From positions 78,201-142,200 of the forward strand of contig JAEUUJ010000059.1 in NCBI GenBank assembly GCA_016786495.1: a stretch of DNA of 64,000 nucleotides. The letters are read 5' to 3'. The position numbers and the translations under genes were made by a program. The notes beneath the pieces were generated by a model. That model was given only the letters and a program-made list of their open reading frames with translations. It was not told the DNA's origin and did not search any database. The DNA comes from Cyclobacteriaceae bacterium. GTDB lineage: Bacteria > Bacteroidota > Bacteroidia > Cytophagales > Cyclobacteriaceae. Position 1 is the first letter of the stretch; each line of letters starts with the position of its first letter. Positions 1 to 64,000 of the stretch are shown in pieces.

Positions 1-567
1 GAGTGTTATTCCGCCCGTCTGAAGTTTTAGAATCCGGTTGCCGGTTGCATAATACGTGCCGTCAAGTGTGTTAACCCTGTTCGCAGTGTAAACCCGCGTC
101 AGGTCGAGGCCAGTGATACCCGCTGATGGGTTTGCAGGGTAGAAGTGTAGTGTTGTGCCTTCAAGATAATCGAGCATGTATTCGGGAAGGCCCTGTCCGA
201 GCACGTGGATGTTTCCACGGAGGCCATTAAGCTCACGATAATTAATTGGTGTAGCGTTAGGCGCGCCTGCTACGTCCGCAAGTTTGTAGACTTGGGCGGC
301 ACTGTTGGCACTTACTAAACTATCCAGTGTTTCGTTGTTATAGTGAGCGGTGAGCAGAATGATGTCGGACGATTTTTCTACACTGTGGTGCGGATTAAGC
401 GCGAGGCATGCAAGTGCACCGATGGCGATGAACACGGCTACCAGTCGGAGCGGCAGCAGCCTTTGCTTGCGGGCGATTTCAAGCCACACAAAAACGATAA
501 TCGCAAGGGTTGCGATTGCAACAATCCAAACCGGTGGAAGCAACGCGTTGAATTCAAATGCTTTCAT
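1..567 (-). CDS. Membrane protein of the BatA/MoxR cluster, N-terminal part (cut by window edge)
   Basis: An open frame runs from an ATG at 567 off the left edge, giving 189 codons without a stop; the C-terminus lies outside. The protein starts MKAFEFNALLPPVW and has two hydrophobic segments, about residues 10-27 and 38-56, followed by a periplasmic or cytoplasmic region with no motif I can name. The ATG overlaps the stop of the upstream gene by four bases (ATGA), so it is the last visible member of a translationally coupled run with DUF4175-like, BatA-type, DUF58 and MoxR genes. In Bacteroidota such clusters usually end with large membrane proteins of unknown role. Function unknown; that it is a real gene is well supported by the overlap and continuous frame. 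Confidence 0.8.
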   Translation of the reverse strand, partial: MKAFEFNALLPPVWIVAIATLAIIVFVWLEIARKQRLLPLRLVAVFIAIGALACLALNPHHSVEKSSDIILLTAHYNNETLDSLVSANSAAQVYKLADVAGAPNATPINYRELNGLRGNIHVLGQGLPEYMLDYLEGTTLHFYPANPSAGITGLDLTRVYTANRVNTLDGTYYATGNRILKLQTGGITL

Positions 568-2813
568 TGCTCCCGTAATAAATTTTGCATCAGTTTGCTG
601 TCGAGCTCGTGCAGTGTTGAGCTATTTTTATCAGCCGTTGCGGGCCGCTTCGGTAGCGCCAGCCAATATGCTTTTTGCAGTGTTGCTAATTCGTCTGCGG
701 TAACAGTATCCGATGATGTGACGTTTTTTAACGCGCTGAGTCCCTGAAGCAAAGCCGGGTTTTCAAGCGCTGCTTGTGCGAGTTCGCTTCCGGATTGCAA
801 GAGCACGTTCTTTTCCTGCGTTGATAATTTTTTTCTTGAACTGCTCAGCAGATTTTCCACTACCTGAACCGCAGCCAACGTATTCGGGAACCAGGCGTTA
901 ACTACGGCATTGTACCGCTGTGTGGTGGTGAATATTTCAGTTAAGTCGGCTGTGAGTCGTTTTTCTTCTTTGATCGGGGGTGGTTCGAAACCTGTTCGGT
1001 GTACGTAAATTCTGGAGTCGTTGCTGATCTCTTTCAATAGTTTTAATGCCGTGTATTGGTATGGTAACGATTTTTCAGGTTCGTAGAGGCGAAGGTACAA
1101 TTCGGCATCCCACATCTGCGCAAGCGCAGCTTTCAGTTTCATCTTCAACGACTGATAAAAGAATGTGGCCGATTCTTCGTTGTCGTGCTCGTGAACAAAT
1201 CCTTCCAACAGGTTCTCTTTTTTGCCCCCGTCCACATCGCGTTTAGTCGGGTCTTTTTCCTCTACCAGGTTATGTTCATTTTCGGTGTCGTGCTGATGTC
1301 CGAAGTCCTTCACCATGTCGGCCGCCTTCTTGCTCTCGTCATGTTCTTCGCCTTCTTCATCGGCATGTGTTTCCACCGGCCCGATTCCTGATTCTGCCTC
1401 TTCTCCTAAAAACTGACCGTAACGAAGTCGCAACACTTTCTGATCGTACCCAAGTTCATTGCTTCTTGAACCAAATTCTTTCCTGGTGATGGCTTTCCGT
1501 TCACGGATCAGCTTTTCAGTATCAATAATAATCTGACGCTGACTTCGGAAATACTCCGGCATCAGATCAACCCCGAGGCCACCATCGGCCGTCATGACAT
1601 CCTGTGCCGTATCCGGAATGGAGATAAAATATGTTTCCGTTCGTGTACGGTTAGCATCGGGGGTTTTATTGTCGATTGCTTCTACATAAAAATAGAGTTC
1701 ATCGCCCGGTTCCATCCCCAGTCTTTTCAGATCGAGAAGTTGATTTGCATTCAATTGCTTTCCGCGGATCGGACCGGCATTTGAGAACCTGATTTTTTCT
1801 TCGCGGAACTTGACCGACTCACCGCTTCCTTTACTCACGGTAGCGATAATGTAGGCATCAGTCAGTCCATAATCATCGGAAAGCGAGGACTTGGCTTCCA
1901 CACTCAGACTCGAGTTGTAGGCCACTTGCGTGAACTGATCCAGGTTGGAGAGTTTAATTACCGGTGGCTGGTCTTTCACAATGTCGATTTTATAATAGTC
2001 GGAGGCATGTACGGACTGATCTTTCCATACAAGCTGATAGAATCCGTTCCGGTTGAGTGTAGTTGCAAGTGTCCAGTTATTTGAAGCCCGTGCGTTGAAA
2101 CGAATCGTGTCTTTTGATGACGATACAAATGAAACGTTGGCAACAACATCCGAGAAATCAAGCGACCAGGTAACCCGACTGTTCTCCTGAACCGTGAGGT
2201 TGAGATCGGGAGCATTGTAAGCCGGTATTTGCGTGTAGGCCGGTGGCTGAACGGAGATCGTTGCCTGTTTCAGTTCAGCGGGAAGGTTTTGTGTGATGAC
2301 GGTTTGTTGTGACGCGCGGCTGTTGTTCACAGTGCCACCCGACACAGTGCTAATCGTTACGTTGTTCAGTACAACGGTTGTGGTGATCGCGATAGCTGCC
2401 AGTGCAACGGCACTGAATGCCAGAATGTGATTTGGGAAGCGGATTTCGTCTAAAGCTGACTCCAGTGTTGCTGTTGTTTGCTGTTGTTGCAACTGCGCAA
2501 GGGGATTGAGGGTTTGCTGATCGATCAGCAGGAGATCGGTGCTTGCTTTAAGTTGCGGATAGTGCTGATCCAGAAATTTAGCGACCGCGCTTTCGCGGAT
2601 TCGCTGCAAGCCGAGGTGAAAGGACCTGATGAGAAACACGGCAACCGCGATAATGGTAGGTGCTGCCAGTCGCATTACCGTGGGTGACTGTATCACATAG
2701 AGTGCGCTATAAACTCCAAGGCCGATGGCGATCGTCAGTATAAATGTCTCGAGCACCCGCAGGCGTACGTACCGCTGTTTTAATGCTGATAATATCGTGA
2801 CTCCGGGCCTCAT
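564..2813 (-). CDS. DUF4175-like large membrane protein
   Basis: A 749-residue protein with two N-terminal membrane segments (about 21-42 and 48-65), a third near 130-150, then a long extracytoplasmic region with beta-rich Ig-like character (about 180-400) and a helical C-terminal third. Size, topology and position in a MoxR-DUF58-BatA cluster match the DUF4175 group of Bacteroidota; the family name is an inference from context. Residues about 476-549 form an unusual Asp/Glu/His/Lys-rich stretch with GHQHD and VHEHD clusters that looks disordered and could bind metal. Its start overlaps the BatA-type gene by four bases and its stop overlaps the next gene by four. No catalytic motif was seen. 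Confidence 0.7.
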   Translation of the reverse strand: MRPGVTILSALKQRYVRLRVLETFILTIAIGLGVYSALYVIQSPTVMRLAAPTIIAVAVFLIRSFHLGLQRIRESAVAKFLDQHYPQLKASTDLLLIDQQTLNPLAQLQQQQTTATLESALDEIRFPNHILAFSAVALAAIAITTTVVLNNVTISTVSGGTVNNSRASQQTVITQNLPAELKQATISVQPPAYTQIPAYNAPDLNLTVQENSRVTWSLDFSDVVANVSFVSSSKDTIRFNARASNNWTLATTLNRNGFYQLVWKDQSVHASDYYKIDIVKDQPPVIKLSNLDQFTQVAYNSSLSVEAKSSLSDDYGLTDAYIIATVSKGSGESVKFREEKIRFSNAGPIRGKQLNANQLLDLKRLGMEPGDELYFYVEAIDNKTPDANRTRTETYFISIPDTAQDVMTADGGLGVDLMPEYFRSQRQIIIDTEKLIRERKAITRKEFGSRSNELGYDQKVLRLRYGQFLGEEAESGIGPVETHADEEGEEHDESKKAADMVKDFGHQHDTENEHNLVEEKDPTKRDVDGGKKENLLEGFVHEHDNEESATFFYQSLKMKLKAALAQMWDAELYLRLYEPEKSLPYQYTALKLLKEISNDSRIYVHRTGFEPPPIKEEKRLTADLTEIFTTTQRYNAVVNAWFPNTLAAVQVVENLLSSSRKKLSTQEKNVLLQSGSELAQAALENPALLQGLSALKNVTSSDTVTADELATLQKAYWLALPKRPATADKNSSTLHELDSKLMQNLLREQ

Positions 2814-3922
2814 TGTTTTCGATAGAACGCAAGAATTCGCTCGGCAATGAACAAGAGCGCAGCAGCTAAAAGGAATAGTTCATTCAACGGTGTTCCGGCT
2901 TCAGCCGTTGTTAGCCTTCCGGAAGTAGTTGCGTTTGACCACGCCAGTTCATTCGGTATCGTGAGCCGTTCGGCCGCAATCAGCCGTGCGGGATACTGCT
3001 CACCAAACAGTACATTCATCAGTTGAATCGCGAGATGTTGCTCAATCGCGTTGTCCTCGGTTAGTCGTTTAGTTAGCAGCCAATGACTTTTACTTTCCTG
3101 TACCACAAGCTTCGAATGAGCATCTTCCTGAAAACGAATTTGCATGCCGGGATAGGAGACCGGTTTTTCTGAGAGTCGGATAAGCCAGTGGCTGGTGTCG
3201 GTTGGTGTAAAATTTTCAACCGGCATCTCCCGGATCGAAAGCTTGCCGGTAAAGGTAGTTTGTATCGCTGCGAGCGCAGCGAGCAGGATTTTCTTGTCGT
3301 GCGTGAACGACTGATCGTACACAACGATTACCTGTACCGGATTCAGCGTTGGAATTGCCGGAGTTTGTCCGTCGTTGTCAGCTTCTTCAGGCCAGGCGAT
3401 CCAGCGAACATTTTCCGGAAGTGCTGCGCGTTTTCCTTTGAAGTTTACTAAGGTGTTTCTCGCAAATACAATTGCCGAAACAGGTTCTTTTGCAAGTTGT
3501 TCACCCAATGTATAATAATCGGGATGTGCGGTTGTGTCCTGCGCAATTGACGGAAAGTCTTGCTCAAGTACTTTAGATTCGTATCCTTCCTGGTGAAGCG
3601 AATCCAGAACTGGTTTAAGTTTTTGATTTCTTTCAAGCTCGTTTTCGACAACGACCCACTTTGTTGTAAGCTGGGAAGAAAACGTTGGCCATAGCAGTCC
3701 GGCAAGGAACAGCGTAAGGCAAATTATTAGCAGACTTCGAACGGCCAGCAATGCAATCTCATTTAGTCGGATGCTGCTGAACTTGCTCGTGGATGTCTCG
3801 GTCAGAAAACGAATGCTTCCCACCCGGATAACGGGACCTTCTTTCCGGCTAAGCAAATGAATGGCAACCGGAATTGCTAAGCCCGAAAGTCCCCAAAGCC
3901 ATATGGGATTGATGAAACTCAT
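2810..3922 (-). CDS. BatA N-terminal domain membrane protein
   Basis: The 370-residue protein begins MSFINPIWLWGLSGLAIPV, the characteristic opening of the BatA or aerotolerance-regulator N-terminal domain: a first membrane helix, a short loop with HLLSRKEG, then a second helix near residues 55-80. A final membrane helix lies near the C-terminus (about 348-363). The middle resembles a degenerate von Willebrand A-type fold, but no MIDAS motif (DxSxS) is visible. It overlaps both neighbours by four bases, so it is coupled to the DUF58 gene. These proteins are thought to form a membrane complex served by MoxR ATPases, with proposed roles in envelope stress; the exact function is not established. 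Confidence 0.8.
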   Translation of the reverse strand: MSFINPIWLWGLSGLAIPVAIHLLSRKEGPVIRVGSIRFLTETSTSKFSSIRLNEIALLAVRSLLIICLTLFLAGLLWPTFSSQLTTKWVVVENELERNQKLKPVLDSLHQEGYESKVLEQDFPSIAQDTTAHPDYYTLGEQLAKEPVSAIVFARNTLVNFKGKRAALPENVRWIAWPEEADNDGQTPAIPTLNPVQVIVVYDQSFTHDKKILLAALAAIQTTFTGKLSIREMPVENFTPTDTSHWLIRLSEKPVSYPGMQIRFQEDAHSKLVVQESKSHWLLTKRLTEDNAIEQHLAIQLMNVLFGEQYPARLIAAERLTIPNELAWSNATTSGRLTTAEAGTPLNELFLLAAALLFIAERILAFYRKQ

Positions 3923-4809
3923 CGCAGCAGCTGTTTGCGGGCCTTCAGAAAATCACGGAGTGTGTTTTCGACCGGGCTGTCAAGTGTCACCAGCGTGTAA
4001 CTGATACCTTTCTCCAGTAAGGTGTTCCGAACCTGGCTGATCCATTCGTCTACGTGTTGTTTGTAAGCCTTCTGTTTTACGGCTGTGTCAACTTTTACGC
4101 GCGCTCCGGTTTCCAGATCTTCAAACGTAAATGCACCCGCATACGACAAATCATGTTCATCTTTACCCATCAGATGAAAAACAATCACTTCGTTTCGGGA
4201 AGTTTTTAGTCTGGAGATGAACGACAGTAAGTCATCATCCTGATCGTACAGGTCAGTAATAAAAACGATCATTTCCTTTCCGGTATGATCAATCAGCGAT
4301 TCTGTTTTTTGTCCCCAGCGGCCTTCACTTTTCAGTTGAACCAGCGCGTTTACAAACCGCATAAATTGCTGCGCTTCGAAACGGGCCAATACAATTTCGG
4401 GATGTTTATCGTTGATGCCGTAAAGACCTACTGCGTCCGACTGTTTCCGGGCGAGATATGCGAGCGCAGCCGTCATCACTTTTGCATAGTGCAGTTTACT
4501 TATTCCGTTTTCGGAATAACTCATCGAATGACTGGCGTCCACCACAAACTTAATCGTGATGTTGGTTTCTATTTCCGAGAGCTTTACAAAGTAACGTTCG
4601 CTTCGGGCATACATTTTCCAGTCGAGCAAACGAAGGTCATCGCCCGGCTCATAGCTGCGGTACTGACTAAATTCCTGACCGATCCCGATTGACTGACTGC
4701 GGTTGCTTCCGCTGATAAACCCTTCTGCAATGATGCGCGCGATCAGTTCAAGACCATTTACGGTGTTGATAATCTCAGGTTTGAACAGATCTTTTAGTTG
4801 CGGATTCAA
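3919..4809 (-). CDS. DUF58 domain protein
   Basis: The 296-residue protein has the DUF58 signature around residues 49-80, SYEPGDDLRLLDWKMYARSE, followed by a von Willebrand A-like core beginning with VVDASHSM (about 89-96), which keeps the DxSxS arrangement as DASHS. No membrane segment is seen, so it is probably cytoplasmic or membrane-associated. DUF58 proteins are almost always encoded beside a MoxR AAA+ ATPase, as here, where the start overlaps the moxR stop by four bases. The likely role is as the adaptor or client of MoxR in assembling or remodelling the BatA-type membrane complex encoded downstream. Family assignment is secure; the cellular role is inferred. Confidence 0.9.
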   Translation of the reverse strand: MNPQLKDLFKPEIINTVNGLELIARIIAEGFISGSNRSQSIGIGQEFSQYRSYEPGDDLRLLDWKMYARSERYFVKLSEIETNITIKFVVDASHSMSYSENGISKLHYAKVMTAALAYLARKQSDAVGLYGINDKHPEIVLARFEAQQFMRFVNALVQLKSEGRWGQKTESLIDHTGKEMIVFITDLYDQDDDLLSFISRLKTSRNEVIVFHLMGKDEHDLSYAGAFTFEDLETGARVKVDTAVKQKAYKQHVDEWISQVRNTLLEKGISYTLVTLDSPVENTLRDFLKARKQLLR

Positions 4810-5819
4810 GGATGTTTCCGGGTTGATGCGGTGATGGTTTCCAGCAGGTGTGTTACTACATTGGGTGCCTTGATGCCTTCTGCTTCTGCCCGGAAGTTGG
4901 TTAAGATGCGATGGCGGAGTACCGGCATGGCCACGGCTTTGATGTCGTCAAGAGTAACGGAGAAATTGCCCTTCATAAACGCCCGCGCTTTGGCAGTAAG
5001 AATCATGGCCTGACCTGCGCGTGGACCTGATCCCCAGCTTACCCAATCTTTTACATACTTCACATCCGTTTGTTCCGGACGGGTTGCGCGAACCAGCCGG
5101 CTTACGTAGTCGATAAGGTCTTCGTTGATGTGTACGTCACGTACCAGTTTTTGTGCTTTCAACAATTGTTGACCGTCAATTACTTTATTGATCTTTTCTT
5201 TTTTGCTGCCTGTAGTGCTCGACAAGATCTGCCGTTCATGCTCCGCGGTCGGATAGCTGATTTTAATGTACAACAGGAAGCGATCAAGCTGAGCTTCCGG
5301 CAGCGGAAAGGTTCCGGCTTGTTCGATCGGATTTTGCGTGGCGAGAATGAAGAAGGGTCGTTCGAGTATGTGCGTAACGCCACCATACGTGACTTCAAAC
5401 TCCTGCATGGCTTCAAGTAAAGCCGACTGCGTTTTTGGTGAAGTTCGGTTGATTTCATCCGCAAGAATGATATTCGAAAAGATCGGTCCGCGATTGAATT
5501 TGAAAAATCGCTTTCCGGTGGAGTGGTCTTCTTCCAGAATTTCGGTACCGATGATATCCGAAGGCATCAGATCAGGGGTAAACTGTATGCGTCTGAATTT
5601 TAAGTCCACTGCTTCTGCCAGCGTGCGAATCATGAGCGTCTTGGCCAGTCCGGGAACGCCTTCCAGCAGGCCGTGGCCTCCGGCCAGAAACGTAATCAGC
5701 AACTGCTCGATGGCTTCATCTTGCCCCACAATCACCTTGCTGATTTCCTGTTTAAGATCTTTCAGTTGGCCGACAAGCTGCTGCACGGATTGTTCTGTCT
5801 TTTGTAAGTCTGTGTTCAT
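4806..5819 (-). CDS. MoxR family AAA+ ATPase
   Basis: A 337-residue AAA+ ATPase of the MoxR group. Walker A is GVPGLAKT (residues 54-61), Walker B ILADEIN (118-124), and the sensor region ILATQNPIEQAGTFPLPEAQ follows near residue 160. A C-terminal helical lid domain completes the family length (about 320-340). MoxR proteins act as chaperone-like ATPases that activate or assemble von Willebrand A-type partner proteins. It lies second in the cluster, eight bases after the DUF4159 gene and overlapping the DUF58 gene by four bases. Cytoplasmic. Confidence 0.95.
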   Translation of the reverse strand: MNTDLQKTEQSVQQLVGQLKDLKQEISKVIVGQDEAIEQLLITFLAGGHGLLEGVPGLAKTLMIRTLAEAVDLKFRRIQFTPDLMPSDIIGTEILEEDHSTGKRFFKFNRGPIFSNIILADEINRTSPKTQSALLEAMQEFEVTYGGVTHILERPFFILATQNPIEQAGTFPLPEAQLDRFLLYIKISYPTAEHERQILSSTTGSKKEKINKVIDGQQLLKAQKLVRDVHINEDLIDYVSRLVRATRPEQTDVKYVKDWVSWGSGPRAGQAMILTAKARAFMKGNFSVTLDDIKAVAMPVLRHRILTNFRAEAEGIKAPNVVTHLLETITASTRKHP

Positions 5820-5827
5820 AAGCCTCG

Positions 5828-6454
5828 TTATGCGGTCAGTGCGTACATGATGATGTTTACACTGAACCGCGTATTATCAATTCGGTAAAATCGTTTATTT
5901 CTGAAATCGTAATCCCATTCGCAACCGTAGTCTTTGTTGCTGTACAACACGGCAATCTTGCCGTTCACCTCTATCGCTTTCAGGTAGTCGTGAATCAGGT
6001 CATCGCCCCAGCCGTTCAATTCCTGTGAAGTAGCCGGTGGTCCATCGAACTTGAAAAAGGTCGAATAGATCGGATGATTTTTTGGAATTTTCTTTAACGC
6101 GCCTGCGCCAAAGCAGCGTTCCATCTGCGACTCAAACGACTTGGCAAATAACCCGTCAATGTCGTGGTTGCAATCGTCTACAAATACAAACCCACCGTTG
6201 TTGACATACTTCTCGAAGTTGCTGCGTTCCTGCGCGGTGAACTCAACCAGTTTATGACCGCTGAGATAACAGAACGGGCAATTGAAAATCGCATCGGAAC
6301 TGAGTGACACAATGTTCTCCTGTGTGTCGACCGGCAGGGTTGTATATTCTACCAGCGAGTTAAGAACGTTGGAAGGCATCCGCTGATCAACATCCCAGTC
6401 ACCCGACTCGTACTGCAGGCGGGTGAAGAAAAATTTGTTTTGGCGGGCGTCCAT
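5828..6454 (-). CDS. DUF4159 domain protein
   Basis: A 208-residue protein recognised as DUF4159 by the opening FFFTRLQYESGDWDVD, the central GGFVFVDDCNHD and the later NDYGCEWDYDFRN-like stretch (here KDYGCEWDYDFRN). The fold is thought to be related to glutamine-amidotransferase-like or A4-beta-galactosidase middle domains. No signal peptide or membrane helix is visible. It is the first gene of the MoxR-DUF58-BatA run, whose promoter should therefore lie in 6455-6553. DUF4159 is often found in, or fused to, BatA-type membrane proteins, so it probably works in the same complex. Biochemical function unknown. Confidence 0.8.
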   Translation of the reverse strand: MDARQNKFFFTRLQYESGDWDVDQRMPSNVLNSLVEYTTLPVDTQENIVSLSSDAIFNCPFCYLSGHKLVEFTAQERSNFEKYVNNGGFVFVDDCNHDIDGLFAKSFESQMERCFGAGALKKIPKNHPIYSTFFKFDGPPATSQELNGWGDDLIHDYLKAIEVNGKIAVLYSNKDYGCEWDYDFRNKRFYRIDNTRFSVNIIMYALTA

Positions 6455-6553
6455 AAATCCGATGACAAGTTGAAGGTTTTGGTTTTCCTCAACCAGTAAA
6501 TTTATACAGGCGGATTTGATTAAAACAGAAAAACAACCTCTTGTGTAGAATAA

Positions 6554-6586
6554 AAATCCCCTCGCCCGGGCAGGGTAAGGGGATTT
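6554..6586 (-). terminator. Intrinsic terminator after the TldD-PmbA pair
   Basis: A nine-base-pair stem, AAATCCCCT (6554-6562) with AGGGGATTT (6578-6586), closes a 15-base loop. Read on the minus strand it is followed by a U-rich tract (TTTATTC). It lies 24 bases after the PmbA stop, so it should end the TldD-PmbA transcript and insulate the DUF4159-MoxR cluster. Confidence 0.75.
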
Positions 6587-6609
6587 ATTTTCAAACGTTG
6601 TATTCGTGA

Positions 6610-7944
6610 CTAAACAGCGTCCGACAAGCTGGTGAAGGTAAAGTCGCGGATTTTCATGGGTGGCAACAGGTAGTTGGCGTTCGATTCCACGCTTACCGTC
6701 CGTTCAACTTTTCCGAGTTCCTCCAGGTTATTCAGCATGATTACCGGACTTTCATTGAAACGGAAGTTCTTAATCGGATACTGAATTTTTCCGTTCTCAA
6801 TGTAAAACGTACCATCGCGTGTTAAACCGGTGAGCAACAACGACTGCGGATCGACATCGCGGATGTACCACAGACGCGTTACCAGCACACCTTTTTTCGT
6901 GCCTTTAATCAATTCGTCTAACGACTTCGTTCCGCCTTCCATGATTATCCCGTCAGGGAACGGAATGGCTTTAACACCTTTTTTCTCAGCCCAGTATCGT
7001 GAATAGGTGAGGTTCTTCACAACACCTTTTTCAATCCAGGATGTTTTCTCTTGCGGCCGGCCATCACCGCTCCACGAACTTGTTGGAAGATCCGGATGCC
7101 ATGGGTCAGAATAAATGTTAACACGTTCGTCAACCATTTTTTCACCGAGCCGCGTGGCGCCACCGGGTTTGCTCAAAAAACTTCTGCCTTCGTCTGCCGT
7201 GCGGGCATCAAGTCCGAAAATAATCCGTTCGAGTAAAACCGCTGCTGCGGCAGGTTCGAGAATTACGGTGTACTTGCCGGGCTCGATTGCTTTGGCAGTA
7301 ACCGATGAAACCGCTTTTTGTGTCGCAATCTGCGTGGCAGTTTTGGTATCGAGCTTCGTGATGTCGTTGTATCCGCGTGTTGCATAGCCCGATCCCTTTC
7401 CGTCTTCCGTGCGAACGGTTACCGAAAAGTTTGTTCCGGTGGCGGTGTTGTACGCGAATAAACCCTTCGAGTTCATCATCGCGGAGTAGCCAATGCTGTC
7501 CTCCAGGTAACCTGCCGCCACAGCCTTACCGTCTTTGGCAACCTGCAAGCTTTGTGCAACTAAGTCGGCACGTTGCTTCGGTGTGATGGATGCGGTAGTC
7601 TGCACAAAGGTTTTTGATTCCTGATAGGTTTGTGGTCCGAGAAACGAAACGAACTCGGGATTCTCCGGTGCCAGTTGTGCAAGCTCTTCCGAACGCCTTA
7701 CCACCTTTTCAAGGGATGCGTCATCGAATTCGTTGATCGTGGCCGTGCCTACTTTCTTCCCGTAAGCGGATGAGATAGCCAGGCCGTTCTGACTGATCAC
7801 ACCACTGGTTGAAACAGAATTGCGGGCATACCGGATGTTCGCGCTGTCGCCACCCCCAATGTTGACCTCGCACTCATCGGCTTTCGAGTAGCTGATTACT
7901 TTTTTCAGTAAAGCGTATGCTTCATCTTTTGTTAGTATGGGCAT
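6610..7944 (-). CDS. PmbA/TldE-type subunit, TldD/PmbA family (copy 1)
   Basis: A 444-residue member of the TldD/PmbA (peptidase U62) family. It lacks the HExxxH metal motif, as expected for the TldE (PmbA) subunit that pairs with TldD. Family features include GKYTVILEPAAAAVLL near 230, the following GLDARTADEGRSF, and the C-terminal GLTRDGTFYIENGKI. No signal peptide is seen. It follows the TldD gene by three bases and is clearly its operon partner. TldD/TldE heterodimers are metalloproteases that process small peptides such as microcin precursors and CcdA antitoxin in E. coli; the native substrate in Bacteroidota is unknown. A close paralogue is encoded at 13512-14846. Confidence 0.85.
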   Translation of the reverse strand: MPILTKDEAYALLKKVISYSKADECEVNIGGGDSANIRYARNSVSTSGVISQNGLAISSAYGKKVGTATINEFDDASLEKVVRRSEELAQLAPENPEFVSFLGPQTYQESKTFVQTTASITPKQRADLVAQSLQVAKDGKAVAAGYLEDSIGYSAMMNSKGLFAYNTATGTNFSVTVRTEDGKGSGYATRGYNDITKLDTKTATQIATQKAVSSVTAKAIEPGKYTVILEPAAAAVLLERIIFGLDARTADEGRSFLSKPGGATRLGEKMVDERVNIYSDPWHPDLPTSSWSGDGRPQEKTSWIEKGVVKNLTYSRYWAEKKGVKAIPFPDGIIMEGGTKSLDELIKGTKKGVLVTRLWYIRDVDPQSLLLTGLTRDGTFYIENGKIQYPIKNFRFNESPVIMLNNLEELGKVERTVSVESNANYLLPPMKIRDFTFTSLSDAV

Positions 7945-7947
7945 AGA

Positions 7948-9582
7948 TCAAATATTTCGGGCTGTGTTAATGACATTAATTCCTTTAAACAATGCGGTTG
8001 ACGAACCGTGCGAAACCGCGCTCGACTGCGAAGGCTGACCTTTTCCGTCAAAGAATGATCCGCCCAGGCGATAGTCGCTTTCATCGGCAATACCGGAACA
8101 TGCATTCCAGAAATCCTGGCTGTTCGCCTGGTATGCCACATCGCGAACCATGTTCGTGATTTTACCTTCCTTAATTTCATAGTAAAGCTGTCCGCCAAAC
8201 TGGAAGTTATAGCGCTGCTGGTCGATCGAGAATGAACCATCGCCAATGATGTAAATTCCTTTCTCTACGTTTTTAATCAGGTCGTCAATGCTCTTCTTTT
8301 CTTTCGAAGGCTGAAGCGACACATTTGGCATGCGCTGGAATTGTACGCTGCTCCAGTTGTCGGCATAGCAGCAACCCTGCGAAGCCGGTAAGTTAAGAAT
8401 GTGTGCCTGGTCGCGGATGGTTTGATAGTTTACGAGGATACCGTCTTTGATGATGTCCCACTTGCCGCACTGCACACCTTCATCGTCATAGCCAACGGCT
8501 CCGAGCGATCCTTTCTGCACTTTATCACCAACAATGTTTACCAGCTTGCTGCCGAAGTTGAACTTGCCCGACTGCCACTTATCCAGCGTGAGGAAACTCG
8601 TTCCTGCAAAGTTTGCTTCATAACCGAGTACACGGTCGAGTTCGGTCGGGTGACCAACCGATTCGTGAATCGTGAGCCATAAGTGTGAAGGGTCGAGTAC
8701 CAGATCATACTTGCCCGGCTCGATGGATTTTGCTTTTAATTTTTCACCTGCCTGTGCTCCGGCTGCTTTCGCATCTTCAACCATGTCGTAACGCCCTTTG
8801 TATAACGTGGTGATGCCATTGATTTTATCCTGCGGCCGGGCATTCAGGTATTCATAGCCCATGCCCATGGGGGCGCTGAGCGCATTCCGCGTTTCAAACT
8901 TGCCAGACGCTGCATCGATTTTCGTTACGAAGAATGTGGGCCAGATACGGTGAACGTCCTGATCAATATACGAACCATCGGTAGACGCAAAATATTTCTG
9001 CTCATTTACGAGAAACAGGATGGAGGTAATGTAATCGGCACCCGCTTTCATCGCTTCGCTGTTTACATTCATCAGCAGGTCAACCTTTTCCTTGATCGGA
9101 ACTTCGAATGAATTCTTTTCAATGGGTGCTTTCCAGCTTACTTCACCGTAACCTTTCTGTGGTGCCAGACGAACGGGTTCTGAAAGCAGCCGTGAATTTT
9201 CTTTCGCAGTGGCAACTGCCAGTTCGGCTGCCCGTGCGATGCTGTCTTTGTCGAGCTTGTCAGTTGCGGCAAAACCCCACGCGCCATTGGCGACCACGCG
9301 GATTCCCATGCCGTACGATTCAGTATTAACAATGTTCTGGACTTTGTCTTCACGCGTTACCACAAACTGGTTCAGGTACCGGCCAATGCGTACGTCTGTG
9401 TAAGAAGCTCCTTTGCTTCGGGCTGCGTTTAATGCAACGTCAGCCATTTGCTTTTTAAGAGCAGGATCAATGCGTTCCAATGCCCGCTCCGGGCTGATTG
9501 GATTGCCAAAAACAGGAATGCCGGGCATCAGCGTAGCAGCCGTGCTCAATCCTGTGAGGTAAATGAAGTCTCTGCGTTTCAA
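7948..9582 (-). CDS. TldD-type metalloprotease with Tat signal (copy 1)
   Basis: A 544-residue TldD-like protease. The N-terminus MKRRDFIYLTG followed by a moderately hydrophobic stretch is a twin-arginine signal, so export in folded form is predicted. The metal motif HESVGH (HExxxH, residues 306-311) is intact. The C-terminal segment aligning with the metal-ligand cysteine of E. coli TldD instead reads GGSFFDGKGQP, then VSHGSS, so that cysteine appears absent and a conserved His lies nearby. It is the first gene of a two-gene operon with the PmbA subunit. Two close paralogues lie at 14879-16519 and 16548-18188. Substrate unknown. Confidence 0.87.
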   Translation of the reverse strand: MKRRDFIYLTGLSTAATLMPGIPVFGNPISPERALERIDPALKKQMADVALNAARSKGASYTDVRIGRYLNQFVVTREDKVQNIVNTESYGMGIRVVANGAWGFAATDKLDKDSIARAAELAVATAKENSRLLSEPVRLAPQKGYGEVSWKAPIEKNSFEVPIKEKVDLLMNVNSEAMKAGADYITSILFLVNEQKYFASTDGSYIDQDVHRIWPTFFVTKIDAASGKFETRNALSAPMGMGYEYLNARPQDKINGITTLYKGRYDMVEDAKAAGAQAGEKLKAKSIEPGKYDLVLDPSHLWLTIHESVGHPTELDRVLGYEANFAGTSFLTLDKWQSGKFNFGSKLVNIVGDKVQKGSLGAVGYDDEGVQCGKWDIIKDGILVNYQTIRDQAHILNLPASQGCCYADNWSSVQFQRMPNVSLQPSKEKKSIDDLIKNVEKGIYIIGDGSFSIDQQRYNFQFGGQLYYEIKEGKITNMVRDVAYQANSQDFWNACSGIADESDYRLGGSFFDGKGQPSQSSAVSHGSSTALFKGINVINTARNI

Positions 9583-9772
9583 ATGGAAAGTAGGTTAAAA
9601 TTCGTGAAAATAGAGTACGAATATTACCCCAATACTTCGAATCTGCCAATCGACTGTTCGGAATCGAACTGATGAATTTCATTTTTTTTATGACCGGCGG
9701 AAACACTGACTTTGATCAGGAGGGATGATCATTTAAGCGGTTAATTTTCGTCAACAAAGTTGACCGGCCGCC
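9583..9772. promoter_or_regulatory. Divergent intergenic region with an inverted repeat at the AspT-type gene start
   Basis: This 190-base gap separates the divergent TldD and AspT-type genes and should hold both promoters; I see no convincing TAnnTTTG box. Two symmetrical signals stand out. GTCAAC-AAA-GTTGAC is a perfect inverted repeat (9750-9764) ending eight bases before the ATG at 9773, and the palindrome TGATCA occurs twice (9713-9718 and 9726-9731). The first could be an operator or a short leader hairpin over the ribosome-binding area. Function is inferred from symmetry and position only. Confidence 0.35.
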
Positions 9773-11401
9773 ATGCTTCAGTTACTCAGCGAATCGCCTT
9801 TATTATTACTTTTTTTGGTGCTCGCCATCGGTGCCCCGCTCGGGAAAATTAAGATTGGAGGGGTTAATGCCGGAATTACTTCTATTCTTTTTACCGGACT
9901 GGCCTTTGGAGCCTTGTCGCCAACGATTAAACTTCCGGCAATCGTTTACGAAATCGGGCTGGTGCTCTTTATTTATTGTATTGGCATCTCCAGCGGTGAA
10001 CAGTTCTTCGGCAACCTTCGCAAGAAGGGTCTGGGAGAGAACGCCCTGACGTTTGGTTCGGTGCTGCTGGTCGCGGCCGTTATCGTGTTGATCTCGGTTT
10101 TTGCTTCGTTCAAATCGTCTTACCTGGTCGGCATTTTTGCAGGAAGCCTGACCAATACACCTTCGCTTGCGGCTTCCCTCGAATTTATAAAGGCAGTTAC
10201 CCCGGTTGACCTGATCGAACATGCATTAGCGGAACCGGTCGTAGCCTATTCGGTGTGCTACCCGATGGGCGTAATGGGTATGATTCTGGCTATCATTTTG
10301 TTTCAACGGATTTTTAAAACGTCACTGAAGGCGGGCCGGGAGGTAACGGATGCGGATAAACTAACGAATGCAACGGTGGTCATCTCCAACGGAAACGTCA
10401 TCGGGATGGCTGTTGGTGAAATTATCACGTCCAATAAGTTGAAGGTTGTCTTCGGAAGAATCAGCCGTGACGGCACTTCCTTCCTGGCGTTGAACAACAC
10501 CTTGCTGGAGAAAGGTGACCTCATGACAATTGTCGGGAAACCTGCGCAGGTAGAACGCGCTATCGGAGTGTTAGGAGCGCGAAGCAACATCAAGCTTGAA
10601 ATGGACCACCAGCAATTGGATGTGCGCAGGATTTTTGTATCCAATCATGACCTCGTTGGGCAATCGCTGAAAGACCTTAATCTTCCGCACACCATGGGGA
10701 TTATCATTACCCGCATTCGCAGAGGCGATAGCGACATCCTGCCCAATGCTGAAACAACCCTTCAATTCGGTGACCGGGTGCGGGTGTTAACCGGGCGAAG
10801 CGAGCTGGCCTCCGCCAGTAAGTTTTTCGGTGATAGTTACGCGGCTCAAAGTGAAGTTGATATCCTTACGCTTGGGCTGGGGGTAGCCATCGGATTCTTC
10901 ATTGGCATGATTCCTATTCCGCTACCGGGTGGAATTGTGCTAAAACTGGGTATTGCCGGCGGACCGTTGATTGTTGCGTTGATTTTAGGAGCGGTAAACC
11001 GGATCGGTAAACTTGTATTTGTGATGCCGTACAGCGCGAACAATACAATCCGACAATTCGGGCTCGTGCTGTTCCTGGCGGGTGTGGGCACGCGCTCCGG
11101 GTTTGCATTCCGTGAAACGATTGCGCACAGCGACCAGGGATTGAACTTCTTCCTGATCGGTTCAATAATCACGCTTTCAATCGGTTTCTTCTTCCTGTTT
11201 GTCGGGCATCGCTTTTTAAAGATATCTTTTCCCAGGCTGGCCGGTATGCTAGCCGGATTCCAGACCCAGCCCGCGGTGCTGGCCTTTGTGAATGAGCAGG
11301 CCCGGAGTGAGCAGCCTAACATCGGTTACTCTTCTGTTTTTCCGATAGCCACGCTGTCAAAAATTATCCTCGCACAAATTCTCCTGACCTTACTCTCGTA
11401 A
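9773..11401 (+). CDS. AspT/YidE/YbjL-type putative transporter with two TrkA-C domains
   Basis: A 542-residue membrane protein of the aspartate:alanine exchanger (AAE) family. It has an N-terminal membrane block of about five helices (residues 5-185), two central RCK/TrkA-C-type domains (about 195-365; for example NGNVIGMAVGEI and DLVGQSLKDLNLP) and a second membrane block (about 370-540). The inverted duplication of membrane halves around TrkA-C domains and the length are typical (about 550). It should exchange or export a small anionic metabolite across the inner membrane; the substrate cannot be told. It stands alone on the plus strand, 209 bases before pckG, and shares no operon with the TldD genes on either side. 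Confidence 0.85.
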   Translation: MLQLLSESPLLLLFLVLAIGAPLGKIKIGGVNAGITSILFTGLAFGALSPTIKLPAIVYEIGLVLFIYCIGISSGEQFFGNLRKKGLGENALTFGSVLLVAAVIVLISVFASFKSSYLVGIFAGSLTNTPSLAASLEFIKAVTPVDLIEHALAEPVVAYSVCYPMGVMGMILAIILFQRIFKTSLKAGREVTDADKLTNATVVISNGNVIGMAVGEIITSNKLKVVFGRISRDGTSFLALNNTLLEKGDLMTIVGKPAQVERAIGVLGARSNIKLEMDHQQLDVRRIFVSNHDLVGQSLKDLNLPHTMGIIITRIRRGDSDILPNAETTLQFGDRVRVLTGRSELASASKFFGDSYAAQSEVDILTLGLGVAIGFFIGMIPIPLPGGIVLKLGIAGGPLIVALILGAVNRIGKLVFVMPYSANNTIRQFGLVLFLAGVGTRSGFAFRETIAHSDQGLNFFLIGSIITLSIGFFFLFVGHRFLKISFPRLAGMLAGFQTQPAVLAFVNEQARSEQPNIGYSSVFPIATLSKIILAQILLTLLS

Positions 11402-11610
11402 CGAATTACATGCTTACCGGTAAGTAATCATCGTCTTTTTAAAAAGATATATGATTCTTGTCAGGTTTGTTTCGGATGATGGGTTATGCAAACGATTTTA
11501 TCTGTCAGAAACAAGCGTTGAATAACCTTCCGTTTATCACGTGGTTTGTATGACGAAACTCATGGCCTTCTGATGTACGCTGATCTATGTTTACGTAAAC
11601 CCGGAAAAAA
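11402..11610 (+). promoter_or_regulatory. pckG upstream region with three palindromes
   Basis: This 209-base leader contains three perfect palindromes: CTTACCGGTAAG (11413-11424), TCTTTTTAAAAAGA (11434-11447) and GTTTACGTAAAC (11589-11600). The last ends ten bases before the pckG ATG at 11611, a position suited to an operator or translational control site. The AT-rich one, just after the AspT-type gene stop, might act as a weak terminator. A gluconeogenic gene such as pckG is expected to be carbon-regulated, but no regulator can be named from the sequence. No clear TAnnTTTG box was found. Confidence 0.35.
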
Positions 11611-13440
11611 ATGAAAACGAATCATCAGGAATTAAAAAAATGGGTGGAAGAAGTTAAGGAACTTGTTACACCCGAGGAAGTAATTTGGTGTGATGGGTCT
11701 AAGAAACAATATGACGAGCTCTGTGCGCAGCTGGTAAGCAAAGGAACCTTTATCAAGCTGAACGAAACAAAACGTCCGAACTCATTTGCGTGTTTCTCCG
11801 ACCCCAGCGATGTAGCCCGTGTGGAAGACCGCACGTTCATCTGCAGTCGTAAAAAGGAGAATGCAGGCCCCACAAACAACTGGAAAGATCCGCGTGAGAT
11901 GAAAGCGGAGCTGGAACCGGTGCTGCGGGGCAGCATGAAAGGCAGAACGATGTATGTTATTCCCTTTAGTATGGGCCCTGTGGGCTCACCCATGTCGCAG
12001 ATTGGTGTGCAAATCACCGATTCTGAATATGTGGTGGTAAACATGTTTATCATGACCCGCGCAGGCGAACGTGTGCTGGATGTGCTTGGCGACAAAGGTA
12101 ATTTCGTGAAGTGCCTCCATACCGTGGGTGCTCCGCTGCAAAAAGGACAGGAGGATGTTAAGTGGCCGTGTAACCCGACTCTTAAATACATTGTCCATTA
12201 TCCGGAAGAGCGTTCCATCGTAAGCTATGGCTCCGGTTATGGCGGTAATGCATTGCTTGGCAAGAAGTGTTTTGCGTTACGCATAGCATCAACGATGGCA
12301 CAGGAAGAAGGCTGGCTTGCTGAACACATGCTGATCATGGGCGTGCAAGATCCGCAAGGTGAAAAGACGTACCTGGCTGCGGCATTCCCGAGTGCATGCG
12401 GAAAAACAAATTTCGCGATGCTCATTCCACCGAAGGAGTTCAGCGATTGGAAGATTACTACGATTGGAGACGACATCGCCTGGATCAAGCCGGGAAAAGA
12501 TGGTCAGCTATACGCGATCAATCCGGAAGCCGGATACTTCGGTGTTGCACCTGGAACGAATGAACAAACCAACCCGAACGCAATCCGTTCCATCGCACGC
12601 AATACCATTTTTACCAACGTAGGTGTAACACCCGATGGTGATGTGTGGTGGGAGGGACTTACAAAAGAGGTTCCGAAAGACATCATTGGATGTAATGGTA
12701 AAAAATGGGATCCTGCCAGCGGTAAACCTGTGGCACACCCGAACTCAAGATTCACCGCACCGGCTACGCAAAACCCGTGTATCGATGATCAGATGGAGAA
12801 CCCGAATGGAGTGCCGATCAGCGCGTTTATTTTTGGCGGAAGAAGGAGTACAACCATTCCACTGGTTTACCAGGCCATTAACTGGAGCTATGGAATCTAC
12901 GCAGCATCTACCATGGGTTCAGAAACCACGGCCGCTGCTTTTGGAGAACAGGGTAAAGTAAGACGTGATCCGTTTGCGATGTTGCCGTTCTGCGGATATC
13001 ATATGGCCGACTACTTCAATCACTGGTTACAATTTGGTCGTGATTTACCGGCACCTCCGCGAATCTTCAATGTGAACTGGTTCCGTAAAGATGATAAAGG
13101 AAACTTTCTGTGGCCCGGATTCGGAGATAACATGCGAATCCTGAAATGGATCATTCAACGCGTGAAAGGGAAAGCATCTGCGGTGGAAAGCCCGATCGGC
13201 TGGATGCCGCACTACAGCGACATCGACTGGAATGGTTTGACCAGTTTCTCCAAGAAACAGTTTGACGACCTGATGATGATCGACCGCGAAGCCTGGAAGC
13301 AGGAGTTACTCTCTCATGCGGAACTCTTCGAACGGATGTACGATAAACTGCCGAAGGAATACATCTTTATGCGGGAGTTAATGCTCTCCGGACTGTGGCG
13401 TTCAAAGGAACAATGGAAGCTGGAGCCGGAAGCTGAATAG
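11611..13440 (+). CDS. pckG: Phosphoenolpyruvate carboxykinase (GTP)
   Basis: A 609-residue GTP-dependent PEP carboxykinase, which converts oxaloacetate and GTP to PEP, GDP and CO2 in the first committed step of gluconeogenesis. The P-loop-like signature [12 protein letters not shown] lies at residues 259-270; other family blocks include the reactive-loop cysteine within that motif, [12 protein letters not shown] (233-244) and the nucleotide-site region [19 protein letters not shown] near 490. Length matches the GTP family (about 600) rather than the ATP family (about 540). Cytoplasmic and monocistronic: a terminator follows 27 bases after the stop. Confidence 0.97.
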
Positions 13441-13467
13441 CAGGAGATGATCCGCGTGATCATAAAA

Positions 13468-13496
13468 AAAGGCTGCCCCGAATTGAGGCAGCCTTT
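13468..13496. terminator. Bidirectional terminator between pckG and PmbA copy 2
   Basis: A perfect ten-base-pair stem, AAAGGCTGCC (13468-13477) with GGCAGCCTTT (13487-13496), encloses a nine-base loop. A-rich sequence on the left and T-rich sequence on the right give U-tracts in both directions. It lies between the convergent stops of pckG (13440) and the PmbA gene (13512), so it should serve both. Confidence 0.85.
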
Positions 13497-13511
13497 ACTT
13501 TTAGGTGAATG

Positions 13512-14846
13512 CTAAACCGCATCTGAAAGACTGGTGAAGGTAAAGTCTCTGATCTTCATCGACGGAATGAAGGCATTCGGACTACCCTCGCTGGTTACAG
13601 CACGTTCTTGACGGCCGAGTGTTTCCAGGTTATTCAGCATGATAATCGGACTTTCGTTGAAACGGAAGTTTTTAATCGGATGCTTGATCTTTCCGTTTTC
13701 GATATAAAAGGTACCATCGCGGGTAAGACCTGTGTACAACAGTGTTTGCGGATCTACCGGACGGATGTACCAGAAACGCGTTACCAGGATCCCTTTCTTG
13801 GTATCCTTGATCATGTCTTCAACCGATGCAGTGCCGCCTTCCATAATGGTGTTTCCACCGAATGGGAGCGGAGCGACATTTTTCTGTGAAGCCCAATAGC
13901 GATCGTAGAACAGGTTTGCTACGACACCATTCTTAATGATATCTACTTTCTTGCGGGGCTGACCGTCACCGGCCCACACGGCTGCCGGAACATCTTCATT
14001 CCATGGGTCGGTGTAAATGTTCACGCGCTCGTCAACCAGCTTTTCGCCAAGTTTGGTACCACCGCCTTTTTTAGAAAGGAAGCTGCGGCCTTCATCGGCC
14101 GTACGGGCATTCATCCCGAGCATCAGGCGAACTAAATCTGCGGAAGCAGACGCCTCCAGTACCACCGTGTACTTACCGGGCTCAATGGCTTTCGCTTCGC
14201 GCGACATCACGGCTTTGTCAATCGCACGCTTGGAAATAATCGCAGGATTGATTTTGCTAACATCGTTGTGCGTTGCCGCAGCCCAGCCGGAACCTGTTCC
14301 ATCGTTGGTACGCATGGTAACAGTAAAGTCGACACCGGTTGATTTGTTGTATGCAAACAGTCCTTTGCTGTTCGCGATCGCAAAGAAACCCTTGCTGTCT
14401 TCGAGGTACCCGGCTGCCGTCACGTCTTTTGCTGCAGCAGGATTAATGCTGTCGGCAGCAACCTGCGCGCGATATTCCGGTTTAATATTGGCAGTCGACT
14501 CAATGTATGTTTTGGAATCGGGTCCGTAGGTCTGCGGGCCGAGCGGCTCCATGAACTCGGGATTTTCCGGTGCAAGCTGCGCCACTTCTTCTGCACGTCT
14601 CACTACTTTTTCGAGCGATGCGTCATCGAACTCGTTGATGCTGGCTGCGCCCGATTTCTTACCGTAGTAACATTGAACAGAGAGTGAGGTGTTGCTGTCT
14701 TCCCCTGACGTGTTCACGGTGTTTCGCGCGTAGCGGATGTTGCCCCGGTCCTGGCCACCCAGACTTGCTGAGCATCCGTCAGCTTTGGAAAGAGCTACTA
14801 CTTTTTCAAGTATCCTCTTTGCTTCTTCTTTTGAAAGTATTGCCAT
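13512..14846 (-). CDS. PmbA/TldE-type subunit, TldD/PmbA family (copy 2)
   Basis: A 444-residue paralogue of the protein at 6610-7944, with the same length and nearly the same blocks: NEFDDASLEKVVRRAEEVAQ, the ARTADEGRSFLS segment and GLTRDGTFYIENGKI. It has no HExxxH motif and no signal peptide, consistent with the TldE role. It is last in the order TldD-TldD-PmbA, 32 bases after the second TldD. One PmbA may therefore serve two TldD subunits, or only the adjacent one. The similarity to copy 1 indicates duplication of the gene pair. Substrate unknown. Confidence 0.85.
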   Translation of the reverse strand: MAILSKEEAKRILEKVVALSKADGCSASLGGQDRGNIRYARNTVNTSGEDSNTSLSVQCYYGKKSGAASINEFDDASLEKVVRRAEEVAQLAPENPEFMEPLGPQTYGPDSKTYIESTANIKPEYRAQVAADSINPAAAKDVTAAGYLEDSKGFFAIANSKGLFAYNKSTGVDFTVTMRTNDGTGSGWAAATHNDVSKINPAIISKRAIDKAVMSREAKAIEPGKYTVVLEASASADLVRLMLGMNARTADEGRSFLSKKGGGTKLGEKLVDERVNIYTDPWNEDVPAAVWAGDGQPRKKVDIIKNGVVANLFYDRYWASQKNVAPLPFGGNTIMEGGTASVEDMIKDTKKGILVTRFWYIRPVDPQTLLYTGLTRDGTFYIENGKIKHPIKNFRFNESPIIMLNNLETLGRQERAVTSEGSPNAFIPSMKIRDFTFTSLSDAV

Positions 14847-14878
14847 AAGATGATTTTTCGAGTTAAGAGTTAGGTTTA

Positions 14879-16519
14879 TTATATGGTTCTGCCGGTGTTG
14901 ATCACATTCACTCCGTTAAAGCGTGCGGTAGCCGAACCATGCGAAACAGCGTTCGATTGTCCCGGCTGGCCCTTGCCATCGTTGAACGCTCCGCCCAGAC
15001 GGTAGTCGCGCTGGTCGCAGATCGCCACACATGAATTCCAGAAGTCCTGCGTGTTCGCCTGGTACGCCACGTCTTTCAGCATCCCGGCAATTTTTCCTTC
15101 TTTAATTTCGAAGAACAACACACCGCCAAATTGGAAGTTATAGCGTTGCTGGTCGATTGAGAAGGATGAGTCTTTTACAATGTAAATTCCCTTTTCCACG
15201 TCAGCGATCATTTGCGCGGGCGTAAGTTCTTTTTTACCCGGCTGCAACGAAATGTTCGCCATGCGCTGGAACTGTACATCGGCCCAGCTTTGAGAGTAGC
15301 AGCAGCCATGTGATTCTTTTTGACCCAGTATACCCACCTGATCGCGGATAGCCTGGTAGTTTACGAGGATACCGTCTTTGATGATATCCCATTGTTTGCA
15401 TTTCACACCTTCGTCATCATACCCAACCGCACCAAGCGAACCAACTTCGGTTTTGTCAGCTTTGATGTTTACGATCTCGCTTCCGAACTTGAAGTTCTTC
15501 GATTGCCACTTGTCGAGTGTTAAGAAACTGGTTCCTGCATAGTTTGCTTCATAACCCAGCACACGGTCTAGCTCGGTCGGGTGTCCCACCGATTCGTGAA
15601 TTGTCAGCCACAAGTGCGAAGGTTCAAGCACGAGGTCGTACTTGCCCGGCTCAACGGATTTAGCGGCAAGAATTTGCTTGGCTTGTTCTGCAGCATTACC
15701 TGCATCTTCAATAATGTCGTATGACTTGTTGTACAGAATGATGTCTCCGGGAGATTGAATTTTATCTTCCGGACGTGCATCGAGATATTCATACCCCAGA
15801 CCCACAGGCGAACTGAACGATGAGCGGTTTTTAAATGTACCGGATGCTTTGTCGGTTACCGTAACATTGAAGCCGGGAAGGATTCTGTAAATATCCTGAT
15901 CAATGTAGGAACCTTCCGAAGATGCGAAGTACTTTTGTTCATTCACCATAAAAATCTGGCTGTTAATGAACGTAGCGCCTTTTTCCATAGCACGCGCGTT
16001 TGCGGCCATTAACAAATCAACCTTTTCCTTCACGGGAACTTCAAAACCGTTCTTCTTGATCGGGGTTTTCCAGCTTACTTCGCCATAGGCCGGGGTGGGC
16101 GCCAGTTGAACGGGCTGCTTCTGGAATTTTGAATTTGCTTTCGCGATCGCAACAGCACGTTCGGCAGTTTTCTTCATTCCGTCTGGTGTCACATTGTTTG
16201 TTGCAGCGAAGCCCCAGGTCCCGTTTACAATCACGCGGATGCCTACACCAAACGACTCGGTATTGGCTATGCCCTGCACTTTCTTCTCGCGGGTGCTGAC
16301 AAACTGGTTGAGGTATCGTCCGATGCGAACATCGGTGTACGTTGCCCCAAGCGATTTGGTAGTGTTGAGAGCAATGTCGGCAAGCTTTTTCTTTTCCGCA
16401 GTGTCCATCAGCGGATCGAGCAGCCGCATCGGGTCAACGGATTCACCGAACGAAGTGAAGGGCAATATCATGGCGCCTGCACTCATTCCGGCAATCTGTA
16501 TAAAGTCGCGTCTTTTCAT
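14879..16519 (-). CDS. TldD-type metalloprotease with Tat signal (copy 2)
   Basis: A 546-residue TldD-like protease with twin-arginine signal MKRRDFIQIAG and an intact HESVGH metal motif near residue 308. The C-terminus reads GGAFNDGKGQPGQSNAVSHG, so it shares with its paralogues the loss of the cysteine found in E. coli TldD and the presence of a conserved SHG. It lies between TldD copy 3 (28 bases upstream) and PmbA copy 2 (32 bases downstream). It is very similar to copies 1 and 3 but differs in the linker after the signal peptide. Predicted exported metalloprotease of unknown substrate. Confidence 0.87.
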   Translation of the reverse strand: MKRRDFIQIAGMSAGAMILPFTSFGESVDPMRLLDPLMDTAEKKKLADIALNTTKSLGATYTDVRIGRYLNQFVSTREKKVQGIANTESFGVGIRVIVNGTWGFAATNNVTPDGMKKTAERAVAIAKANSKFQKQPVQLAPTPAYGEVSWKTPIKKNGFEVPVKEKVDLLMAANARAMEKGATFINSQIFMVNEQKYFASSEGSYIDQDIYRILPGFNVTVTDKASGTFKNRSSFSSPVGLGYEYLDARPEDKIQSPGDIILYNKSYDIIEDAGNAAEQAKQILAAKSVEPGKYDLVLEPSHLWLTIHESVGHPTELDRVLGYEANYAGTSFLTLDKWQSKNFKFGSEIVNIKADKTEVGSLGAVGYDDEGVKCKQWDIIKDGILVNYQAIRDQVGILGQKESHGCCYSQSWADVQFQRMANISLQPGKKELTPAQMIADVEKGIYIVKDSSFSIDQQRYNFQFGGVLFFEIKEGKIAGMLKDVAYQANTQDFWNSCVAICDQRDYRLGGAFNDGKGQPGQSNAVSHGSATARFNGVNVINTGRTI

Positions 16520-16547
16520 CGTGGTTGGTTATGGTTAATAGGTAGTG

Positions 16548-18188
16548 TTATATGGTTCTTCCGGTGTTGATAACGTTTACTCCGTTGAAGCGGGCTGTGG
16601 AGCTTCCGTGCGATACAGCCGAGACTTGTGACGGCTGACCCTTTCCATCGAAGAAAGATCCGAACAAGCGGTAATCTTTTTCATCGCAGATTTTCACGCA
16701 ATTGTTCCAGAACTCCTGGGTGTTCGACTGGTACGCCACATCGTTGAGCATACCGGCAATCTGGCCGTTTTTGATTTCGTAAAATACCGTACCGCCAAAC
16801 TGGAAGTTGTAACGTTGTTGATCGATGGAGAACGATCCGCGACCGGCAATGTAAATTCCTTTTTCAACATCTTTGATCATCTGCTCGCTCGAATACGGTT
16901 CGGTGCCGGGAGCTAATGAAACGTTTGGCATGCGCTGGAATTGAACATCGTTCCAGCTTTGTGCGTAGCAGCAGCCGTGCGATTCTTTTTCGCCCAGGAT
17001 GTGCGCCTGATCGCGGATAGCCTGGCTGTTGACGAAGATTCCGTTTTTAATGATATCCCATTTTTTGCACTTCACACCTTCATCGTCATAGCCAACGGCT
17101 CCGAGTGATCCCGGCTGGACTTTATCCGCAAAGATGTTGACAATACTGCTTCCGTATTTAAAGTTGCCAGACTTGAGTTTATCGAGCGTGGCAAAGCTGG
17201 TTCCGGCATAGTTTGCTTCGTAGCCCAATATGCGATCCAGTTCGGTCGGATGGCCAACGGATTCGTGAATGGTTAATCCCAGATGGTTAGGTTCAAGAAC
17301 CATGTCATATTTTCCCGGTTCAACCGATTTGGCAGAGAGCATTTCTTTCGCTTGCTGTGCAGCGATGGTGGCATCTTCCACCATGTCATAGTTATTCCGG
17401 TACAAATGCATGCCGCCCGGAGCCTTTATTTTTTCAGCATCGTTGGGAGTCAGGTACTCATACCCAAGACCCATCGGTGCGCTTAGTGCATCACGCGACT
17501 TGAACTTCCCGGAGGTGCGATCAATCGCCTGTACCGTAAACGTGGGCCAGATGCGGTGCACGTCCTGATCGATATATGATCCTTCCGTGGAGGCAAAGTA
17601 CTTCTGTTCGTTAACCTGAAAGAGGTTTGAACTGACGAAGCTCGCTCCGTTTTTAAGGGCCGCTGCATTTACGCTCAACAGCAAGTCAGTTTTGTCAGAC
17701 ACCTTTACGTCAAAGGCATTTTGTTTGATGGGAGTTTTCCAGCTCACCTCACCGTAGCTCTGTACCGAAGCAAGCTTCACAGGCTCTTTCTGGAATTTTG
17801 AATTCGCCTTCGCGATGGCCACGGCCCGTTCGGTGGCTTTCTTAATGCCGTCGGTGGTAACGTTATTGGTTGAAGCAAATCCCCAGGTGCCGTTCGCGAT
17901 AACGCGAATCCCGACTCCGAATGATTCAGTGTTGGAAATGTTTTGAACTTTGTTTTCGCGTGTACTGATGAATTGGTTCAGATACCGTCCGATGCGTACA
18001 TCGGCATAGGTTGCACCCAATGATCGCGCAGTATTGAGCGCTGCATCGGCCAGCGCTTTCTTTTGTGAAGCCAGTAGGGGATAGTCAAGCAAAGCTCCTT
18101 CGGCAACCGGGTTTCCAAAGCCGGATAAGGGCAACATCAGGCCGCCCAATCCCAGACCCGCCAGTTGTACAAAATCTCTTCTCTTCAT
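16548..18188 (-). CDS. TldD-type metalloprotease with Tat signal (copy 3)
   Basis: A 546-residue TldD-like protease, first gene of the TldD-TldD-PmbA operon. The twin-arginine signal is MKRRDFVQLAGLGLGG; the HExxxH motif is again HESVGH, preceded by LGLTI where the paralogues have LWLTI. The C-terminal GSFFDGKGQP and VSHGSS segments match the copy at 7948-9582. The gene has no PmbA directly after it, so it is the unpaired TldD of the set. The 173-base gap upstream (18189-18361) should contain the operon promoter as well as the terminator of the sugar-utilisation locus. Confidence 0.87.
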   Translation of the reverse strand: MKRRDFVQLAGLGLGGLMLPLSGFGNPVAEGALLDYPLLASQKKALADAALNTARSLGATYADVRIGRYLNQFISTRENKVQNISNTESFGVGIRVIANGTWGFASTNNVTTDGIKKATERAVAIAKANSKFQKEPVKLASVQSYGEVSWKTPIKQNAFDVKVSDKTDLLLSVNAAALKNGASFVSSNLFQVNEQKYFASTEGSYIDQDVHRIWPTFTVQAIDRTSGKFKSRDALSAPMGLGYEYLTPNDAEKIKAPGGMHLYRNNYDMVEDATIAAQQAKEMLSAKSVEPGKYDMVLEPNHLGLTIHESVGHPTELDRILGYEANYAGTSFATLDKLKSGNFKYGSSIVNIFADKVQPGSLGAVGYDDEGVKCKKWDIIKNGIFVNSQAIRDQAHILGEKESHGCCYAQSWNDVQFQRMPNVSLAPGTEPYSSEQMIKDVEKGIYIAGRGSFSIDQQRYNFQFGGTVFYEIKNGQIAGMLNDVAYQSNTQEFWNNCVKICDEKDYRLFGSFFDGKGQPSQVSAVSHGSSTARFNGVNVINTGRTI

Positions 18189-18305
18189 AGTGGTTGGTTA
18201 CAACAATACGATGAGTAAAGTACACAGAACGTTTTACATTTTCCCGGTTTTCGGAGAAGTGGATATAAGGTTATGCGAGTGGCGCGGGGAGGGGGTGTAA
18301 AAGCA

Positions 18306-18329
18306 AAAATCCCCTCGAAAGGGGATTTT
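18306..18329 (-). terminator. Intrinsic terminator at the end of the glucan-utilisation locus
   Basis: A perfect ten-base-pair stem, AAAATCCCCT (18306-18315) with AGGGGATTTT (18320-18329), carries a CGAA tetraloop; on the minus strand it ends in TTTTTGCTTTTA. It lies 32 bases after the symporter stop and marks the 3' end of the locus. The stem core AATCCCCT/AGGGGATT is the same as in the terminator at 6554-6586. Confidence 0.85.
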
Positions 18330-18361
18330 GTTATAGTATACATGAGTTTGTTGGATTCCTT

Positions 18362-20050
18362 CTACCAAAAAGCTGTGTACAATGCAACAAGCATGGTGAC
18401 AATGATCAGCGCGCCAATGGCGAACGAAGTGGAAACCTTAAACATGCTGGCGTCTACTTCAAGCCCTTTGGCAACAACACCGCGGTTCGTTTCGTATTTA
18501 CTGATGATATACATACCGATGATACAAATTGTAAAGATGATCAGCATCCGGTCCATAAACGGAATCTCATACACACCGCCGGAATTCTGAACAGCCCAGC
18601 CGTATTCGTACAGTCCGGAAAGATCGACCCACTGGGGTAGTAACTTCAGGATCACGGCAATCGCAAAACCACCGATCGTAGCAAACAACGCCGCGTTGGA
18701 AGTTGTCTTCTTCCAGAAGAATCCCAAAATGAACATCGCGAAGATACCGGGCGATACAAAGCCACTGTATTCCTGAATGTACTGGAAGCCTTGCTTACCT
18801 TCCCCCATCAGCGCGTCACCGAGGATGAGCGATAGCACCACGGCAATCAACATCGAAACAACTACGGTTAATCGGCCTACGTTTACAAGGCGTGCCTCGC
18901 TGGCAGTTTGGTTGAAGGCTTTCTTGTAGATATCCAGCGTAAAGATGGTTGCAATGCTGTTTGCCTTACCGGCAAGTGAGGCAACGATGGCGGCAGTCAA
19001 TGCTGCGAACGACAAGCCTTTCAATCCAACGGGAAGCAAACTTAACAAGGCAGGGTAAGCCTTATTCGGATCTTGTACACCTGAACTGGTTAACATGTTG
19101 CTCGCGCTGATTCCGGGAATTTCTTCTTTAATAATGTAGTACACAGCAATTCCGGGGATAACGACAATTACGGGCATCAGCATTTTTAAGAATGCCGCGA
19201 ACAGAAGTCCTGAACGCGCTACCGGCAATGATGCGCCCAGCGCACGTTGCGTGATGTATTGATTACAACCCCAGTAACTCAGGTTGGCAATCCACATACC
19301 TCCGATGAGCACACTGAGGCCCGGCAAATCGATGTAGTTCGGATTCGTCTTATCAAAGATGAGATGGAAATGTTCGGAAGCGCCATCGGTAAGCATCGAG
19401 AACCCATGCATGACTCCCTGGCCATCCGAGATCATATCCAGCGCGATGTATGTTGCAACGAGACCACCCAACACGAGGAAGAACACTTGTATCACATCGG
19501 TATAGCCGATTACTTTCATTCCGCCCAGCGTAATCACAATCGCGAAGAGCGCAAGGCCAAGAATACACACCAGAATGCTTAGTCCGGAGATTCCGCTGAT
19601 GGCAAGTGCACCCAGGTACAGGATTGACATCAGGTTGACGATGATGTACAGCGCCAGCCAAAAGACCGCCATGATCAACGCTACCCGTTCGTTGTAGCGG
19701 GTGCTCAGAAATTGCGGCATGGTGAAGATGTTATTCTTCAGGTAAACCGGCATGAAGAACACCGCCACGATAATTAATGTCGCTGCAGCCATCCACTCGT
19801 ATGCCGAGATCGCGAGTCCCAGCTTAAAGCCCGAAGCACTCATGCCGATCATCTGCTCGGCCGAAATGTTGGAAGCAATCAAGGAAGCACCGATCGCCCA
19901 CCAGGTTAAAGACCCTTCTGCCAAAAAGAAATCTTTTGAATCGAGCTGTGTTTTTTTCTTGCGATTGTAAATCCAATACCCGTAAACCGCAACTACCATG
20001 AAGTAGATCAGGAATACGATGTAATCGGACGAGTGAAGACCTTTTGACAT
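18362..20050 (-). CDS. Sodium/solute symporter (SSS family), probable sugar uptake
   Basis: A 562-residue inner membrane protein with about 14 predicted helices and SSS-family blocks such as WWAIGASLIASNISAEQMIG (residues 50-69) and the GGMKVIGYTDVIQVFFL segment near 175. The length and the N-terminal SDYIVFLIYF opening fit the SGLT-like sugar:sodium subgroup. It is the last gene of the beta-glucan locus, 33 bases after the GH3 gene, so it is likely to import glucose, sophorose or a related product made in the periplasm. The substrate is an inference from context. Confidence 0.88.
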   Translation of the reverse strand: MSKGLHSSDYIVFLIYFMVVAVYGYWIYNRKKKTQLDSKDFFLAEGSLTWWAIGASLIASNISAEQMIGMSASGFKLGLAISAYEWMAAATLIIVAVFFMPVYLKNNIFTMPQFLSTRYNERVALIMAVFWLALYIIVNLMSILYLGALAISGISGLSILVCILGLALFAIVITLGGMKVIGYTDVIQVFFLVLGGLVATYIALDMISDGQGVMHGFSMLTDGASEHFHLIFDKTNPNYIDLPGLSVLIGGMWIANLSYWGCNQYITQRALGASLPVARSGLLFAAFLKMLMPVIVVIPGIAVYYIIKEEIPGISASNMLTSSGVQDPNKAYPALLSLLPVGLKGLSFAALTAAIVASLAGKANSIATIFTLDIYKKAFNQTASEARLVNVGRLTVVVSMLIAVVLSLILGDALMGEGKQGFQYIQEYSGFVSPGIFAMFILGFFWKKTTSNAALFATIGGFAIAVILKLLPQWVDLSGLYEYGWAVQNSGGVYEIPFMDRMLIIFTICIIGMYIISKYETNRGVVAKGLEVDASMFKVSTSFAIGALIIVTMLVALYTAFW

Positions 20051-20083
20051 AGAATTGTTTTAAGTTAAGGGGTTTTAGTTACG

Positions 20084-22408
20084 CTACTTTACTACAAATT
20101 CTGCCTGTTTAACATCGCGTGAGTTTCCGCCTACAAAAACATGAAACTTACCCGGCTCATATCCAAACGAAAGGTCGCCTTTGTAGAACGACAAATCTTT
20201 GGTGGTAAGTGTAAATGTAATGGTTTTCTTTTCTCCTGCCTTTAAACTTACTTTTTGAAAGGCTTTCAATTCTTTTACCGGACGCGTGATTGAGCCCACC
20301 AGATCACGAATGTAAAGTTGAACTACCTCGTTGCCATCTTTTGCACCGGTATTCGTAACGTCAACCGAAACTTTCAATTCATCTTTTTCGGCAACTTCTG
20401 TTTTGTCAAGTGTAATGTCGCTGTAGCTGAACGAAGTATAGCTCAATCCATATCCAAAAGGATACACGGGTTCGTTCGAAACATCCAGGTAGTTTGAGCG
20501 GAACTTCTGGAACCATTGTCCCTGTAGCGGGCGGCCTGTATTTTTCTGACCATAGTACATCGGTAGCTGACCAACGGATTGCGGGAAGGTGGTTGTTAGC
20601 TTACCGGACGGGTTTACGTCACCGAACAATACGTCAGCGATCGCGTCTCCGGCTTCGCTTCCGCCAAACCAAACGTTCAGGATAGCCGGAACATGTTCAG
20701 ATTCCCATTTAATTGCCAGGGGCCTGCCGGTAAACAGCACCAGTACTACCGGCTTACCGGTTGCCACCAGTGCTTTTAATAAATCTTTCTGGGTAGCCGG
20801 AATTTCAATGTCGCTGCGGCTTGACGATTCACCACTCATTTCAGAGGCTTCACCCAAGGCAGCCACAATCACATCCGCACCGCGCGCGATGCGCAGGGCT
20901 TCTTCACGAATTGCTGCAGCAGAACGTTTATCCCGACCCGCGGCTTTTCCGAACATGGTTGCATGCTGTTCGAAGATTGAATCTTCATCGATGTTGGCAC
21001 CTTTCGCATACACGATTTTAGCCGATCCGCCCAGTGCTTTTTCGAGGCCGGCGCGGAGGGAAATCGCCTGATCAAACTTTGCAGCCACACTCCAGGTTCC
21101 GGGCATGTTTTCTTTCGCATCCGCGAGTGGTCCGACCAGCGCGATCGTTCCGGACTTCTTCAGCGGGAGAACATTTTTATCGTTTTTCAACAATACAAAA
21201 CTTTGGGCCGCTATATCGCGCGCCTCCTTGCGATTGGCAGCAGTGAAAACTTCTGACTTGGCACGGGCTTCATCGCAATATTTATACGGGTTGTCGAACA
21301 AGCCGAGTTCGAACTTTGCTCTCAGGATTCTTCCGCAGGCGAGATTGATGTCGGCCTCGGTGATCTTACCTTCTTTCAAAGATTCTTCAAGCGTCTTCAG
21401 GAAACCCTCGGCAACCATGTCCATATCCAGACCTGCTTTCAATGCTTTCGCAGAAACTTCTTTCAAGTCTTCCCCATAGCCGTGATCAATCATTTCGAGA
21501 ATTCCGGTATAGTCAGACACTACAAAGCCATTAAAGCCCCACTGATCGCGAAGCACTTCAGTCAACAACCAATGATTGGCAGTTGCGGGCACACCATCGA
21601 TTTCATTAAACGATGCCATCATGCTTCCTGCACCTGCTTCAACCGCTGCTTTGTAAGGAGGAAGGTACTCGTTGTACATGCGGACACGGCTCATGTCGGT
21701 TGTATTATAGTCGCGGCCGGCTTCGGCTGCTCCGTACAATGCGTAGTGTTTTACGCAGGCCATGATTGAGCTGTTGGAAGAAAAATCTTTACCCTGATAG
21801 CCACGAACCATCGCTTGCGCAATCATGCTTCCCAGGTACGGATCTTCTCCGCTGCCCTCTGCAATCCGGCCCCAGCGTGCATCGCGTGCAATGTCAACCA
21901 TGGGAGAGAAGGTCCAGCAAATACCATCGGCACTGGCCTCTTGTGCAGCAATTCGCGCGCTGCGCTCAATGAGGTTCATATCCCACGTGCAGCTCAAGCC
22001 CAGCGGAATCGGAAATACCGTTTCATATCCGTGGATAACATCCATTCCGAAGATCAACGGAATCTTCAGCCGGCTTTTTTCAACCGCAATGCGCTGCACT
22101 TCTTTGATCTTGGCAACCGACTTGATGTTGAACAAGCCGCCAACCTGTCCTTGTTCGATCTTCTTGGCGATGTCAGTGTTCTGTGCCTGGCCGGTCACAA
22201 AGTCGCCAGCGCCCGGAAGGTTAAGCTGACCGATTTTTTCCTGGAGTGTCATCAGGCTGAGCAGCGAATCAACTTTTGCTGCGTACGGGTCTTCGCTTCG
22301 CTTGTCTTGCGTTGATTCGTACCGGTCAGGTTGAACGTACGGAAGCTGGGAACACGCAAGAACAAATGTCAGCAGTGAGAGGAAAACAGTATTTCGTAGA
22401 GTTTTCAT
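20084..22408 (-). CDS. GH3 beta-glucosidase lipoprotein (BglX-like)
   Basis: A 774-residue glycoside hydrolase family 3 enzyme. It begins with a lipoprotein signal whose lipobox ends at Cys19 (FVLAC). The N-terminal TIM-barrel domain includes the KHYALYG block (about 220) and the nucleophile motif VVSDY with Asp299; the alpha/beta sandwich domain follows (about 400-620), and a fibronectin III-like domain closes the protein (about 680-765). GH3 enzymes remove terminal beta-glucose by a retaining mechanism. In a locus with four GH144-type genes it is expected to degrade sophorose and other beta-1,2-gluco-oligosaccharides, as GH3 enzymes of Bacteroides do. The exact linkage preference is inferred. 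Confidence 0.93.
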   Translation of the reverse strand: MKTLRNTVFLSLLTFVLACSQLPYVQPDRYESTQDKRSEDPYAAKVDSLLSLMTLQEKIGQLNLPGAGDFVTGQAQNTDIAKKIEQGQVGGLFNIKSVAKIKEVQRIAVEKSRLKIPLIFGMDVIHGYETVFPIPLGLSCTWDMNLIERSARIAAQEASADGICWTFSPMVDIARDARWGRIAEGSGEDPYLGSMIAQAMVRGYQGKDFSSNSSIMACVKHYALYGAAEAGRDYNTTDMSRVRMYNEYLPPYKAAVEAGAGSMMASFNEIDGVPATANHWLLTEVLRDQWGFNGFVVSDYTGILEMIDHGYGEDLKEVSAKALKAGLDMDMVAEGFLKTLEESLKEGKITEADINLACGRILRAKFELGLFDNPYKYCDEARAKSEVFTAANRKEARDIAAQSFVLLKNDKNVLPLKKSGTIALVGPLADAKENMPGTWSVAAKFDQAISLRAGLEKALGGSAKIVYAKGANIDEDSIFEQHATMFGKAAGRDKRSAAAIREEALRIARGADVIVAALGEASEMSGESSSRSDIEIPATQKDLLKALVATGKPVVLVLFTGRPLAIKWESEHVPAILNVWFGGSEAGDAIADVLFGDVNPSGKLTTTFPQSVGQLPMYYGQKNTGRPLQGQWFQKFRSNYLDVSNEPVYPFGYGLSYTSFSYSDITLDKTEVAEKDELKVSVDVTNTGAKDGNEVVQLYIRDLVGSITRPVKELKAFQKVSLKAGEKKTITFTLTTKDLSFYKGDLSFGYEPGKFHVFVGGNSRDVKQAEFVVK

Positions 22409-22456
22409 AGTACAGTTTTTATGCGTAAAGGTTTTGGGTTTATAGGGCTTACTGGT

Positions 22457-23617
22457 TTAAACAACGGGGTATTTAAAGGTTGAGACAAGATTGACTTTCT
22501 TTCCGGTGTTTCCGGATTCGCGGGCAGCTTCAATGATCTCCAGTACATGCAGGGCATGTTCCGCTGCAATGAGCGGCTCGGTATTTTCAATAAGCGCGCG
22601 TGAGATTACGCTGGCGCCTTGCTGCCATACATATTCACCCGGATCGGGTACAAAGCGTTGTGCCTGGTCGTGGTCAAGTGTGGCTAAATCAACTCCATAG
22701 GGCGCCCAGTCATATCCCACGAGGCCCATGTTGCCATGCGTTCCCCAAATGGTGATGGTGTGTTTTTCCTGGCCTTTTCCTTCATGTCCATATGGATCGA
22801 AATAGTTGAAACCGCATTGAACATGGGAGATGATTCCGTTACCGTGATCCATCAATACCATGGCATTGTCTTCGACATCAACTTTTATCTTGCCTTTATT
22901 GTCGACCGTGCGTTCAGGTGTAACAATGCTGGTCATCGCCATCACCGATTTTGCCGGGCCTAACAATCCCGTTAAGGTGGCGAGGTTGTACACGCCAAGG
23001 TCGGGCAAACTGCCGCCTCCCTTTTCATAAAAGAATGCCGACCATGTCGGACCGAGGTGTCCGTAGTGTGCATGTGCAGATGAAACCTTACCGAGCTTGC
23101 CTTCACGAATCGATTTCGACATGAATGCAAACTGCGGACTGTTTACCACCGCAGGTGCGCCCCAGATCCGGAGCTTTTTGCTTTTCGCAAGATCGAGTAA
23201 TGCCCTGCCGGCCTTATACGAGTTCGCCATCGGTTTCTCACTCCATACATGGTGATTTGTGTCGAGCGCCATTTTGTTCAGGCGTTCGTGTTCCTGCATG
23301 TCGGTTAGGTTCACAAACAAATCGAAAGGAACTCCGGCAAGCATTTTATCCACCGAAGGATAATGATTTGGAATGTTGAATTCTGCCGCCCGGCTTTTCG
23401 CACGATCGTAAACGATATCGCATGCGCTCACCAATTCCACAAACGGTGACTTCGACAAATGAGGGAGGTATTGCCCCGAAACACTTCCACAGCCAATCAC
23501 GCCCACGCGGATTTTTTTCTCGGGTGTATCAATGGCAAATGCTTCCAGCGATGTCAGTAAGTATGCAGCTCCGGCAGCTGCCGTTGTTTTCAAAAATTCT
23601 TCACGGGTTATGCTCAT
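22457..23617 (-). CDS. Gfo/Idh/MocA family oxidoreductase with degenerate Tat-like N-terminus
   Basis: A 386-residue NAD(P)-dependent oxidoreductase. The Rossmann motif GCGSVS lies at residues 42-47 and the catalytic-lysine motif EKP at 127-129 (SEKPMANS). The first 28 residues look like a twin-arginine signal (SITREEFLKTTAAAG, then a hydrophobic stretch and AFA), but the second arginine is replaced by Glu (R-E instead of R-R). Many Bacteroidota relatives carry a full Tat signal, so location is uncertain. It lies between the GH144 cluster and the GH3 gene, so the substrate is probably a glucose derivative or glucoside from beta-1,2-glucan; activity cannot be specified. Confidence 0.88.
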   Translation of the reverse strand: MSITREEFLKTTAAAGAAYLLTSLEAFAIDTPEKKIRVGVIGCGSVSGQYLPHLSKSPFVELVSACDIVYDRAKSRAAEFNIPNHYPSVDKMLAGVPFDLFVNLTDMQEHERLNKMALDTNHHVWSEKPMANSYKAGRALLDLAKSKKLRIWGAPAVVNSPQFAFMSKSIREGKLGKVSSAHAHYGHLGPTWSAFFYEKGGGSLPDLGVYNLATLTGLLGPAKSVMAMTSIVTPERTVDNKGKIKVDVEDNAMVLMDHGNGIISHVQCGFNYFDPYGHEGKGQEKHTITIWGTHGNMGLVGYDWAPYGVDLATLDHDQAQRFVPDPGEYVWQQGASVISRALIENTEPLIAAEHALHVLEIIEAARESGNTGKKVNLVSTFKYPVV

Positions 23618-23638
23618 AACGTTAGAATCTTAAATGCT

Positions 23639-25069
23639 TTATTGTTTAATGTAAGGGCTTTTGAAGCCAAGTTTCTTAAGTCCGTTTTGAACGTCCGGGA
23701 TTTTCATAAACAGATCCCAGATCAATCCAGAACGGTAGTTTTCAATCATCACCACGATGGGACCCTGATCGATCGCCAGGTGTGATTTTGCATACCAGTT
23801 ATGGGTTTCGCTGAAGCCGTCTACAAAGCCGTATTCACTCCAAATCTTGTCGCCATGGTCGTAATAAAAATGACGCAGGGCTTGCATGGAGTATTCAGGT
23901 GTGTAAGGAAATGATGAGAGTGCAGCGGTTGGCTGAATCACACCAAAATCTTCTGTTGGACTGTGGGCCACATATCCTTTAAAGCTGTCGCCTGCGGTAA
24001 GTCCCCAGCATTTGTCGCTGTAGCCTTTGTATCCCTTCGGATTCCTCACACAATGTTCGCGATTGATGAGCGTGTGGTTTTTATTTTGTTCGAAGTAGTC
24101 GGTCGACCAGTCTTTCAGTCCTCTTGGGTCTATACCCATGAAGGTGTAGTGTGCAAAGAATAAAGGTCCGCCATATTCGAACCCAAGCGGAAGATTGATT
24201 CCGTAGTACGATTTTCCATTGCGATACGTGGCGCTGTTCACCCAGCCGTTGTTGTATACGTCCCAGGCAATACCTTTGTTGGGTGAGGAGGCCGACATGA
24301 TGTACGTGATCAAGCATTCATTCCAGCCGCGAACCGGGAAGTTCATATCCCAATCATTAACCGGGCTCCAGTGCCAGTACAGCATGTTGTTTTCGCCTTT
24401 GCTGTGCCAGTTCCAGTTTGCGGTATACCACAACTGATTCACACGGTTACGGAAATATTTTTCCTGGTCACTGTCGTTATTAAAGTATTCACGCGCGGTG
24501 AGCAACCCCATAAAGAGATAGGAGGTCTCAACAATGTCTGCGCCGTCATCCAATCGTCCGAAGGCAATGGTTTTTCCGGTTTCCCCATTCATGAAGTGCG
24601 GGAAGATTCCATGATAGCTGTCGGCATGCAACAGAAAATCAACCATTTTAATGAGTCGCTTCACTGCAGCATCGCGGCTGATCCACTTGCGTTCAACGGC
24701 AACCACGGTGGCCATGATGCCAAAACCGGTTCCGCCAATCGCACAGGCTTCAGGTCCGTAAGTGCCTTTACTTAAATTGGGCGAGCCATATGCTTCATCG
24801 GCATAGTCCCAGAAATATTCTCCGCGAATCGTGTTGCTGCGCTCACGCGCAAGACCGCTTACCGGGTGGCCGTAATGCCAGAAGTAGCGAAAGGTTTGGC
24901 GCTGCACCACGTCCAATAAAGCCGAGTCCGAAAGGTTCGGAATAATTCCTACCGGCTGGATGAAGTCGGGATCGGCTTTCGGGGTTGCTTTTGTTTTTTG
25001 TGCGATGGATTCGCCCGCGAACATCACGAGAATCAAACAGGCGACAATAATTGAATAGATACGTTTCAT
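23639..25069 (-). CDS. GH144-type endo-beta-1,2-glucanase candidate (paralogue d)
   Basis: A 476-residue protein with a cleavable signal peptide (about residues 1-23, ending ESIAQ) followed by one domain of the Glycoamylase/GH144 family. Blocks shared with its neighbours include QRQTFRYFWHYGHP, GFGIMATVVAVERK, DIVETSYL, WHWSP, NECLITYI, ALSSFPYTPEYS and LAIDQGPIVVMIENYRS. GH144 contains endo-beta-1,2-glucanases and sophorose-releasing exo-enzymes. Unlike its neighbours it has DDGADIVET in place of DNGGDLVET. Signal peptidase I export suggests a periplasmic enzyme. It is the last of the four GH144-type genes, four bases after the preceding one. Family confidence is high; the mode of action is not determined. 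Confidence 0.88.
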   Translation of the reverse strand: MKRIYSIIVACLILVMFAGESIAQKTKATPKADPDFIQPVGIIPNLSDSALLDVVQRQTFRYFWHYGHPVSGLARERSNTIRGEYFWDYADEAYGSPNLSKGTYGPEACAIGGTGFGIMATVVAVERKWISRDAAVKRLIKMVDFLLHADSYHGIFPHFMNGETGKTIAFGRLDDGADIVETSYLFMGLLTAREYFNNDSDQEKYFRNRVNQLWYTANWNWHSKGENNMLYWHWSPVNDWDMNFPVRGWNECLITYIMSASSPNKGIAWDVYNNGWVNSATYRNGKSYYGINLPLGFEYGGPLFFAHYTFMGIDPRGLKDWSTDYFEQNKNHTLINREHCVRNPKGYKGYSDKCWGLTAGDSFKGYVAHSPTEDFGVIQPTAALSSFPYTPEYSMQALRHFYYDHGDKIWSEYGFVDGFSETHNWYAKSHLAIDQGPIVVMIENYRSGLIWDLFMKIPDVQNGLKKLGFKSPYIKQ

Positions 25070-25073
25070 AGAT

Positions 25074-26423
25074 TTATTTCTTTACTTCAAAACCAAGTTT
25101 CTTCAATCCTTCCTGAACTTCGGGGGCTTGCATAAATAACTTCCATAGCATGCCGGTGCGATAGTTTTCAATCATCACAGGAATGGGACCCTGATCGATT
25201 GCGAGATAGCGCGGTAAATACCATTCCTTTGAAAAACTGAAAGCATCATACGGTCCGTACGTACCCACCAGACTGTCGCGCGATGGCGCATAGATGAATT
25301 TCAGAAACTGCATGCTCTCTTTCGGCGTGTATGGGAATGATGAGAGCGCTGCGGTGGGTGAGATCACACCCAAATCTTCTGAAGGTGAATGACCTGCATA
25401 GCCAATCGGTGAATAGCTGGAGGTCAAACCCCAGCAGTCCGGGCCGTAACCTTCGTAACCTTTAGGGTTGTCAACGCAATAACGATATTGAATCAATGCA
25501 TGATTTTGATTGAGCTTCCAGTAATCGGCATAGCGATCGTGAAGGTTGCGGGGATCAAGCCCTAAGTAGGAGTAGTGCGACCAGAACAACGGACCAACCG
25601 GATCATTGTTTCCTTCAAAGTGATCGAGTACGGTCGGGAGATCGTAGAATACGCGATCGGTTTTTATGCTGTCGTTACGCGCCCAGCCCTGGTGATAAAC
25701 TTCCGGTTTAATCGGATGTGTGGGGGAGGCTGCGGCCATCACATAAGTGATCAGGCACTCATTATAACCACCGATCGGGAAGTTCATTTCCCAGTTGTAT
25801 TCGGGCGACCAATGCCAGTACAGCACATTTTGTCCGTGCGTGTACCAGTTCCAGTCAATCTCGCGCCACAGCTTGTCGATTTTTGCAGCAAGCGCCTTCT
25901 CTTTTTCGTTTCCATCTTTGAAATATTCGCGCACCGTAATTAATCCCTGCATCAGGAACGATGTTTCCACGAGGTCGCCACCATTATCTTTTCGGCCAAA
26001 GGGTTTAACCTTGCCGGTAGTTCCTTCAATCCAGTGCGACCACGCGCCATGGAATCGGTCGGCTGTGTCGAGAAAATTCACGATCTGTGTATAGCGGTCA
26101 AGGGCCTGCTCGCGTGTGATAAATCCGCGCTCGATTCCAACCAAAATGGCCATGATTCCGAAACCTGATCCACCGGTAGTAACTACGGTTTGATCATTTT
26201 CCGGGTAGATGTTGTCCATGTGCGTGCGTTCTTTTCCAAGACCGGAAGTTTTTTCTGCATTGTCCCAGAAATACTGGAAGGTTTGGTATTGAACAAGCGT
26301 AAGGAGTGAATCTTCACTGATGGCCAATGTATCATTTGCCGCCAGTGTTAATTCTTGTTTAGGTTGTTTCGAGCACGATGTGCCGATGATTACAATAAGA
26401 ACAAAAAGGAATACGTACCTCAT
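25074..26423 (-). CDS. GH144-type lipoprotein (paralogue c)
   Basis: A 449-residue protein with a lipoprotein signal peptide, lipobox GTSC with Cys17, then a single GH144-type domain. Conserved blocks are VQYQTFQYFWDNA, GLGKERT, GGSGFGIMAILVGIERGFIT, DNGGDLVETSFLMQGLI, WHWSPEYNWEMNFPIGGYNE, ALSSFPYTPKESM and LAIDQGPIPVMIENYR. It is the minimal form, without an accessory domain. Lipidation means either the periplasmic face or the cell surface. Predicted action is hydrolysis of beta-1,2-glucan or its oligosaccharides. The gene stops four bases before the next one starts and follows an 82-base gap containing a GC-rich hairpin. Confidence 0.88.
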   Translation of the reverse strand: MRYVFLFVLIVIIGTSCSKQPKQELTLAANDTLAISEDSLLTLVQYQTFQYFWDNAEKTSGLGKERTHMDNIYPENDQTVVTTGGSGFGIMAILVGIERGFITREQALDRYTQIVNFLDTADRFHGAWSHWIEGTTGKVKPFGRKDNGGDLVETSFLMQGLITVREYFKDGNEKEKALAAKIDKLWREIDWNWYTHGQNVLYWHWSPEYNWEMNFPIGGYNECLITYVMAAASPTHPIKPEVYHQGWARNDSIKTDRVFYDLPTVLDHFEGNNDPVGPLFWSHYSYLGLDPRNLHDRYADYWKLNQNHALIQYRYCVDNPKGYEGYGPDCWGLTSSYSPIGYAGHSPSEDLGVISPTAALSSFPYTPKESMQFLKFIYAPSRDSLVGTYGPYDAFSFSKEWYLPRYLAIDQGPIPVMIENYRTGMLWKLFMQAPEVQEGLKKLGFEVKK

Positions 26424-26459
26424 CGTTTAAAAGTGTTAAGGGTTACAAATTGATTCGGG

Positions 26460-26473
26460 CCCGGCTTGCCGGG
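26460..26473 (-). repeat. GC-rich hairpin between GH144-type genes
   Basis: CCCGG-CTTG-CCGGG forms a five-base-pair GC-only stem-loop in the 82-base gap (26424-26505) between paralogues b and c. No U-tract follows on the minus strand, so it is not a standard terminator; it could mark an RNA processing or stability point. The rest of the gap shows nothing I recognise. Confidence 0.35.
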
Positions 26474-26505
26474 TGTATTTCGATCATTGCTTCGTCAGCC
26501 TTCTG

Positions 26506-28668
26506 CTAACGCGATGCGCTGATTTTCTTTAACGCTTCCTGAACTTCAGGATTTGCCATGAACAAATCCCACAGCAAGTTGCTGCGGTAATTTTCAATCA
26601 TCACGGTAATGGGAGCCTGATTCAACCCCATATAAATAGGGGAGCACCAGTTGTTGTCTAAGTCGATGGCATCCCGGAATCCGTAATAGCCATACAAGTA
26701 TTTTCCGTAGGTACGGTAATAGTTTTTCAGCGCCCGCATGGAAGCTTCCGGTGTGTACGGAAACGATGCCAGTGCTCCGGTAGCCGTGAGTTTGCCCTTG
26801 TCACCTTTGACGGTTGGTTCATCTGCTGTATAATAAGAAACGCCATCGCTGGCCGTCAGCCCCCAGAAGTCAGCGCCATAGCCCTTATGCTTCAGCGGAT
26901 TTTCGATGCAATAGCGAAGGTTGATTTCAGCGATGCGTTGATTGTTGTCGAAGTAGTTTACATACCGATCGGTGAACTGGTGAGGATTCAGACCGAGAAA
27001 AGAATAGTGTACGAAGAACAACGGCCCGCCATTAGACACACCCACGGGCAGTGCAATTCCGTGATAGGTATTTCCATTGATATAACTAGCTCCGTCCGTT
27101 GTTTGGCCCCAGTTGGTCCGGTAGATGGCTGCTTCCGCAGATTGACTTGCCCATCCCGAATAATACAGCGATGCTGGAACACCATGCGTAGATGACGCGA
27201 TCGCCAGGAAGTACGTGATCATTGTTTCGTTCCAGCCGATCAGCTTGTGATTGATTATCCATTCCTGATCGGGCGACCAGTGCCAAAACAAGAAGTCTGA
27301 ATCGTTGGTACGTCTGTACCAATCCCACTCCACCTCGTTCCAGAGTTTCGTGATGGTGTTTCTGATTTGGGTTTCATTGGCATTGTTGCCGTTGAAAAAT
27401 TGCCGGGCTGCCAGCAGTCCCTGCATGAGAAATGATGTTTCCACCAGATCACCACCGTTGTCGCGTTGACCGAAGAACGGAACAACGTGACCCGTGGTGC
27501 CATCGAGGAAGTGCGGGAACACACCATGAAATCTGTCGGCTTTTGAAAGGAAGGTTGTGATGCGAATAAATCGCTCTGCTGCTTGATCACGCGTAATAAA
27601 ACCTCTTTTCGTTGCGGCAAGGATGGCCATCATTCCGAAACCCGAAGCTCCGGTGGCAATCATGGTCGATCTGCCCGGAATGTTTTCCAATGCAAGTCCG
27701 CTGTTAGACTCACATCCGTCCCAGTAATACCTGAAATTCGACAACTGAACCATGTCAAGCAGTTCATCGTCTGTCATGGAACGGGTAGAAGCAGTAACTA
27801 CATTGGAGAACGCTGTTTCGCGGTAATTCTGATCGATGTGCGTCAGCTTGTAACGAATGGGCGTGGTTTGTGGTCCGGTAAAGTCGCTGTACCCGGCAAT
27901 CTGTGGCGACTGAATGCCAACTGGATTAAAATCTTTTCCGTTCAGCGAGCGATAGATTTTAATATACTTGATCAGTGGGTTCGTTTCTTTTTTCCAGGTA
28001 ATGTCTACATGCTGCTCGTAACCTTTGGCTGAAACCGCCTTCGGAGCATTGTCAATAATCATCGCAATGGTGGCTGCGGGAACCAATTCGACCTGATCGA
28101 TGAAAATTCTCACGTCAGATGTTGATGGTTGATTTTGTGAGAATACAACAACGGCTATTTCTGCCTGATCAACCGGCTTGTCATTCATCATCGCGCTAAG
28201 CGGAATCCGCACACGCGTCCAGTTGGTTGCAGATGACGAAGAAAGATAGTCGCCCAACTTTACTTTTGTGGATTGAGTTGCGCGTTGAGTTGTCAGGTGT
28301 ACGAAGGGCAATGTTTCCGGAGCGGGATTGCCTTCCGTTTTGATCCAGAATGACAACTCATCAGCATCCTGAAAGTGGTCTTTGCCCCGAAGTTCATGAT
28401 GCAGAATTGCGGCCGACCAAAATCCTTCGGATGCTGACCGATAGGAGAGTTCAAGTGAATTGCCGGGTGTGAACGAATTTTCATCCGACACGGGCAGTTT
28501 GTTTTGAATATTTTTTACCCAGCTGTTGCCGGTATATTCCGTCTTGGTGTAATAATAACTGCCGTCCATGAGGCTGTTCTCAAAAAATATCTTCTCGTGC
28601 AATTCCTGAGCATGCACAAGCGATACGAAGAGAAGAAAAGCAGCAATCAGCAGCCTCACGTTTGACAT
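26506..28668 (-). CDS. Multidomain GH144-like protein with CBM-like and FN3 domains (paralogue b, divergent)
   Basis: A 720-residue exported protein: signal peptide (about 1-20), a beta-sandwich carbohydrate-binding-like domain (about 30-195, with FWSAAILHHELRG and WTRVRIPLSAM), a fibronectin III-like domain (about 205-295) and a C-terminal GH144-type domain (about 300-720). The enzyme domain keeps DNGGDLVETSF, WHWSP and WNET, but differs from its paralogues in the first block (GLALENI instead of GLARER), in the region before SFPYTPE, and in the last motif, where LAIDQGP becomes MGLNQAP. It may have altered specificity or act as a binding protein. It follows the fourth paralogue by 20 bases. 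Confidence 0.82.
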   Translation of the reverse strand: MSNVRLLIAAFLLFVSLVHAQELHEKIFFENSLMDGSYYYTKTEYTGNSWVKNIQNKLPVSDENSFTPGNSLELSYRSASEGFWSAAILHHELRGKDHFQDADELSFWIKTEGNPAPETLPFVHLTTQRATQSTKVKLGDYLSSSSATNWTRVRIPLSAMMNDKPVDQAEIAVVVFSQNQPSTSDVRIFIDQVELVPAATIAMIIDNAPKAVSAKGYEQHVDITWKKETNPLIKYIKIYRSLNGKDFNPVGIQSPQIAGYSDFTGPQTTPIRYKLTHIDQNYRETAFSNVVTASTRSMTDDELLDMVQLSNFRYYWDGCESNSGLALENIPGRSTMIATGASGFGMMAILAATKRGFITRDQAAERFIRITTFLSKADRFHGVFPHFLDGTTGHVVPFFGQRDNGGDLVETSFLMQGLLAARQFFNGNNANETQIRNTITKLWNEVEWDWYRRTNDSDFLFWHWSPDQEWIINHKLIGWNETMITYFLAIASSTHGVPASLYYSGWASQSAEAAIYRTNWGQTTDGASYINGNTYHGIALPVGVSNGGPLFFVHYSFLGLNPHQFTDRYVNYFDNNQRIAEINLRYCIENPLKHKGYGADFWGLTASDGVSYYTADEPTVKGDKGKLTATGALASFPYTPEASMRALKNYYRTYGKYLYGYYGFRDAIDLDNNWCSPIYMGLNQAPITVMIENYRSNLLWDLFMANPEVQEALKKISASR

Positions 28669-28688
28669 TATTCTGACGTATTCAGATG

Positions 28689-30686
28689 TTAATAATTAAA
28701 CTCAAGCTTGTTCAGGCCGGCCTGCACTTCAGGAGCCGACATAAACAATTCCCACAACAATCCTGTCCGGTAGTTTTCAATCATCACCACGATGGGCCCC
28801 TGATCGATTGCCAGGTATGAATCCGCATACCAGTTTTCGGAAGGGTTAAATGCATCGTAGAAGCCATAGTTGCCCCACAGGCGATCGCCCATCGTATAAT
28901 AGAAGAATTTTAACGCGCGCATCGATTCCTCCGGTGTATAAGGGAACGAAGAAAGTGCCGCGGTAGGAGTGATCACACCCAGATCATTGGTTGGAGAGTG
29001 TGCGTTGTATCCGGATTGATTATCACTGGCCGTTAAGCCCCAGCAGTCGGCACTGTATCCGGGAAATGACTTGGGATTTCGAACGCAGTATTTGTAATTG
29101 ATGATGGAGTGGTTGGTGTTTTGAACCCAGTAGTTTCCATATGCATCACTGAGGTTGCGCGGATCCAATCCCATGAAGGAGTAGTGAGCAAAGAACAGCG
29201 GGCCGCCATAAGCCGATCCAAGCGGCAGGGTCACACCTTCGTACGAACTTCCGTTTTGCATGCCGCCATTACTGGCCCAGCCGGCATCGTACACACTTTT
29301 TGGGATCGTGTTATTGGCAGGAGCTGAAGCAGCAAGTACGTAGGTGATCAAACATTCGTTCCAGCCTTTTATCTGATGATTCATGATCCAGCCTTTGTCG
29401 GTCGACCAGTGCCAGTACAGCACGTTTTGATTATCCTGACGATACCAGTCCCATTCAACAGCCTGCCATAACGTATTGATGCGGGTAATGAGAGCTTGCT
29501 CAGACGGCACACCACTGTCTAAATACTGGCGGAATGTGATAAGTCCCTGTACGAGATAAGCTGTTTCAACGAGGTCACCCCCGTTGTCATTCGCGCTGAA
29601 CGGAATTACATCACCGGTGTTTCCATTGATCCAGTGCGACCATGCTCCGTGAAACCGATCGGTTATTTCCAGATAATCCAGAATTTTATCCATGCGCTGC
29701 AATCCTTCATTGCGTGTGATAAAGTTTCGTTCCATACCTACGATCAGCGCCATAATGCCGAACCCAGAGCCCCCACTTGTGATCAGATCACCGGAGGAGT
29801 TACGTTCGCGTGCCATGCCACTCGCGGGGTGGGCAAAATCGTAGAAGTATTTAAATGTCTGTTTCTGTACCACCGAGAGCAAGTCGTTGGTGTTATCGTT
29901 ATCGCTGTCTTTATCATTCGGAAGCAGCGGCATTTTGGGTGTGTAGTCGATTTCGGAATACAATGTTTTTGAGATGGCTGAAAAACCCTGGCCATCCGCG
30001 CCTTTTAAAGAGGCTGTGATTGAAAATGTGTATTTGCTCAGGTAAGACAAAGGCGCCACGGAAGTTACCGTTGCTGTTCTGTTTTCGTTGGATAGCGCAA
30101 CCTGGAGCGCAGGAGACCCGGGTCCTGATAGTTTGATGGCGCTTGACGTGGTAGTTGGGTTTATGGGCACAGAGAAGTTGATGACTGCTGAGAATGCAAG
30201 CGGCACATCGTACACGCGTGCCGGGATCGTCACGTTTGTTTCTCCTATGGTGATGGAAGTAATGGAAAGACTTCCGAGGGTGGTTTTGAATGCAATGGAT
30301 TGTGCAGTGAACTTCTTTCCGCTGGCGGACTCCAATGCGTCTGACAATTCGATTGTATAAATGGTTCCGTTTTCCAAACTCCCTTCCGGGAAGATGATGA
30401 CGGTTTTGTTGCCGGAGGATAATGTTTTGTTTGTGACGACTTCGGTACCGTCTTGCTTGAGTGTAATACCTTCTGCCACAGAACCGGGCTTGAGACCATC
30501 CGAGAACGTGAGTGAAATGCTTTGGTCTACCGGCAGGCCGGTAGGCATGGGTTCGGTTGGGTCAACTTCCGTGCTTCCGATGAATACGCTTTGTAACGTA
30601 ACGCTGCCAGGATTTTCATCTTCACCGCAACCCGAAATAAACAGGGAAATAAAAAGTACAAGAAAAGAAATGCTTCGTAATGTCAT
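28689..30686 (-). CDS. GH144-type lipoprotein with two Ig-like domains (paralogue a)
   Basis: A 665-residue lipoprotein, lipobox ISGC with Cys20. Two Big_5-type bacterial Ig-like domains follow (about 29-135 and 136-250; ISLTFSDGLKPGSV and AVINFSVPINPTTT mark their starts), then the GH144-type domain (about 268-665) with SGMARERN, GGSGFGIMALIVGMERNFIT, DNGGDLVETAYL, WHWST, NECLITYVLA, ALSSFPYTPEESM and LAIDQGPIVVMIENYR intact. The stalk of Ig domains on a lipidated N-terminus suggests an enzyme displayed away from the outer membrane, perhaps the surface endo-glucanase that starts polymer breakdown. The ATG is 14 bases after a strong hairpin. Confidence 0.88.
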   Translation of the reverse strand: MTLRSISFLVLFISLFISGCGEDENPGSVTLQSVFIGSTEVDPTEPMPTGLPVDQSISLTFSDGLKPGSVAEGITLKQDGTEVVTNKTLSSGNKTVIIFPEGSLENGTIYTIELSDALESASGKKFTAQSIAFKTTLGSLSITSITIGETNVTIPARVYDVPLAFSAVINFSVPINPTTTSSAIKLSGPGSPALQVALSNENRTATVTSVAPLSYLSKYTFSITASLKGADGQGFSAISKTLYSEIDYTPKMPLLPNDKDSDNDNTNDLLSVVQKQTFKYFYDFAHPASGMARERNSSGDLITSGGSGFGIMALIVGMERNFITRNEGLQRMDKILDYLEITDRFHGAWSHWINGNTGDVIPFSANDNGGDLVETAYLVQGLITFRQYLDSGVPSEQALITRINTLWQAVEWDWYRQDNQNVLYWHWSTDKGWIMNHQIKGWNECLITYVLAASAPANNTIPKSVYDAGWASNGGMQNGSSYEGVTLPLGSAYGGPLFFAHYSFMGLDPRNLSDAYGNYWVQNTNHSIINYKYCVRNPKSFPGYSADCWGLTASDNQSGYNAHSPTNDLGVITPTAALSSFPYTPEESMRALKFFYYTMGDRLWGNYGFYDAFNPSENWYADSYLAIDQGPIVVMIENYRTGLLWELFMSAPEVQAGLNKLEFNY

Positions 30687-30699
30687 GTTATAGAAAAAA

Positions 30700-30728
30700 G
30701 AAGACCCCAGACCGGGTCTGGGGTCTTC
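30700..30728 (-). terminator. Strong terminator-like hairpin inside the locus
   Basis: GAAGACCCCAGAC (30700-30712), a CGG loop, and GTCTGGGGTCTTC (30716-30728) form a perfect 13-base-pair stem. On the minus strand it is followed by TTTTTTCTA, the full form of an intrinsic terminator. It sits 47 bases after the glycan-binding protein gene and 14 bases before the start of the first GH144-type gene, so it divides the binding/import genes from the enzymes. Partial read-through or 3'-end stabilisation would give more SusCD mRNA than enzyme mRNA. Confidence 0.8.
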
Positions 30729-30774
30729 GATGATTAAATGAATGGTTATTTACTCACAATTCTGGATTGCCGCC

Positions 30775-31869
30775 TTAATCTTCATTGTTAATGATGGCTT
30801 GTATTTCAGCCTGAGTCAATGCTTTGTTGAATAAGCGCATTTCATCGTAATTACTCAAATCCGAACGATGAGCCCACTCGAGAAAACGAGGAGCTCCTGA
30901 GGCGATGTTCATAATGTCACATCCGGCCCAATCGATTTTTGACTCATCGACAGGAAACGTACCTGTACTCACAACGTTTCCGTTAATGTAAAGTGTAGCC
31001 CCGGTCGGTGTTATTACAAACGCAATATGAATCCACGTTCCAGGCGTAGCCTTCGCAGTGGCTCCACCGTCAAACCAGCTCTCCTGGGTTCCATTCCCCA
31101 CATTAAGCTTGACTACTTGATTACCTCCAATATTTTCTCTGAATAGCCGCAATCCTTTTGTTCGATTGTTTGGTGCTGTTGGATGCGCGGGGTCCGGAGC
31201 ACTTATAGTGAGAATTCCGGAGCGATCGGGGGTATTATTGCATTTGTACCAAAACACTGCAGAGAAATTATTTGATAGTGTCAGTTTATTGGTCGGGAAT
31301 GTCAAGTAGGCATCGTTCGCGCCTAGATAAGATTTTCCACCAGCAATGAAATCATCTGAAAACTGGGGAATTCCTGACACTATTGCTTTTGTTATGGTAA
31401 CTTGTTCAGTGTAATCTCCATTAAATGGCATATAAAACATTTCTCCATCATAGACCGGATCATATGGTTCCTCTTTTTTGAAGTTGATGCTTTGAGTAGT
31501 TGTTTTACCTGCCCCGTCTACAGCAGTAACTGTTAACTCGTGGTCTCCATTTTCGAGGGTTTCATATGTGTAAGCAGCAATCGCGTTTCGATAATCAATG
31601 AATTTATTAAGTGTAATTAAATCTTCGCCATCAAGGTTGATTGTCACTTCCGCTACTTCAATGTCATCTGACACCTTTACATTGATATCTATCGGTGCAA
31701 TATCCTCCAATACTCGATAAGAAGTGCCTTCGAGTGGATAGTTGAACGTGATCGTCGGAGCCGTTACATCAGCACCTTGCGGGGCTCCCTTAATGTCATC
31801 AATGTAGCCATCCTTGCACCCAAATGCTGCAATCAGCATTCCGATCAAAAGCAATTGTTTTAATTTCAT
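30775..31869 (-). CDS. LamG/concanavalin-type surface glycan-binding lipoprotein
   Basis: A 364-residue lipoprotein, lipobox AFGC with Cys18. Residues about 35-130 form an Ig-like beta-sandwich (ITFNYPLEGTSYRVLEDIAP to ELTVTAVDGAGKTTTQ), and residues about 145-360 a LamG/concanavalin A-like domain (FSAVFWYKCN, GTWIHIAFVITPTGATLYIN, YDEMRLFNKALTQAEI). It lies directly after SusD (21 bases), the usual place of a surface glycan-binding protein in a utilisation locus. It should capture the polymer at the cell surface. No catalytic residues were recognised. Beta-1,2-glucan as ligand is inferred from the enzymes downstream. Confidence 0.82.
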   Translation of the reverse strand: MKLKQLLLIGMLIAAFGCKDGYIDDIKGAPQGADVTAPTITFNYPLEGTSYRVLEDIAPIDINVKVSDDIEVAEVTINLDGEDLITLNKFIDYRNAIAAYTYETLENGDHELTVTAVDGAGKTTTQSINFKKEEPYDPVYDGEMFYMPFNGDYTEQVTITKAIVSGIPQFSDDFIAGGKSYLGANDAYLTFPTNKLTLSNNFSAVFWYKCNNTPDRSGILTISAPDPAHPTAPNNRTKGLRLFRENIGGNQVVKLNVGNGTQESWFDGGATAKATPGTWIHIAFVITPTGATLYINGNVVSTGTFPVDESKIDWAGCDIMNIASGAPRFLEWAHRSDLSNYDEMRLFNKALTQAEIQAIINNED

Positions 31870-31890
31870 TTTATTACAGTTTATGGTTAA

Positions 31891-33435
31891 CTATTGTAGT
31901 TGCGATAAAATATCGGCCTGCTCGGTTGGATAGGGTAAAAACCTGTCAGCCGCTGTATACGTTCGGCGGATATCGTTGAGTTCAGAAGTTTTGTTATGAC
32001 GTACCATATCTTCGAAACGCGTACCCCATTCCATTGCAAGTTCTGCATACTTCTCGTCTAGTACTTGATCGATAGTAACCGCACCCAGAGCGCTTAAGCC
32101 TGCCCGACTTCTAACCAGATTAACAGCCTCAGTAGCCGTCATTTCGGAACTTGATGCCCCCATCGCAACAGCTTCGGCATGCATCAGAAGAACCTGTGCA
32201 TAGCGGATAACACGGAAATTATTTCCTGAACTATATCCTGTACGACCCGGAGTGATTTGATCAGAAGGGAGGTAATGCTTACCACTTGAAAATAGTGCTC
32301 TTGCTTCTTCAGCCCCCGGTCCTGTATTGCCAATGACGTCTCCGCTTAGCGTCTCATTAGAAATATAGGACGGTAAATCTTCGGCTCCGTTCAGTTCTTC
32401 TAAACTATCTATTCCTGCTTGAGTGAACAGTACGCTGGTTACCAACCGATCTTCATCGTCACGATCTATCATAAACTGGATGTACTTAATTGTCGGTTCC
32501 CAAAAACCCCAACCTCCGTTTTCTCCTGGTACAGCCGGTTCAAACTTGTTAGGTCCAAAGAAATCCCACAAGTATCCGTTAGAAGCACCCGAGCCGGTGC
32601 CGTAATCAGAATACTGAAGTTCCAGCAAATTCTCATTATTCAACTTTCCTGGAACCTTAAACAATTGATAGTAATTGGCTTCCAATGAGAATAAATTAGA
32701 TCCAATGATCTCATCAGTCGCATCAGCTACTGCTTGCCAGTTTGAAATTTCCAGATTGGCCCAGGCCTTTACCGCCAATGCAGTGTGTTTCGTTACGCCA
32801 CCAACGATATCAGTTCGTTGGTTCGGACGAAGGTTTGGCAGCAATGGAATTGCCTCATCCATCAAGTCGGAGATGTACTGCATTACCTCCTCATGTGTGC
32901 GCAAGGGTTCGTTGTAGAGATCATCTGATAACGAAGTTTTGGGTATGAGAATATCTCCAAACATGCGCGAAATCTGAAGTAATTCAAAACCATAAAGAAC
33001 CTTGATTTCAGCTTTGTATTGATCGGCAACGGCTGGGTTTGGCGCGAATTCCTTATACTTCTCTATCTCCTCCATGGCACCTAAAAATGTAAACAGATCT
33101 CCATACAGGTTTAGCCATGCAGAATTCGGCATCCAGTCTGATGCTACGTATTTGTATTCATCGGTTGCGATAAGCGGAGCCTGGTCACCAGCGGCATTGA
33201 CATCGTCACCACGAACAGCGATGATCGGGAAAGTCTCCCATTGCAGATCGTAAAACGTTGCATAAGCTCCAATACGATAGTTGTTCATTTGTTCAGTGTC
33301 GGTGTAATCCGTATCACTGCTAAGTTTATTGTTTTCCAGCGGCTCATCGAGATAGCCATCACACGCGGTTAAAAGCAGGAATGCTGCCAAAACCGAGAGA
33401 GTCTTTTTCGTAAGTTTCATGAATTTCATAATCAT
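31891..33435 (-). CDS. SusD/RagB family outer membrane lipoprotein
   Basis: A 514-residue SusD-like protein with lipobox LTAC (Cys25 counted from the first Met; shorter starts at Met3 or Met6 are also possible). The N-terminal CDGYLDEPLENN and C-terminal FRVIRYAQVLLMHAEAVAMG and RFEDMVRHNKTSEL blocks are standard SusD/RagB features, and length is typical (500-550). SusD proteins form the lid of the SusC pore and bind the incoming glycan. The gene follows susC by 20 bases and is certainly co-transcribed with it. Confidence 0.95.
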   Translation of the reverse strand: MIMKFMKLTKKTLSVLAAFLLLTACDGYLDEPLENNKLSSDTDYTDTEQMNNYRIGAYATFYDLQWETFPIIAVRGDDVNAAGDQAPLIATDEYKYVASDWMPNSAWLNLYGDLFTFLGAMEEIEKYKEFAPNPAVADQYKAEIKVLYGFELLQISRMFGDILIPKTSLSDDLYNEPLRTHEEVMQYISDLMDEAIPLLPNLRPNQRTDIVGGVTKHTALAVKAWANLEISNWQAVADATDEIIGSNLFSLEANYYQLFKVPGKLNNENLLELQYSDYGTGSGASNGYLWDFFGPNKFEPAVPGENGGWGFWEPTIKYIQFMIDRDDEDRLVTSVLFTQAGIDSLEELNGAEDLPSYISNETLSGDVIGNTGPGAEEARALFSSGKHYLPSDQITPGRTGYSSGNNFRVIRYAQVLLMHAEAVAMGASSSEMTATEAVNLVRSRAGLSALGAVTIDQVLDEKYAELAMEWGTRFEDMVRHNKTSELNDIRRTYTAADRFLPYPTEQADILSQLQ

Positions 33436-33455
33436 TCAATTGTTTTTTATCTCCC

Positions 33456-36400
33456 CTAGAATTTGACATTTAGTCCCAGTGTATAAACAGCCGGGATCGG
33501 ATAAGTCTGTTCATCGTATCCGTTTGCTACTTCAGGATTAAATCCATTGTAGTTGAATACAGTAACCGGACGCTCAGCGGTAAAGGTTATACGTGTTTCC
33601 GGTACGGCAATTCCCAAAATTTCCTTGTTTGAAAGACGGTACGACAACCGAACGTTCTGGATCCTGAAGTAATTTCCTTTCTCTACGAAGTGATCGCTCA
33701 TCTGCAGGTTCCATGACTTTCTCAAACCGGCAGCAGAGGGGTAACGGTTTGTTGAGCCTTCGCCATCCCAAAGATTGGTGGCGAGTTCGGCATCAATATT
33801 TGCGTCAGGCTGGAAAATCAGCTGACCTCTTTTTCTGTTCAGAATGCTGTTACCAGTTACACCCTGGAAGTTGGCGGTTAACTCAAAACCTTTCCAGGTA
33901 ACACCAAAATTAAAACCATACATAAATTTGGGCATGATTTGGCCAAGTACAACCCGGTCTTTGGAGTCAATTACACCGTCTTTATTCTGATCTTTGAAGC
34001 GGAAGTCACCTGGAACCAATGACTTGTCAGAGATAAATTCTGAAGTGTAGCCACTGTTGTCGATCTCATCCTGATTCTGGAATACACCGTCAACTTCGAA
34101 TCCGTAGAATGCATTTATTGGTTGGCCCGGGATTGAACGCTGAAGGAATTCTGCCATACCGGCATTCAGGTAGCTTTGCCCGCGCAAATTTTGAACTTCA
34201 TTTTTCAAGGTTGTGAAGTTAGCGCCCACGGTGAAGCTGATGTCGGAGGTGATTTTGCCTGCGTAGCTTACAGCACCCTCAAGCCCTGAATTGCGAACTT
34301 CGCCTCCATTTCTGCGAACGATATCACGCTGAGCAGGGAGTACGACAGTCAAAACAAGGTCTTCTGTATCTCTCTGGTAATAGTCGAGATCAACCGTAAG
34401 TGAGTTGTTCAACAATTTTGCAGTTAACCCGAAGTTTGACTCCACAACTGTTTCCCAGCGATCTACGTAGTCATAGGCGTTGTCAATATAAATCCCCTCT
34501 CTGCGCGCCTCGTTAATAGCTAAAGTAATCGACTCGACTGTTCCAGCTCCAATTGCAGGAGCTACCGCATCGTTTCCTAGCTGACCCCAGCTTCCGCGAA
34601 CCTTTAGGAAATTGATTGCCGGAACTTCAAAAAAGTCCTCTTCAGTAACTACCCAACCAGCGCCGATGGTGAAGAAATTACCCCATGTTTTTTGGAATTT
34701 ATTTCCGCCATCACGCCTGTACGTTCCGTAAACGAGGTATCGGTCATCATAGTTATACGCAACGCGGCCAAAGTAAGAAGCGCCGAACAAGCGCCAGCCG
34801 TCATCACCTGAAAGATCGGGATTAATCGAGGCTGGGGTCAGATACCATGTTGATTCTTTCTTGGGATCAAGCGTCAGAATATTGCTTCCTTGAGCAAAGG
34901 ACTCCTCTTTTACTTCGCTGCGGAATGAGAAACCTGCAATTACGCTGATATTGTGACTCCCTAAGGTTTCATTGTACGTTAACACGTTATCTAGAATTTG
35001 GTTCAAGTAGGCAGACGATTTTCGAAGTAATCCGTTTTGCACCGGGTTGTCGTTGTTACCGTTACCGGCATCATAGGCGAAGTCAACGTTGCGTGCAACG
35101 ATGTTTTCGTAGGCGTAATTGTACTGGGATTTGAAGGATAGCTTATTGGGAATGATCTGAAGGTCCGCATAAAAGTTAGCGAGTGTCTTACCAATATTAT
35201 TTCGATCATTGTTGTAATACAGGTTGAAGAACGGATTCTGTGAATTACGGTACCCAAGCGTTCTTGCGTTAGCTAACCTTACAGGAACTGCATCGTTGGT
35301 TTGATCGTAAACGGGCATAATCGGAACAGCGAAATACGCATTCTGCCAAACGCCTGCATCAGCAACAAATTGACGAGCGTTGCTTAGGTTGATGTTTGCA
35401 CCAACGGTCAAACGCTCTGTTGCTTTAAAATCCAATTTCGCTCTGAAGTTTAATCTGCGATACTTGTTCTCGGTAATTTCCAGCAACCCGTCCTGATCAA
35501 AGTAGCTCGCTCCGATTGAATAGCGAACATTGTCCTTACCGCCATTGATGCTCAGGGAGTGGTTCTGAATAGGTGCGGTTCTCAGAATTTCCTTATACCA
35601 GTCTGTATTTGGTTTTGGTACGTTCGGGTTGACGCGACTGCGTCCAAAACGCGCAAAAGCAGCATTGATAAACGTAGCATCCGCAGCCGACCCGCTTGCT
35701 AAAGCATATTCGGTGAACTGCTGAGAGTTAGCCATTTTTACCACATTTTGAGCGCGCTGTACCCCATAATAACCATCATAAACAATTTCTGTTTTCTGGT
35801 TATATGAGCCAGAACGAGTTGTAATTAAAACGACACCGTTCGCAGCACGAACACCATAAATCGCTGCCGCTGAAGCGTCTTTCAATACCGACAGCGTTGC
35901 AATGTCGTTCGGGTTAAGAAAGTCGATATTCGAAAAGAACATACCGTCTACCACATAAAGCGGATCCGAATTTCCCTGCCCAGGCATGGAACCCATACCC
36001 CGAACACGCACCGTGGGGCTTGCACCCGGAGCACCGCTGCTCACGATTTGTACGCCAGGAACTTTTCCCTGCAGCGCCTGCATCGGCTGGCTGGTAGGGG
36101 TCTTGGTCAATTCATCTGTTTTTACGGTTGTAATCGCAGATGTGAGATCTTTCTCCTGCATGGTACCGTAACCTACAATTACCACTTCATCCAATGCCTG
36201 AGCATCGGTTTCCAGTGCTACGTCTACAACCGTGCGGTCGCCAATGTCAACCGTTACCGTCTTGTAGCCAATAAAAGAGAATGTGAGGGAGGTTTCTGCA
36301 GCGGTTAATTGCAGGGTGTACTTCCCTTCGCTGTCGGTAGAAGCGCCCTTGGAGGAGCCAACTACCACGACACTTACCCCCGGCATCGGACCATCCTCCG

Positions 36401-36500
36401 ATGTAACCGTACCGGTGACTGTACGTGTTTGAGCGAACGCCCCGCCTCCGAGAAGAAGAAGCAGGATCGCGAGTGAGAGAAAACGTAAATTTTTGCCCAT
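33456..36500 (-). CDS. SusC/RagA family TonB-linked outer membrane transporter
   Basis: A 1014-residue TonB-dependent transporter: signal peptide (about 1-23, ending GAFAQ), a carboxypeptidase-regulatory-like domain (about 27-105; TVTGTVTSEDGPMPGVSVVV), the plug domain (about 112-230; VIVGYGTMQEKDLTSAITTV, PLYVVDGM, ASAAAIYGVRAANGVVLITT) and a large beta-barrel ending in VYTLGLNVKF. No STN domain precedes the regulatory-like domain, so an anti-sigma signalling role is unlikely. It imports the glycan bound by SusD and the surface binding protein. The 221-base leader upstream holds two symmetrical elements. Confidence 0.96.
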   Translation of the reverse strand: MGKNLRFLSLAILLLLLGGGAFAQTRTVTGTVTSEDGPMPGVSVVVVGSSKGASTDSEGKYTLQLTAAETSLTFSFIGYKTVTVDIGDRTVVDVALETDAQALDEVVIVGYGTMQEKDLTSAITTVKTDELTKTPTSQPMQALQGKVPGVQIVSSGAPGASPTVRVRGMGSMPGQGNSDPLYVVDGMFFSNIDFLNPNDIATLSVLKDASAAAIYGVRAANGVVLITTRSGSYNQKTEIVYDGYYGVQRAQNVVKMANSQQFTEYALASGSAADATFINAAFARFGRSRVNPNVPKPNTDWYKEILRTAPIQNHSLSINGGKDNVRYSIGASYFDQDGLLEITENKYRRLNFRAKLDFKATERLTVGANINLSNARQFVADAGVWQNAYFAVPIMPVYDQTNDAVPVRLANARTLGYRNSQNPFFNLYYNNDRNNIGKTLANFYADLQIIPNKLSFKSQYNYAYENIVARNVDFAYDAGNGNNDNPVQNGLLRKSSAYLNQILDNVLTYNETLGSHNISVIAGFSFRSEVKEESFAQGSNILTLDPKKESTWYLTPASINPDLSGDDGWRLFGASYFGRVAYNYDDRYLVYGTYRRDGGNKFQKTWGNFFTIGAGWVVTEEDFFEVPAINFLKVRGSWGQLGNDAVAPAIGAGTVESITLAINEARREGIYIDNAYDYVDRWETVVESNFGLTAKLLNNSLTVDLDYYQRDTEDLVLTVVLPAQRDIVRRNGGEVRNSGLEGAVSYAGKITSDISFTVGANFTTLKNEVQNLRGQSYLNAGMAEFLQRSIPGQPINAFYGFEVDGVFQNQDEIDNSGYTSEFISDKSLVPGDFRFKDQNKDGVIDSKDRVVLGQIMPKFMYGFNFGVTWKGFELTANFQGVTGNSILNRKRGQLIFQPDANIDAELATNLWDGEGSTNRYPSAAGLRKSWNLQMSDHFVEKGNYFRIQNVRLSYRLSNKEILGIAVPETRITFTAERPVTVFNYNGFNPEVANGYDEQTYPIPAVYTLGLNVKF

Positions 36501-36721
36501 AGATATTTTAGGTTTAAGTGACTAATTTCATAAAATCCAAAAACGAAGTAAATTTTTTCAGGCAGTAACCTCAATTTTAGGGCTCTAAAAAGGAGATTTG
36601 AGCGGGATTTTTTTACCTGAAAAAAACATGGATTTCAAACGTTATTCCTCCATGTTTGCGGCAAGCTATTAAGAATTTACCTTGAAAAAAACATTTTGTC
36701 GGAAACGTTTCCAAAAGGGTG
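36501..36721 (-). promoter_or_regulatory. Upstream region of the SusC gene with inverted repeat and palindrome
   Basis: This gap lies between the stop of the regulator gene and the SusC start. Two elements are visible: an inverted repeat AAACATGGA (36624-36632) and TCCATGTTT (36649-36657) with a 16-base spacer, and the perfect palindrome GGAAACGTTTCC (36701-36712). The spacer also contains CAAACGTTA, sharing the AAACGTT core of the palindrome. GGAAACGTTTCC resembles CG-centred LacI-type operators, but with flanking TTTTG/CAAAA and a following run of T on the minus strand it could instead terminate the regulator gene. No exact TAnnTTTG box was found. Confidence 0.45.
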
Positions 36722-38623
36722 TTATTTGGAATCGTTTGCGGTGGTAAACCTCATTTTTGGCTTAATTTGGGCATTTTCGAGAATCACCTCTTCCCACCGT
36801 GACGCAGTTGGCTTGTGGCCCTTTTGCTCCAGCTCTTTAACGCGCTCCTGGACCTTCGTACGGAACGACCAGACGGTATTTGTGCCCAAATCCATCTGGT
36901 AGGCGAGTTCTTCCAGGGTACTTTCGCGCTTTCCCGTCACTGCCAGGTAGGCCAGGTAAAACGCTTTTTCGATCGGGAATTTGATGCTGTGGAAGATCGT
37001 AAAGGCCGTGATCGACTCGTTATACCCGCAGCGGGTGCAACGTCTGGAAAACTTCTGAGAACCCTCGAAATACTTCTGATTTCCGCATTTCCGGCACTGA
37101 AACCCATGATCCCACTTGAGATTTTCAATAAAGCGGTAGCATGACAGGGAGTCGGGGTAAAGGGTCTTAAATTGGCCATAATCCATGGTTTTTTCCATCA
37201 AATGGTCGGTGAGCACCTCCTTGAGCCGGTTTTTCAACTTCCAGTTGTCGAGGTCGAGCATGGAGTTTATCTGGTTGATTTCCAGTGCCTGCTGCTCCAG
37301 TTTGTGGTTCGACTCCTCGAACTCATGGTTTTTGCGGTTTAATTCTTCGGTTCGTTCGCGCACTTTCTCCTCGAGTTCCTTATTCACCTTGTCTTTCAGC
37401 TGCATGTTGAACTCGTGCTGATGAATGATCCGTTTGAGCGCCCGGTCACGATTGTCTTTCAGGATGCGGATTCTGTCGCCCAACGCGAATGTGAGAAACA
37501 GCATCTCCAGGGTAAAGCTGAGGTGAAGGCTGTAGTGCGAAATGATGGTGAACGGCAGCACGTTCAGGTACACCAGCATCCGGATGAAGAATCCTGAAAA
37601 CAGAATTCCATACGCAATGACGAAGAAGCGGGCGGGGCGGTAGCCTTTGTACCACACCACAATACCGGTGTAAAAGATAAGCGACAGCGGAAGAATCTCG
37701 AGATTCCGGTAGGAGAACAATTCCTGATGAAATAACAATGCAAACACGAACAAGGCGGTACGCACAATAATCGTCCACTTCAAAAGCTTATCCAGAAAGG
37801 ATGCATTAGCCCTTGAGCTTAAGAATCGCCGGGTAAATACCAAGGCCCATAAAATCAGCGAGTAGAGCGCAACGCCAACCGCCACGTTATTCCATTCGGG
37901 ATGGTTGGGCCAAATGTATTGAAAACCAACACCATCCAGGCTCATCGCATACAGGGCAACACTCAGCATGTAGAAAATGTAGTAGATGTATTTCATCTCG
38001 CGGATCGCCAGAAATACCAGGAAATTGTACAGGATGATGATGAGCACCATGCCGTAGAAGGTTCCGTACAGGAAGTATTCGTTGAGAACGTAGTAAATGA
38101 ACCGGTCAACCGTACGAAAGGCAATGCGAATGTCTGCAAAATCATGTGACTGCACCTTGAAGTAGTAATACACGGTGGTGTCGCCATGATTCGGAATCTG
38201 CACTTCGAAATTCTTGTGCATGAACATCCGTTGCCGGAACGGGTATTGGTCGCCCGTGATCACCTGGCGGTAGCCACCCTGCGTTTGCGGAACGTAAGCT
38301 TCCAGGTGGTCGATCGTTTGATCGTAAAATTCAAAAATCCATGTGTTCTGGGTGCGGGAACTGTACAACACGGGCATCCGTATCCAGTACGCAGCACCCG
38401 ACTGAAAATCGGCATTCAGGTACGAGTCGTGGCGCAGGAAACTCCTGGCGAATGAAGGGGAGGAGGCGGTGGTAATATCCAGCGTGTCGTGCGGATCGAT
38501 CAGGTACGTAAGCTCTGTGAGGGTAAAAATGTGCTCGTTTACCTGGTCGTCAACTACGGCTATTTGTGCCGTTACGGATAACCAGCAACATGTGAAAAGA
38601 ATTGAAAGTGTAATCGATCTCAT
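36722..38623 (-). CDS. 7TM-DISM receptor fused to an IS1595-type zinc-ribbon/HTH DNA-binding region
   Basis: With the start at 38623, which begins a clear signal peptide (residues 1-20, ending TAQ), the protein has 633 residues; a longer frame to 38710 is less likely. Order: signal peptide; DISMED2-like periplasmic sensor (about 25-165); seven membrane helices (about 185-385); coiled coil (about 390-475); an IS1595 transposase-type N-terminal region with YPDSLSCYRFIENLKW (489-504), zinc ligands C510, C513, C529, C532, and an HTH-like helical part (about 548-598, LEELAYQMDLGTNTVW). No DDE nuclease domain or space for one exists. Position directly upstream of susC suggests a membrane-bound regulator of the locus that senses a periplasmic ligand. 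Activity is inferred. Confidence 0.85.
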   Translation of the reverse strand: MRSITLSILFTCCWLSVTAQIAVVDDQVNEHIFTLTELTYLIDPHDTLDITTASSPSFARSFLRHDSYLNADFQSGAAYWIRMPVLYSSRTQNTWIFEFYDQTIDHLEAYVPQTQGGYRQVITGDQYPFRQRMFMHKNFEVQIPNHGDTTVYYYFKVQSHDFADIRIAFRTVDRFIYYVLNEYFLYGTFYGMVLIIILYNFLVFLAIREMKYIYYIFYMLSVALYAMSLDGVGFQYIWPNHPEWNNVAVGVALYSLILWALVFTRRFLSSRANASFLDKLLKWTIIVRTALFVFALLFHQELFSYRNLEILPLSLIFYTGIVVWYKGYRPARFFVIAYGILFSGFFIRMLVYLNVLPFTIISHYSLHLSFTLEMLFLTFALGDRIRILKDNRDRALKRIIHQHEFNMQLKDKVNKELEEKVRERTEELNRKNHEFEESNHKLEQQALEINQINSMLDLDNWKLKNRLKEVLTDHLMEKTMDYGQFKTLYPDSLSCYRFIENLKWDHGFQCRKCGNQKYFEGSQKFSRRCTRCGYNESITAFTIFHSIKFPIEKAFYLAYLAVTGKRESTLEELAYQMDLGTNTVWSFRTKVQERVKELEQKGHKPTASRWEEVILENAQIKPKMRFTTANDSK

Positions 38624-38743
38624 CACGACCCGGAATAAAAATGAAATATACAAAAACGAATTAAGTCCAGAGGGGGAAAGAGTGCTGTCACGAATTTGCA
38701 TTACTTTCATGGGAAGTTAATCTTACAACTAGAGTTGATTGAT

Positions 38744-39349
38744 GTGAATACCCTCATTTTCGACCTCGGTGGTGTCATCGTTGACCTCGCACCCGAACGT
38801 ACACTGGAAGCGTTTGCACAGTTGTCGGGTAAGCCGGCCAGTGAGGTGTTAAAGATAAACGCAACTAACCCCGCGTTTCATGCATTTGAAACCGGGCAGA
38901 TCAGCGCGATGGACTTTCGGAATGCAGTGCGAAATACGTTACATGTTCAGGCCGGTGACGCAGAAATCGATCGCTGCTGGAATGCCATGCTCTTGGGTAT
39001 TCCGGATAGAAAGCTTGACATGCTCATGCGTTTGAGAAAACACTTCACAACCATCGCGTTGAGCAACACGAATTCCATACACCTTTCGTACATCAATGAA
39101 GTGATTCTGAAAGGGCAGCGCCTGGACGACTATTTTCATCATGCGCATTATTCTCATGACCTCGGTTTGCGGAAGCCTGACCCTGCGATTTATGAACTTG
39201 TCTTGCAGATGCACCAGCTAAGCCCTGAGAACGCATTTTTTTTAGACGATAACGCTGACAATATTGCAGCCGCAACGGGTGTGGGGATGCAGGCGGTACT
39301 CATTCGGCATCCCGATGAGGTTATCGAATTATTCAGGAACTATGCGTAG
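38744..39349 (+). CDS. HAD-superfamily phosphatase, YihX-like
   Basis: A haloacid dehalogenase-type hydrolase. Motif I is IFDLGGVIVDL right at the N-terminus, motif II LSNTNS, motif III LRKPDP and motif IV FLDDNADN. The second Asp of motif I is Gly, as in YihX-like sugar phosphatases. No ATG precedes the first motif; I chose GTG at 38744 (201 residues, reading MNTLIFDLGG), but TTG at 38735 or 38696 would also fit. The gene is divergent from the receptor-regulator with a 120-base gap and overlaps the next gene by eight bases. Cytoplasmic phosphatase with unknown sugar-phosphate or related substrate. Confidence 0.85.
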   Translation: MNTLIFDLGGVIVDLAPERTLEAFAQLSGKPASEVLKINATNPAFHAFETGQISAMDFRNAVRNTLHVQAGDAEIDRCWNAMLLGIPDRKLDMLMRLRKHFTTIALSNTNSIHLSYINEVILKGQRLDDYFHHAHYSHDLGLRKPDPAIYELVLQMHQLSPENAFFLDDNADNIAAATGVGMQAVLIRHPDEVIELFRNYA

Positions 39350-40487
39350 CGAACAGAAGCGGATTCTCACTCAGGTTTTACTTTTCATTGCAACTTTGTT
39401 TACCACTACGCTTGCCGGGGCAGAATGGTGCCACGGAAAGGTATTTATCTCGTTGTTTCCGTTCCTCTATAACCCCGACTTTACCTTCAATGATTTTTTA
39501 CTTGGAATGCAGTTTTCGGTACCGTTCCTGCTCATTCTAACCGTACACGAATTCGGGCATTATTTTACTGCCATGTATCATAAGGTTAAAGCGTCATTGC
39601 CCTACTACATTCCGGTTCCTCCTATGCTTTTGTCGATCGGTACCATGGGTGCGGTAATCCGCCTGCGCAGCAAAGTGCCCTCGACCCGGAAGAACTTCGA
39701 CATCGGAATTGCCGGCCCGTTAGCCGGATTTATCATTGCGTTGGGTGTTTTGTATTACGGGTTCTCTACACTGCCACCCGCGGAACATATTTTCACTATC
39801 CATCCCGAATACAAACAATACGGGTTGAATTATGCCGACCATGTTTATAACCCCAACGACACAACGATCATCAATATTACCTTAGGGAAGAGTCTGCTGC
39901 TGATGGCGTTCGAGCATGTGGCGGCAGATCCGGCTCGTGTACCCAACATGCACGAGATGATGCATTATCCGTTTCTGTTTGCAGGCTTTCTAGCCCTGGT
40001 ATTTACGAGTCTGAATTTACTTCCCATTGGCCAGCTTGACGGGGGTCATGTGCTGTACGGTTTTCTGGGATATAAGAGGCACAAAATTGTGGCGTCTGTG
40101 TTTTTCGTGGCATTGATCTTTTATGCCGGACTAGGACTTGAATGGATCAGCTTACGTCAGCCTGCGGATGTGCTGATGATAAGCATTCCGTTGTACGGAT
40201 TATTTCTGTACGCGTGTTTCACAGGCCTCGGCCTTTCACAACGTGACACCATCATGTATGCGCTCGCGGTGTTTGCGGGCCAGTATCTGATCATGTTCTT
40301 ATTTCCAACCGTGAACGGCTATTCGGGCTGGCTGTTGTTTGGATTTGTTATCGGAAGATTTGTGGGTATCGCCCATCCGCCAACGGAAATTGAAGAACCA
40401 CTGGACTTAAAGCGACAAATTTTAGGATGGATCGCGCTCGTAATTCTTGTCGTGAGTTTTACACCGCAACCTGTCAATTTCCCGTAA
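39342..40487 (+). CDS. M50 site-2 protease-like membrane metalloprotease
   Basis: A 381-residue polytopic protein. The zinc motif HEFGH (HExxH) is at residues 69-73 inside a membrane helix, and the third-ligand motif LDGGH is at 232-236; GIAGPLAGF (122-130) is another M50 block. About six to eight membrane segments are visible. I took ATG 39342, which overlaps the HAD stop and removes 26 non-homologous residues of the longer frame. Related proteins cleave membrane-embedded substrates such as anti-sigma factors. Its 3' end overlaps the convergent gene at 40474 by 14 bases. The substrate is not evident. Confidence 0.88.
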   Translation: MRSEQKRILTQVLLFIATLFTTTLAGAEWCHGKVFISLFPFLYNPDFTFNDFLLGMQFSVPFLLILTVHEFGHYFTAMYHKVKASLPYYIPVPPMLLSIGTMGAVIRLRSKVPSTRKNFDIGIAGPLAGFIIALGVLYYGFSTLPPAEHIFTIHPEYKQYGLNYADHVYNPNDTTIINITLGKSLLLMAFEHVAADPARVPNMHEMMHYPFLFAGFLALVFTSLNLLPIGQLDGGHVLYGFLGYKRHKIVASVFFVALIFYAGLGLEWISLRQPADVLMISIPLYGLFLYACFTGLGLSQRDTIMYALAVFAGQYLIMFLFPTVNGYSGWLLFGFVIGRFVGIAHPPTEIEEPLDLKRQILGWIALVILVVSFTPQPVNFP

Positions 40488-42462
40488 CGACAAGTTTGCC
40501 GGTCGATATCGTGGCGCCTTTTCGGAAGCGAATCAGATAAACACCCCGGTGGGGATTTTGAAGCGTAATCCGGGTTGCATCTTCCGTATTTTCTGATGAG
40601 AATCCTGCGGGCTGCCCGGTGATCGAAATGATTTGAATGTGGTCGGCATGACCTTTCACGTAGAACTCACCACTGTTTGGATTCGGATAAATCACCACGG
40701 GAGCGATCTTGTCTTCAGTTCCCGTAATCACGGTAGCGTCTCCGAAGCGGGGCCGGATCATCAGGCTGCCTTTCAAATCAGTATTTTGAACCCACGGATG
40801 ATACACTGTATTCCGGTAGTACATCTGGTTTCCGGTATCATGACTGGCATCCAGGCCAATCCGAATGCGGTCAGGCTTTCCCGTCACGGTTTCTTCATAC
40901 CCGAGATAAAACGTATCCTGCACGATAACGCCTTCGGTGAAATCAATTTTGTAAAACTGATTCTCAGCCGATCGCGTAACCGGAATTGTCTGACTATAAA
41001 CTGCTGAGCTGTCGGGTTTTCCTGCTTTGTCCCGGAAAACAAATATTCTAACCGTTTCCGGAACGGTTGCCCCCGTAAAGGGAAGGTACAGGAACATGCC
41101 ATTCAAAATGTTGTTTGTTGTGATCAACGGATCCATCACAAAACGATAAGCAAGTTGATTGCCCTGTGCAGCAAGTCCTGCGGAGTATTCAGCTATTCCA
41201 TCATCATAAGCGTAGTAATTTGCCAGAACGAAAGTATGTTGCAGGGTGTCGTTTCGTCGGAAGTCAATTGGAATATATCGCGGATAATAGTCTTTATCCG
41301 GATCGTTGTCTTTACCTGATACGACAATTGTTACATCGATAACTGTGGAATCCGCAGCGGGTTCCCGGAATATCGAGGTGTCTGGTAGTGCTATTATTTG
41401 TCGCTCTGCGTGTTCCAGAAGGCCAAGATCGCCCAAGGTTATTATTCCGTCATCACCATTTCCTGGTTCTTCGGGTATCAACAGGCCATCAAACGTGGTT
41501 GTTACAGAATTGTCTTTGTAGTGTTTTATGGTAAAGAACGAAGAGTAGTCAATCGGTTGGGGAAACCGAAAATATTTAAGGCTATACAGAAAAACGGAAG
41601 GCAGTGTCAGATCCTTTTTCTCATTGAAATGATTGCGGGGCATGGAGTAGTATCCATTCTTCAAAATAGAGGTAAAGGGTCTGGTTGCCGTCCGGTCGGA
41701 TATGTTTGTATTGATATCGAATTCATCTATGTCACCCGTAGCCGGGATGTCTGAGACTCTCCGGTTCAGGTACACGTAATCGAGGTGCCAGGCATCGTAT
41801 GACCCGGAGAGCCTGCCGAACGAAGTAAACCGAAATTGAAATTGATTATGAAAATAGTCGGGCTGACCGGGCAGTAAAGCCGGTGGGATTTGAATGGCCG
41901 TGTCATAAAAAAGCGAACGATCAGCATTGGATTTGATTGTGAATCGGTGAATCTCAACCCATCCTGCCGTGCTCCTGAATTCAAGTTTCAAAAAATCAGA
42001 AGGGTTCGGCATTTCACTGTTGCCACCAGCCTGATAAAAAAAACTCAGGTAAATACTATCGCGATACTGAACGGGAACATCAGCCATTCGGATGGGCTGC
42101 GATTCGAGGGTGTCGCCATACCCTGTTTCCAATGCTACGGTTGAGTACGGCCTCCCGTTTTCATTATAACCATCGAACGTGGCAACATTAATACTTGGCG
42201 GATTGATGGCCTGACCATCGTTCACAAAAACCTTATCGTTAACAATCCACAGGAGGGAATCTGCATGATGGCCTTTGGCAAATGAAAAGTCATCCCAAAA
42301 AGGAAGCGATACCGGGTTTACGGTATGACGCTTTGCGTGGATGGCCAAAGGCGCTTTCGCGGAAGCCTTTCGTGCCGGAGCGTATTGTTTGATTTGTGAG
42401 AATGCAACGGCTGGCAACCACAAAAGTAATAGCAGTACGTAGCCGGGTTTCGGGTTTTGCAT
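40474..42462 (-). CDS. Secreted protein with type IX secretion C-terminal sorting domain
   Basis: A 662-residue protein with a signal peptide (about 1-22, ending AFSQ), a long beta-rich region without a recognised catalytic motif, and a C-terminal sorting domain of about 80 residues beginning VVIYPNPNSGEFYVKG and ending GVYLIRFRKGATISTGKL. The sorting domain directs secretion through the T9SS and surface attachment. FWDDFSFAKGHHADS near residue 55 resembles the start of lectin-like domains in other T9SS cargo. It follows the PASTA gene by nine bases, so co-transcription is likely. Function unknown. Confidence 0.85.
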   Translation of the reverse strand: MQNPKPGYVLLLLLWLPAVAFSQIKQYAPARKASAKAPLAIHAKRHTVNPVSLPFWDDFSFAKGHHADSLLWIVNDKVFVNDGQAINPPSINVATFDGYNENGRPYSTVALETGYGDTLESQPIRMADVPVQYRDSIYLSFFYQAGGNSEMPNPSDFLKLEFRSTAGWVEIHRFTIKSNADRSLFYDTAIQIPPALLPGQPDYFHNQFQFRFTSFGRLSGSYDAWHLDYVYLNRRVSDIPATGDIDEFDINTNISDRTATRPFTSILKNGYYSMPRNHFNEKKDLTLPSVFLYSLKYFRFPQPIDYSSFFTIKHYKDNSVTTTFDGLLIPEEPGNGDDGIITLGDLGLLEHAERQIIALPDTSIFREPAADSTVIDVTIVVSGKDNDPDKDYYPRYIPIDFRRNDTLQHTFVLANYYAYDDGIAEYSAGLAAQGNQLAYRFVMDPLITTNNILNGMFLYLPFTGATVPETVRIFVFRDKAGKPDSSAVYSQTIPVTRSAENQFYKIDFTEGVIVQDTFYLGYEETVTGKPDRIRIGLDASHDTGNQMYYRNTVYHPWVQNTDLKGSLMIRPRFGDATVITGTEDKIAPVVIYPNPNSGEFYVKGHADHIQIISITGQPAGFSSENTEDATRITLQNPHRGVYLIRFRKGATISTGKLVVTGN

Positions 42463-42471
42463 TCAATCAGG

Positions 42472-43254
42472 TTAGTTAAACTCGTCTTCCACAGGCGTTC
42501 CTGCAGCGCCTATCCAGATGGTAACGATGTCGCCTATTAAAATCTTTTCTCCGGCCTCCGGTTTTTGTTTTAGAACCACCGAAACCACGCCCGTTGTGTC
42601 ACCCACAGTCTTAATGTCAATGTTAAGGTCAGATCCAATTACTTGGAATTCGGCTTCATCCCATTCTTTTCCCAACAAATTAGGGGTAGTGAAATCCTTA
42701 ACCCCGCCGTCCATCACCACCAGGTCAATTACGGAACCTTTTGGAACACGCGTGCCGGGTTCGATCGGTTCGCCTTTGTATTTCATTCCGGTCACAATCT
42801 GGAACGGTCCGCGCACCAATTCAATGCGGCCTCTCTTTAGTTCATTGCTCCTTAATACGGCATCGGCATCAATGAGTGACCCGTCAATCAAATTCGGAAC
42901 CGGAACATTGGGTGGCATGAGCTGGTTCAGGGTAATATAGATTACCCGATTCTCCTTCACTTTTGCGCCCGCAGCGGGATACTGTTTTAGTACGGTAAGG
43001 GGTGGCTGGTTTCCTGAATAGGTTGAGTCGCTCACTTCGAAGCGAAGATCCAGCTCACCTAAAAAATCTTCCAACTCGTTGTAGCTTAATCCAACGGTGT
43101 TCGGAACCGTGATGGTTTCACCGTGGTTGGTTAACTGCGGAAGGTACACATAGAAATACAAGATCATAATGATGAACAGACTGCCAACGGCCAGCACGAT
43201 GCTCATGAACAGACCTCCGAGTGTTGACGAATATTTCTTTACGTTAAAGGCCAT
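42472..43254 (-). CDS. PASTA domain membrane protein
   Basis: A 260-residue protein with a short cytoplasmic tail, one membrane helix (about 13-36) and three PASTA domains (about 48-112, 113-182 and 183-250), each with the pattern VPNxxGxSxxEAxxxLxxxxL, for example TVPNTVGLSYNELEDFLGEL. PASTA domains bind peptidoglycan stem peptides or muropeptides. There is no kinase or transpeptidase domain. It is 28 bases after ddl, which supports a cell-wall role such as sensing or scaffolding in the periplasm. Confidence 0.88.
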   Translation of the reverse strand: MAFNVKKYSSTLGGLFMSIVLAVGSLFIIMILYFYVYLPQLTNHGETITVPNTVGLSYNELEDFLGELDLRFEVSDSTYSGNQPPLTVLKQYPAAGAKVKENRVIYITLNQLMPPNVPVPNLIDGSLIDADAVLRSNELKRGRIELVRGPFQIVTGMKYKGEPIEPGTRVPKGSVIDLVVMDGGVKDFTTPNLLGKEWDEAEFQVIGSDLNIDIKTVGDTTGVVSVVLKQKPEAGEKILIGDIVTIWIGAAGTPVEDEFN

Positions 43255-43282
43255 TTTCCGGGGTTGGATAATCCTACAATAA

Positions 43283-44368
43283 TCAGAATTTTAGCGAAGA
43301 TTGGAAATCGTGCTCAACGCGTTTATTGGCAGCATAACGGTCGGCCGCGAGCGTTAACAACCTAGTGATCAATCCCGGAAACGAAATTCCGCGTTCTTTC
43401 CACATCATCGGGTACATGCTGGAGTTGGTAAAGCCGGGAATCGTATTGATTTCGTTAACGTAGATTTTTCCCCGCTTGGTCAGGAACAGGTCAACGCGTG
43501 AAAAGTCTTCACAATGCAAGGCCCGGTATGCTTTCAGCGAGACTTCGCGAATCAGCTTGATCGATTTCTTGTCCAGTTTTGCCGGTACCTTAATCTCTAC
43601 TGCTTCGGCATCTACGTATTTGGCATCGAAGGTGTAGAATTCATACTTCTTGCTGATGACAATTTCTCCGGGGTTAGAAGCTTCTGCCGGTTGATTACCC
43701 AAAATGGCACATTCAATCTCACGTCCTTCGATAAATTGTTCAATCAGAATTTCCTGATCGTACCGGAATGATTCTTCCAGTGCGTTTTTGAAATCACTCT
43801 TGCGACTCACTTTCGTTACCCCAACCGATGAACCGAGGCTTGCCGACTTTACCATGAACGGCAGACCGAGGCTTTTCTTAATGGCTTCGAATTTTATTTT
43901 TTTCTGGTCGTCAAAATGGAATGCGAGAAATTTCGTAACCGGTATACCCGCTTCCTGCAAAAGCCGCTTGGCAATAATTTTATTCATGGAGATGGCGGAA
44001 CCCAAAACGCTTGTTCCTACCATTGGCAAGTCGATAGCTTTGATCAATCCCTGAATGCTGCCGTCTTCACCATCCGTACCGTGTAATACCGGGAAGATGA
44101 TGTCGATCTTTAAACGATCTCCGCTTGCCATTAAAATGAATCCGGGTTTCTCCGGATCGAGGATCAGCCCCAGCGGCTGGCCGTGGTCAATATTTTTGTC
44201 AACACCTTTTGTCAAAAACCATTTTCCTTTGGTGTTTATTCCGATCGCAATCGGCTCAAATTTCTCTTTGTCGATGTACTCAAAAATGTTTCGTGCCGAG
44301 TTGATGGAAACACCATGTTCCACAGATCTTCCTCCGTACAAAATCGCAACAATCTTCTTCGATTCCAT
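43283..44368 (-). CDS. ddl: D-alanine--D-alanine ligase
   Basis: A 361-residue ATP-grasp ligase that joins two D-alanines for peptidoglycan precursors. Signatures are the N-terminal ILYGGRSVEHGVSINSA, HGTDGEDGSIQG near residue 95, the ATP-grasp core PFMVKSASLGSSVGV near 170 and the C-terminal RVDLFLTKRGKIYVNEINTI with TNSSMYP. Length is family-typical. Cytoplasmic. It lies between the M43 protease gene (42 bases upstream) and the PASTA gene (28 bases downstream). Confidence 0.96.
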   Translation of the reverse strand: MESKKIVAILYGGRSVEHGVSINSARNIFEYIDKEKFEPIAIGINTKGKWFLTKGVDKNIDHGQPLGLILDPEKPGFILMASGDRLKIDIIFPVLHGTDGEDGSIQGLIKAIDLPMVGTSVLGSAISMNKIIAKRLLQEAGIPVTKFLAFHFDDQKKIKFEAIKKSLGLPFMVKSASLGSSVGVTKVSRKSDFKNALEESFRYDQEILIEQFIEGREIECAILGNQPAEASNPGEIVISKKYEFYTFDAKYVDAEAVEIKVPAKLDKKSIKLIREVSLKAYRALHCEDFSRVDLFLTKRGKIYVNEINTIPGFTNSSMYPMMWKERGISFPGLITRLLTLAADRYAANKRVEHDFQSSLKF

Positions 44369-44410
44369 TAAAAAAATATCAGCACGAAAGTTACGAAAAG
44401 AACCGTGTTT

Positions 44411-46018
44411 TCAGGGCTGCAAATACACCTTTCTTACGTAAAGTGACGCGCCAATTTGCACGCGCACGATGTAAACCCCGGGCTTGATGCTGATGGGTAT
44501 TGTTTCGTTGACCGCTTTTGGAAGGGTCACTTCGGCAACTTCCTGGCCGACGGTGCTGATCACGCTCACGTGTGTATAGGTTGGCTTCGGCAAGTCGAAG
44601 GTAATGGTGGATTGTCCGGCAATCCCGGTGTATAGAATAAACGGCTGACAGTCATTGTCCAGCAAGTTCACGGAAAGGCTGGTGATATTGTTCTGAGGTG
44701 TTTGATCGCACCCCGCAAATACGGAAAGTGTCAATGTATTATCGCCCAACACCAATCCTTTTAGCGATGTGACGTCAAACTGGGTAGTGGTGCCTGTGAA
44801 GGCCACCGGTATGATGGCGGTTTCGAGTGTCCCGTCATTCACCGAGATGTTGAATGTCAACTCAGCTATGTCAGCATCGTTCACGTTGCTCACCGTAAGC
44901 GTTAGGGGAGTCCGGTTGGCGCGATTGTCGGCACACGTGATGCTTGCGGGTAGTTCTGCTGACGTGAGGGCAACATCAACCAATGTTTGATCCGGAAGTT
45001 CCAGGCCGTGTGAGGTGAGCAGACTTGCCCGCCGTGGGCTGTTCTCCAGCACCGTGACCATTCGGTCGACCTGATCCTGCGTAAACAAATTCAACATCAC
45101 ATCATCGGTATAATCCATGTAATTCTGAAACATGATCGAGGAGGAGCAGTTGTCGGCTAACGGGTAGGCAGGTGTATCGTATGTTTCTTCGCCCTGATTT
45201 GGGGTATCGTTTACATAGTCGCTGGCTGAACAGCCGGTATCATCGCCCCAAATGTGACGAAGGCCGAGAAAATGTCCGACTTCATGTGTTGTGCTTCTCC
45301 CTTTGTTGTATTGCGGATCAAGGTTAAATGGTCCTTCATCATCCGAACCGAAAACACGGTAGTCAACAATGATCCCATCCGTGAGACGGTTGGTGTTTTC
45401 ATCTTCCAGACCGGGCAGCCCGGATGAGACCGGAAACTGGGCATAGCCTAAAAATCCCTGAAACTTAATTACCCAGATGTTCAAGTAGTCTTCGGCCGGC
45501 CAATAACTCAATGCTTTGAACTCGGCTTCGCGCGCGAGCGACCACTGATCGCGGTTTCCATCAACGCGAACTATGCCATCGGTACAGTTTCCGGTCGGGT
45601 CTTGTTTGGCGAGTACAAATTCAATATTCAGATTTGCGGCTACCGGTAAGAACTCAGCCGGAGTATTGGCGGCATCGGCATTCAGACGGTTATAGTCTTT
45701 GTTTAAAACCTCTATCTGCGAAAAGATTTGAGCGTCAGAGATATTTCTGCCTGTGCCAACGGCTTCGCCATTGTGAATCACATGCACGACCACCGGAATG
45801 CGATAGGGAACTCCCGTAGTAAGCTTGTTGAACTTATTCGTTTTGCGTTCACGGATTTTATCGGCCAATGCCTGTTCGAACTGCTCATCCGTCTCGTGAA
45901 CCTTACCGGTTTCCCGCTTAATCTCCTGGTATTCTACTGTTGCGCATTTTCTTTGGGCCATCAGGCCTGACACCGAAAGCATCAGAATGATTGCAAGAAC
46001 AGGCCGAAGACATCTCAT
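44411..46018 (-). CDS. Secreted M43 (pappalysin/cytophagalysin-type) metalloprotease with T9SS sorting domain
   Basis: A 535-residue protein: signal peptide (about 1-21), propeptide, and an M43 metzincin domain with the zinc motif HEVGHFLGLRH (residues 245-255) and Met-turn QNYMDYTDD. A beta-rich linker domain follows (about 355-450), then a C-terminal type IX sorting domain (about 455-535; ending KPGVYIVRVQIGASLYVRK). It should be secreted or attached at the cell surface and degrade extracellular protein. It is the first of four same-strand genes running through ddl and the PASTA gene; co-transcription is possible but functional linkage is not obvious. Confidence 0.9.
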   Translation of the reverse strand: MRCLRPVLAIILMLSVSGLMAQRKCATVEYQEIKRETGKVHETDEQFEQALADKIRERKTNKFNKLTTGVPYRIPVVVHVIHNGEAVGTGRNISDAQIFSQIEVLNKDYNRLNADAANTPAEFLPVAANLNIEFVLAKQDPTGNCTDGIVRVDGNRDQWSLAREAEFKALSYWPAEDYLNIWVIKFQGFLGYAQFPVSSGLPGLEDENTNRLTDGIIVDYRVFGSDDEGPFNLDPQYNKGRSTTHEVGHFLGLRHIWGDDTGCSASDYVNDTPNQGEETYDTPAYPLADNCSSSIMFQNYMDYTDDVMLNLFTQDQVDRMVTVLENSPRRASLLTSHGLELPDQTLVDVALTSAELPASITCADNRANRTPLTLTVSNVNDADIAELTFNISVNDGTLETAIIPVAFTGTTTQFDVTSLKGLVLGDNTLTLSVFAGCDQTPQNNITSLSVNLLDNDCQPFILYTGIAGQSTITFDLPKPTYTHVSVISTVGQEVAEVTLPKAVNETIPISIKPGVYIVRVQIGASLYVRKVYLQP

Positions 46019-46102
46019 AATCCAACGATACAGTTCAAAACGGAGAAAGGAGCGGTCTTAGTATGTACTGCGTTCTTGCGCTTCGCGCACAGCCCCAATT
46101 GA

Positions 46103-46366
46103 TCAATTAGCATGGAGGTTGATTACCTCAATTTTAGTGATTTCCGGAACCGCTTTTTTTATCGCCTCCTCAACGCCAGCCTTAAATGTCATGGTACTCA
46201 TCGGACAGGTGCCACAGGCTCCCAGAAATTCAAGTTTGACAACTTTGTCGCTGGTGATTTGTGAAATCTTTACGTTTCCACCATCCGCCTCCAGGTAGGG
46301 CCGGATAGAATCCAGTGACGCCTCAACGCGCTGGGTCAGATCTTCCACGGTGGTATTCATATTCAA
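46103..46366 (-). CDS. NifU-like iron-sulfur scaffold protein
   Basis: An 87-residue protein consisting only of the NifU C-terminal (Nfu) domain, with IRPYLEADGGNVK (22-34) and the cluster-binding motif GACGTCP (CxxC). It should assemble or carry Fe-S clusters in the cytoplasm. It lies 78 bases after the mrp gene on the same strand; an exact TAnnTTTG box 24 bases upstream of its ATG suggests its own promoter as well. The alternative start at Met3 would shorten it by two residues. Confidence 0.93.
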   Translation of the reverse strand: MNMNTTVEDLTQRVEASLDSIRPYLEADGGNVKISQITSDKVVKLEFLGACGTCPMSTMTFKAGVEEAIKKAVPEITKIEVINLHAN

Positions 46367-46389
46367 TTCTGCTTAGTAACGTAGTCTTA

Positions 46390-46397
46390 CAAATGTA
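46390..46397 (-). promoter_or_regulatory. Candidate promoter -7 box for the NifU-like gene
   Basis: The minus strand reads TACATTTG, an exact match to the Bacteroidetes -7 consensus TAnnTTTG. A TTG lies 24 bases further upstream (46422-46424), a little beyond the usual spacing for the -33 element. Transcription would begin about 20 bases before the ATG at 46366. Confidence 0.45.
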
Positions 46398-46444
46398 GTA
46401 TTTATGCAGGTAACTTTATAGCAATTATCCTGACGATGATGCAG

Positions 46445-47536
46445 TTATGCGTGCAGAACAGTTTTCTGAGTCTGGGGTTCTGCGTTGCGAATGGCCACCT
46501 GGCGGGCAAGTGCTTCGGCCAATTGCATGAACGCGACCTGCATCGAGCCTTCTTTCAGCACAACGGGTAACCCGGAATCTCCGCTTTCGCGGATCGATTG
46601 AACCAACGGAATCTCGCCAAGGATGGCAACGCCATGTTTCTCGGCCAATTTCTTACCACCATCTTTCCCGAAAATATAGTACCGGTTGTCGGGAAGTTCT
46701 TCCGGAGTAAAGTAGGCCATGTTTTCCACCACGCCCAGAATAGGAACGTTAATGGCCGGCTGCCGGAACATCAGTAGTCCTTTGTTGGCATCGGCAAGAG
46801 CAACTTTTTGCGGAGTCGTCACGATCACCGCTCCCGTAACGGGAACAGTTTGTACCAACGTCAGGTGAATATCTCCGGTGCCGGGAGGCAGGTCAATCAA
46901 CAGGTAATCCAGATCACCCCATAATGCATCGCTGAAGAATTGCTTCAGTGCTGAACTCGCCATCGGCCCGCGCCAGATCATCGCACTGTCGGGCGGTGCC
47001 AGAAATCCGATCGACAAAAGCTTCACGCCATATTGCTCAAGCGGCACAATCATGTTCTTTCCGTTGACCTGTTCTACCGCAGGCTGTTCGTGCTCGCAGT
47101 TAAACATGGTGGGAACAGACGGACCGTAAATATCTGCATCAATCAAACCCACTTTGGCTCCTGTTTTCGCTAACGCAACGGCCAGGTTGGCGGTAACGGT
47201 CGATTTACCAACGCCTCCTTTACCGGAAGCTATCGCGATGATGTTTTTTACTCCGGGTAACAAGGGGGTGTTTGAACGTGTAGTCGTTACCGATGATGTC
47301 ATCGTGATGTTAATCTCAATGGTTTCCCCAACAACGGCTTCAACGGCATCGTAACAATCCTGTCTGATCTTATCCTTTAACGGGCATGCCGGTGTCGTTA
47401 GCACTACGGTGAAGCTTACCTGTCCGGGTTCGGCCTTTACGTCCCGGATCATGTTCAAACTCACCAGATCACGCTTCAAATCAGGATCTTCAACCTTCGA
47501 AAGTGCTTGTAAAATGTCCTTTTCAGTGAAATTCAT
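46445..47536 (-). CDS. mrp: Mrp/ApbC-type Fe-S cluster carrier ATPase
   Basis: A 363-residue P-loop protein of the Mrp/NBP35 family. An N-terminal MIP18/DUF59 domain (about 1-80; VEDPDLKRDLVSLNMI, TPACPLKD) precedes the ATPase domain with deviant Walker A GKGGVGKS (105-112), DADIYGPSVP and LIDLPPGTGD. In E. coli the C-terminal part carries a CxxC that binds the Fe-S cluster; here the equivalent segment, ENMAYFTPEELPDNRYY, has no cysteine. It probably acts in Fe-S cluster delivery together with the NifU-like protein encoded downstream, which retains CxxC. Divergent from dnaG. Confidence 0.92.
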   Translation of the reverse strand: MNFTEKDILQALSKVEDPDLKRDLVSLNMIRDVKAEPGQVSFTVVLTTPACPLKDKIRQDCYDAVEAVVGETIEINITMTSSVTTTRSNTPLLPGVKNIIAIASGKGGVGKSTVTANLAVALAKTGAKVGLIDADIYGPSVPTMFNCEHEQPAVEQVNGKNMIVPLEQYGVKLLSIGFLAPPDSAMIWRGPMASSALKQFFSDALWGDLDYLLIDLPPGTGDIHLTLVQTVPVTGAVIVTTPQKVALADANKGLLMFRQPAINVPILGVVENMAYFTPEELPDNRYYIFGKDGGKKLAEKHGVAILGEIPLVQSIRESGDSGLPVVLKEGSMQVAFMQLAEALARQVAIRNAEPQTQKTVLHA

Positions 47537-47733
47537 GGTGCAAATTATTAGTTGTGACCCGAAGTTTAAAATGGAAGTCCCGCTGCCGGCAGGCGGGTTC
47601 GAAATTCATCGATGGAAAACACCTGATTTTGAGGTTTTCGCTAAAAATCAACCCCGATTCTCAGACTACTAACCCCGATTCGGTATCTTTGCGTTCCAAT
47701 TTTTTGACGACCGCTACACCTTATTTCTGAGCC
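47537..47733. promoter_or_regulatory. mrp-dnaG divergent region: palindrome, direct repeat and promoter box
   Basis: The 197-base gap contains a GC-rich imperfect palindrome with core TGCCGGCA (47579-47597), two copies of AACCCCGATTC (47650-47660 and 47671-47681) whose starts are 21 bases apart, or two helical turns, and TATCTTTG (47684-47691), an exact TAnnTTTG box pointing at dnaG. The second repeat ends two bases before the box, so a protein bound there could control dnaG. No good -33 element was seen. Confidence 0.45.
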
Positions 47734-49707
47734 TTGATTTCCCGCAACACCATTGACGAAATTAAGAGCCGCATCGACATTGTAGATGTGATCAGCGACT
47801 TCATTAACGTGAAGCGTTCGGGCCAGAATTACAAGGCCTTAAGCCCCTTTACAAATGAGAAAACTGCGTCTTTTTACGTAGTTCCGGCAAAGGGAATTTT
47901 CAAAGACTTTAGCAGTGGAAAGGGCGGAGATGCCATCACGTTTGTGATGGAACACGAGGGTATGAGCTATACGGAAGCTCTTCGGTTTCTGGCAAAAAAG
48001 TATGGCGTTGAGATAAAAGAAGAACTCACGCCCGAAAAAGATCAGGTTGCGCAAAGCGAGCGCGATAGCTTGTACATCGTAATGAACTATGCTAAAGATC
48101 ATTATAAGGATCTTTTGCATAAAAGCGATGAAGGTCAGAGCATCGGGTTAAGTTATTTCCGCGAACGCGGTTTCACCGATCGCGACATCGAGAAGTTTGA
48201 ACTTGGCTATGCGCTCAATGAGTGGAATGGTTTCGAGAAGACTGCCTTGAAGGCGGGGTATAGTCCGGAGATTCTTGAAAAAGCAGGCCTGATTATTAAG
48301 CGCGACAATGGTAATACCTACGATCGCTTCCGCGGACGGGTGATATTTCCGGTGCACAACCTTTCCGGAAAAGTGATTGCATTCGGAGCGAGGATGCTCG
48401 GCAAAGAGAAAGATCAGCCGAAGTATATTAACTCTCCGGAAACGGATATCTACCACAAGAGTAACGTGCTGTATGGCATGTTTCAGGCGAAGAATGAAAT
48501 CCGCAAACATGAATTCTGTTACCTTGTGGAAGGTTACACCGATGTGATTTCATTGCACCAGAGCGGGATTGAAAATGTGGTCGCGTCTTCCGGTACCGCA
48601 TTAACCGAAGAGCAGATTAAGCTGATGCGCAGGTTTACCGAAAACGTAACGGTGCTGTTCGATGGTGATGCTGCCGGGATTAAAGCCGCGTTACGCGGAA
48701 TTGATCTGGTGCTGAAAGGTGGTTTAAACGTGCGGATTGTGTTGTTGCCGGATGGGGAAGACCCCGACAGCTTTTCAAAGAAGCGAGGCAGCACCGAGCT
48801 CGTAAAATTTTTGAAGGAACATACGCGCGATTTCATCTCGTTTAAGATCGACTTGTATACGGCAGACGCCTCGCGTGACCCGATCAAGAAAGCCGAGCTG
48901 ATTCGCGACATACTCACGTCTATCACAGCTATACCGGATCCGCTTAAGCGCACAGTGTATCTGCAGGAATGCAGCAAAAAACTGGAAGTGCCCTTGTCGG
49001 TGCTGAGTATTGAGGTGAAGAAGATTCTGCTTTCGGCCAAAACGAATGAAGCAAAATCCGATCGCCATGCGGAGCCCCAGTCAGATGCATTGAATTCTTC
49101 GCTCTCGGAAATCCATTCGTTGTCGAAGTCGTTCTTGTTGTCGTCAGAAGAGTCGCTTGCCCTGTTCGAGCGTGAGTTTATCAAAGTTCTGATCAACCTC
49201 GGGCATTACCGCACCGCGGAAGGCGAGCACGCTTACGAATACCTGTTCCGGGAGTCGCAGGATGTGGAATTTCTTAACCCGATACACCAGGAAATTGTCG
49301 ATCAGTATAAAATTGAAGTGGCGGAGGGTCATTCTGTGAAGCCGAGCGATTTTATGCGGGCGCTCTCCACCGATACGGCCGCGTATGTATCGGGGTTCCT
49401 CGTACAAAAGTATTTTGTCAGTGAGGGATGGAAGAAGCATCATATCATCATCGGTGATGAATATAATGTTGAGCAGTCGTCCGAGAAGGTAATCATGCAG
49501 TTAAAGCTGGGCATCATTCTCAAGATGTTGAGCGATAACCTGCAAAAAGCGAAAGAGCTGAAAACCGAAGAAGAACAAAATGAAATGCTTGAAATTCAGG
49601 CAACGCTTGACGGGTATAAGAACGATATAGCCAAAGGGTTAGGCAGAATTGTGCTGCCGGGCCTTACATCCGGGCAACCGGGTGTGAAACAATTTCAGAA
49701 TCAATAA
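47734..49707 (+). CDS. dnaG: DNA primase DnaG with degenerate zinc-binding site
   Basis: A 657-residue primase that makes RNA primers for replication. The N-terminal CHC2 domain, the catalytic core ([21 protein letters not shown]-like block), the Toprim motifs [10 protein letters not shown] and LFDGDAAG, and a C-terminal helicase-binding part are all present. The start is TTG 47734 ([20 protein letters not shown]), matching primase N-termini. The CHC2 zinc ligands are all replaced: the CPFH motif is SPFT (residues 37-40) and the later C-x2-C aligns with D58 and S61 in [10 protein letters not shown]. The surrounding fold motifs remain, so the domain probably folds without zinc. ribBA starts 27 bases downstream. 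Confidence 0.95.
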
Positions 49708-49733
49708 TGTTGTGTGGGAACGACCCCAAAAAT

Positions 49734-50951
49734 ATGAGTGATAAAATCGTACTGAATACTATAGAAGAAGCCATCGAGGATATCAAGAATGGTAAGGTGA
49801 TTATTGTGGTAGACGATGAAGATCGCGAAAACGAAGGCGACTTTGTTTGTGCAGCAGAGTGCATCACCCCGGAAATTGTAAACTTCATGGCTACGCATGG
49901 CCGCGGACTGATTTGCGCCCCGTTGATCGAGGATCGTTGCGAGGAACTGGGTTTGGAGTTGATGGTTGGTAAAAACACCGCAACATTCGAAACACCCTTT
50001 ACGGTATCCGTAGATTTGATCGGGCATGGGTGTACCACGGGTATCTCGGCACACGACCGTTTCAAAACCATTCGTGCGTTGGCCGATCCGTTGACGAGGC
50101 CTGAAGACCTGGGCCGTCCCGGGCATATTTTTCCATTGAAGGCAAAACGCGGAGGTGTGCTTCGCAGAACAGGCCATACCGAGGCATCAATCGATTTTGC
50201 ACGACTCGCAGGCTTTAAACCTGCCGGGGTGCTGGTGGAAATCATGAATGAAGATGGAAGCATGGCCCGCCTGCCTGACCTGGTAAAAGTCGCGGAGCGC
50301 TTCAACCTTAAGCTGGTTTCGATTAAAGATTTGGTGGAGTATCGCGTAAAGAAGGAATCACTGATCAGCAAAGAGATTGAGGTTGATATGCCTACCGAGC
50401 ACGGGCATTTTAAGTTAATGGCTTATCAGCAAACCAATACACAAGAAACACACCTTGCACTCGTTAGAGGATCGTGGGAAAAAGATGAACCTGTTTTGGT
50501 TCGCGTGCATTCGTCATGTGTGACAGGCGATATCTTCGGATCGTGCCGGTGCGATTGCGGTCCGCAGTTGCATCACGCGATGGAAATGGTTGATCGTGAA
50601 GGAAAAGGCGTTGTGTTGTATATGAAACAGGAGGGAAGGGGAATCGGTTTATTGAACAAGCTGAGAGCTTATAAACTCCAGGAGCAGGGAATGGATACGG
50701 TGGAGGCGAACATTCAATTAGGTTTTGAAACCGATGAACGCGATTACGGAGTGGGTGCGCAGATTTTGCGTGACCTGGGCGTTACGAAAATCAGATTGAT
50801 GACCAACAATCCTAAAAAGCGGGTTGGTTTGATGGGCTATGGCCTGGAAATTGTTGAGAATGTCCCGATTGAAGTTGTGCCCAATCCGCACAACGAAACA
50901 TATTTGAAAACCAAGCGTGATAAGCTTGGGCATACGATCTTAAAGTCATAA
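49734..50951 (+). CDS. ribBA: Bifunctional DHBP synthase / GTP cyclohydrolase II
   Basis: A 405-residue riboflavin enzyme. The N-terminal half is 3,4-dihydroxy-2-butanone 4-phosphate synthase with [11 protein letters not shown] (27-37) and the central [11 protein letters not shown] and [14 protein letters not shown] blocks; the C-terminal half is GTP cyclohydrolase II with zinc motif [15 protein letters not shown] and EGRGIGL. Together they make the two precursors of lumazine from ribulose 5-phosphate and GTP. ATG 49734 was chosen over the ATG at 49707, which overlaps the dnaG stop and adds nine residues lacking homology. Cytoplasmic. Confidence 0.96.
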
Positions 50952-51557
50952 ATGAGAAAGGTTGTTGTTTGTTTGGTGTTGGTGATCACATCGCTGTCCG
51001 CTAAGGCACAGTGGGCGTTTGAGCTGTGGCACGAGGGGAAGGTTGTATTGGCGACTGGCGATACGCTACGGGGTCAGGTGAAGTACGACCTGCAGCAGGA
51101 TATTATTCAGTTTACCGACAAACGCGGCACGGTGGAAGCATTCAGCGCGCGCAAGGTTTTATTTTGCGAAATTTTTGATACAACAGTTGGTTCGTATCGT
51201 CAGTTTTATTCACTGCCGTATACTGCTACCTCCGGGTATCGGACACCGGTTTTCTTCGAATTGATCGCGGAAGGTAAGTTAACGGTCTTGAGCCGTGAAA
51301 AACTTGAAAATCAAACCACGACATCACCATACTACTACGGCAGTTTCTCCCGAACGGTGCTGGTCAACAAATATTTCATGCTGAAAGAGAATGGCGACAT
51401 CGTGGACTTCAGCACGCGGAAGAATGATTTCCTGCAGTTGGTTGGCCGGCATGCGGATATCATGAACGGGTTTATGAAAGACAACAAGCTTCAGCTTGAC
51501 GATAAAAAGGAACTCGCCCAGATTATTAACTACTACAATTCGCTTTTTAAAAAATAA
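50952..51557 (+). CDS. Small secreted protein of unknown function
   Basis: A 201-residue protein with a signal peptide (about 1-19, ending AKAQ). The mature part is predicted beta-rich at first (GDTLRGQVKYDLQQDIIQFT, SARKVLFCEIFD) and helical at the end (GRHADIMNGFMKDNKL). I do not recognise a family. The ATG directly follows the ribBA stop, and its own stop overlaps the surE start by one base (TAATG), so it is embedded in a tight operon. Probably periplasmic or outer-membrane associated. Confidence 0.75.
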   Translation: MRKVVVCLVLVITSLSAKAQWAFELWHEGKVVLATGDTLRGQVKYDLQQDIIQFTDKRGTVEAFSARKVLFCEIFDTTVGSYRQFYSLPYTATSGYRTPVFFELIAEGKLTVLSREKLENQTTTSPYYYGSFSRTVLVNKYFMLKENGDIVDFSTRKNDFLQLVGRHADIMNGFMKDNKLQLDDKKELAQIINYYNSLFKK

Positions 51558-52339
51558 TGAAACGCCCCCTGATTCTTGTTTCCAACGATGATGGTATCAC
51601 ATCGAAGGGAATTCGCACGCTTGTAAATGTAATGAAACGCCTGGGTGATGTACTGGTTGTTGCGCCCGACAGTCCGCAATCCGGAATGGGACATGCCATT
51701 ACCGTTGGGGAAACCTTGCGCCTGACCGAGAGCTTTATCTTTGAAGGCGTAAAGGCGTACGAATGTTCCGGTACTCCGGCCGATTGCGTGAAAATGGCGC
51801 GTCATTTTGTGTTGCGCGACAAGGTTCAGCCCGATGTAGTGGTGAGTGGTGTGAATCACGGCAGCAACACGTCCATCAGCGTGTTGTACTCCGGCACCAT
51901 GTCAGCGGCCATTGAAGGTGCCATTGAAGGGACGCCTGCCATTGGCTTTTCATTATGTGATTTTTCACACGATGCGGAGTTTGCACACATTGAAGAATAC
52001 ATTTATAAGATCACCAAACAGGTTCTGGACAAGGGCCTTCAAAAAGGTGTGGCGCTGAATGTTAACTTTCCCCCGAAACGTCTTGAGCCAATCAAGGGTA
52101 TTCGCATCTGCCGCCAGGCAAACGCAAAATGGGTGGAGGAATTTTTGGAACGACTGGACCCCAACGGTCGCAAGTACTATTGGATGACGGGTAACTTCGT
52201 GAACTTCGACAAAGGCGAAGATAACGATGAATGGGCCATCGCGAATAATTATGTTTCGGTTGTGCCGTGTCAATTCGATCTTACTGCGTATTCTGCGCTT
52301 CCAACATTAAATGAAGATTGGGAGATTCTCAATCAATGA
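51557..52339 (+). CDS. surE: 5'-nucleotidase SurE
   Basis: A 260-residue SurE phosphatase, which removes phosphate from nucleoside monophosphates and short polyphosphates. The metal-binding N-terminus is ILVSNDDGI (D11, D12), followed by SPQSGMGHAIT, CSGTPADCVKMA, SGVNHGSN and YSGTMSAAIEGA. Length is family-typical. Cytoplasmic. It overlaps the preceding gene by one base and the following gene by four. Confidence 0.95.
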   Translation: MKRPLILVSNDDGITSKGIRTLVNVMKRLGDVLVVAPDSPQSGMGHAITVGETLRLTESFIFEGVKAYECSGTPADCVKMARHFVLRDKVQPDVVVSGVNHGSNTSISVLYSGTMSAAIEGAIEGTPAIGFSLCDFSHDAEFAHIEEYIYKITKQVLDKGLQKGVALNVNFPPKRLEPIKGIRICRQANAKWVEEFLERLDPNGRKYYWMTGNFVNFDKGEDNDEWAIANNYVSVVPCQFDLTAYSALPTLNEDWEILNQ

Positions 52340-52920
52340 AATTATCACGTATCATCGGTTTCTTTCTTGTTGCAGTAGCGGCATCTGCTTTTGCGCAAAG
52401 CGATTTTGGAAACAAGCTTTCTGACGCAGCGTTGCGCCTGATCAATCACAAAGTTGAGTACGATCCGCAGTACTTTTCCATTCCCTATCCTAACGGAGAT
52501 GTACCGGCCGGAAAGGGCGTGTGTACAGACGTGGTTATCCGGGCTTATCGGAAATTAGGGATTGATCTGCAAAAGGGAGTACACGAAGATATGAAGGCCA
52601 ACTTCGGGTTGTATCCGAAAAATTGGGGACTCAAGACAACCGATAAGAACATTGATCACAGGCGTGTTCCCAACCTGATGAAGTTTTTTAGTCGGTTCGG
52701 AACCGAGAAACCGATTACAACAAATGCCGGTGATTATGCACCGGGCGATATTGTTGCCTGGAATCTCACGGGTTCGGTCACCCACATCGGCATTGTTGTT
52801 AATAAAAAATCACCTGACGGGAAGCGATACATGATTGTTCATAACATCGGTTTCGGACAGGTGATGGAAGATGTTCTTTTTGAATACAAGATTATCGGGC
52901 ACTACAGTTATCGGAAGTAG
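52336..52920 (+). CDS. DUF1287 domain protein, exported
   Basis: A 194-residue protein when started at ATG 52336, which begins a signal peptide (MKLSRIIGFFLVAVAASAFA) and overlaps the surE stop by four bases. The mature part carries the DUF1287 signature GKGVCTDVVIRAYRKLGIDLQ, then DKNIDHRRVPNLMKFF and the C-terminal HIGIVVNKKSPDG and IVHNIG. The Cys and His positions resemble NlpC/P60-like cysteine peptidases, so a cell-wall or peptide hydrolase is possible. Exact function unknown. Confidence 0.88.
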   Translation: MKLSRIIGFFLVAVAASAFAQSDFGNKLSDAALRLINHKVEYDPQYFSIPYPNGDVPAGKGVCTDVVIRAYRKLGIDLQKGVHEDMKANFGLYPKNWGLKTTDKNIDHRRVPNLMKFFSRFGTEKPITTNAGDYAPGDIVAWNLTGSVTHIGIVVNKKSPDGKRYMIVHNIGFGQVMEDVLFEYKIIGHYSYRK

Positions 52921-52942
52921 CTATTCACTGCGCTGGTGACTA

Positions 52943-53758
52943 TTAGAAAGTAAATTTAGCGCCCACGTTTAAACTAACATAACCCATTGCATAACGGTCT
53001 CGAGTGTTAATGGTTTGTGATTCTGGATCGTTGGGATCAATGCTATATTCTTTTTCAAATTTGATTGTGCGGTCTTTGTTTGAAAATTGATCGAGCTCGC
53101 TGGAGCCTTCTACATCATATTTTGTTAACCAGCCCTTTTTTGGACCATAGGTCATGCTTAGAAAACTGATTTCACCGATTATGCTTATTTTTGGTGATAA
53201 CTGCATTGCCGTACCAATGGTAGATTTCATTCCGAGTCCTACTCCGCCCTTGTATTCGTAGCTGTATTCAACTTCCAGAAAATTTGTCGTGAGTAGACGT
53301 ACGTCTGTAATCAATTTTGCAACGCTGAAGGTTGGTCCAATTCTTACATATGGCGTTAATGTTTTCCATTTAAAACCATAAACAAGCGAAGGGGTTATTT
53401 GGTAAGCTAACGAGTGTGTCTCGGTTCGCTCGGGTGTTTCTACACCATTGTTGTATATCGATCGGCTTATGTACTTTTTTCCAAGTATCAGGGTGTTTTC
53501 AATATCCCAACTGAAAGAACTTCCCTTTTTTATCGGCCGTGCAAAGGCAATGTTGAACCGAAATCCGCTGCCATAGCTTCCATAAATAGCTTTTACTTTT
53601 CGGTAAAAGTTGTTGTCATAACCTTCGCGCACTTGAACCATGATCAGCTCGGAGTTCATTGGAAGACCGTAACCAAATGATGCTCGAACTGTCGATTGAG
53701 AGAACGAATAGGTTGTAGTGAGGATCAGTAAGCAGCAGTAGTAGATGTTTTTTATCAT
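52943..53758 (-). CDS. Outer membrane beta-barrel-like protein of unknown function
   Basis: A 271-residue protein with a signal peptide (about 1-20, ending SFSQ) and alternating amphipathic strands typical of small outer membrane barrels, ending with VSLNVGAKFTF, a terminal aromatic residue as needed for barrel insertion. Strand-like segments include SGFRFNIAFARPI, AYQITPSLVYGFKW and ISIIGEISFLSM. It is convergent with the DUF1287 gene and separate from priA by 76 bases. No family name or ligand can be given. Confidence 0.7.
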   Translation of the reverse strand: MIKNIYYCCLLILTTTYSFSQSTVRASFGYGLPMNSELIMVQVREGYDNNFYRKVKAIYGSYGSGFRFNIAFARPIKKGSSFSWDIENTLILGKKYISRSIYNNGVETPERTETHSLAYQITPSLVYGFKWKTLTPYVRIGPTFSVAKLITDVRLLTTNFLEVEYSYEYKGGVGLGMKSTIGTAMQLSPKISIIGEISFLSMTYGPKKGWLTKYDVEGSSELDQFSNKDRTIKFEKEYSIDPNDPESQTINTRDRYAMGYVSLNVGAKFTF

Positions 53759-53834
53759 AGGGATAAGTTTATGAAATTAAAGGTATGAATTTTAATTTCG
53801 ATGACACATAAAAATTGTGCTTAATCTGCGCCAT

Positions 53835-56333
53835 CTACAGCGGGTCTACATCCGCAACAATCCGTGCCGAGCGGAATTCTTTCTGAGATAATGTCAATTC
53901 AATCGACCGCAGGATACGCTGTTTGATTTCATTCAGGTGTCCGCTATCGCGCGGAATTTTTATGAGTATGCTCATCAGGTATTGATTCCTGATTTTTGAA
54001 ACCATCGGTTCACCCGGACCGAGAATCCGCACATCCGGAAGGTGATCATGAAATGTATCGGCCAGTTTCTGCGCGGCATCGCGCGATACTTTCTTATCGA
54101 TATGCCGTACAACAACTTCAATCAGCCGGGCAAAAGGCGGGTAGGCATGTTGCCTCCGGTCTGCAACTTCGGTTTGGTAGAATTCTTCCTGGGTATGGTT
54201 GAGAATAAACTTAAGCACCGGGTGGTCGGTGTGAGAAGTTTGAATGATAACCTTTCCGGGCTTCTCCCGTCTGCCGGCACGTCCGCTCACCTGTGTGATC
54301 AGTTGAAACGCCCGCTCGTACGAACGGAAATCCGGGAAATGCATCATTCTGTCGGCATTAAACACGCCCACCAGGCTTACCTTATCGAAGTCTAAACCCT
54401 TTGTTACCATTTGGGTGCCAACCAGAATATCGGTTTCTCCGCTTTCAAAATGTTCGATGATGGAGTCGTACCCAGATTTTACCCGCGTGGTATCGTAATC
54501 CATTCGCTGAACCGATGCATCGGGATAATAAAGTTTCAGTTCTTCCTCCAGCTTTTCCGTTCCGTAACCAACCGTTAATAGCCGCTTCGATGAACACGAT
54601 GGACATTGCTGCGGAAGGTCTTGCCGGTAGCCGCAATAATGACATACCAATGCATGACGGTATTGGTGGTAGGTGAGACTTACCGCACAGTTGATGCATT
54701 TGGGCACCCAGCCGCAATCCTGGCAATGAACCATGGGTGAATATCCTCTCCGGTTCTGGAAAATGATCACCTGCTCTTTCTGCGCAAGCGTTTCGGTAAT
54801 CGCGCGGAGCAGTACCCCTGAGAAATCGCCTTTCAGTGTTTTATCCTTTCGTTCCTGGTTCAGATCGGCCAGCACAATCTCCGGCAACTGCGCTTCGCCA
54901 TAACGCTTGTCAATTTTTACATAGCCGTATTTTCCACTGTGCGCCTGATGATACGACTCTACCGAAGGTGTGGCGGAACCCATGAGTACTTTGGCGTGAT
55001 GCAGTTGGCCGATTACCAACGCAACATCACGTGCATGATACCGGGGAGCCGGTTCCTGTTGCTTGTAGGAAGTGTCATGCTCTTCATCCACAATCACCAA
55101 ACCCAGATTGTCGAATGGAAGGAATATTGCTGACCGCACACCTATTACAAATTTGAATTTTCCCGACAGTACTCCGTTCCATACTTCCACGCGTTCGTTG
55201 TCCGAGAATCGCGAATGGTAAACTCCCATCGAAGCTCCGAATACTTTTTTAAGGCGCTGAACAATTTGTGTGGTTAGCGCAATTTCCGGAAGGAGGTACA
55301 ACACCTGCGATCCACCCTCCAATGCCTTCCGGATCAGATCAATATAAATTTCTGTTTTGCCACTGCCCGTAATGCCGTGCAACAAAACCGATGAATGTGT
55401 TTCGAATGCTTTGATGATTTCGGCCTGAGCCTGCCGCTGTGCTTCGCTCAGCTTAACCTCACTCAGGATTTGGCTCTCGTCTTCAAAACGGGAAACGATA
55501 ACGTCAAATTCCTCCAAGATCTTATCTTTAATCAGGGTTGTGAGTGAAGACTCTGATAACTCATCTCCAAGCAAGGCTTTCTTCGCAATGCCAGCCTGAT
55601 TGCTGTCAGGGTCCTGAATCACATGGATTTCCTGAAGATATTTCAGCAGAATGGCTTCCTGTTTCGGCTTGTTCGACAACGCTTCAAAAGCCTGCTCCAG
55701 CGCCTGATTGGAAGTATATTCTTTCGTTAGCCGGATTCGTTTTTCGGTTTTGGGCTTGTACTTTTCTTTCACCTCTTCGTACACAATCACGGCCTCTTTG
55801 GTGACCAGCGACTTGAGCAGGCTGTACAGATTCTTGAGGTTCAACAGTTTTGATATTTCCGAATAGGGAAGGGGTTCGTGCTTCAGGTTTTTCAGCAGCA
55901 TTTCCTCCTTTTGAGAAAATTCAAACAAGGTAGTTTCTTCATCGAAAGCCGGGTGCAACTGAACCATCGATTCACTTGAGAGTTTCAGTCCGGCCGGCAG
56001 CGCAGCATTCATCACCTCGCCCGCGCTGCATAAATAGTAATCGGCAATCCAGTTGAATAGTCTTAACTGCAGCGTGTTGACGACCGCCTCTTCATCCAGC
56101 AATTCCAACAGGTACTTGGCTTCATATTCAGCAGGCGGTGTTTCATGAATGGACACAACGATGCCGGTAAGAATCTTGCGACTTCCAAACGGGACAATCG
56201 CCCGGATACCGGGCTGGATTTTGTCGTTCAGTTCAAACGGAACGCGGTATGTGAAGAGCTTGGCAACCGGAACAGGCAGCAATAACTCTGCAAAAAGTGT
56301 TTTTCGTGAATCCGGTTGATCGAAAATTTCCAC
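53835..56333 (-). CDS. priA: Primosomal protein N' (replication restart helicase PriA)
   Basis: An 832-residue 3'-5' superfamily 2 helicase that reloads the replisome at stalled forks. The N-terminal DNA-binding domain starts LFAELLLPVPVAKLFTYRVP; Walker A is GITGSGKTE (320-328), the DEAH-type box DEEHD (416-420), and helicase block VGTQMVTKGLDFDKV occurs later. The eight cysteines of the zinc domain (CQDCG, CINC, CHYCG, CPSC) are all present. An exact TAnnTTTG box lies only 11 bases before the ATG. Confidence 0.97.
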   Translation of the reverse strand: MEIFDQPDSRKTLFAELLLPVPVAKLFTYRVPFELNDKIQPGIRAIVPFGSRKILTGIVVSIHETPPAEYEAKYLLELLDEEAVVNTLQLRLFNWIADYYLCSAGEVMNAALPAGLKLSSESMVQLHPAFDEETTLFEFSQKEEMLLKNLKHEPLPYSEISKLLNLKNLYSLLKSLVTKEAVIVYEEVKEKYKPKTEKRIRLTKEYTSNQALEQAFEALSNKPKQEAILLKYLQEIHVIQDPDSNQAGIAKKALLGDELSESSLTTLIKDKILEEFDVIVSRFEDESQILSEVKLSEAQRQAQAEIIKAFETHSSVLLHGITGSGKTEIYIDLIRKALEGGSQVLYLLPEIALTTQIVQRLKKVFGASMGVYHSRFSDNERVEVWNGVLSGKFKFVIGVRSAIFLPFDNLGLVIVDEEHDTSYKQQEPAPRYHARDVALVIGQLHHAKVLMGSATPSVESYHQAHSGKYGYVKIDKRYGEAQLPEIVLADLNQERKDKTLKGDFSGVLLRAITETLAQKEQVIIFQNRRGYSPMVHCQDCGWVPKCINCAVSLTYHQYRHALVCHYCGYRQDLPQQCPSCSSKRLLTVGYGTEKLEEELKLYYPDASVQRMDYDTTRVKSGYDSIIEHFESGETDILVGTQMVTKGLDFDKVSLVGVFNADRMMHFPDFRSYERAFQLITQVSGRAGRREKPGKVIIQTSHTDHPVLKFILNHTQEEFYQTEVADRRQHAYPPFARLIEVVVRHIDKKVSRDAAQKLADTFHDHLPDVRILGPGEPMVSKIRNQYLMSILIKIPRDSGHLNEIKQRILRSIELTLSQKEFRSARIVADVDPL

Positions 56334-56344
56334 TGCGTAAAATA

Positions 56345-56352
56345 CAAATATA
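56345..56352 (-). promoter_or_regulatory. Candidate promoter -7 box for priA
   Basis: The minus strand reads TATATTTG, an exact TAnnTTTG match. TTTCG lies about 20 bases upstream as a weak -33 candidate. The box ends 11 bases before the priA ATG at 56333, so an mRNA started here would have a leader of only about seven bases. Confidence 0.45.
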
Positions 56353-56421
56353 ATCCGTCAGTCTGAGTTTGTCGAAAGCTGTGCTAGTCAAACACGGGCT
56401 ACGCGTAACTTGCTTCCGGTC

Positions 56422-58449
56422 TCAGAAAGCCTTTAATTGTTTCAACGCTTCATCCACGTTTGAAACCGGCAGCTTACATGTTTTGTTGTAGCAAACATAG
56501 ATTAGTTCGCTGTCACCTTGTGTCTTATCGCGAAGAAGCGGCAACTGACTGGGTTTATCAGAACCCATCACCAGCGCGAAAGGCTGGTAGTACTTTTTGA
56601 AGTGGTGCTTGTGGCTAAGTCCCGACTCACCGGTAAAGGCCACCTCGGCAAGCCCTGCTTTCATCTCGGTCAGTACGATTCCCCAGTTACTCATATAATT
56701 CGGCTCCTCGGAGATTAAATGGCTGATACTTTCGGCCATTTCAGTCGCCTTTGTCTTCCAGTCATCCCGGTCAAGAATAATTCCTAAATGGAAAAGATTC
56801 TGCACCATGACGCTGTTGGATGATGGAATCACATTGTCGAAGATTTCCTTTTTACGGGCAATGAGTTTCTCTGATTGCCGGCTTGTGTAAAAGAAGAACG
56901 ATTCGTTTGGGTCATAAAAATTCTCCAGCACATATTCCATCAAACTGCCCGCACGTTCAATCCATCGTTCAGTAAAGTTTGCCTGATACAATTTAATGTA
57001 TGCCTGAATCACGTACGCGTAGTCCTCGAGGAAACCTTCGGTAGTGCCACGCTTGCCCTTGAACGAACGGAACAGCTTATTTCCTTTCAATAAATTTTGT
57101 TCAAGAAACTGCATGTTTAAAACCGCCATGCCCAAAAAGCGCGGTTCGCCAAACGCATGAAACGCGTCCAGTAAACCGGTTATCGTCATCGCGTTCCAGC
57201 CGGAGAGAATCTTATCATCCAACCCCGGTCTGACCCGCTGTTCCCGAACCTTGAGCAGTGTGCGCGTAACCGAACCAAGTAACTGATTGAATTCTTCTTT
57301 ATTGAGTTTATATTCCACCAGGAGTTGATCCAGATGATCTGTCTTCAACAGGATGTTTTCACCGTGTTCCCAGTTTCCAGCCGGCACAAGCTTGAAGTAG
57401 TCTGCAAATAGCCTGGCATATTCCGGAACAATCAGACTGGTAAGATCCTCGTAGTCCCATACATAGAATTTGCCTTCAACTCCCTCGCTGTCTGCATCCA
57501 GTGCGGAATAAAACCCGTGATCTTCGCTCGTCATTTCGCGCACCAGCCACTCGTACGTTTCGAAAACAACCGTTTTAAAACGTTCGTCTTTTGAAATCAT
57601 AAACGCTTCGCTGTACAGCGTTAAGAGTTGAGCATTATCGTACAGCATTTTCTCGAAATGAGGCGCAAACCATTCGCCATCCACCGAATAACGCGCGAAC
57701 CCTCCGCCAAGCTGATCGTAAATTCCCCCGGCTGCGATCTTCTTTAAGGTGAACAGTGTATGATTTAGAGCTGATTCATTTTTAGTGAGATGCCAATACC
57801 GCAGTAACCACAACCAGATCGAAGGCATGATGAACTTGGGTGCGCGATCCAGGCCGCCATGGACGCGATCAAACTTTTTTTCAAGTTGCGCAAACGTGTT
57901 GTCAAGCATTTTCCGGAAATCGGCCTCTGCTGACTTCTTCTGATATTGGCTGATTCCCTGATTCGCAAGGTGGTTGGTTAACGCCTCTGCAGATGCGAGA
58001 ATGTCTTTTCTTTTGGATTGATACGCGTTGTGAATGTTGGTAAGCACCTGTGTCCAGACCTGCGGTGAGAAATACGTGCCTCCAAAAAATGGTTTTTGAT
58101 CGGGCGTCAGAAACACATTTAACGGCCAGCCTCCATTTACACCCAGTGCCTGAACCGCATCCATATAGATCTGATCGATATCGGGGCGCTCTTCCCGATC
58201 AACTTTAATGCACACAAAAAAGCTGTTCATCACTTCAGCAACAGCCTCTTTCTCGAATGATTCACGTTCCATCACATGACACCAGTGACATGACGAGTAT
58301 CCGATGCTCACCAGAATCGGTTTGTTTTCCGCCCGGGCCCTCGTTAATGCTTCTTCGCCCCATTCAAACCAGTCTACGGGATTATGTGCGTGCTGTAATA
58401 AATACGGACTCGTGGCGTGAATCAGCCGGTTGGTGTGTTGATCATTCAT
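56422..58449 (-). CDS. YyaL/SSP411-type protein with thioredoxin-like domain (DUF255)
   Basis: A 675-residue protein. The N-terminal thioredoxin-like domain (about 1-165) has the motif [10 protein letters not shown] with C54 and C57; it begins [21 protein letters not shown], the standard DUF255 opening. The rest is an (alpha/alpha) barrel related to N-acylglucosamine 2-epimerases and cellulases ([25 protein letters not shown]). No signal peptide. The biochemical role is unknown. Its ATG overlaps the GSCFA gene by eight bases, linking it to the ATP-grasp/alpha-E/transglutaminase run. Confidence 0.92.
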
Positions 58450-59419
58450 TCAGTTGTGCTTTTACCGATGCTATCTCGGCATCAACATTTACCGTGCCGC
58501 GTAAGTTCTGCAAATCGGCCAATAGCTTTTTCAGGAAAGCCTGATGGCTGTCGGATTGGGCATGAAAGGGTTTGTGATGCAGAGCGGCATGGATTTGTTC
58601 CCAGTGTGACAGAAATTCCAGAGTCGGTTTGTCAACGTAAGCTTCCGAGAATTTTTCCCAGATGTAGTCCTCCGCATCCGGACTGGGATGGAGCATATCG
58701 GATTTATAGAACCGGTAGTCGCGCAGGTCGTCCATCATGATTTCAAAGGCCGGAAAGTAGGATACTTCCGCATGTTGTTCCGAAAGGGTGTGACATGCGC
58801 TTCGTAAAATTGCCTTGCTGGCACCGTTCAGCGCAATAGAATCTTTTATGTGCCGGACCGGGCTAACGGTGAGCATGATTTTGCAGGAGGGATTAACCGC
58901 TTTCAGATTTTGATAAAAACCTGCGAACGACTCCACGATTTTCTTTTCCGTGAGCAGTTCTTTTGTAAAGTTTTGAGCGGGAACTTTGTGACAGTTGGCG
59001 ACAACATCTCCGGTGTCGTTTCGCTTGTACACGAACGATGTTCCGTAGGTGATGATGATCCAGTGGGCTGTTTTGAGAAATGTATGCGTGTCGCGGATGG
59101 TCGACTTCACCGCGCTTTCAATCAGTTCTTTCTCCGGGTTTGAAAAAGCAGAATGAAAATCGTAGTGCGAGTAGAGGCCATTGTGTTCAAAGTAGGAGTG
59201 AGACGCGGGGAACGCATTGTTTAAGGCTGCGCGTAGGATTTTATGGATCGAGAGCGGATTATAGGTGGTGCCAAAGGGATTAACCACTACGCTGAATTTG
59301 TTCTGCGAAAGCCGGCTTCCAATCGCATCCGAAAAACATGAGCCTGTTGTCAGGATGTCGTGCTTCAGATTAATCGGATGATGGGCTCGCTCAATTTTGA
59401 TTTCCGTTCGAAAGTGCAT
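58442..59419 (-). CDS. GSCFA domain protein
   Basis: A 325-residue protein identified by the N-terminal motif [10 protein letters not shown], which names the GSCFA family, plus [12 protein letters not shown] and the C-terminal [17 protein letters not shown]. The fold is SGNH-hydrolase-like, with Ser of GSCF and the DxxH of DMLHP as likely catalytic residues, so an esterase or acyltransferase activity is possible. No signal peptide. It starts one base after the transglutaminase stop and overlaps the YyaL-type gene by eight bases. Substrate unknown. Confidence 0.9.
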
Positions 59420-59420
59420 G

Positions 59421-60371
59421 TTACTGTTGCTGTTGCATTTCCTGGAATCTCCTGAATGAATTCTGCGAATACGAAACTTGGGGTGTCGGGATGAAGTTTT
59501 CTTTCTCCTCCAGGTTGGTCGTGCCGTCTTCGTACTCCACGCTTACCGCTACTTCAAGTGTGTGATTAGACGTTCCGCGATACGTACCTTTTACCGGCGA
59601 GCAGTCGGTGAAATTTTTCCCTACCGCTAACCGCACATGCGTTTCATTTGCCAGCACGTTGTTGGTAGGGTCAATCCCTACCCAGCCATAATCCGGAATA
59701 TAAGCCTCTACCCACGCGTGTGTAGCACCCTCGCCCCGCATACCGTTTTTGTGCGGACAGATATATCCGCTTACGTACCGGGCGGGGATTTTAATTTTCC
59801 GCAGCATGGCGAGAAGCATGTGCGCAAAGTCCTGACAAACCCCGGATTTGATCTTCCAGATTTCTTCGATGGTGGTTTCTACCGTGGTAATCCCTTTTTT
59901 GTAGGTAAAGTTCTTATAGATGTACGAGCAGAACAGGTTTACCAGCTCGAGCGGAGTTTTATCCTGAAATTCAGGGAGGGCAATCAACTGGTCAATTTCC
60001 GATAACGAATCTCCTGACGATATTTTCAAAAAGTCGATGTAGGGTACCTGATAGAGGATTGAGTCATAAAACTTCCACTGCTCTTCACGGGAGAGTTCAA
60101 CGGTCGGCAAAGGCTTATGTTTGGTCGCCACAACGAGGTTGGAGTCGATCACCAGTTCCTGGTGCGGCTTCGAATGCGTAAAGGTGCCCACATCGTTGCC
60201 GTAGTAATCCTTGTGTACCTCCACCACCGGATTGCCGGTGATTTGAATCGTGTGCTGGAGTACATCCTGAAACGTATCTTTTATCGGGTACAGAATTATC
60301 TGATTGGCGCTGTCACGCACGGGAACCTCATACGAATACCGGGTTATGTGCCTGATTTTGAACTTGGACAT
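59421..60371 (-). CDS. Transglutaminase-like cysteine protease of the ATP-grasp/alpha-E system
   Basis: A 316-residue protein when started at ATG 60371; the longer frame to 60410 would overlap the alpha-E gene and lacks homology. The N-terminal bacterial transglutaminase-like domain opens IRHITRYSYEVPV, and the core carries the triad C179 (SGVCQDFAH), H218 (ATHAWVEAY) and D234 (GIDPTNN). No signal peptide. Proteins of this type are routinely encoded with circularly permuted ATP-grasp and alpha-E proteins, as here, and are predicted to cleave or transfer peptide tags made by the ligase. Confidence 0.93.
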   Translation of the reverse strand: MSKFKIRHITRYSYEVPVRDSANQIILYPIKDTFQDVLQHTIQITGNPVVEVHKDYYGNDVGTFTHSKPHQELVIDSNLVVATKHKPLPTVELSREEQWKFYDSILYQVPYIDFLKISSGDSLSEIDQLIALPEFQDKTPLELVNLFCSYIYKNFTYKKGITTVETTIEEIWKIKSGVCQDFAHMLLAMLRKIKIPARYVSGYICPHKNGMRGEGATHAWVEAYIPDYGWVGIDPTNNVLANETHVRLAVGKNFTDCSPVKGTYRGTSNHTLEVAVSVEYEDGTTNLEEKENFIPTPQVSYSQNSFRRFQEMQQQQ

Positions 60372-60384
60372 GAAAAGCGAATTA

Positions 60385-61317
60385 CTAACTGTATGCAAAG
60401 TAATGCTCATTTAACGCATTACCAATGTTTGTGAGATCGTGGTTTAGTTCGGTTAGAAATTTGTGCAAACCCTGATCGGAAAGCGTCTGCATGTTTGAAT
60501 ACTGTAGTTTGCTTCGCAGCCGGCCGATCATAAACCGGATTTTGTCGTAGTTGGCCCGATCGCTGCTTTCTTTTAATCGCTCAAAATACCGGTCGAGCAT
60601 GTTTATCGAATAGATGATCGATAGGGGGTAGTTGTTGTTAAAGACGATCAGCTCGACTACGTTTCGGGCTTCAAACCCGGAGCGATAGGTTTTCAGGTAG
60701 AGTGCGTATCCCGAAATCGACTGGAGCAGGTGTTTCCAATACGTTACTTCGGCCGTTTTATCCAGGTCGTAGGAGAGGTCGCTGAATTTAACATCGAGGA
60801 TGTCAACCGATTGGGTAGCCCGTTCCAGGTATTTTCCGATGTTCATGAAGTTGAGGCCTTCGCCCCTAAACATGGTTGATTCGGCAATTCCATAGTATAA
60901 CATCGCCCGGGCTATCAGCATGTCGAGCGTGGTGATGGGATCTTTCGTTTGTAAGGCCAACACAAGCCGCTCATCCCGGATAATGTGGTAAAATTCGTTC
61001 AGGGTTTGCCATAACTCGTTGGTGATGTTATCCTGAACCGACCGGGCATTTTCTCGGGCTTTGGTCACCAGTGTGGCAACGGCATTCGGGTTATCTTTTT
61101 CAACGATCATATAATGGAGTACCATGCGGGTATTTTTCTCCATGCGCGAAATTTCTGCGTCCTCGAGGTAGGTAAAAATCTTGAGAACCGGTCGCCAGGT
61201 AAAAGCAGCATCGTCTTGGGCAGATGCGTAATTTACTTTCAGCAACCGCAACACACTGTCGGTACGTTTGATATAACGCGACATCCAGTACAAAGAATCG
61301 GCAACTCGGCTTAACAT
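60385..61317 (-). CDS. Alpha-E domain protein (DUF403)
   Basis: A 310-residue all-alpha protein. The family opening MLSRVADSLYWMSRYIKRTD is present, together with GEGLNFMNIGKYLERATQ near residue 155 and the C-terminal LSDQGLHKFLTELN. Alpha-E proteins have no known catalytic activity but are constant partners of the permuted ATP-grasp ligase and transglutaminase-like proteins; a binding role in peptide synthesis is proposed. The gene starts four bases after the ATP-grasp stop. Confidence 0.94.
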   Translation of the reverse strand: MLSRVADSLYWMSRYIKRTDSVLRLLKVNYASAQDDAAFTWRPVLKIFTYLEDAEISRMEKNTRMVLHYMIVEKDNPNAVATLVTKARENARSVQDNITNELWQTLNEFYHIIRDERLVLALQTKDPITTLDMLIARAMLYYGIAESTMFRGEGLNFMNIGKYLERATQSVDILDVKFSDLSYDLDKTAEVTYWKHLLQSISGYALYLKTYRSGFEARNVVELIVFNNNYPLSIIYSINMLDRYFERLKESSDRANYDKIRFMIGRLRSKLQYSNMQTLSDQGLHKFLTELNHDLTNIGNALNEHYFAYS

Positions 61318-61321
61318 ACGA

Positions 61322-62770
61322 TCAATTGGCTAGAACCCAGGTATCTTTACTGCCGCCCCCTTGCGAAGAGTTCACGACCAGCGAACCTTCTTTTAATGCA
61401 ACGCGGGTTAATCCGCCCGGAACAATCTCAATTCCGTCAGGTCCGCACAAGGCAAAGGGCCTCAAATCAACACGCCTCGGCTGAATCTTTCCGTTGATGT
61501 AACACGGTGCAGACGACAGGCTGATCGTTGGCTGGGCAATAAATTGCCGCGGGTCTTTAAGAACTTCTTTTTTATAGGCTTCAATTTCTTTTTCGGTGGC
61601 TGCGTGCCCCATCAACATTCCGTACCCTCCTGATTCATTTGTCTTCTTGATCACCATTTTGTTGATGTTGGCGAACACGTGCTCGCGCTGATCGGTATTA
61701 ATCAGATGATACGTTGGAACATTTTTTAGAATAGGTTCTTCATTCAGGTAATACCGGATCATTTCCGGAACATACATGTACGTAGCCTTGTCGTCAGCCA
61801 CTCCGTTTCCGGGCGCATTAACAATCGCTACATTTCCTTTTCGATAAGCTGAAAGGATTCCCGATACTCCCAGGGTGCTGTCCGGATTAAACACAAGCGG
61901 ATCGAGAAAGTCATCGTCAACCCTGCGATAAATAACATCAACCTGCTGTAAGCCTGATGTGGTCTTCATAAACACCCGTTGATTATCCACTACCAGGTCA
62001 CGGCCCTCTACCAGTTCAACGCCCATTAGCCGTGCGAGCGTGGTGTGTTCGAAGTAAGCGGAGTTGTACATGCCGGGGGTTAACAGCACTACATTGGGTT
62101 CACTGGTTTGACGCGGTGAAAGCGATACCAGGTTTCGATGAAGAATGTTCGGATACTGGGTAACGGGCAATACATTGTTCTGAGGAATCAGATCCGGAAA
62201 AATCCGCTTCGTGATTTCCCGGTTTTCAATCATGTACGATACGCCTGAAGGTGTTCGGAGATTATCCTCCAGTACGTAAAACGTTCCATCGTGGTCGCGG
62301 ATTAAATCGATTCCTGCAATGTGTACGTAGATGTCGTGCGGAACATTTACGTTCTGCATCTCGCGTACATAATGCGGACAGGAGTAGATCATTTCAAACG
62401 GGACAACATTATCCTTTAAAATGAACTGATTGGAGTAAATGTCTTTCAGAAACAGGTTTAGCGCCCTTAACCGTTGCCGGATTCCGGACTCAATAAAACT
62501 CCATTCCGTACCGGTGATGATACGCGGGATAATGTCAAACGGAAATATTTTTTCAATTCCTTCTCCGCTTGAATAAACGGTAAACGTTACCCCCTGGCTC
62601 ATGAACAACCTGCGGGCAAGTTCTTCGCTTTTATTAAGCTCTGTCGCTGGGATTGTTGAGATAAAGTCAAACACCTTCTTGTACGGGTCCCTTACAGTCA
62701 GCTGATCGTACATTTCATCCCACGTGTTAACGTTGGTGGAATAGTTATCAAACAGCGTGGTGGCCTTCAT
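61322..62770 (-). CDS. Circularly permuted type 2 ATP-grasp protein (DUF404/DUF407)
   Basis: A 482-residue ligase-type enzyme. Family blocks are GIDLIRDHDGTFYVLEDNLRTPSG near residue 150 (quoted in part), LLTPGMYNSAYFEH, NAPGNGVADDKATY, KKTNESGGYGMLMG and the C-terminal SSQGGGSKDTWVL. Circularly permuted ATP-grasp enzymes are predicted to form peptide bonds on unknown acceptors. It heads the run ATP-grasp, alpha-E, transglutaminase, GSCFA, YyaL-type. The promoter should lie in 62771-62870, where no exact TAnnTTTG box was found. Confidence 0.94.
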   Translation of the reverse strand: MKATTLFDNYSTNVNTWDEMYDQLTVRDPYKKVFDFISTIPATELNKSEELARRLFMSQGVTFTVYSSGEGIEKIFPFDIIPRIITGTEWSFIESGIRQRLRALNLFLKDIYSNQFILKDNVVPFEMIYSCPHYVREMQNVNVPHDIYVHIAGIDLIRDHDGTFYVLEDNLRTPSGVSYMIENREITKRIFPDLIPQNNVLPVTQYPNILHRNLVSLSPRQTSEPNVVLLTPGMYNSAYFEHTTLARLMGVELVEGRDLVVDNQRVFMKTTSGLQQVDVIYRRVDDDFLDPLVFNPDSTLGVSGILSAYRKGNVAIVNAPGNGVADDKATYMYVPEMIRYYLNEEPILKNVPTYHLINTDQREHVFANINKMVIKKTNESGGYGMLMGHAATEKEIEAYKKEVLKDPRQFIAQPTISLSSAPCYINGKIQPRRVDLRPFALCGPDGIEIVPGGLTRVALKEGSLVVNSSQGGGSKDTWVLAN

Positions 62771-62870
62771 GCGGGGATAGGGGGCGTTAGGTTACGGATA
62801 ACCAATATAGTGATCCGGCAACCTTAATCGCAGATTTTTGCCGGAATAATCGCTGCAAACGAGTGCAAAA

Positions 62871-62899
62871 ACAAAAAGCCCGGATTGCTCCGGGCCTTT
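62871..62899 (-). terminator. Intrinsic terminator after rplI
   Basis: On the minus strand GCCCGGA-GCAA-TCCGGGC forms a seven-base-pair GC-rich stem with a four-base loop (stem arms 62878-62884 and 62889-62895), followed by TTTTTGTTTTTG. It lies 46 bases after the rplI stop and ends the rpsF-rpsR-rplI transcript. Confidence 0.88.
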
Positions 62900-62941
62900 A
62901 GTATCTATGGACGCTATGGTTTTTGCGTCAGTATACGCTGC

Positions 62942-63385
62942 TTACTCAGCGATAACCTTAATCGTTATCGGGTGCTTCACTTCTTTGTGAAGATCAAGCG
63001 TAACCGTGTAGGTTCCTAATTGCTTAGGCTGTTCCTTGAAGATGATCTTCTTGCGATCAACTTCGAAACCTTTTGTCTTCAGTGCATCAGCAACCTGGAA
63101 CGGAGTAACTGCTCCGAAGATTTTACCAGTTTCACCGGCTTTTGTTCCGATCTCAACTGTCAATTCTCCGATTTTCTGTGCTAACGCTTCTGCATCCTGC
63201 TTCAGCTTGGCAGCTTTGTGCGCAGCCTGGCGGATGTTTTCATTCATCATTCTCTTGTTCGAGTCGTTGGCGATAATCGCAACTCCGTTTGGAATGAGGA
63301 AGTTACGACCGTAACCTGCCTTCACCTTTACAGTGTCGTTTTTATATCCAAGTCCCTGAACGTCTTGTTTCAATATGACTTCCAT
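62942..63385 (-). CDS. rplI: 50S ribosomal protein L9
   Basis: A 147-residue L9 protein of the large ribosomal subunit. The N-terminal domain MEVILKQDVQGLGYKNDTV, then VKAGYGRNFLIPNGVA, is the family signature; a connecting helix (about 45-75) and a C-terminal RNA-binding domain ending HKEVKHPITIKVIAE follow. It is last in the conserved order rpsF-rpsR-rplI, 24 bases after rpsR. Confidence 0.98.
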   Translation of the reverse strand: MEVILKQDVQGLGYKNDTVKVKAGYGRNFLIPNGVAIIANDSNKRMMNENIRQAAHKAAKLKQDAEALAQKIGELTVEIGTKAGETGKIFGAVTPFQVADALKTKGFEVDRKKIIFKEQPKQLGTYTVTLDLHKEVKHPITIKVIAE

Positions 63386-63409
63386 GTTCGTTTCTCTTTT
63401 AAGGGTGGA

Positions 63410-63661
63410 TTATTTTAACGAATCAGCTACGTACGGAAGCAATGCAATGTGACGTGCACGTTTCACAGCTTGCGATACTTTCTTCTGAAACTTCCAGCTG
63501 GTGCCGGTAAGTCTGCGGGGAAGAATTTTACCCTGCTCGTTGATAAACTTCAGCAGGAAGTCAGGATCCTTATAATCGATATACTTGATACCGTTTTTCT
63601 TGAAGCGGCAGTACTTAGCTTTAACTTCTGCCCGCTTGATGGGTTCGTTTACAAGTGTCAT
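63410..63661 (-). CDS. rpsR: 30S ribosomal protein S18
   Basis: An 83-residue S18 protein of the small subunit. Signatures are [40 protein letters not shown] (residues 53-72) and [11 protein letters not shown]. It binds next to S6 on 16S rRNA. Its ATG overlaps the rpsF stop by one base (TAATG), so the two partner proteins are translationally coupled. Confidence 0.98.
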
Positions 63662-64000
63662 TATGCTGGCTCCTCCTCAGTTTTACGTTTACGGTTCGTG
63701 TCTGCTTTTCCTTTGTTGAATTCGCCTTTGCGTCTGCGTTCGTTGTAAACAACGGCGTGTTTGTCAAGAACGGTGGTTAAAAAGCGCATTACTGATTCGT
63801 CACGTCTGTACTCGGTTTCGAGTGTGTTAACCAGCTCCGGAGATGCCGAAAACTCAATGAGGTTGTAGAAACCGGTCGACTTGTGCTGAACCGGGTAGGC
63901 CATCTTGCGAAGACCCCACTGCTCAACGTTGATCACGTCAGCCTTTCCTTTCTTCAAAACCTTCACGAATTTCTCGACAGTATCCTTCATCTGATCATCA
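63661..64000 (-). CDS. rpsF: 30S ribosomal protein S6 (5' end outside window)
   Basis: The frame continues in phase past the internal ATG at 63990 to the right edge, reading [16 protein letters not shown]6 proteins normally have about 20 residues before this point, so the true start lies beyond 64000. The visible part has the S6 blocks [20 protein letters not shown] and the C-terminal [20 protein letters not shown], plus a charged tail of about 25 residues. It is first in the rpsF-rpsR-rplI operon. Confidence 0.96.

Follow-up and report, generated by a model that had tools for sequence, protein, structure and literature searches.

Membrane-tethered one-component regulators such as ToxR and CadC possess a single transmembrane segment and a winged helix, and HTCS use sensors of the Reg_prop/Y_Y_Y type. 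The regulator types named in a 2013 Bacteroides study are SusR-like proteins, HTCS and ECF pairs; in the available text of that study, HTCS control SusCD loci and the operators of SusR are predicted to be direct repeats placed 67 or 77 bp apart (PMC3878776). According to the available part of a review on hemicellulase regulation, the systems commonly used are HTCS, ECF regulators and carbon catabolite repression (PMC10766802). The direct fusion of a 7TMR-DISM receptor to a DNA-binding domain has a precedent in the available text of a paper on the ChiS-family DNA-binding domain (PMC8092284).

The window analyzed here (the whole stretch of DNA, 64,000 nucleotides) possesses a regulator gene, REG (36722-38710, minus strand), which joins a DISMED2 sensor, seven transmembrane helices (7TM), a coiled coil and an IS1595-type zinc ribbon followed by a helix-turn-helix (HTH). 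Like SusR, the product is predicted to sit in the membrane, to sense in the periplasm and to carry a C-terminal DNA-binding part in the cytoplasm, and its gene is placed by susCD. The predicted operators are also alike, with two direct repeats at a long fixed spacing, 64-66 bp in REG clades A and B and 67 or 77 bp in SusR according to the available text (PMC3878776). These tandem sites make SusR a closer working parallel than ToxR and CadC, which had been proposed in the preliminary description; REG shares with the latter the membrane-tethered one-component logic but has another receptor and DNA-binding module, and Pfam found no OmpR-type winged helix in it. The SusR-like candidates, picked by position beside sus-type operons and not by name, are however DUF6377 proteins; they are 531-556 aa long and gave no DISM or zinc-ribbon match. 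Profile comparison of such a candidate with the output module of REG gave a probability of 6.9% over 25 HTH columns. As REG also has no DUF6377-type body with its C-terminal HTH, its membership in the SusR family was rejected, and the best reading of the sequence is that REG would be SusR-like by mechanism and not by membership.

Reg_prop/Y_Y_Y sensors are also carried by two relatives of the REG output module, which recalls HTCS, but the histidine kinase, receiver and AraC domains of HTCS are absent from REG by Pfam and the assignment to this class was rejected on that ground. Proteins with the ChiS-family domain resemble REG in joining a 7TMR-DISM receptor to a C-terminal DNA-binding domain; this domain belongs to a different family, reported in proteobacterial genomes, and a link with SusCD is not stated in the available text (PMC8092284). 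Transposases of the IS1595 family (ISXO2-like) share the zinc ribbon and the HTH-like stretch but bear a DDE nuclease, whereas REG is without nuclease and adds a receptor. REG as an intact IS1595 transposase was rejected, since no DDE nuclease match was given by Pfam. The preliminary description regarded the protein as an undescribed class. This stands for the transposase-derived module and its PUL family, of which no description was found among the titles and abstract starts listed for open-licence PMC papers, a description elsewhere being possible; it does not stand for the fusion of 7TMR-DISM with a DNA-binding domain, for which the available text of the ChiS-family paper gives the precedent (PMC8092284).

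Domain organization and predicted structure of REG

The REG open reading frame encodes 662 aa when counted from its first ATG. The true start is likely at 38623, giving 633 aa, because the nearest homologues (L098 and L129) align only from residue 29. The 662-aa numbering is used throughout; the ribbon cysteines at 510, 513, 529 and 532 of the shorter protein correspond to 539, 542, 558 and 561. Residues 66-196 (38123-38515) form a 7TMR-DISMED2 periplasmic sensor (Pfam E 1.4e-25, with Foldseek in agreement) and residues 211-413 (37472-38080) a 7TMR-DISM_7TM domain (Pfam E 9e-46), which is seen as seven long helices in the AlphaFold model. The DISMED extracellular domain and the following 7TM part, both present by Pfam and model, place the protein in the 7TMR-DISM group. 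The whole model has a mean pLDDT of 83.7. In it a helix spans residues 389-506, so that the long helix or coiled coil of residues 416-506 (37193-37465) extends the last transmembrane helix; its end, 488-506, has pLDDT under 50. The top PDB match of the whole model by Foldseek is human WLS (E 6e-5), presumably covering the 7TM part. The periplasmic domain of RetS was also matched (2xbz, E 8e-5; 3jyb, E 1.5e-4), and carbohydrate-binding modules more weakly, as in the beta-sandwich of CBM61 (2xon, E 2e-3).

The zinc ribbon (Zn_ribbon_IS1595, PF12760) was identified by Pfam and alignment at residues 523-563 (37022-37144) with E 3e-7 and 30.7 bits, above the cut-off of 25.4; the REG paralogue of the same genome reaches 21.9 bits, below this cut-off. 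The HTH helices follow at residues 580-629 (36824-36973) and, by the models and NCBIfam, equal the part of IS1595 transposases that precedes the DDE domain. The NCBIfam IS1595 transposase model matches residues 577-628 with E 4e-4 and 20.4 bits against a cut-off of 75, and judging from the match of the free transposase L095 this region would correspond to the stretch before the nuclease. REG therefore appears to have retained the two DNA-binding parts of the transposase and to end at the point where its nuclease would start. The DDE nuclease PF12762 was absent from REG at a maximum E of 10, and about 30 residues remain past the HTH. Pfam reported no family of the DDE, histidine-kinase, receiver or HTH kind at this threshold, at which most very weak matches are discarded by the HMMER filters.

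AlphaFold modelled residues 511-640 as a zinc ribbon with a three-helix HTH at pLDDT mostly 70-89, and residues 503-630 folded alone reached a mean pLDDT of 88.3. The helices after the ribbon (580-592, 599-606 and 610-629) stand in the order of an HTH. Comparison of the ribbon-HTH model with PDB folds gave nothing at E<=0.001 (best E 0.8), which was counted against the activator reading set out below, and the best match of its profile to PDB sequences was only E 0.048. The domain architecture that the preliminary description had read from the sequence, with a DISMED2-like sensor, seven membrane helices, a coiled coil and an IS1595 zinc ribbon with HTH but no DDE nuclease, was thus confirmed, as Pfam, AlphaFold and NCBIfam agree on it.

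Conservation and relatives of the ribbon-HTH module

All four ribbon cysteines are invariant in the 58 full-length proteins aligned, REG of the window included. Purifying selection acts on the ribbon-HTH in each of the five pairs that were compared (dN/dS 0 to 0.11); between the window and its two nearest relatives dN is 0.015 and 0.022, with dS saturated and 1.58. The retention of the cysteines in 58 proteins together with this selection argues that the fusion is not a chance one.

The family-level search gave matches in 117 of 148 genomes, including DISM proteins which match the receptor part alone. With the ribbon-HTH profile, matches were obtained in 119 of 291 genomes at the level of the order and in 53 of 395 at that of the phylum, transposases included. 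Among the matches listed for the order (E down to 1.2e-43), all but 13 lie in open frames of 594-792 aa, and many of the weaker ones listed for the phylum are in frames of transposase size, with about 300 aa. A domain tree was constructed from 134 stretches, reduced to 98 rows by removing stretches under 96 aa and rows at least 85% identical. It placed 77 DISM proteins and two other fusions on one branch (support 98/84) without any nuclease-bearing row, in a tree of few columns and midpoint root. The two other fusions, L248 (997 aa) and L249 (1068 aa), carry the ribbon-HTH on Reg_prop/Y_Y_Y sensors. L249 pairs with a DISM protein (97/87) and is followed by susC and then susD; the placement of L248 within the fusion group is unresolved in the tree, and neither SusC/D nor a tested GH is encoded within five genes of it. 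A second full REG paralogue, L078, is present in the same genome as the window (G000:C50:76162-78027; 38% identity), with a PKD protein, susC, susD and GH30 downstream.

Free-standing IS1595-type copies were also found. L095 and L097 show 39-40% identity to the C-terminal part of REG; L095 scores above the NCBIfam IS1595 cut-off, and L097 is flanked by a 21-nt inverted repeat that is 86% complementary. The transposase L266 has a DDE nuclease match of E 2.5e-28 by Pfam. One genome (G567) possesses ten IS1595-like open frames of about 306-339 aa, such as L252 (4995-5936) and L265 (4359-5300). The one frame scanned had a DDE match of 21.9 against a Pfam cut-off of 27, the surroundings of two of the ten copies showed no clear element ends, and the copies are possibly another domesticated group. 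Free-standing zinc ribbon-HTH proteins of 137 and 185 aa without a receptor are encoded in L268 (1197-1607) and L267 (4888-5442); of the two, L268 was scanned and gave no nuclease match.

The glucan locus and the gene context of REG

In the window, REG is followed after 221 bp by susC in the same orientation, the position directly before susC that the preliminary description had stated. All genes of the locus are on the minus strand: susC, a TonB-dependent receptor (33456-36500), susD (31891-33435), a LamG/Big_7 protein which is a probable surface glycan-binding protein (30775-31869), four PF10091 (GH144-type) proteins (28689-30686, with Big_5; 26506-28668; 25074-26423; 23639-25069), a GFO/IDH/MocA oxidoreductase (22457-23617), a GH3 glycosidase (20084-22408) and a sodium:solute symporter (18362-20050). 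The locus holds four of the five PF10091 matches of the genome, a family which we take to be the GH144 endo-beta-1,2-glucanases. According to the available text of one paper, GH144 was founded on Chitinophaga pinensis CpSGL (PMC12102758). No ECF sigma/anti-sigma pair was found by Pfam beside susC among the 14 main open frames of 18362-42462. Elsewhere in the window, five genes in two groups (6610-9582 and 13512-18188) look TldD/TldE-type (PmbA)-like by eye, and an M50-type membrane protease gene (39264-40487) is situated near REG on the opposite strand.

The neighbours of homologues follow the same pattern. In 71 of 80 named loci (the best 80 of 541) the next same-strand gene is susC, open frames under 130 aa being skipped in the naming; susC is within three genes in one further locus, two are at a contig edge and six differ. 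The named and unnamed loci partly share genomes. Among the six, L106 is near a contig end, and in L149, L152, L154, L168 and L175 REG is not directly before susC without any contig edge, which was counted against the activator reading; in L168 susC is the fourth gene after REG. Among 20 control DISM proteins of the same family without the ribbon, none is followed by susC and one has it within four genes. SusC/D or one of nine GH families was present no more than five genes away at all 57 family-level loci, at 21 of the 33 wider loci and at 2 of the 20 control loci, all hand-chosen by the analyst from the search lists and with all GH queries taken from REG loci, which favours REG over the controls. 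The other 12 wider loci, with no SusC/D or tested GH within five genes and with the Reg_prop fusion L248 among them, were counted against the activator reading; the neighbours scanned at these loci were, among others, a DUF2339 protein (L238), a patatin (L242), a subtilase (L246) and, at L245, a TPR kinase. The glycan loci of divergent relatives are varied. L078-L081 (38% identity) are at SusCD and GH30 loci, and xylan loci are also represented, with GH10 or GH115 within five genes in eight of nine relatives near 30% identity (L084-L092). Further relatives are at GH9, GH16 or GH2 loci.

The interpretation of REG as regulator of the glucan locus, given in the preliminary description, is supported, as the zinc-ribbon profile match, the association of homologues with SusCD and glycan loci and the predicted ribbon-HTH structure favoured it. 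The stretch 36501-36721, which had been proposed as the target, contains a conserved tandem operator-like pair.

Operator-like double site upstream of susC

This 221-bp interval contains two direct copies of TGTTTTT-N5-G-N2-A, 65 bp apart on the minus strand. Site 1 (AAATGTTTTTTTCAAGGTAAAT) is at 36675-36696 and site 2 (CCATGTTTTTTTCAGGTAAAAA) at 36610-36631, beginning 128 bp ahead of the susC start. A looser pattern of the pair has a single match in the window, where 0.04 would be expected, and two in the 4.0-Mb genome, of which the second lies inside a kinase-like coding frame, by eye of LytS type. The interval is identical to those of the two nearest relatives at 197 and 198 of 221 positions. 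This high identity despite a dS of the REG genes from 0.7 to saturated, depending on the domain, was counted in favour of the activator reading.

For comparison across loci, duplicates and near-duplicates were removed from the intergenic set (108 to 77) and REG-susC intervals of at least 1200 bp were dropped. An anchored matrix, with the core TG[TA]TTT fixed by the anchor, superseded an EM motif which had shifted register on the T run. The anchored pair was present in 36 of 46 non-redundant close-clade loci, with a spacing of 64 bp in one, 65 bp in 15 and 66 bp in 20. Outside the anchor, G at +12 is found in 26 (site 1) and 31 (site 2) of the 36 loci, and A at +15 in all 36 at both sites. When a model was trained on half of the loci, it recovered the spaced pair in 15 of the 23 loci held out and in 0 of 30 shuffles of the set (threshold 8), in a test not fully blind, as the seed and the spacing range were taken from viewing all loci. 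The same model gave no pair enrichment in 31 distant loci (two at threshold 6, one at threshold 8). With the anchored matrix, built without these distant loci, the best two sites were 63-66 bp apart in 15 of the 31, against a mean of 0.80 and a maximum of 4 in 300 shuffles and 2 on the reverse strand. The distant enrichment was seen only with this ranking test, which was counted against the activator reading.

Motif-free self-matching gave best spacings of 66/65 bp in clade A (48 loci) and 64/65 bp in clade B (29 loci). There was no clear 64-66 bp peak in the f13 clade (12 loci; best 88 bp, 68 bp third) or in ten loci of other clades (best 42 bp, 67 bp third, 65 bp fourth). In the f13 clade, a pair of TTGTTTTTTA-like and TAAGYG patterns lies 74-77 bp apart in 14 of 16 loci; as patterns chosen by eye in one genus, they are only a lead to a possible operator.

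A strict pattern of the pair was found at 13 places in 148 genomes, with 0 matches for a backward-pattern control. Twelve of these lie between REG and susC, and the 13th (G137) is before a gene of 382 aa; the 18 kb around this place contain neither SusC/D nor REG nor a tested GH. The strict pattern is specific but insensitive, as its 12 REG loci are fewer than the genomes with a full-length REG and most REG loci are missed. When the best pair was sought over the entire locus, a strict rule placed it in the REG-susC interval in 46 of the 55 close loci, in 20 of the 40 distant ones and in one of the 16 paralogue loci. Four of the nine close misses are inside small open frames called in the interval (L044, L047, L131, L145), and the others are L126 (before a small open frame), L040, L106 and L132 (contig ends) and L108. 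No full or good pair was found in L108, which was counted against the activator reading. In L040, where REG and susC are separated by a gene of 255 aa, the pair is found immediately upstream of susC; in L066 and L067 the two genes are divergent and the pair is oriented towards susC. These rearranged loci show that the pair belongs with susC. Its resemblance to the inverted repeat of L097 was too weak to claim a relation between the operator and the ends of free-standing IS1595 copies.

Two further sequence features were noted. A perfect palindrome, GGAAACGTTTCC, is situated at 36701-36712 just past the REG stop codon and is conserved in the two near relatives. In L169 a second spaced pair (16877-16962, score 13.8) between a 437-aa gene and a GH144-type gene suggests an internal target.

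Proposed mode of action and alternative explanations

We infer with good confidence that REG acts as a membrane-tethered one-component transcription activator of the adjacent glucan PUL through a transposase-derived DNA-binding module. The periplasmic beta-sandwich would bind a glucan-derived oligosaccharide, and the signal would pass via the seven helices and the long signalling helix, which may pair two subunits. The cytoplasmic zinc ribbon and HTH would then occupy the two direct-repeat sites, which lie upstream of susC at a distance of about six helical turns from each other, and REG bound there would recruit RNA polymerase to the susC operon. No phosphorelay would be involved, because kinase and receiver domains are absent. 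The output module probably descended from the DNA-binding end of an IS1595-type transposase. The same module would serve relatives at other glycan loci and appears to have moved onto Reg_prop/Y_Y_Y sensors.

REG may instead regulate the locus as a repressor, or its main targets may be its own promoter and other genes; the double site would then be used by another factor, for example RNA polymerase or a global regulator. The double site is known from conservation, which suits a repressor as well as an activator, and a start of site 2 at 128 bp before susC suits several arrangements; the footprint could also belong to another regulator which shares these promoters. A global factor would be expected to have its site at many promoters, and it counts against this that the strict pair is nearly specific to REG-susC intervals, where 12 of its 13 matches in 148 genomes fall. 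This reading as a whole is considered improbable, but it is the one to be taken most seriously beside the activator. The operator-like sites before the adjacent susC also argue against a zinc ribbon-HTH which has lost DNA binding and become a dimerization or protein-contact domain, the receptor signalling through a partner. Such a role would agree with the lack of a significant PDB match for the module, but the strong constraint on the four cysteines and HTH positions and the occurrence of this module as the C-terminal end of two Reg_prop/Y_Y_Y sensors make it quite unlikely.

Much of the synteny lies inside one bacterial family and could be vertical, so an old transposase-receptor fusion may have been inherited along with the locus without any control over it. 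Against such hitch-hiking, paralogues are placed by different glycan loci (GH144, GH30, xylan, GH9, GH16), the 20 DISM receptors without the ribbon are mostly not at glycan loci, and the divergent arrangement retains both neighbourhood and operator. Inheritance of this kind is hardly credible as an explanation.

Returning to REG as an activator, the evidence tips slightly towards a broader proposal, that a single IS1595-type capture gave rise to a large family of glycan regulators tethered to the membrane, most of them in Cytophagales, which fill the role that HTCS and SusR have elsewhere. This module would have moved between sensor types, and the spacing of its direct-repeat operator would shift by whole helical turns, to about 65 or 76 bp, a geometry as predicted for the unrelated SusR. 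Precise operator predictions follow for named cultured species, such as Ohtaekwangia koreensis and Chryseolinea lacunae. If true, the family would be a further class of PUL regulators beside the HTCS, SusR and ECF types and could explain the switching of loci which have none of these beside them. It would also represent a clear bacterial case in which the DNA-binding domain of a transposase was recruited as the output of a membrane receptor.
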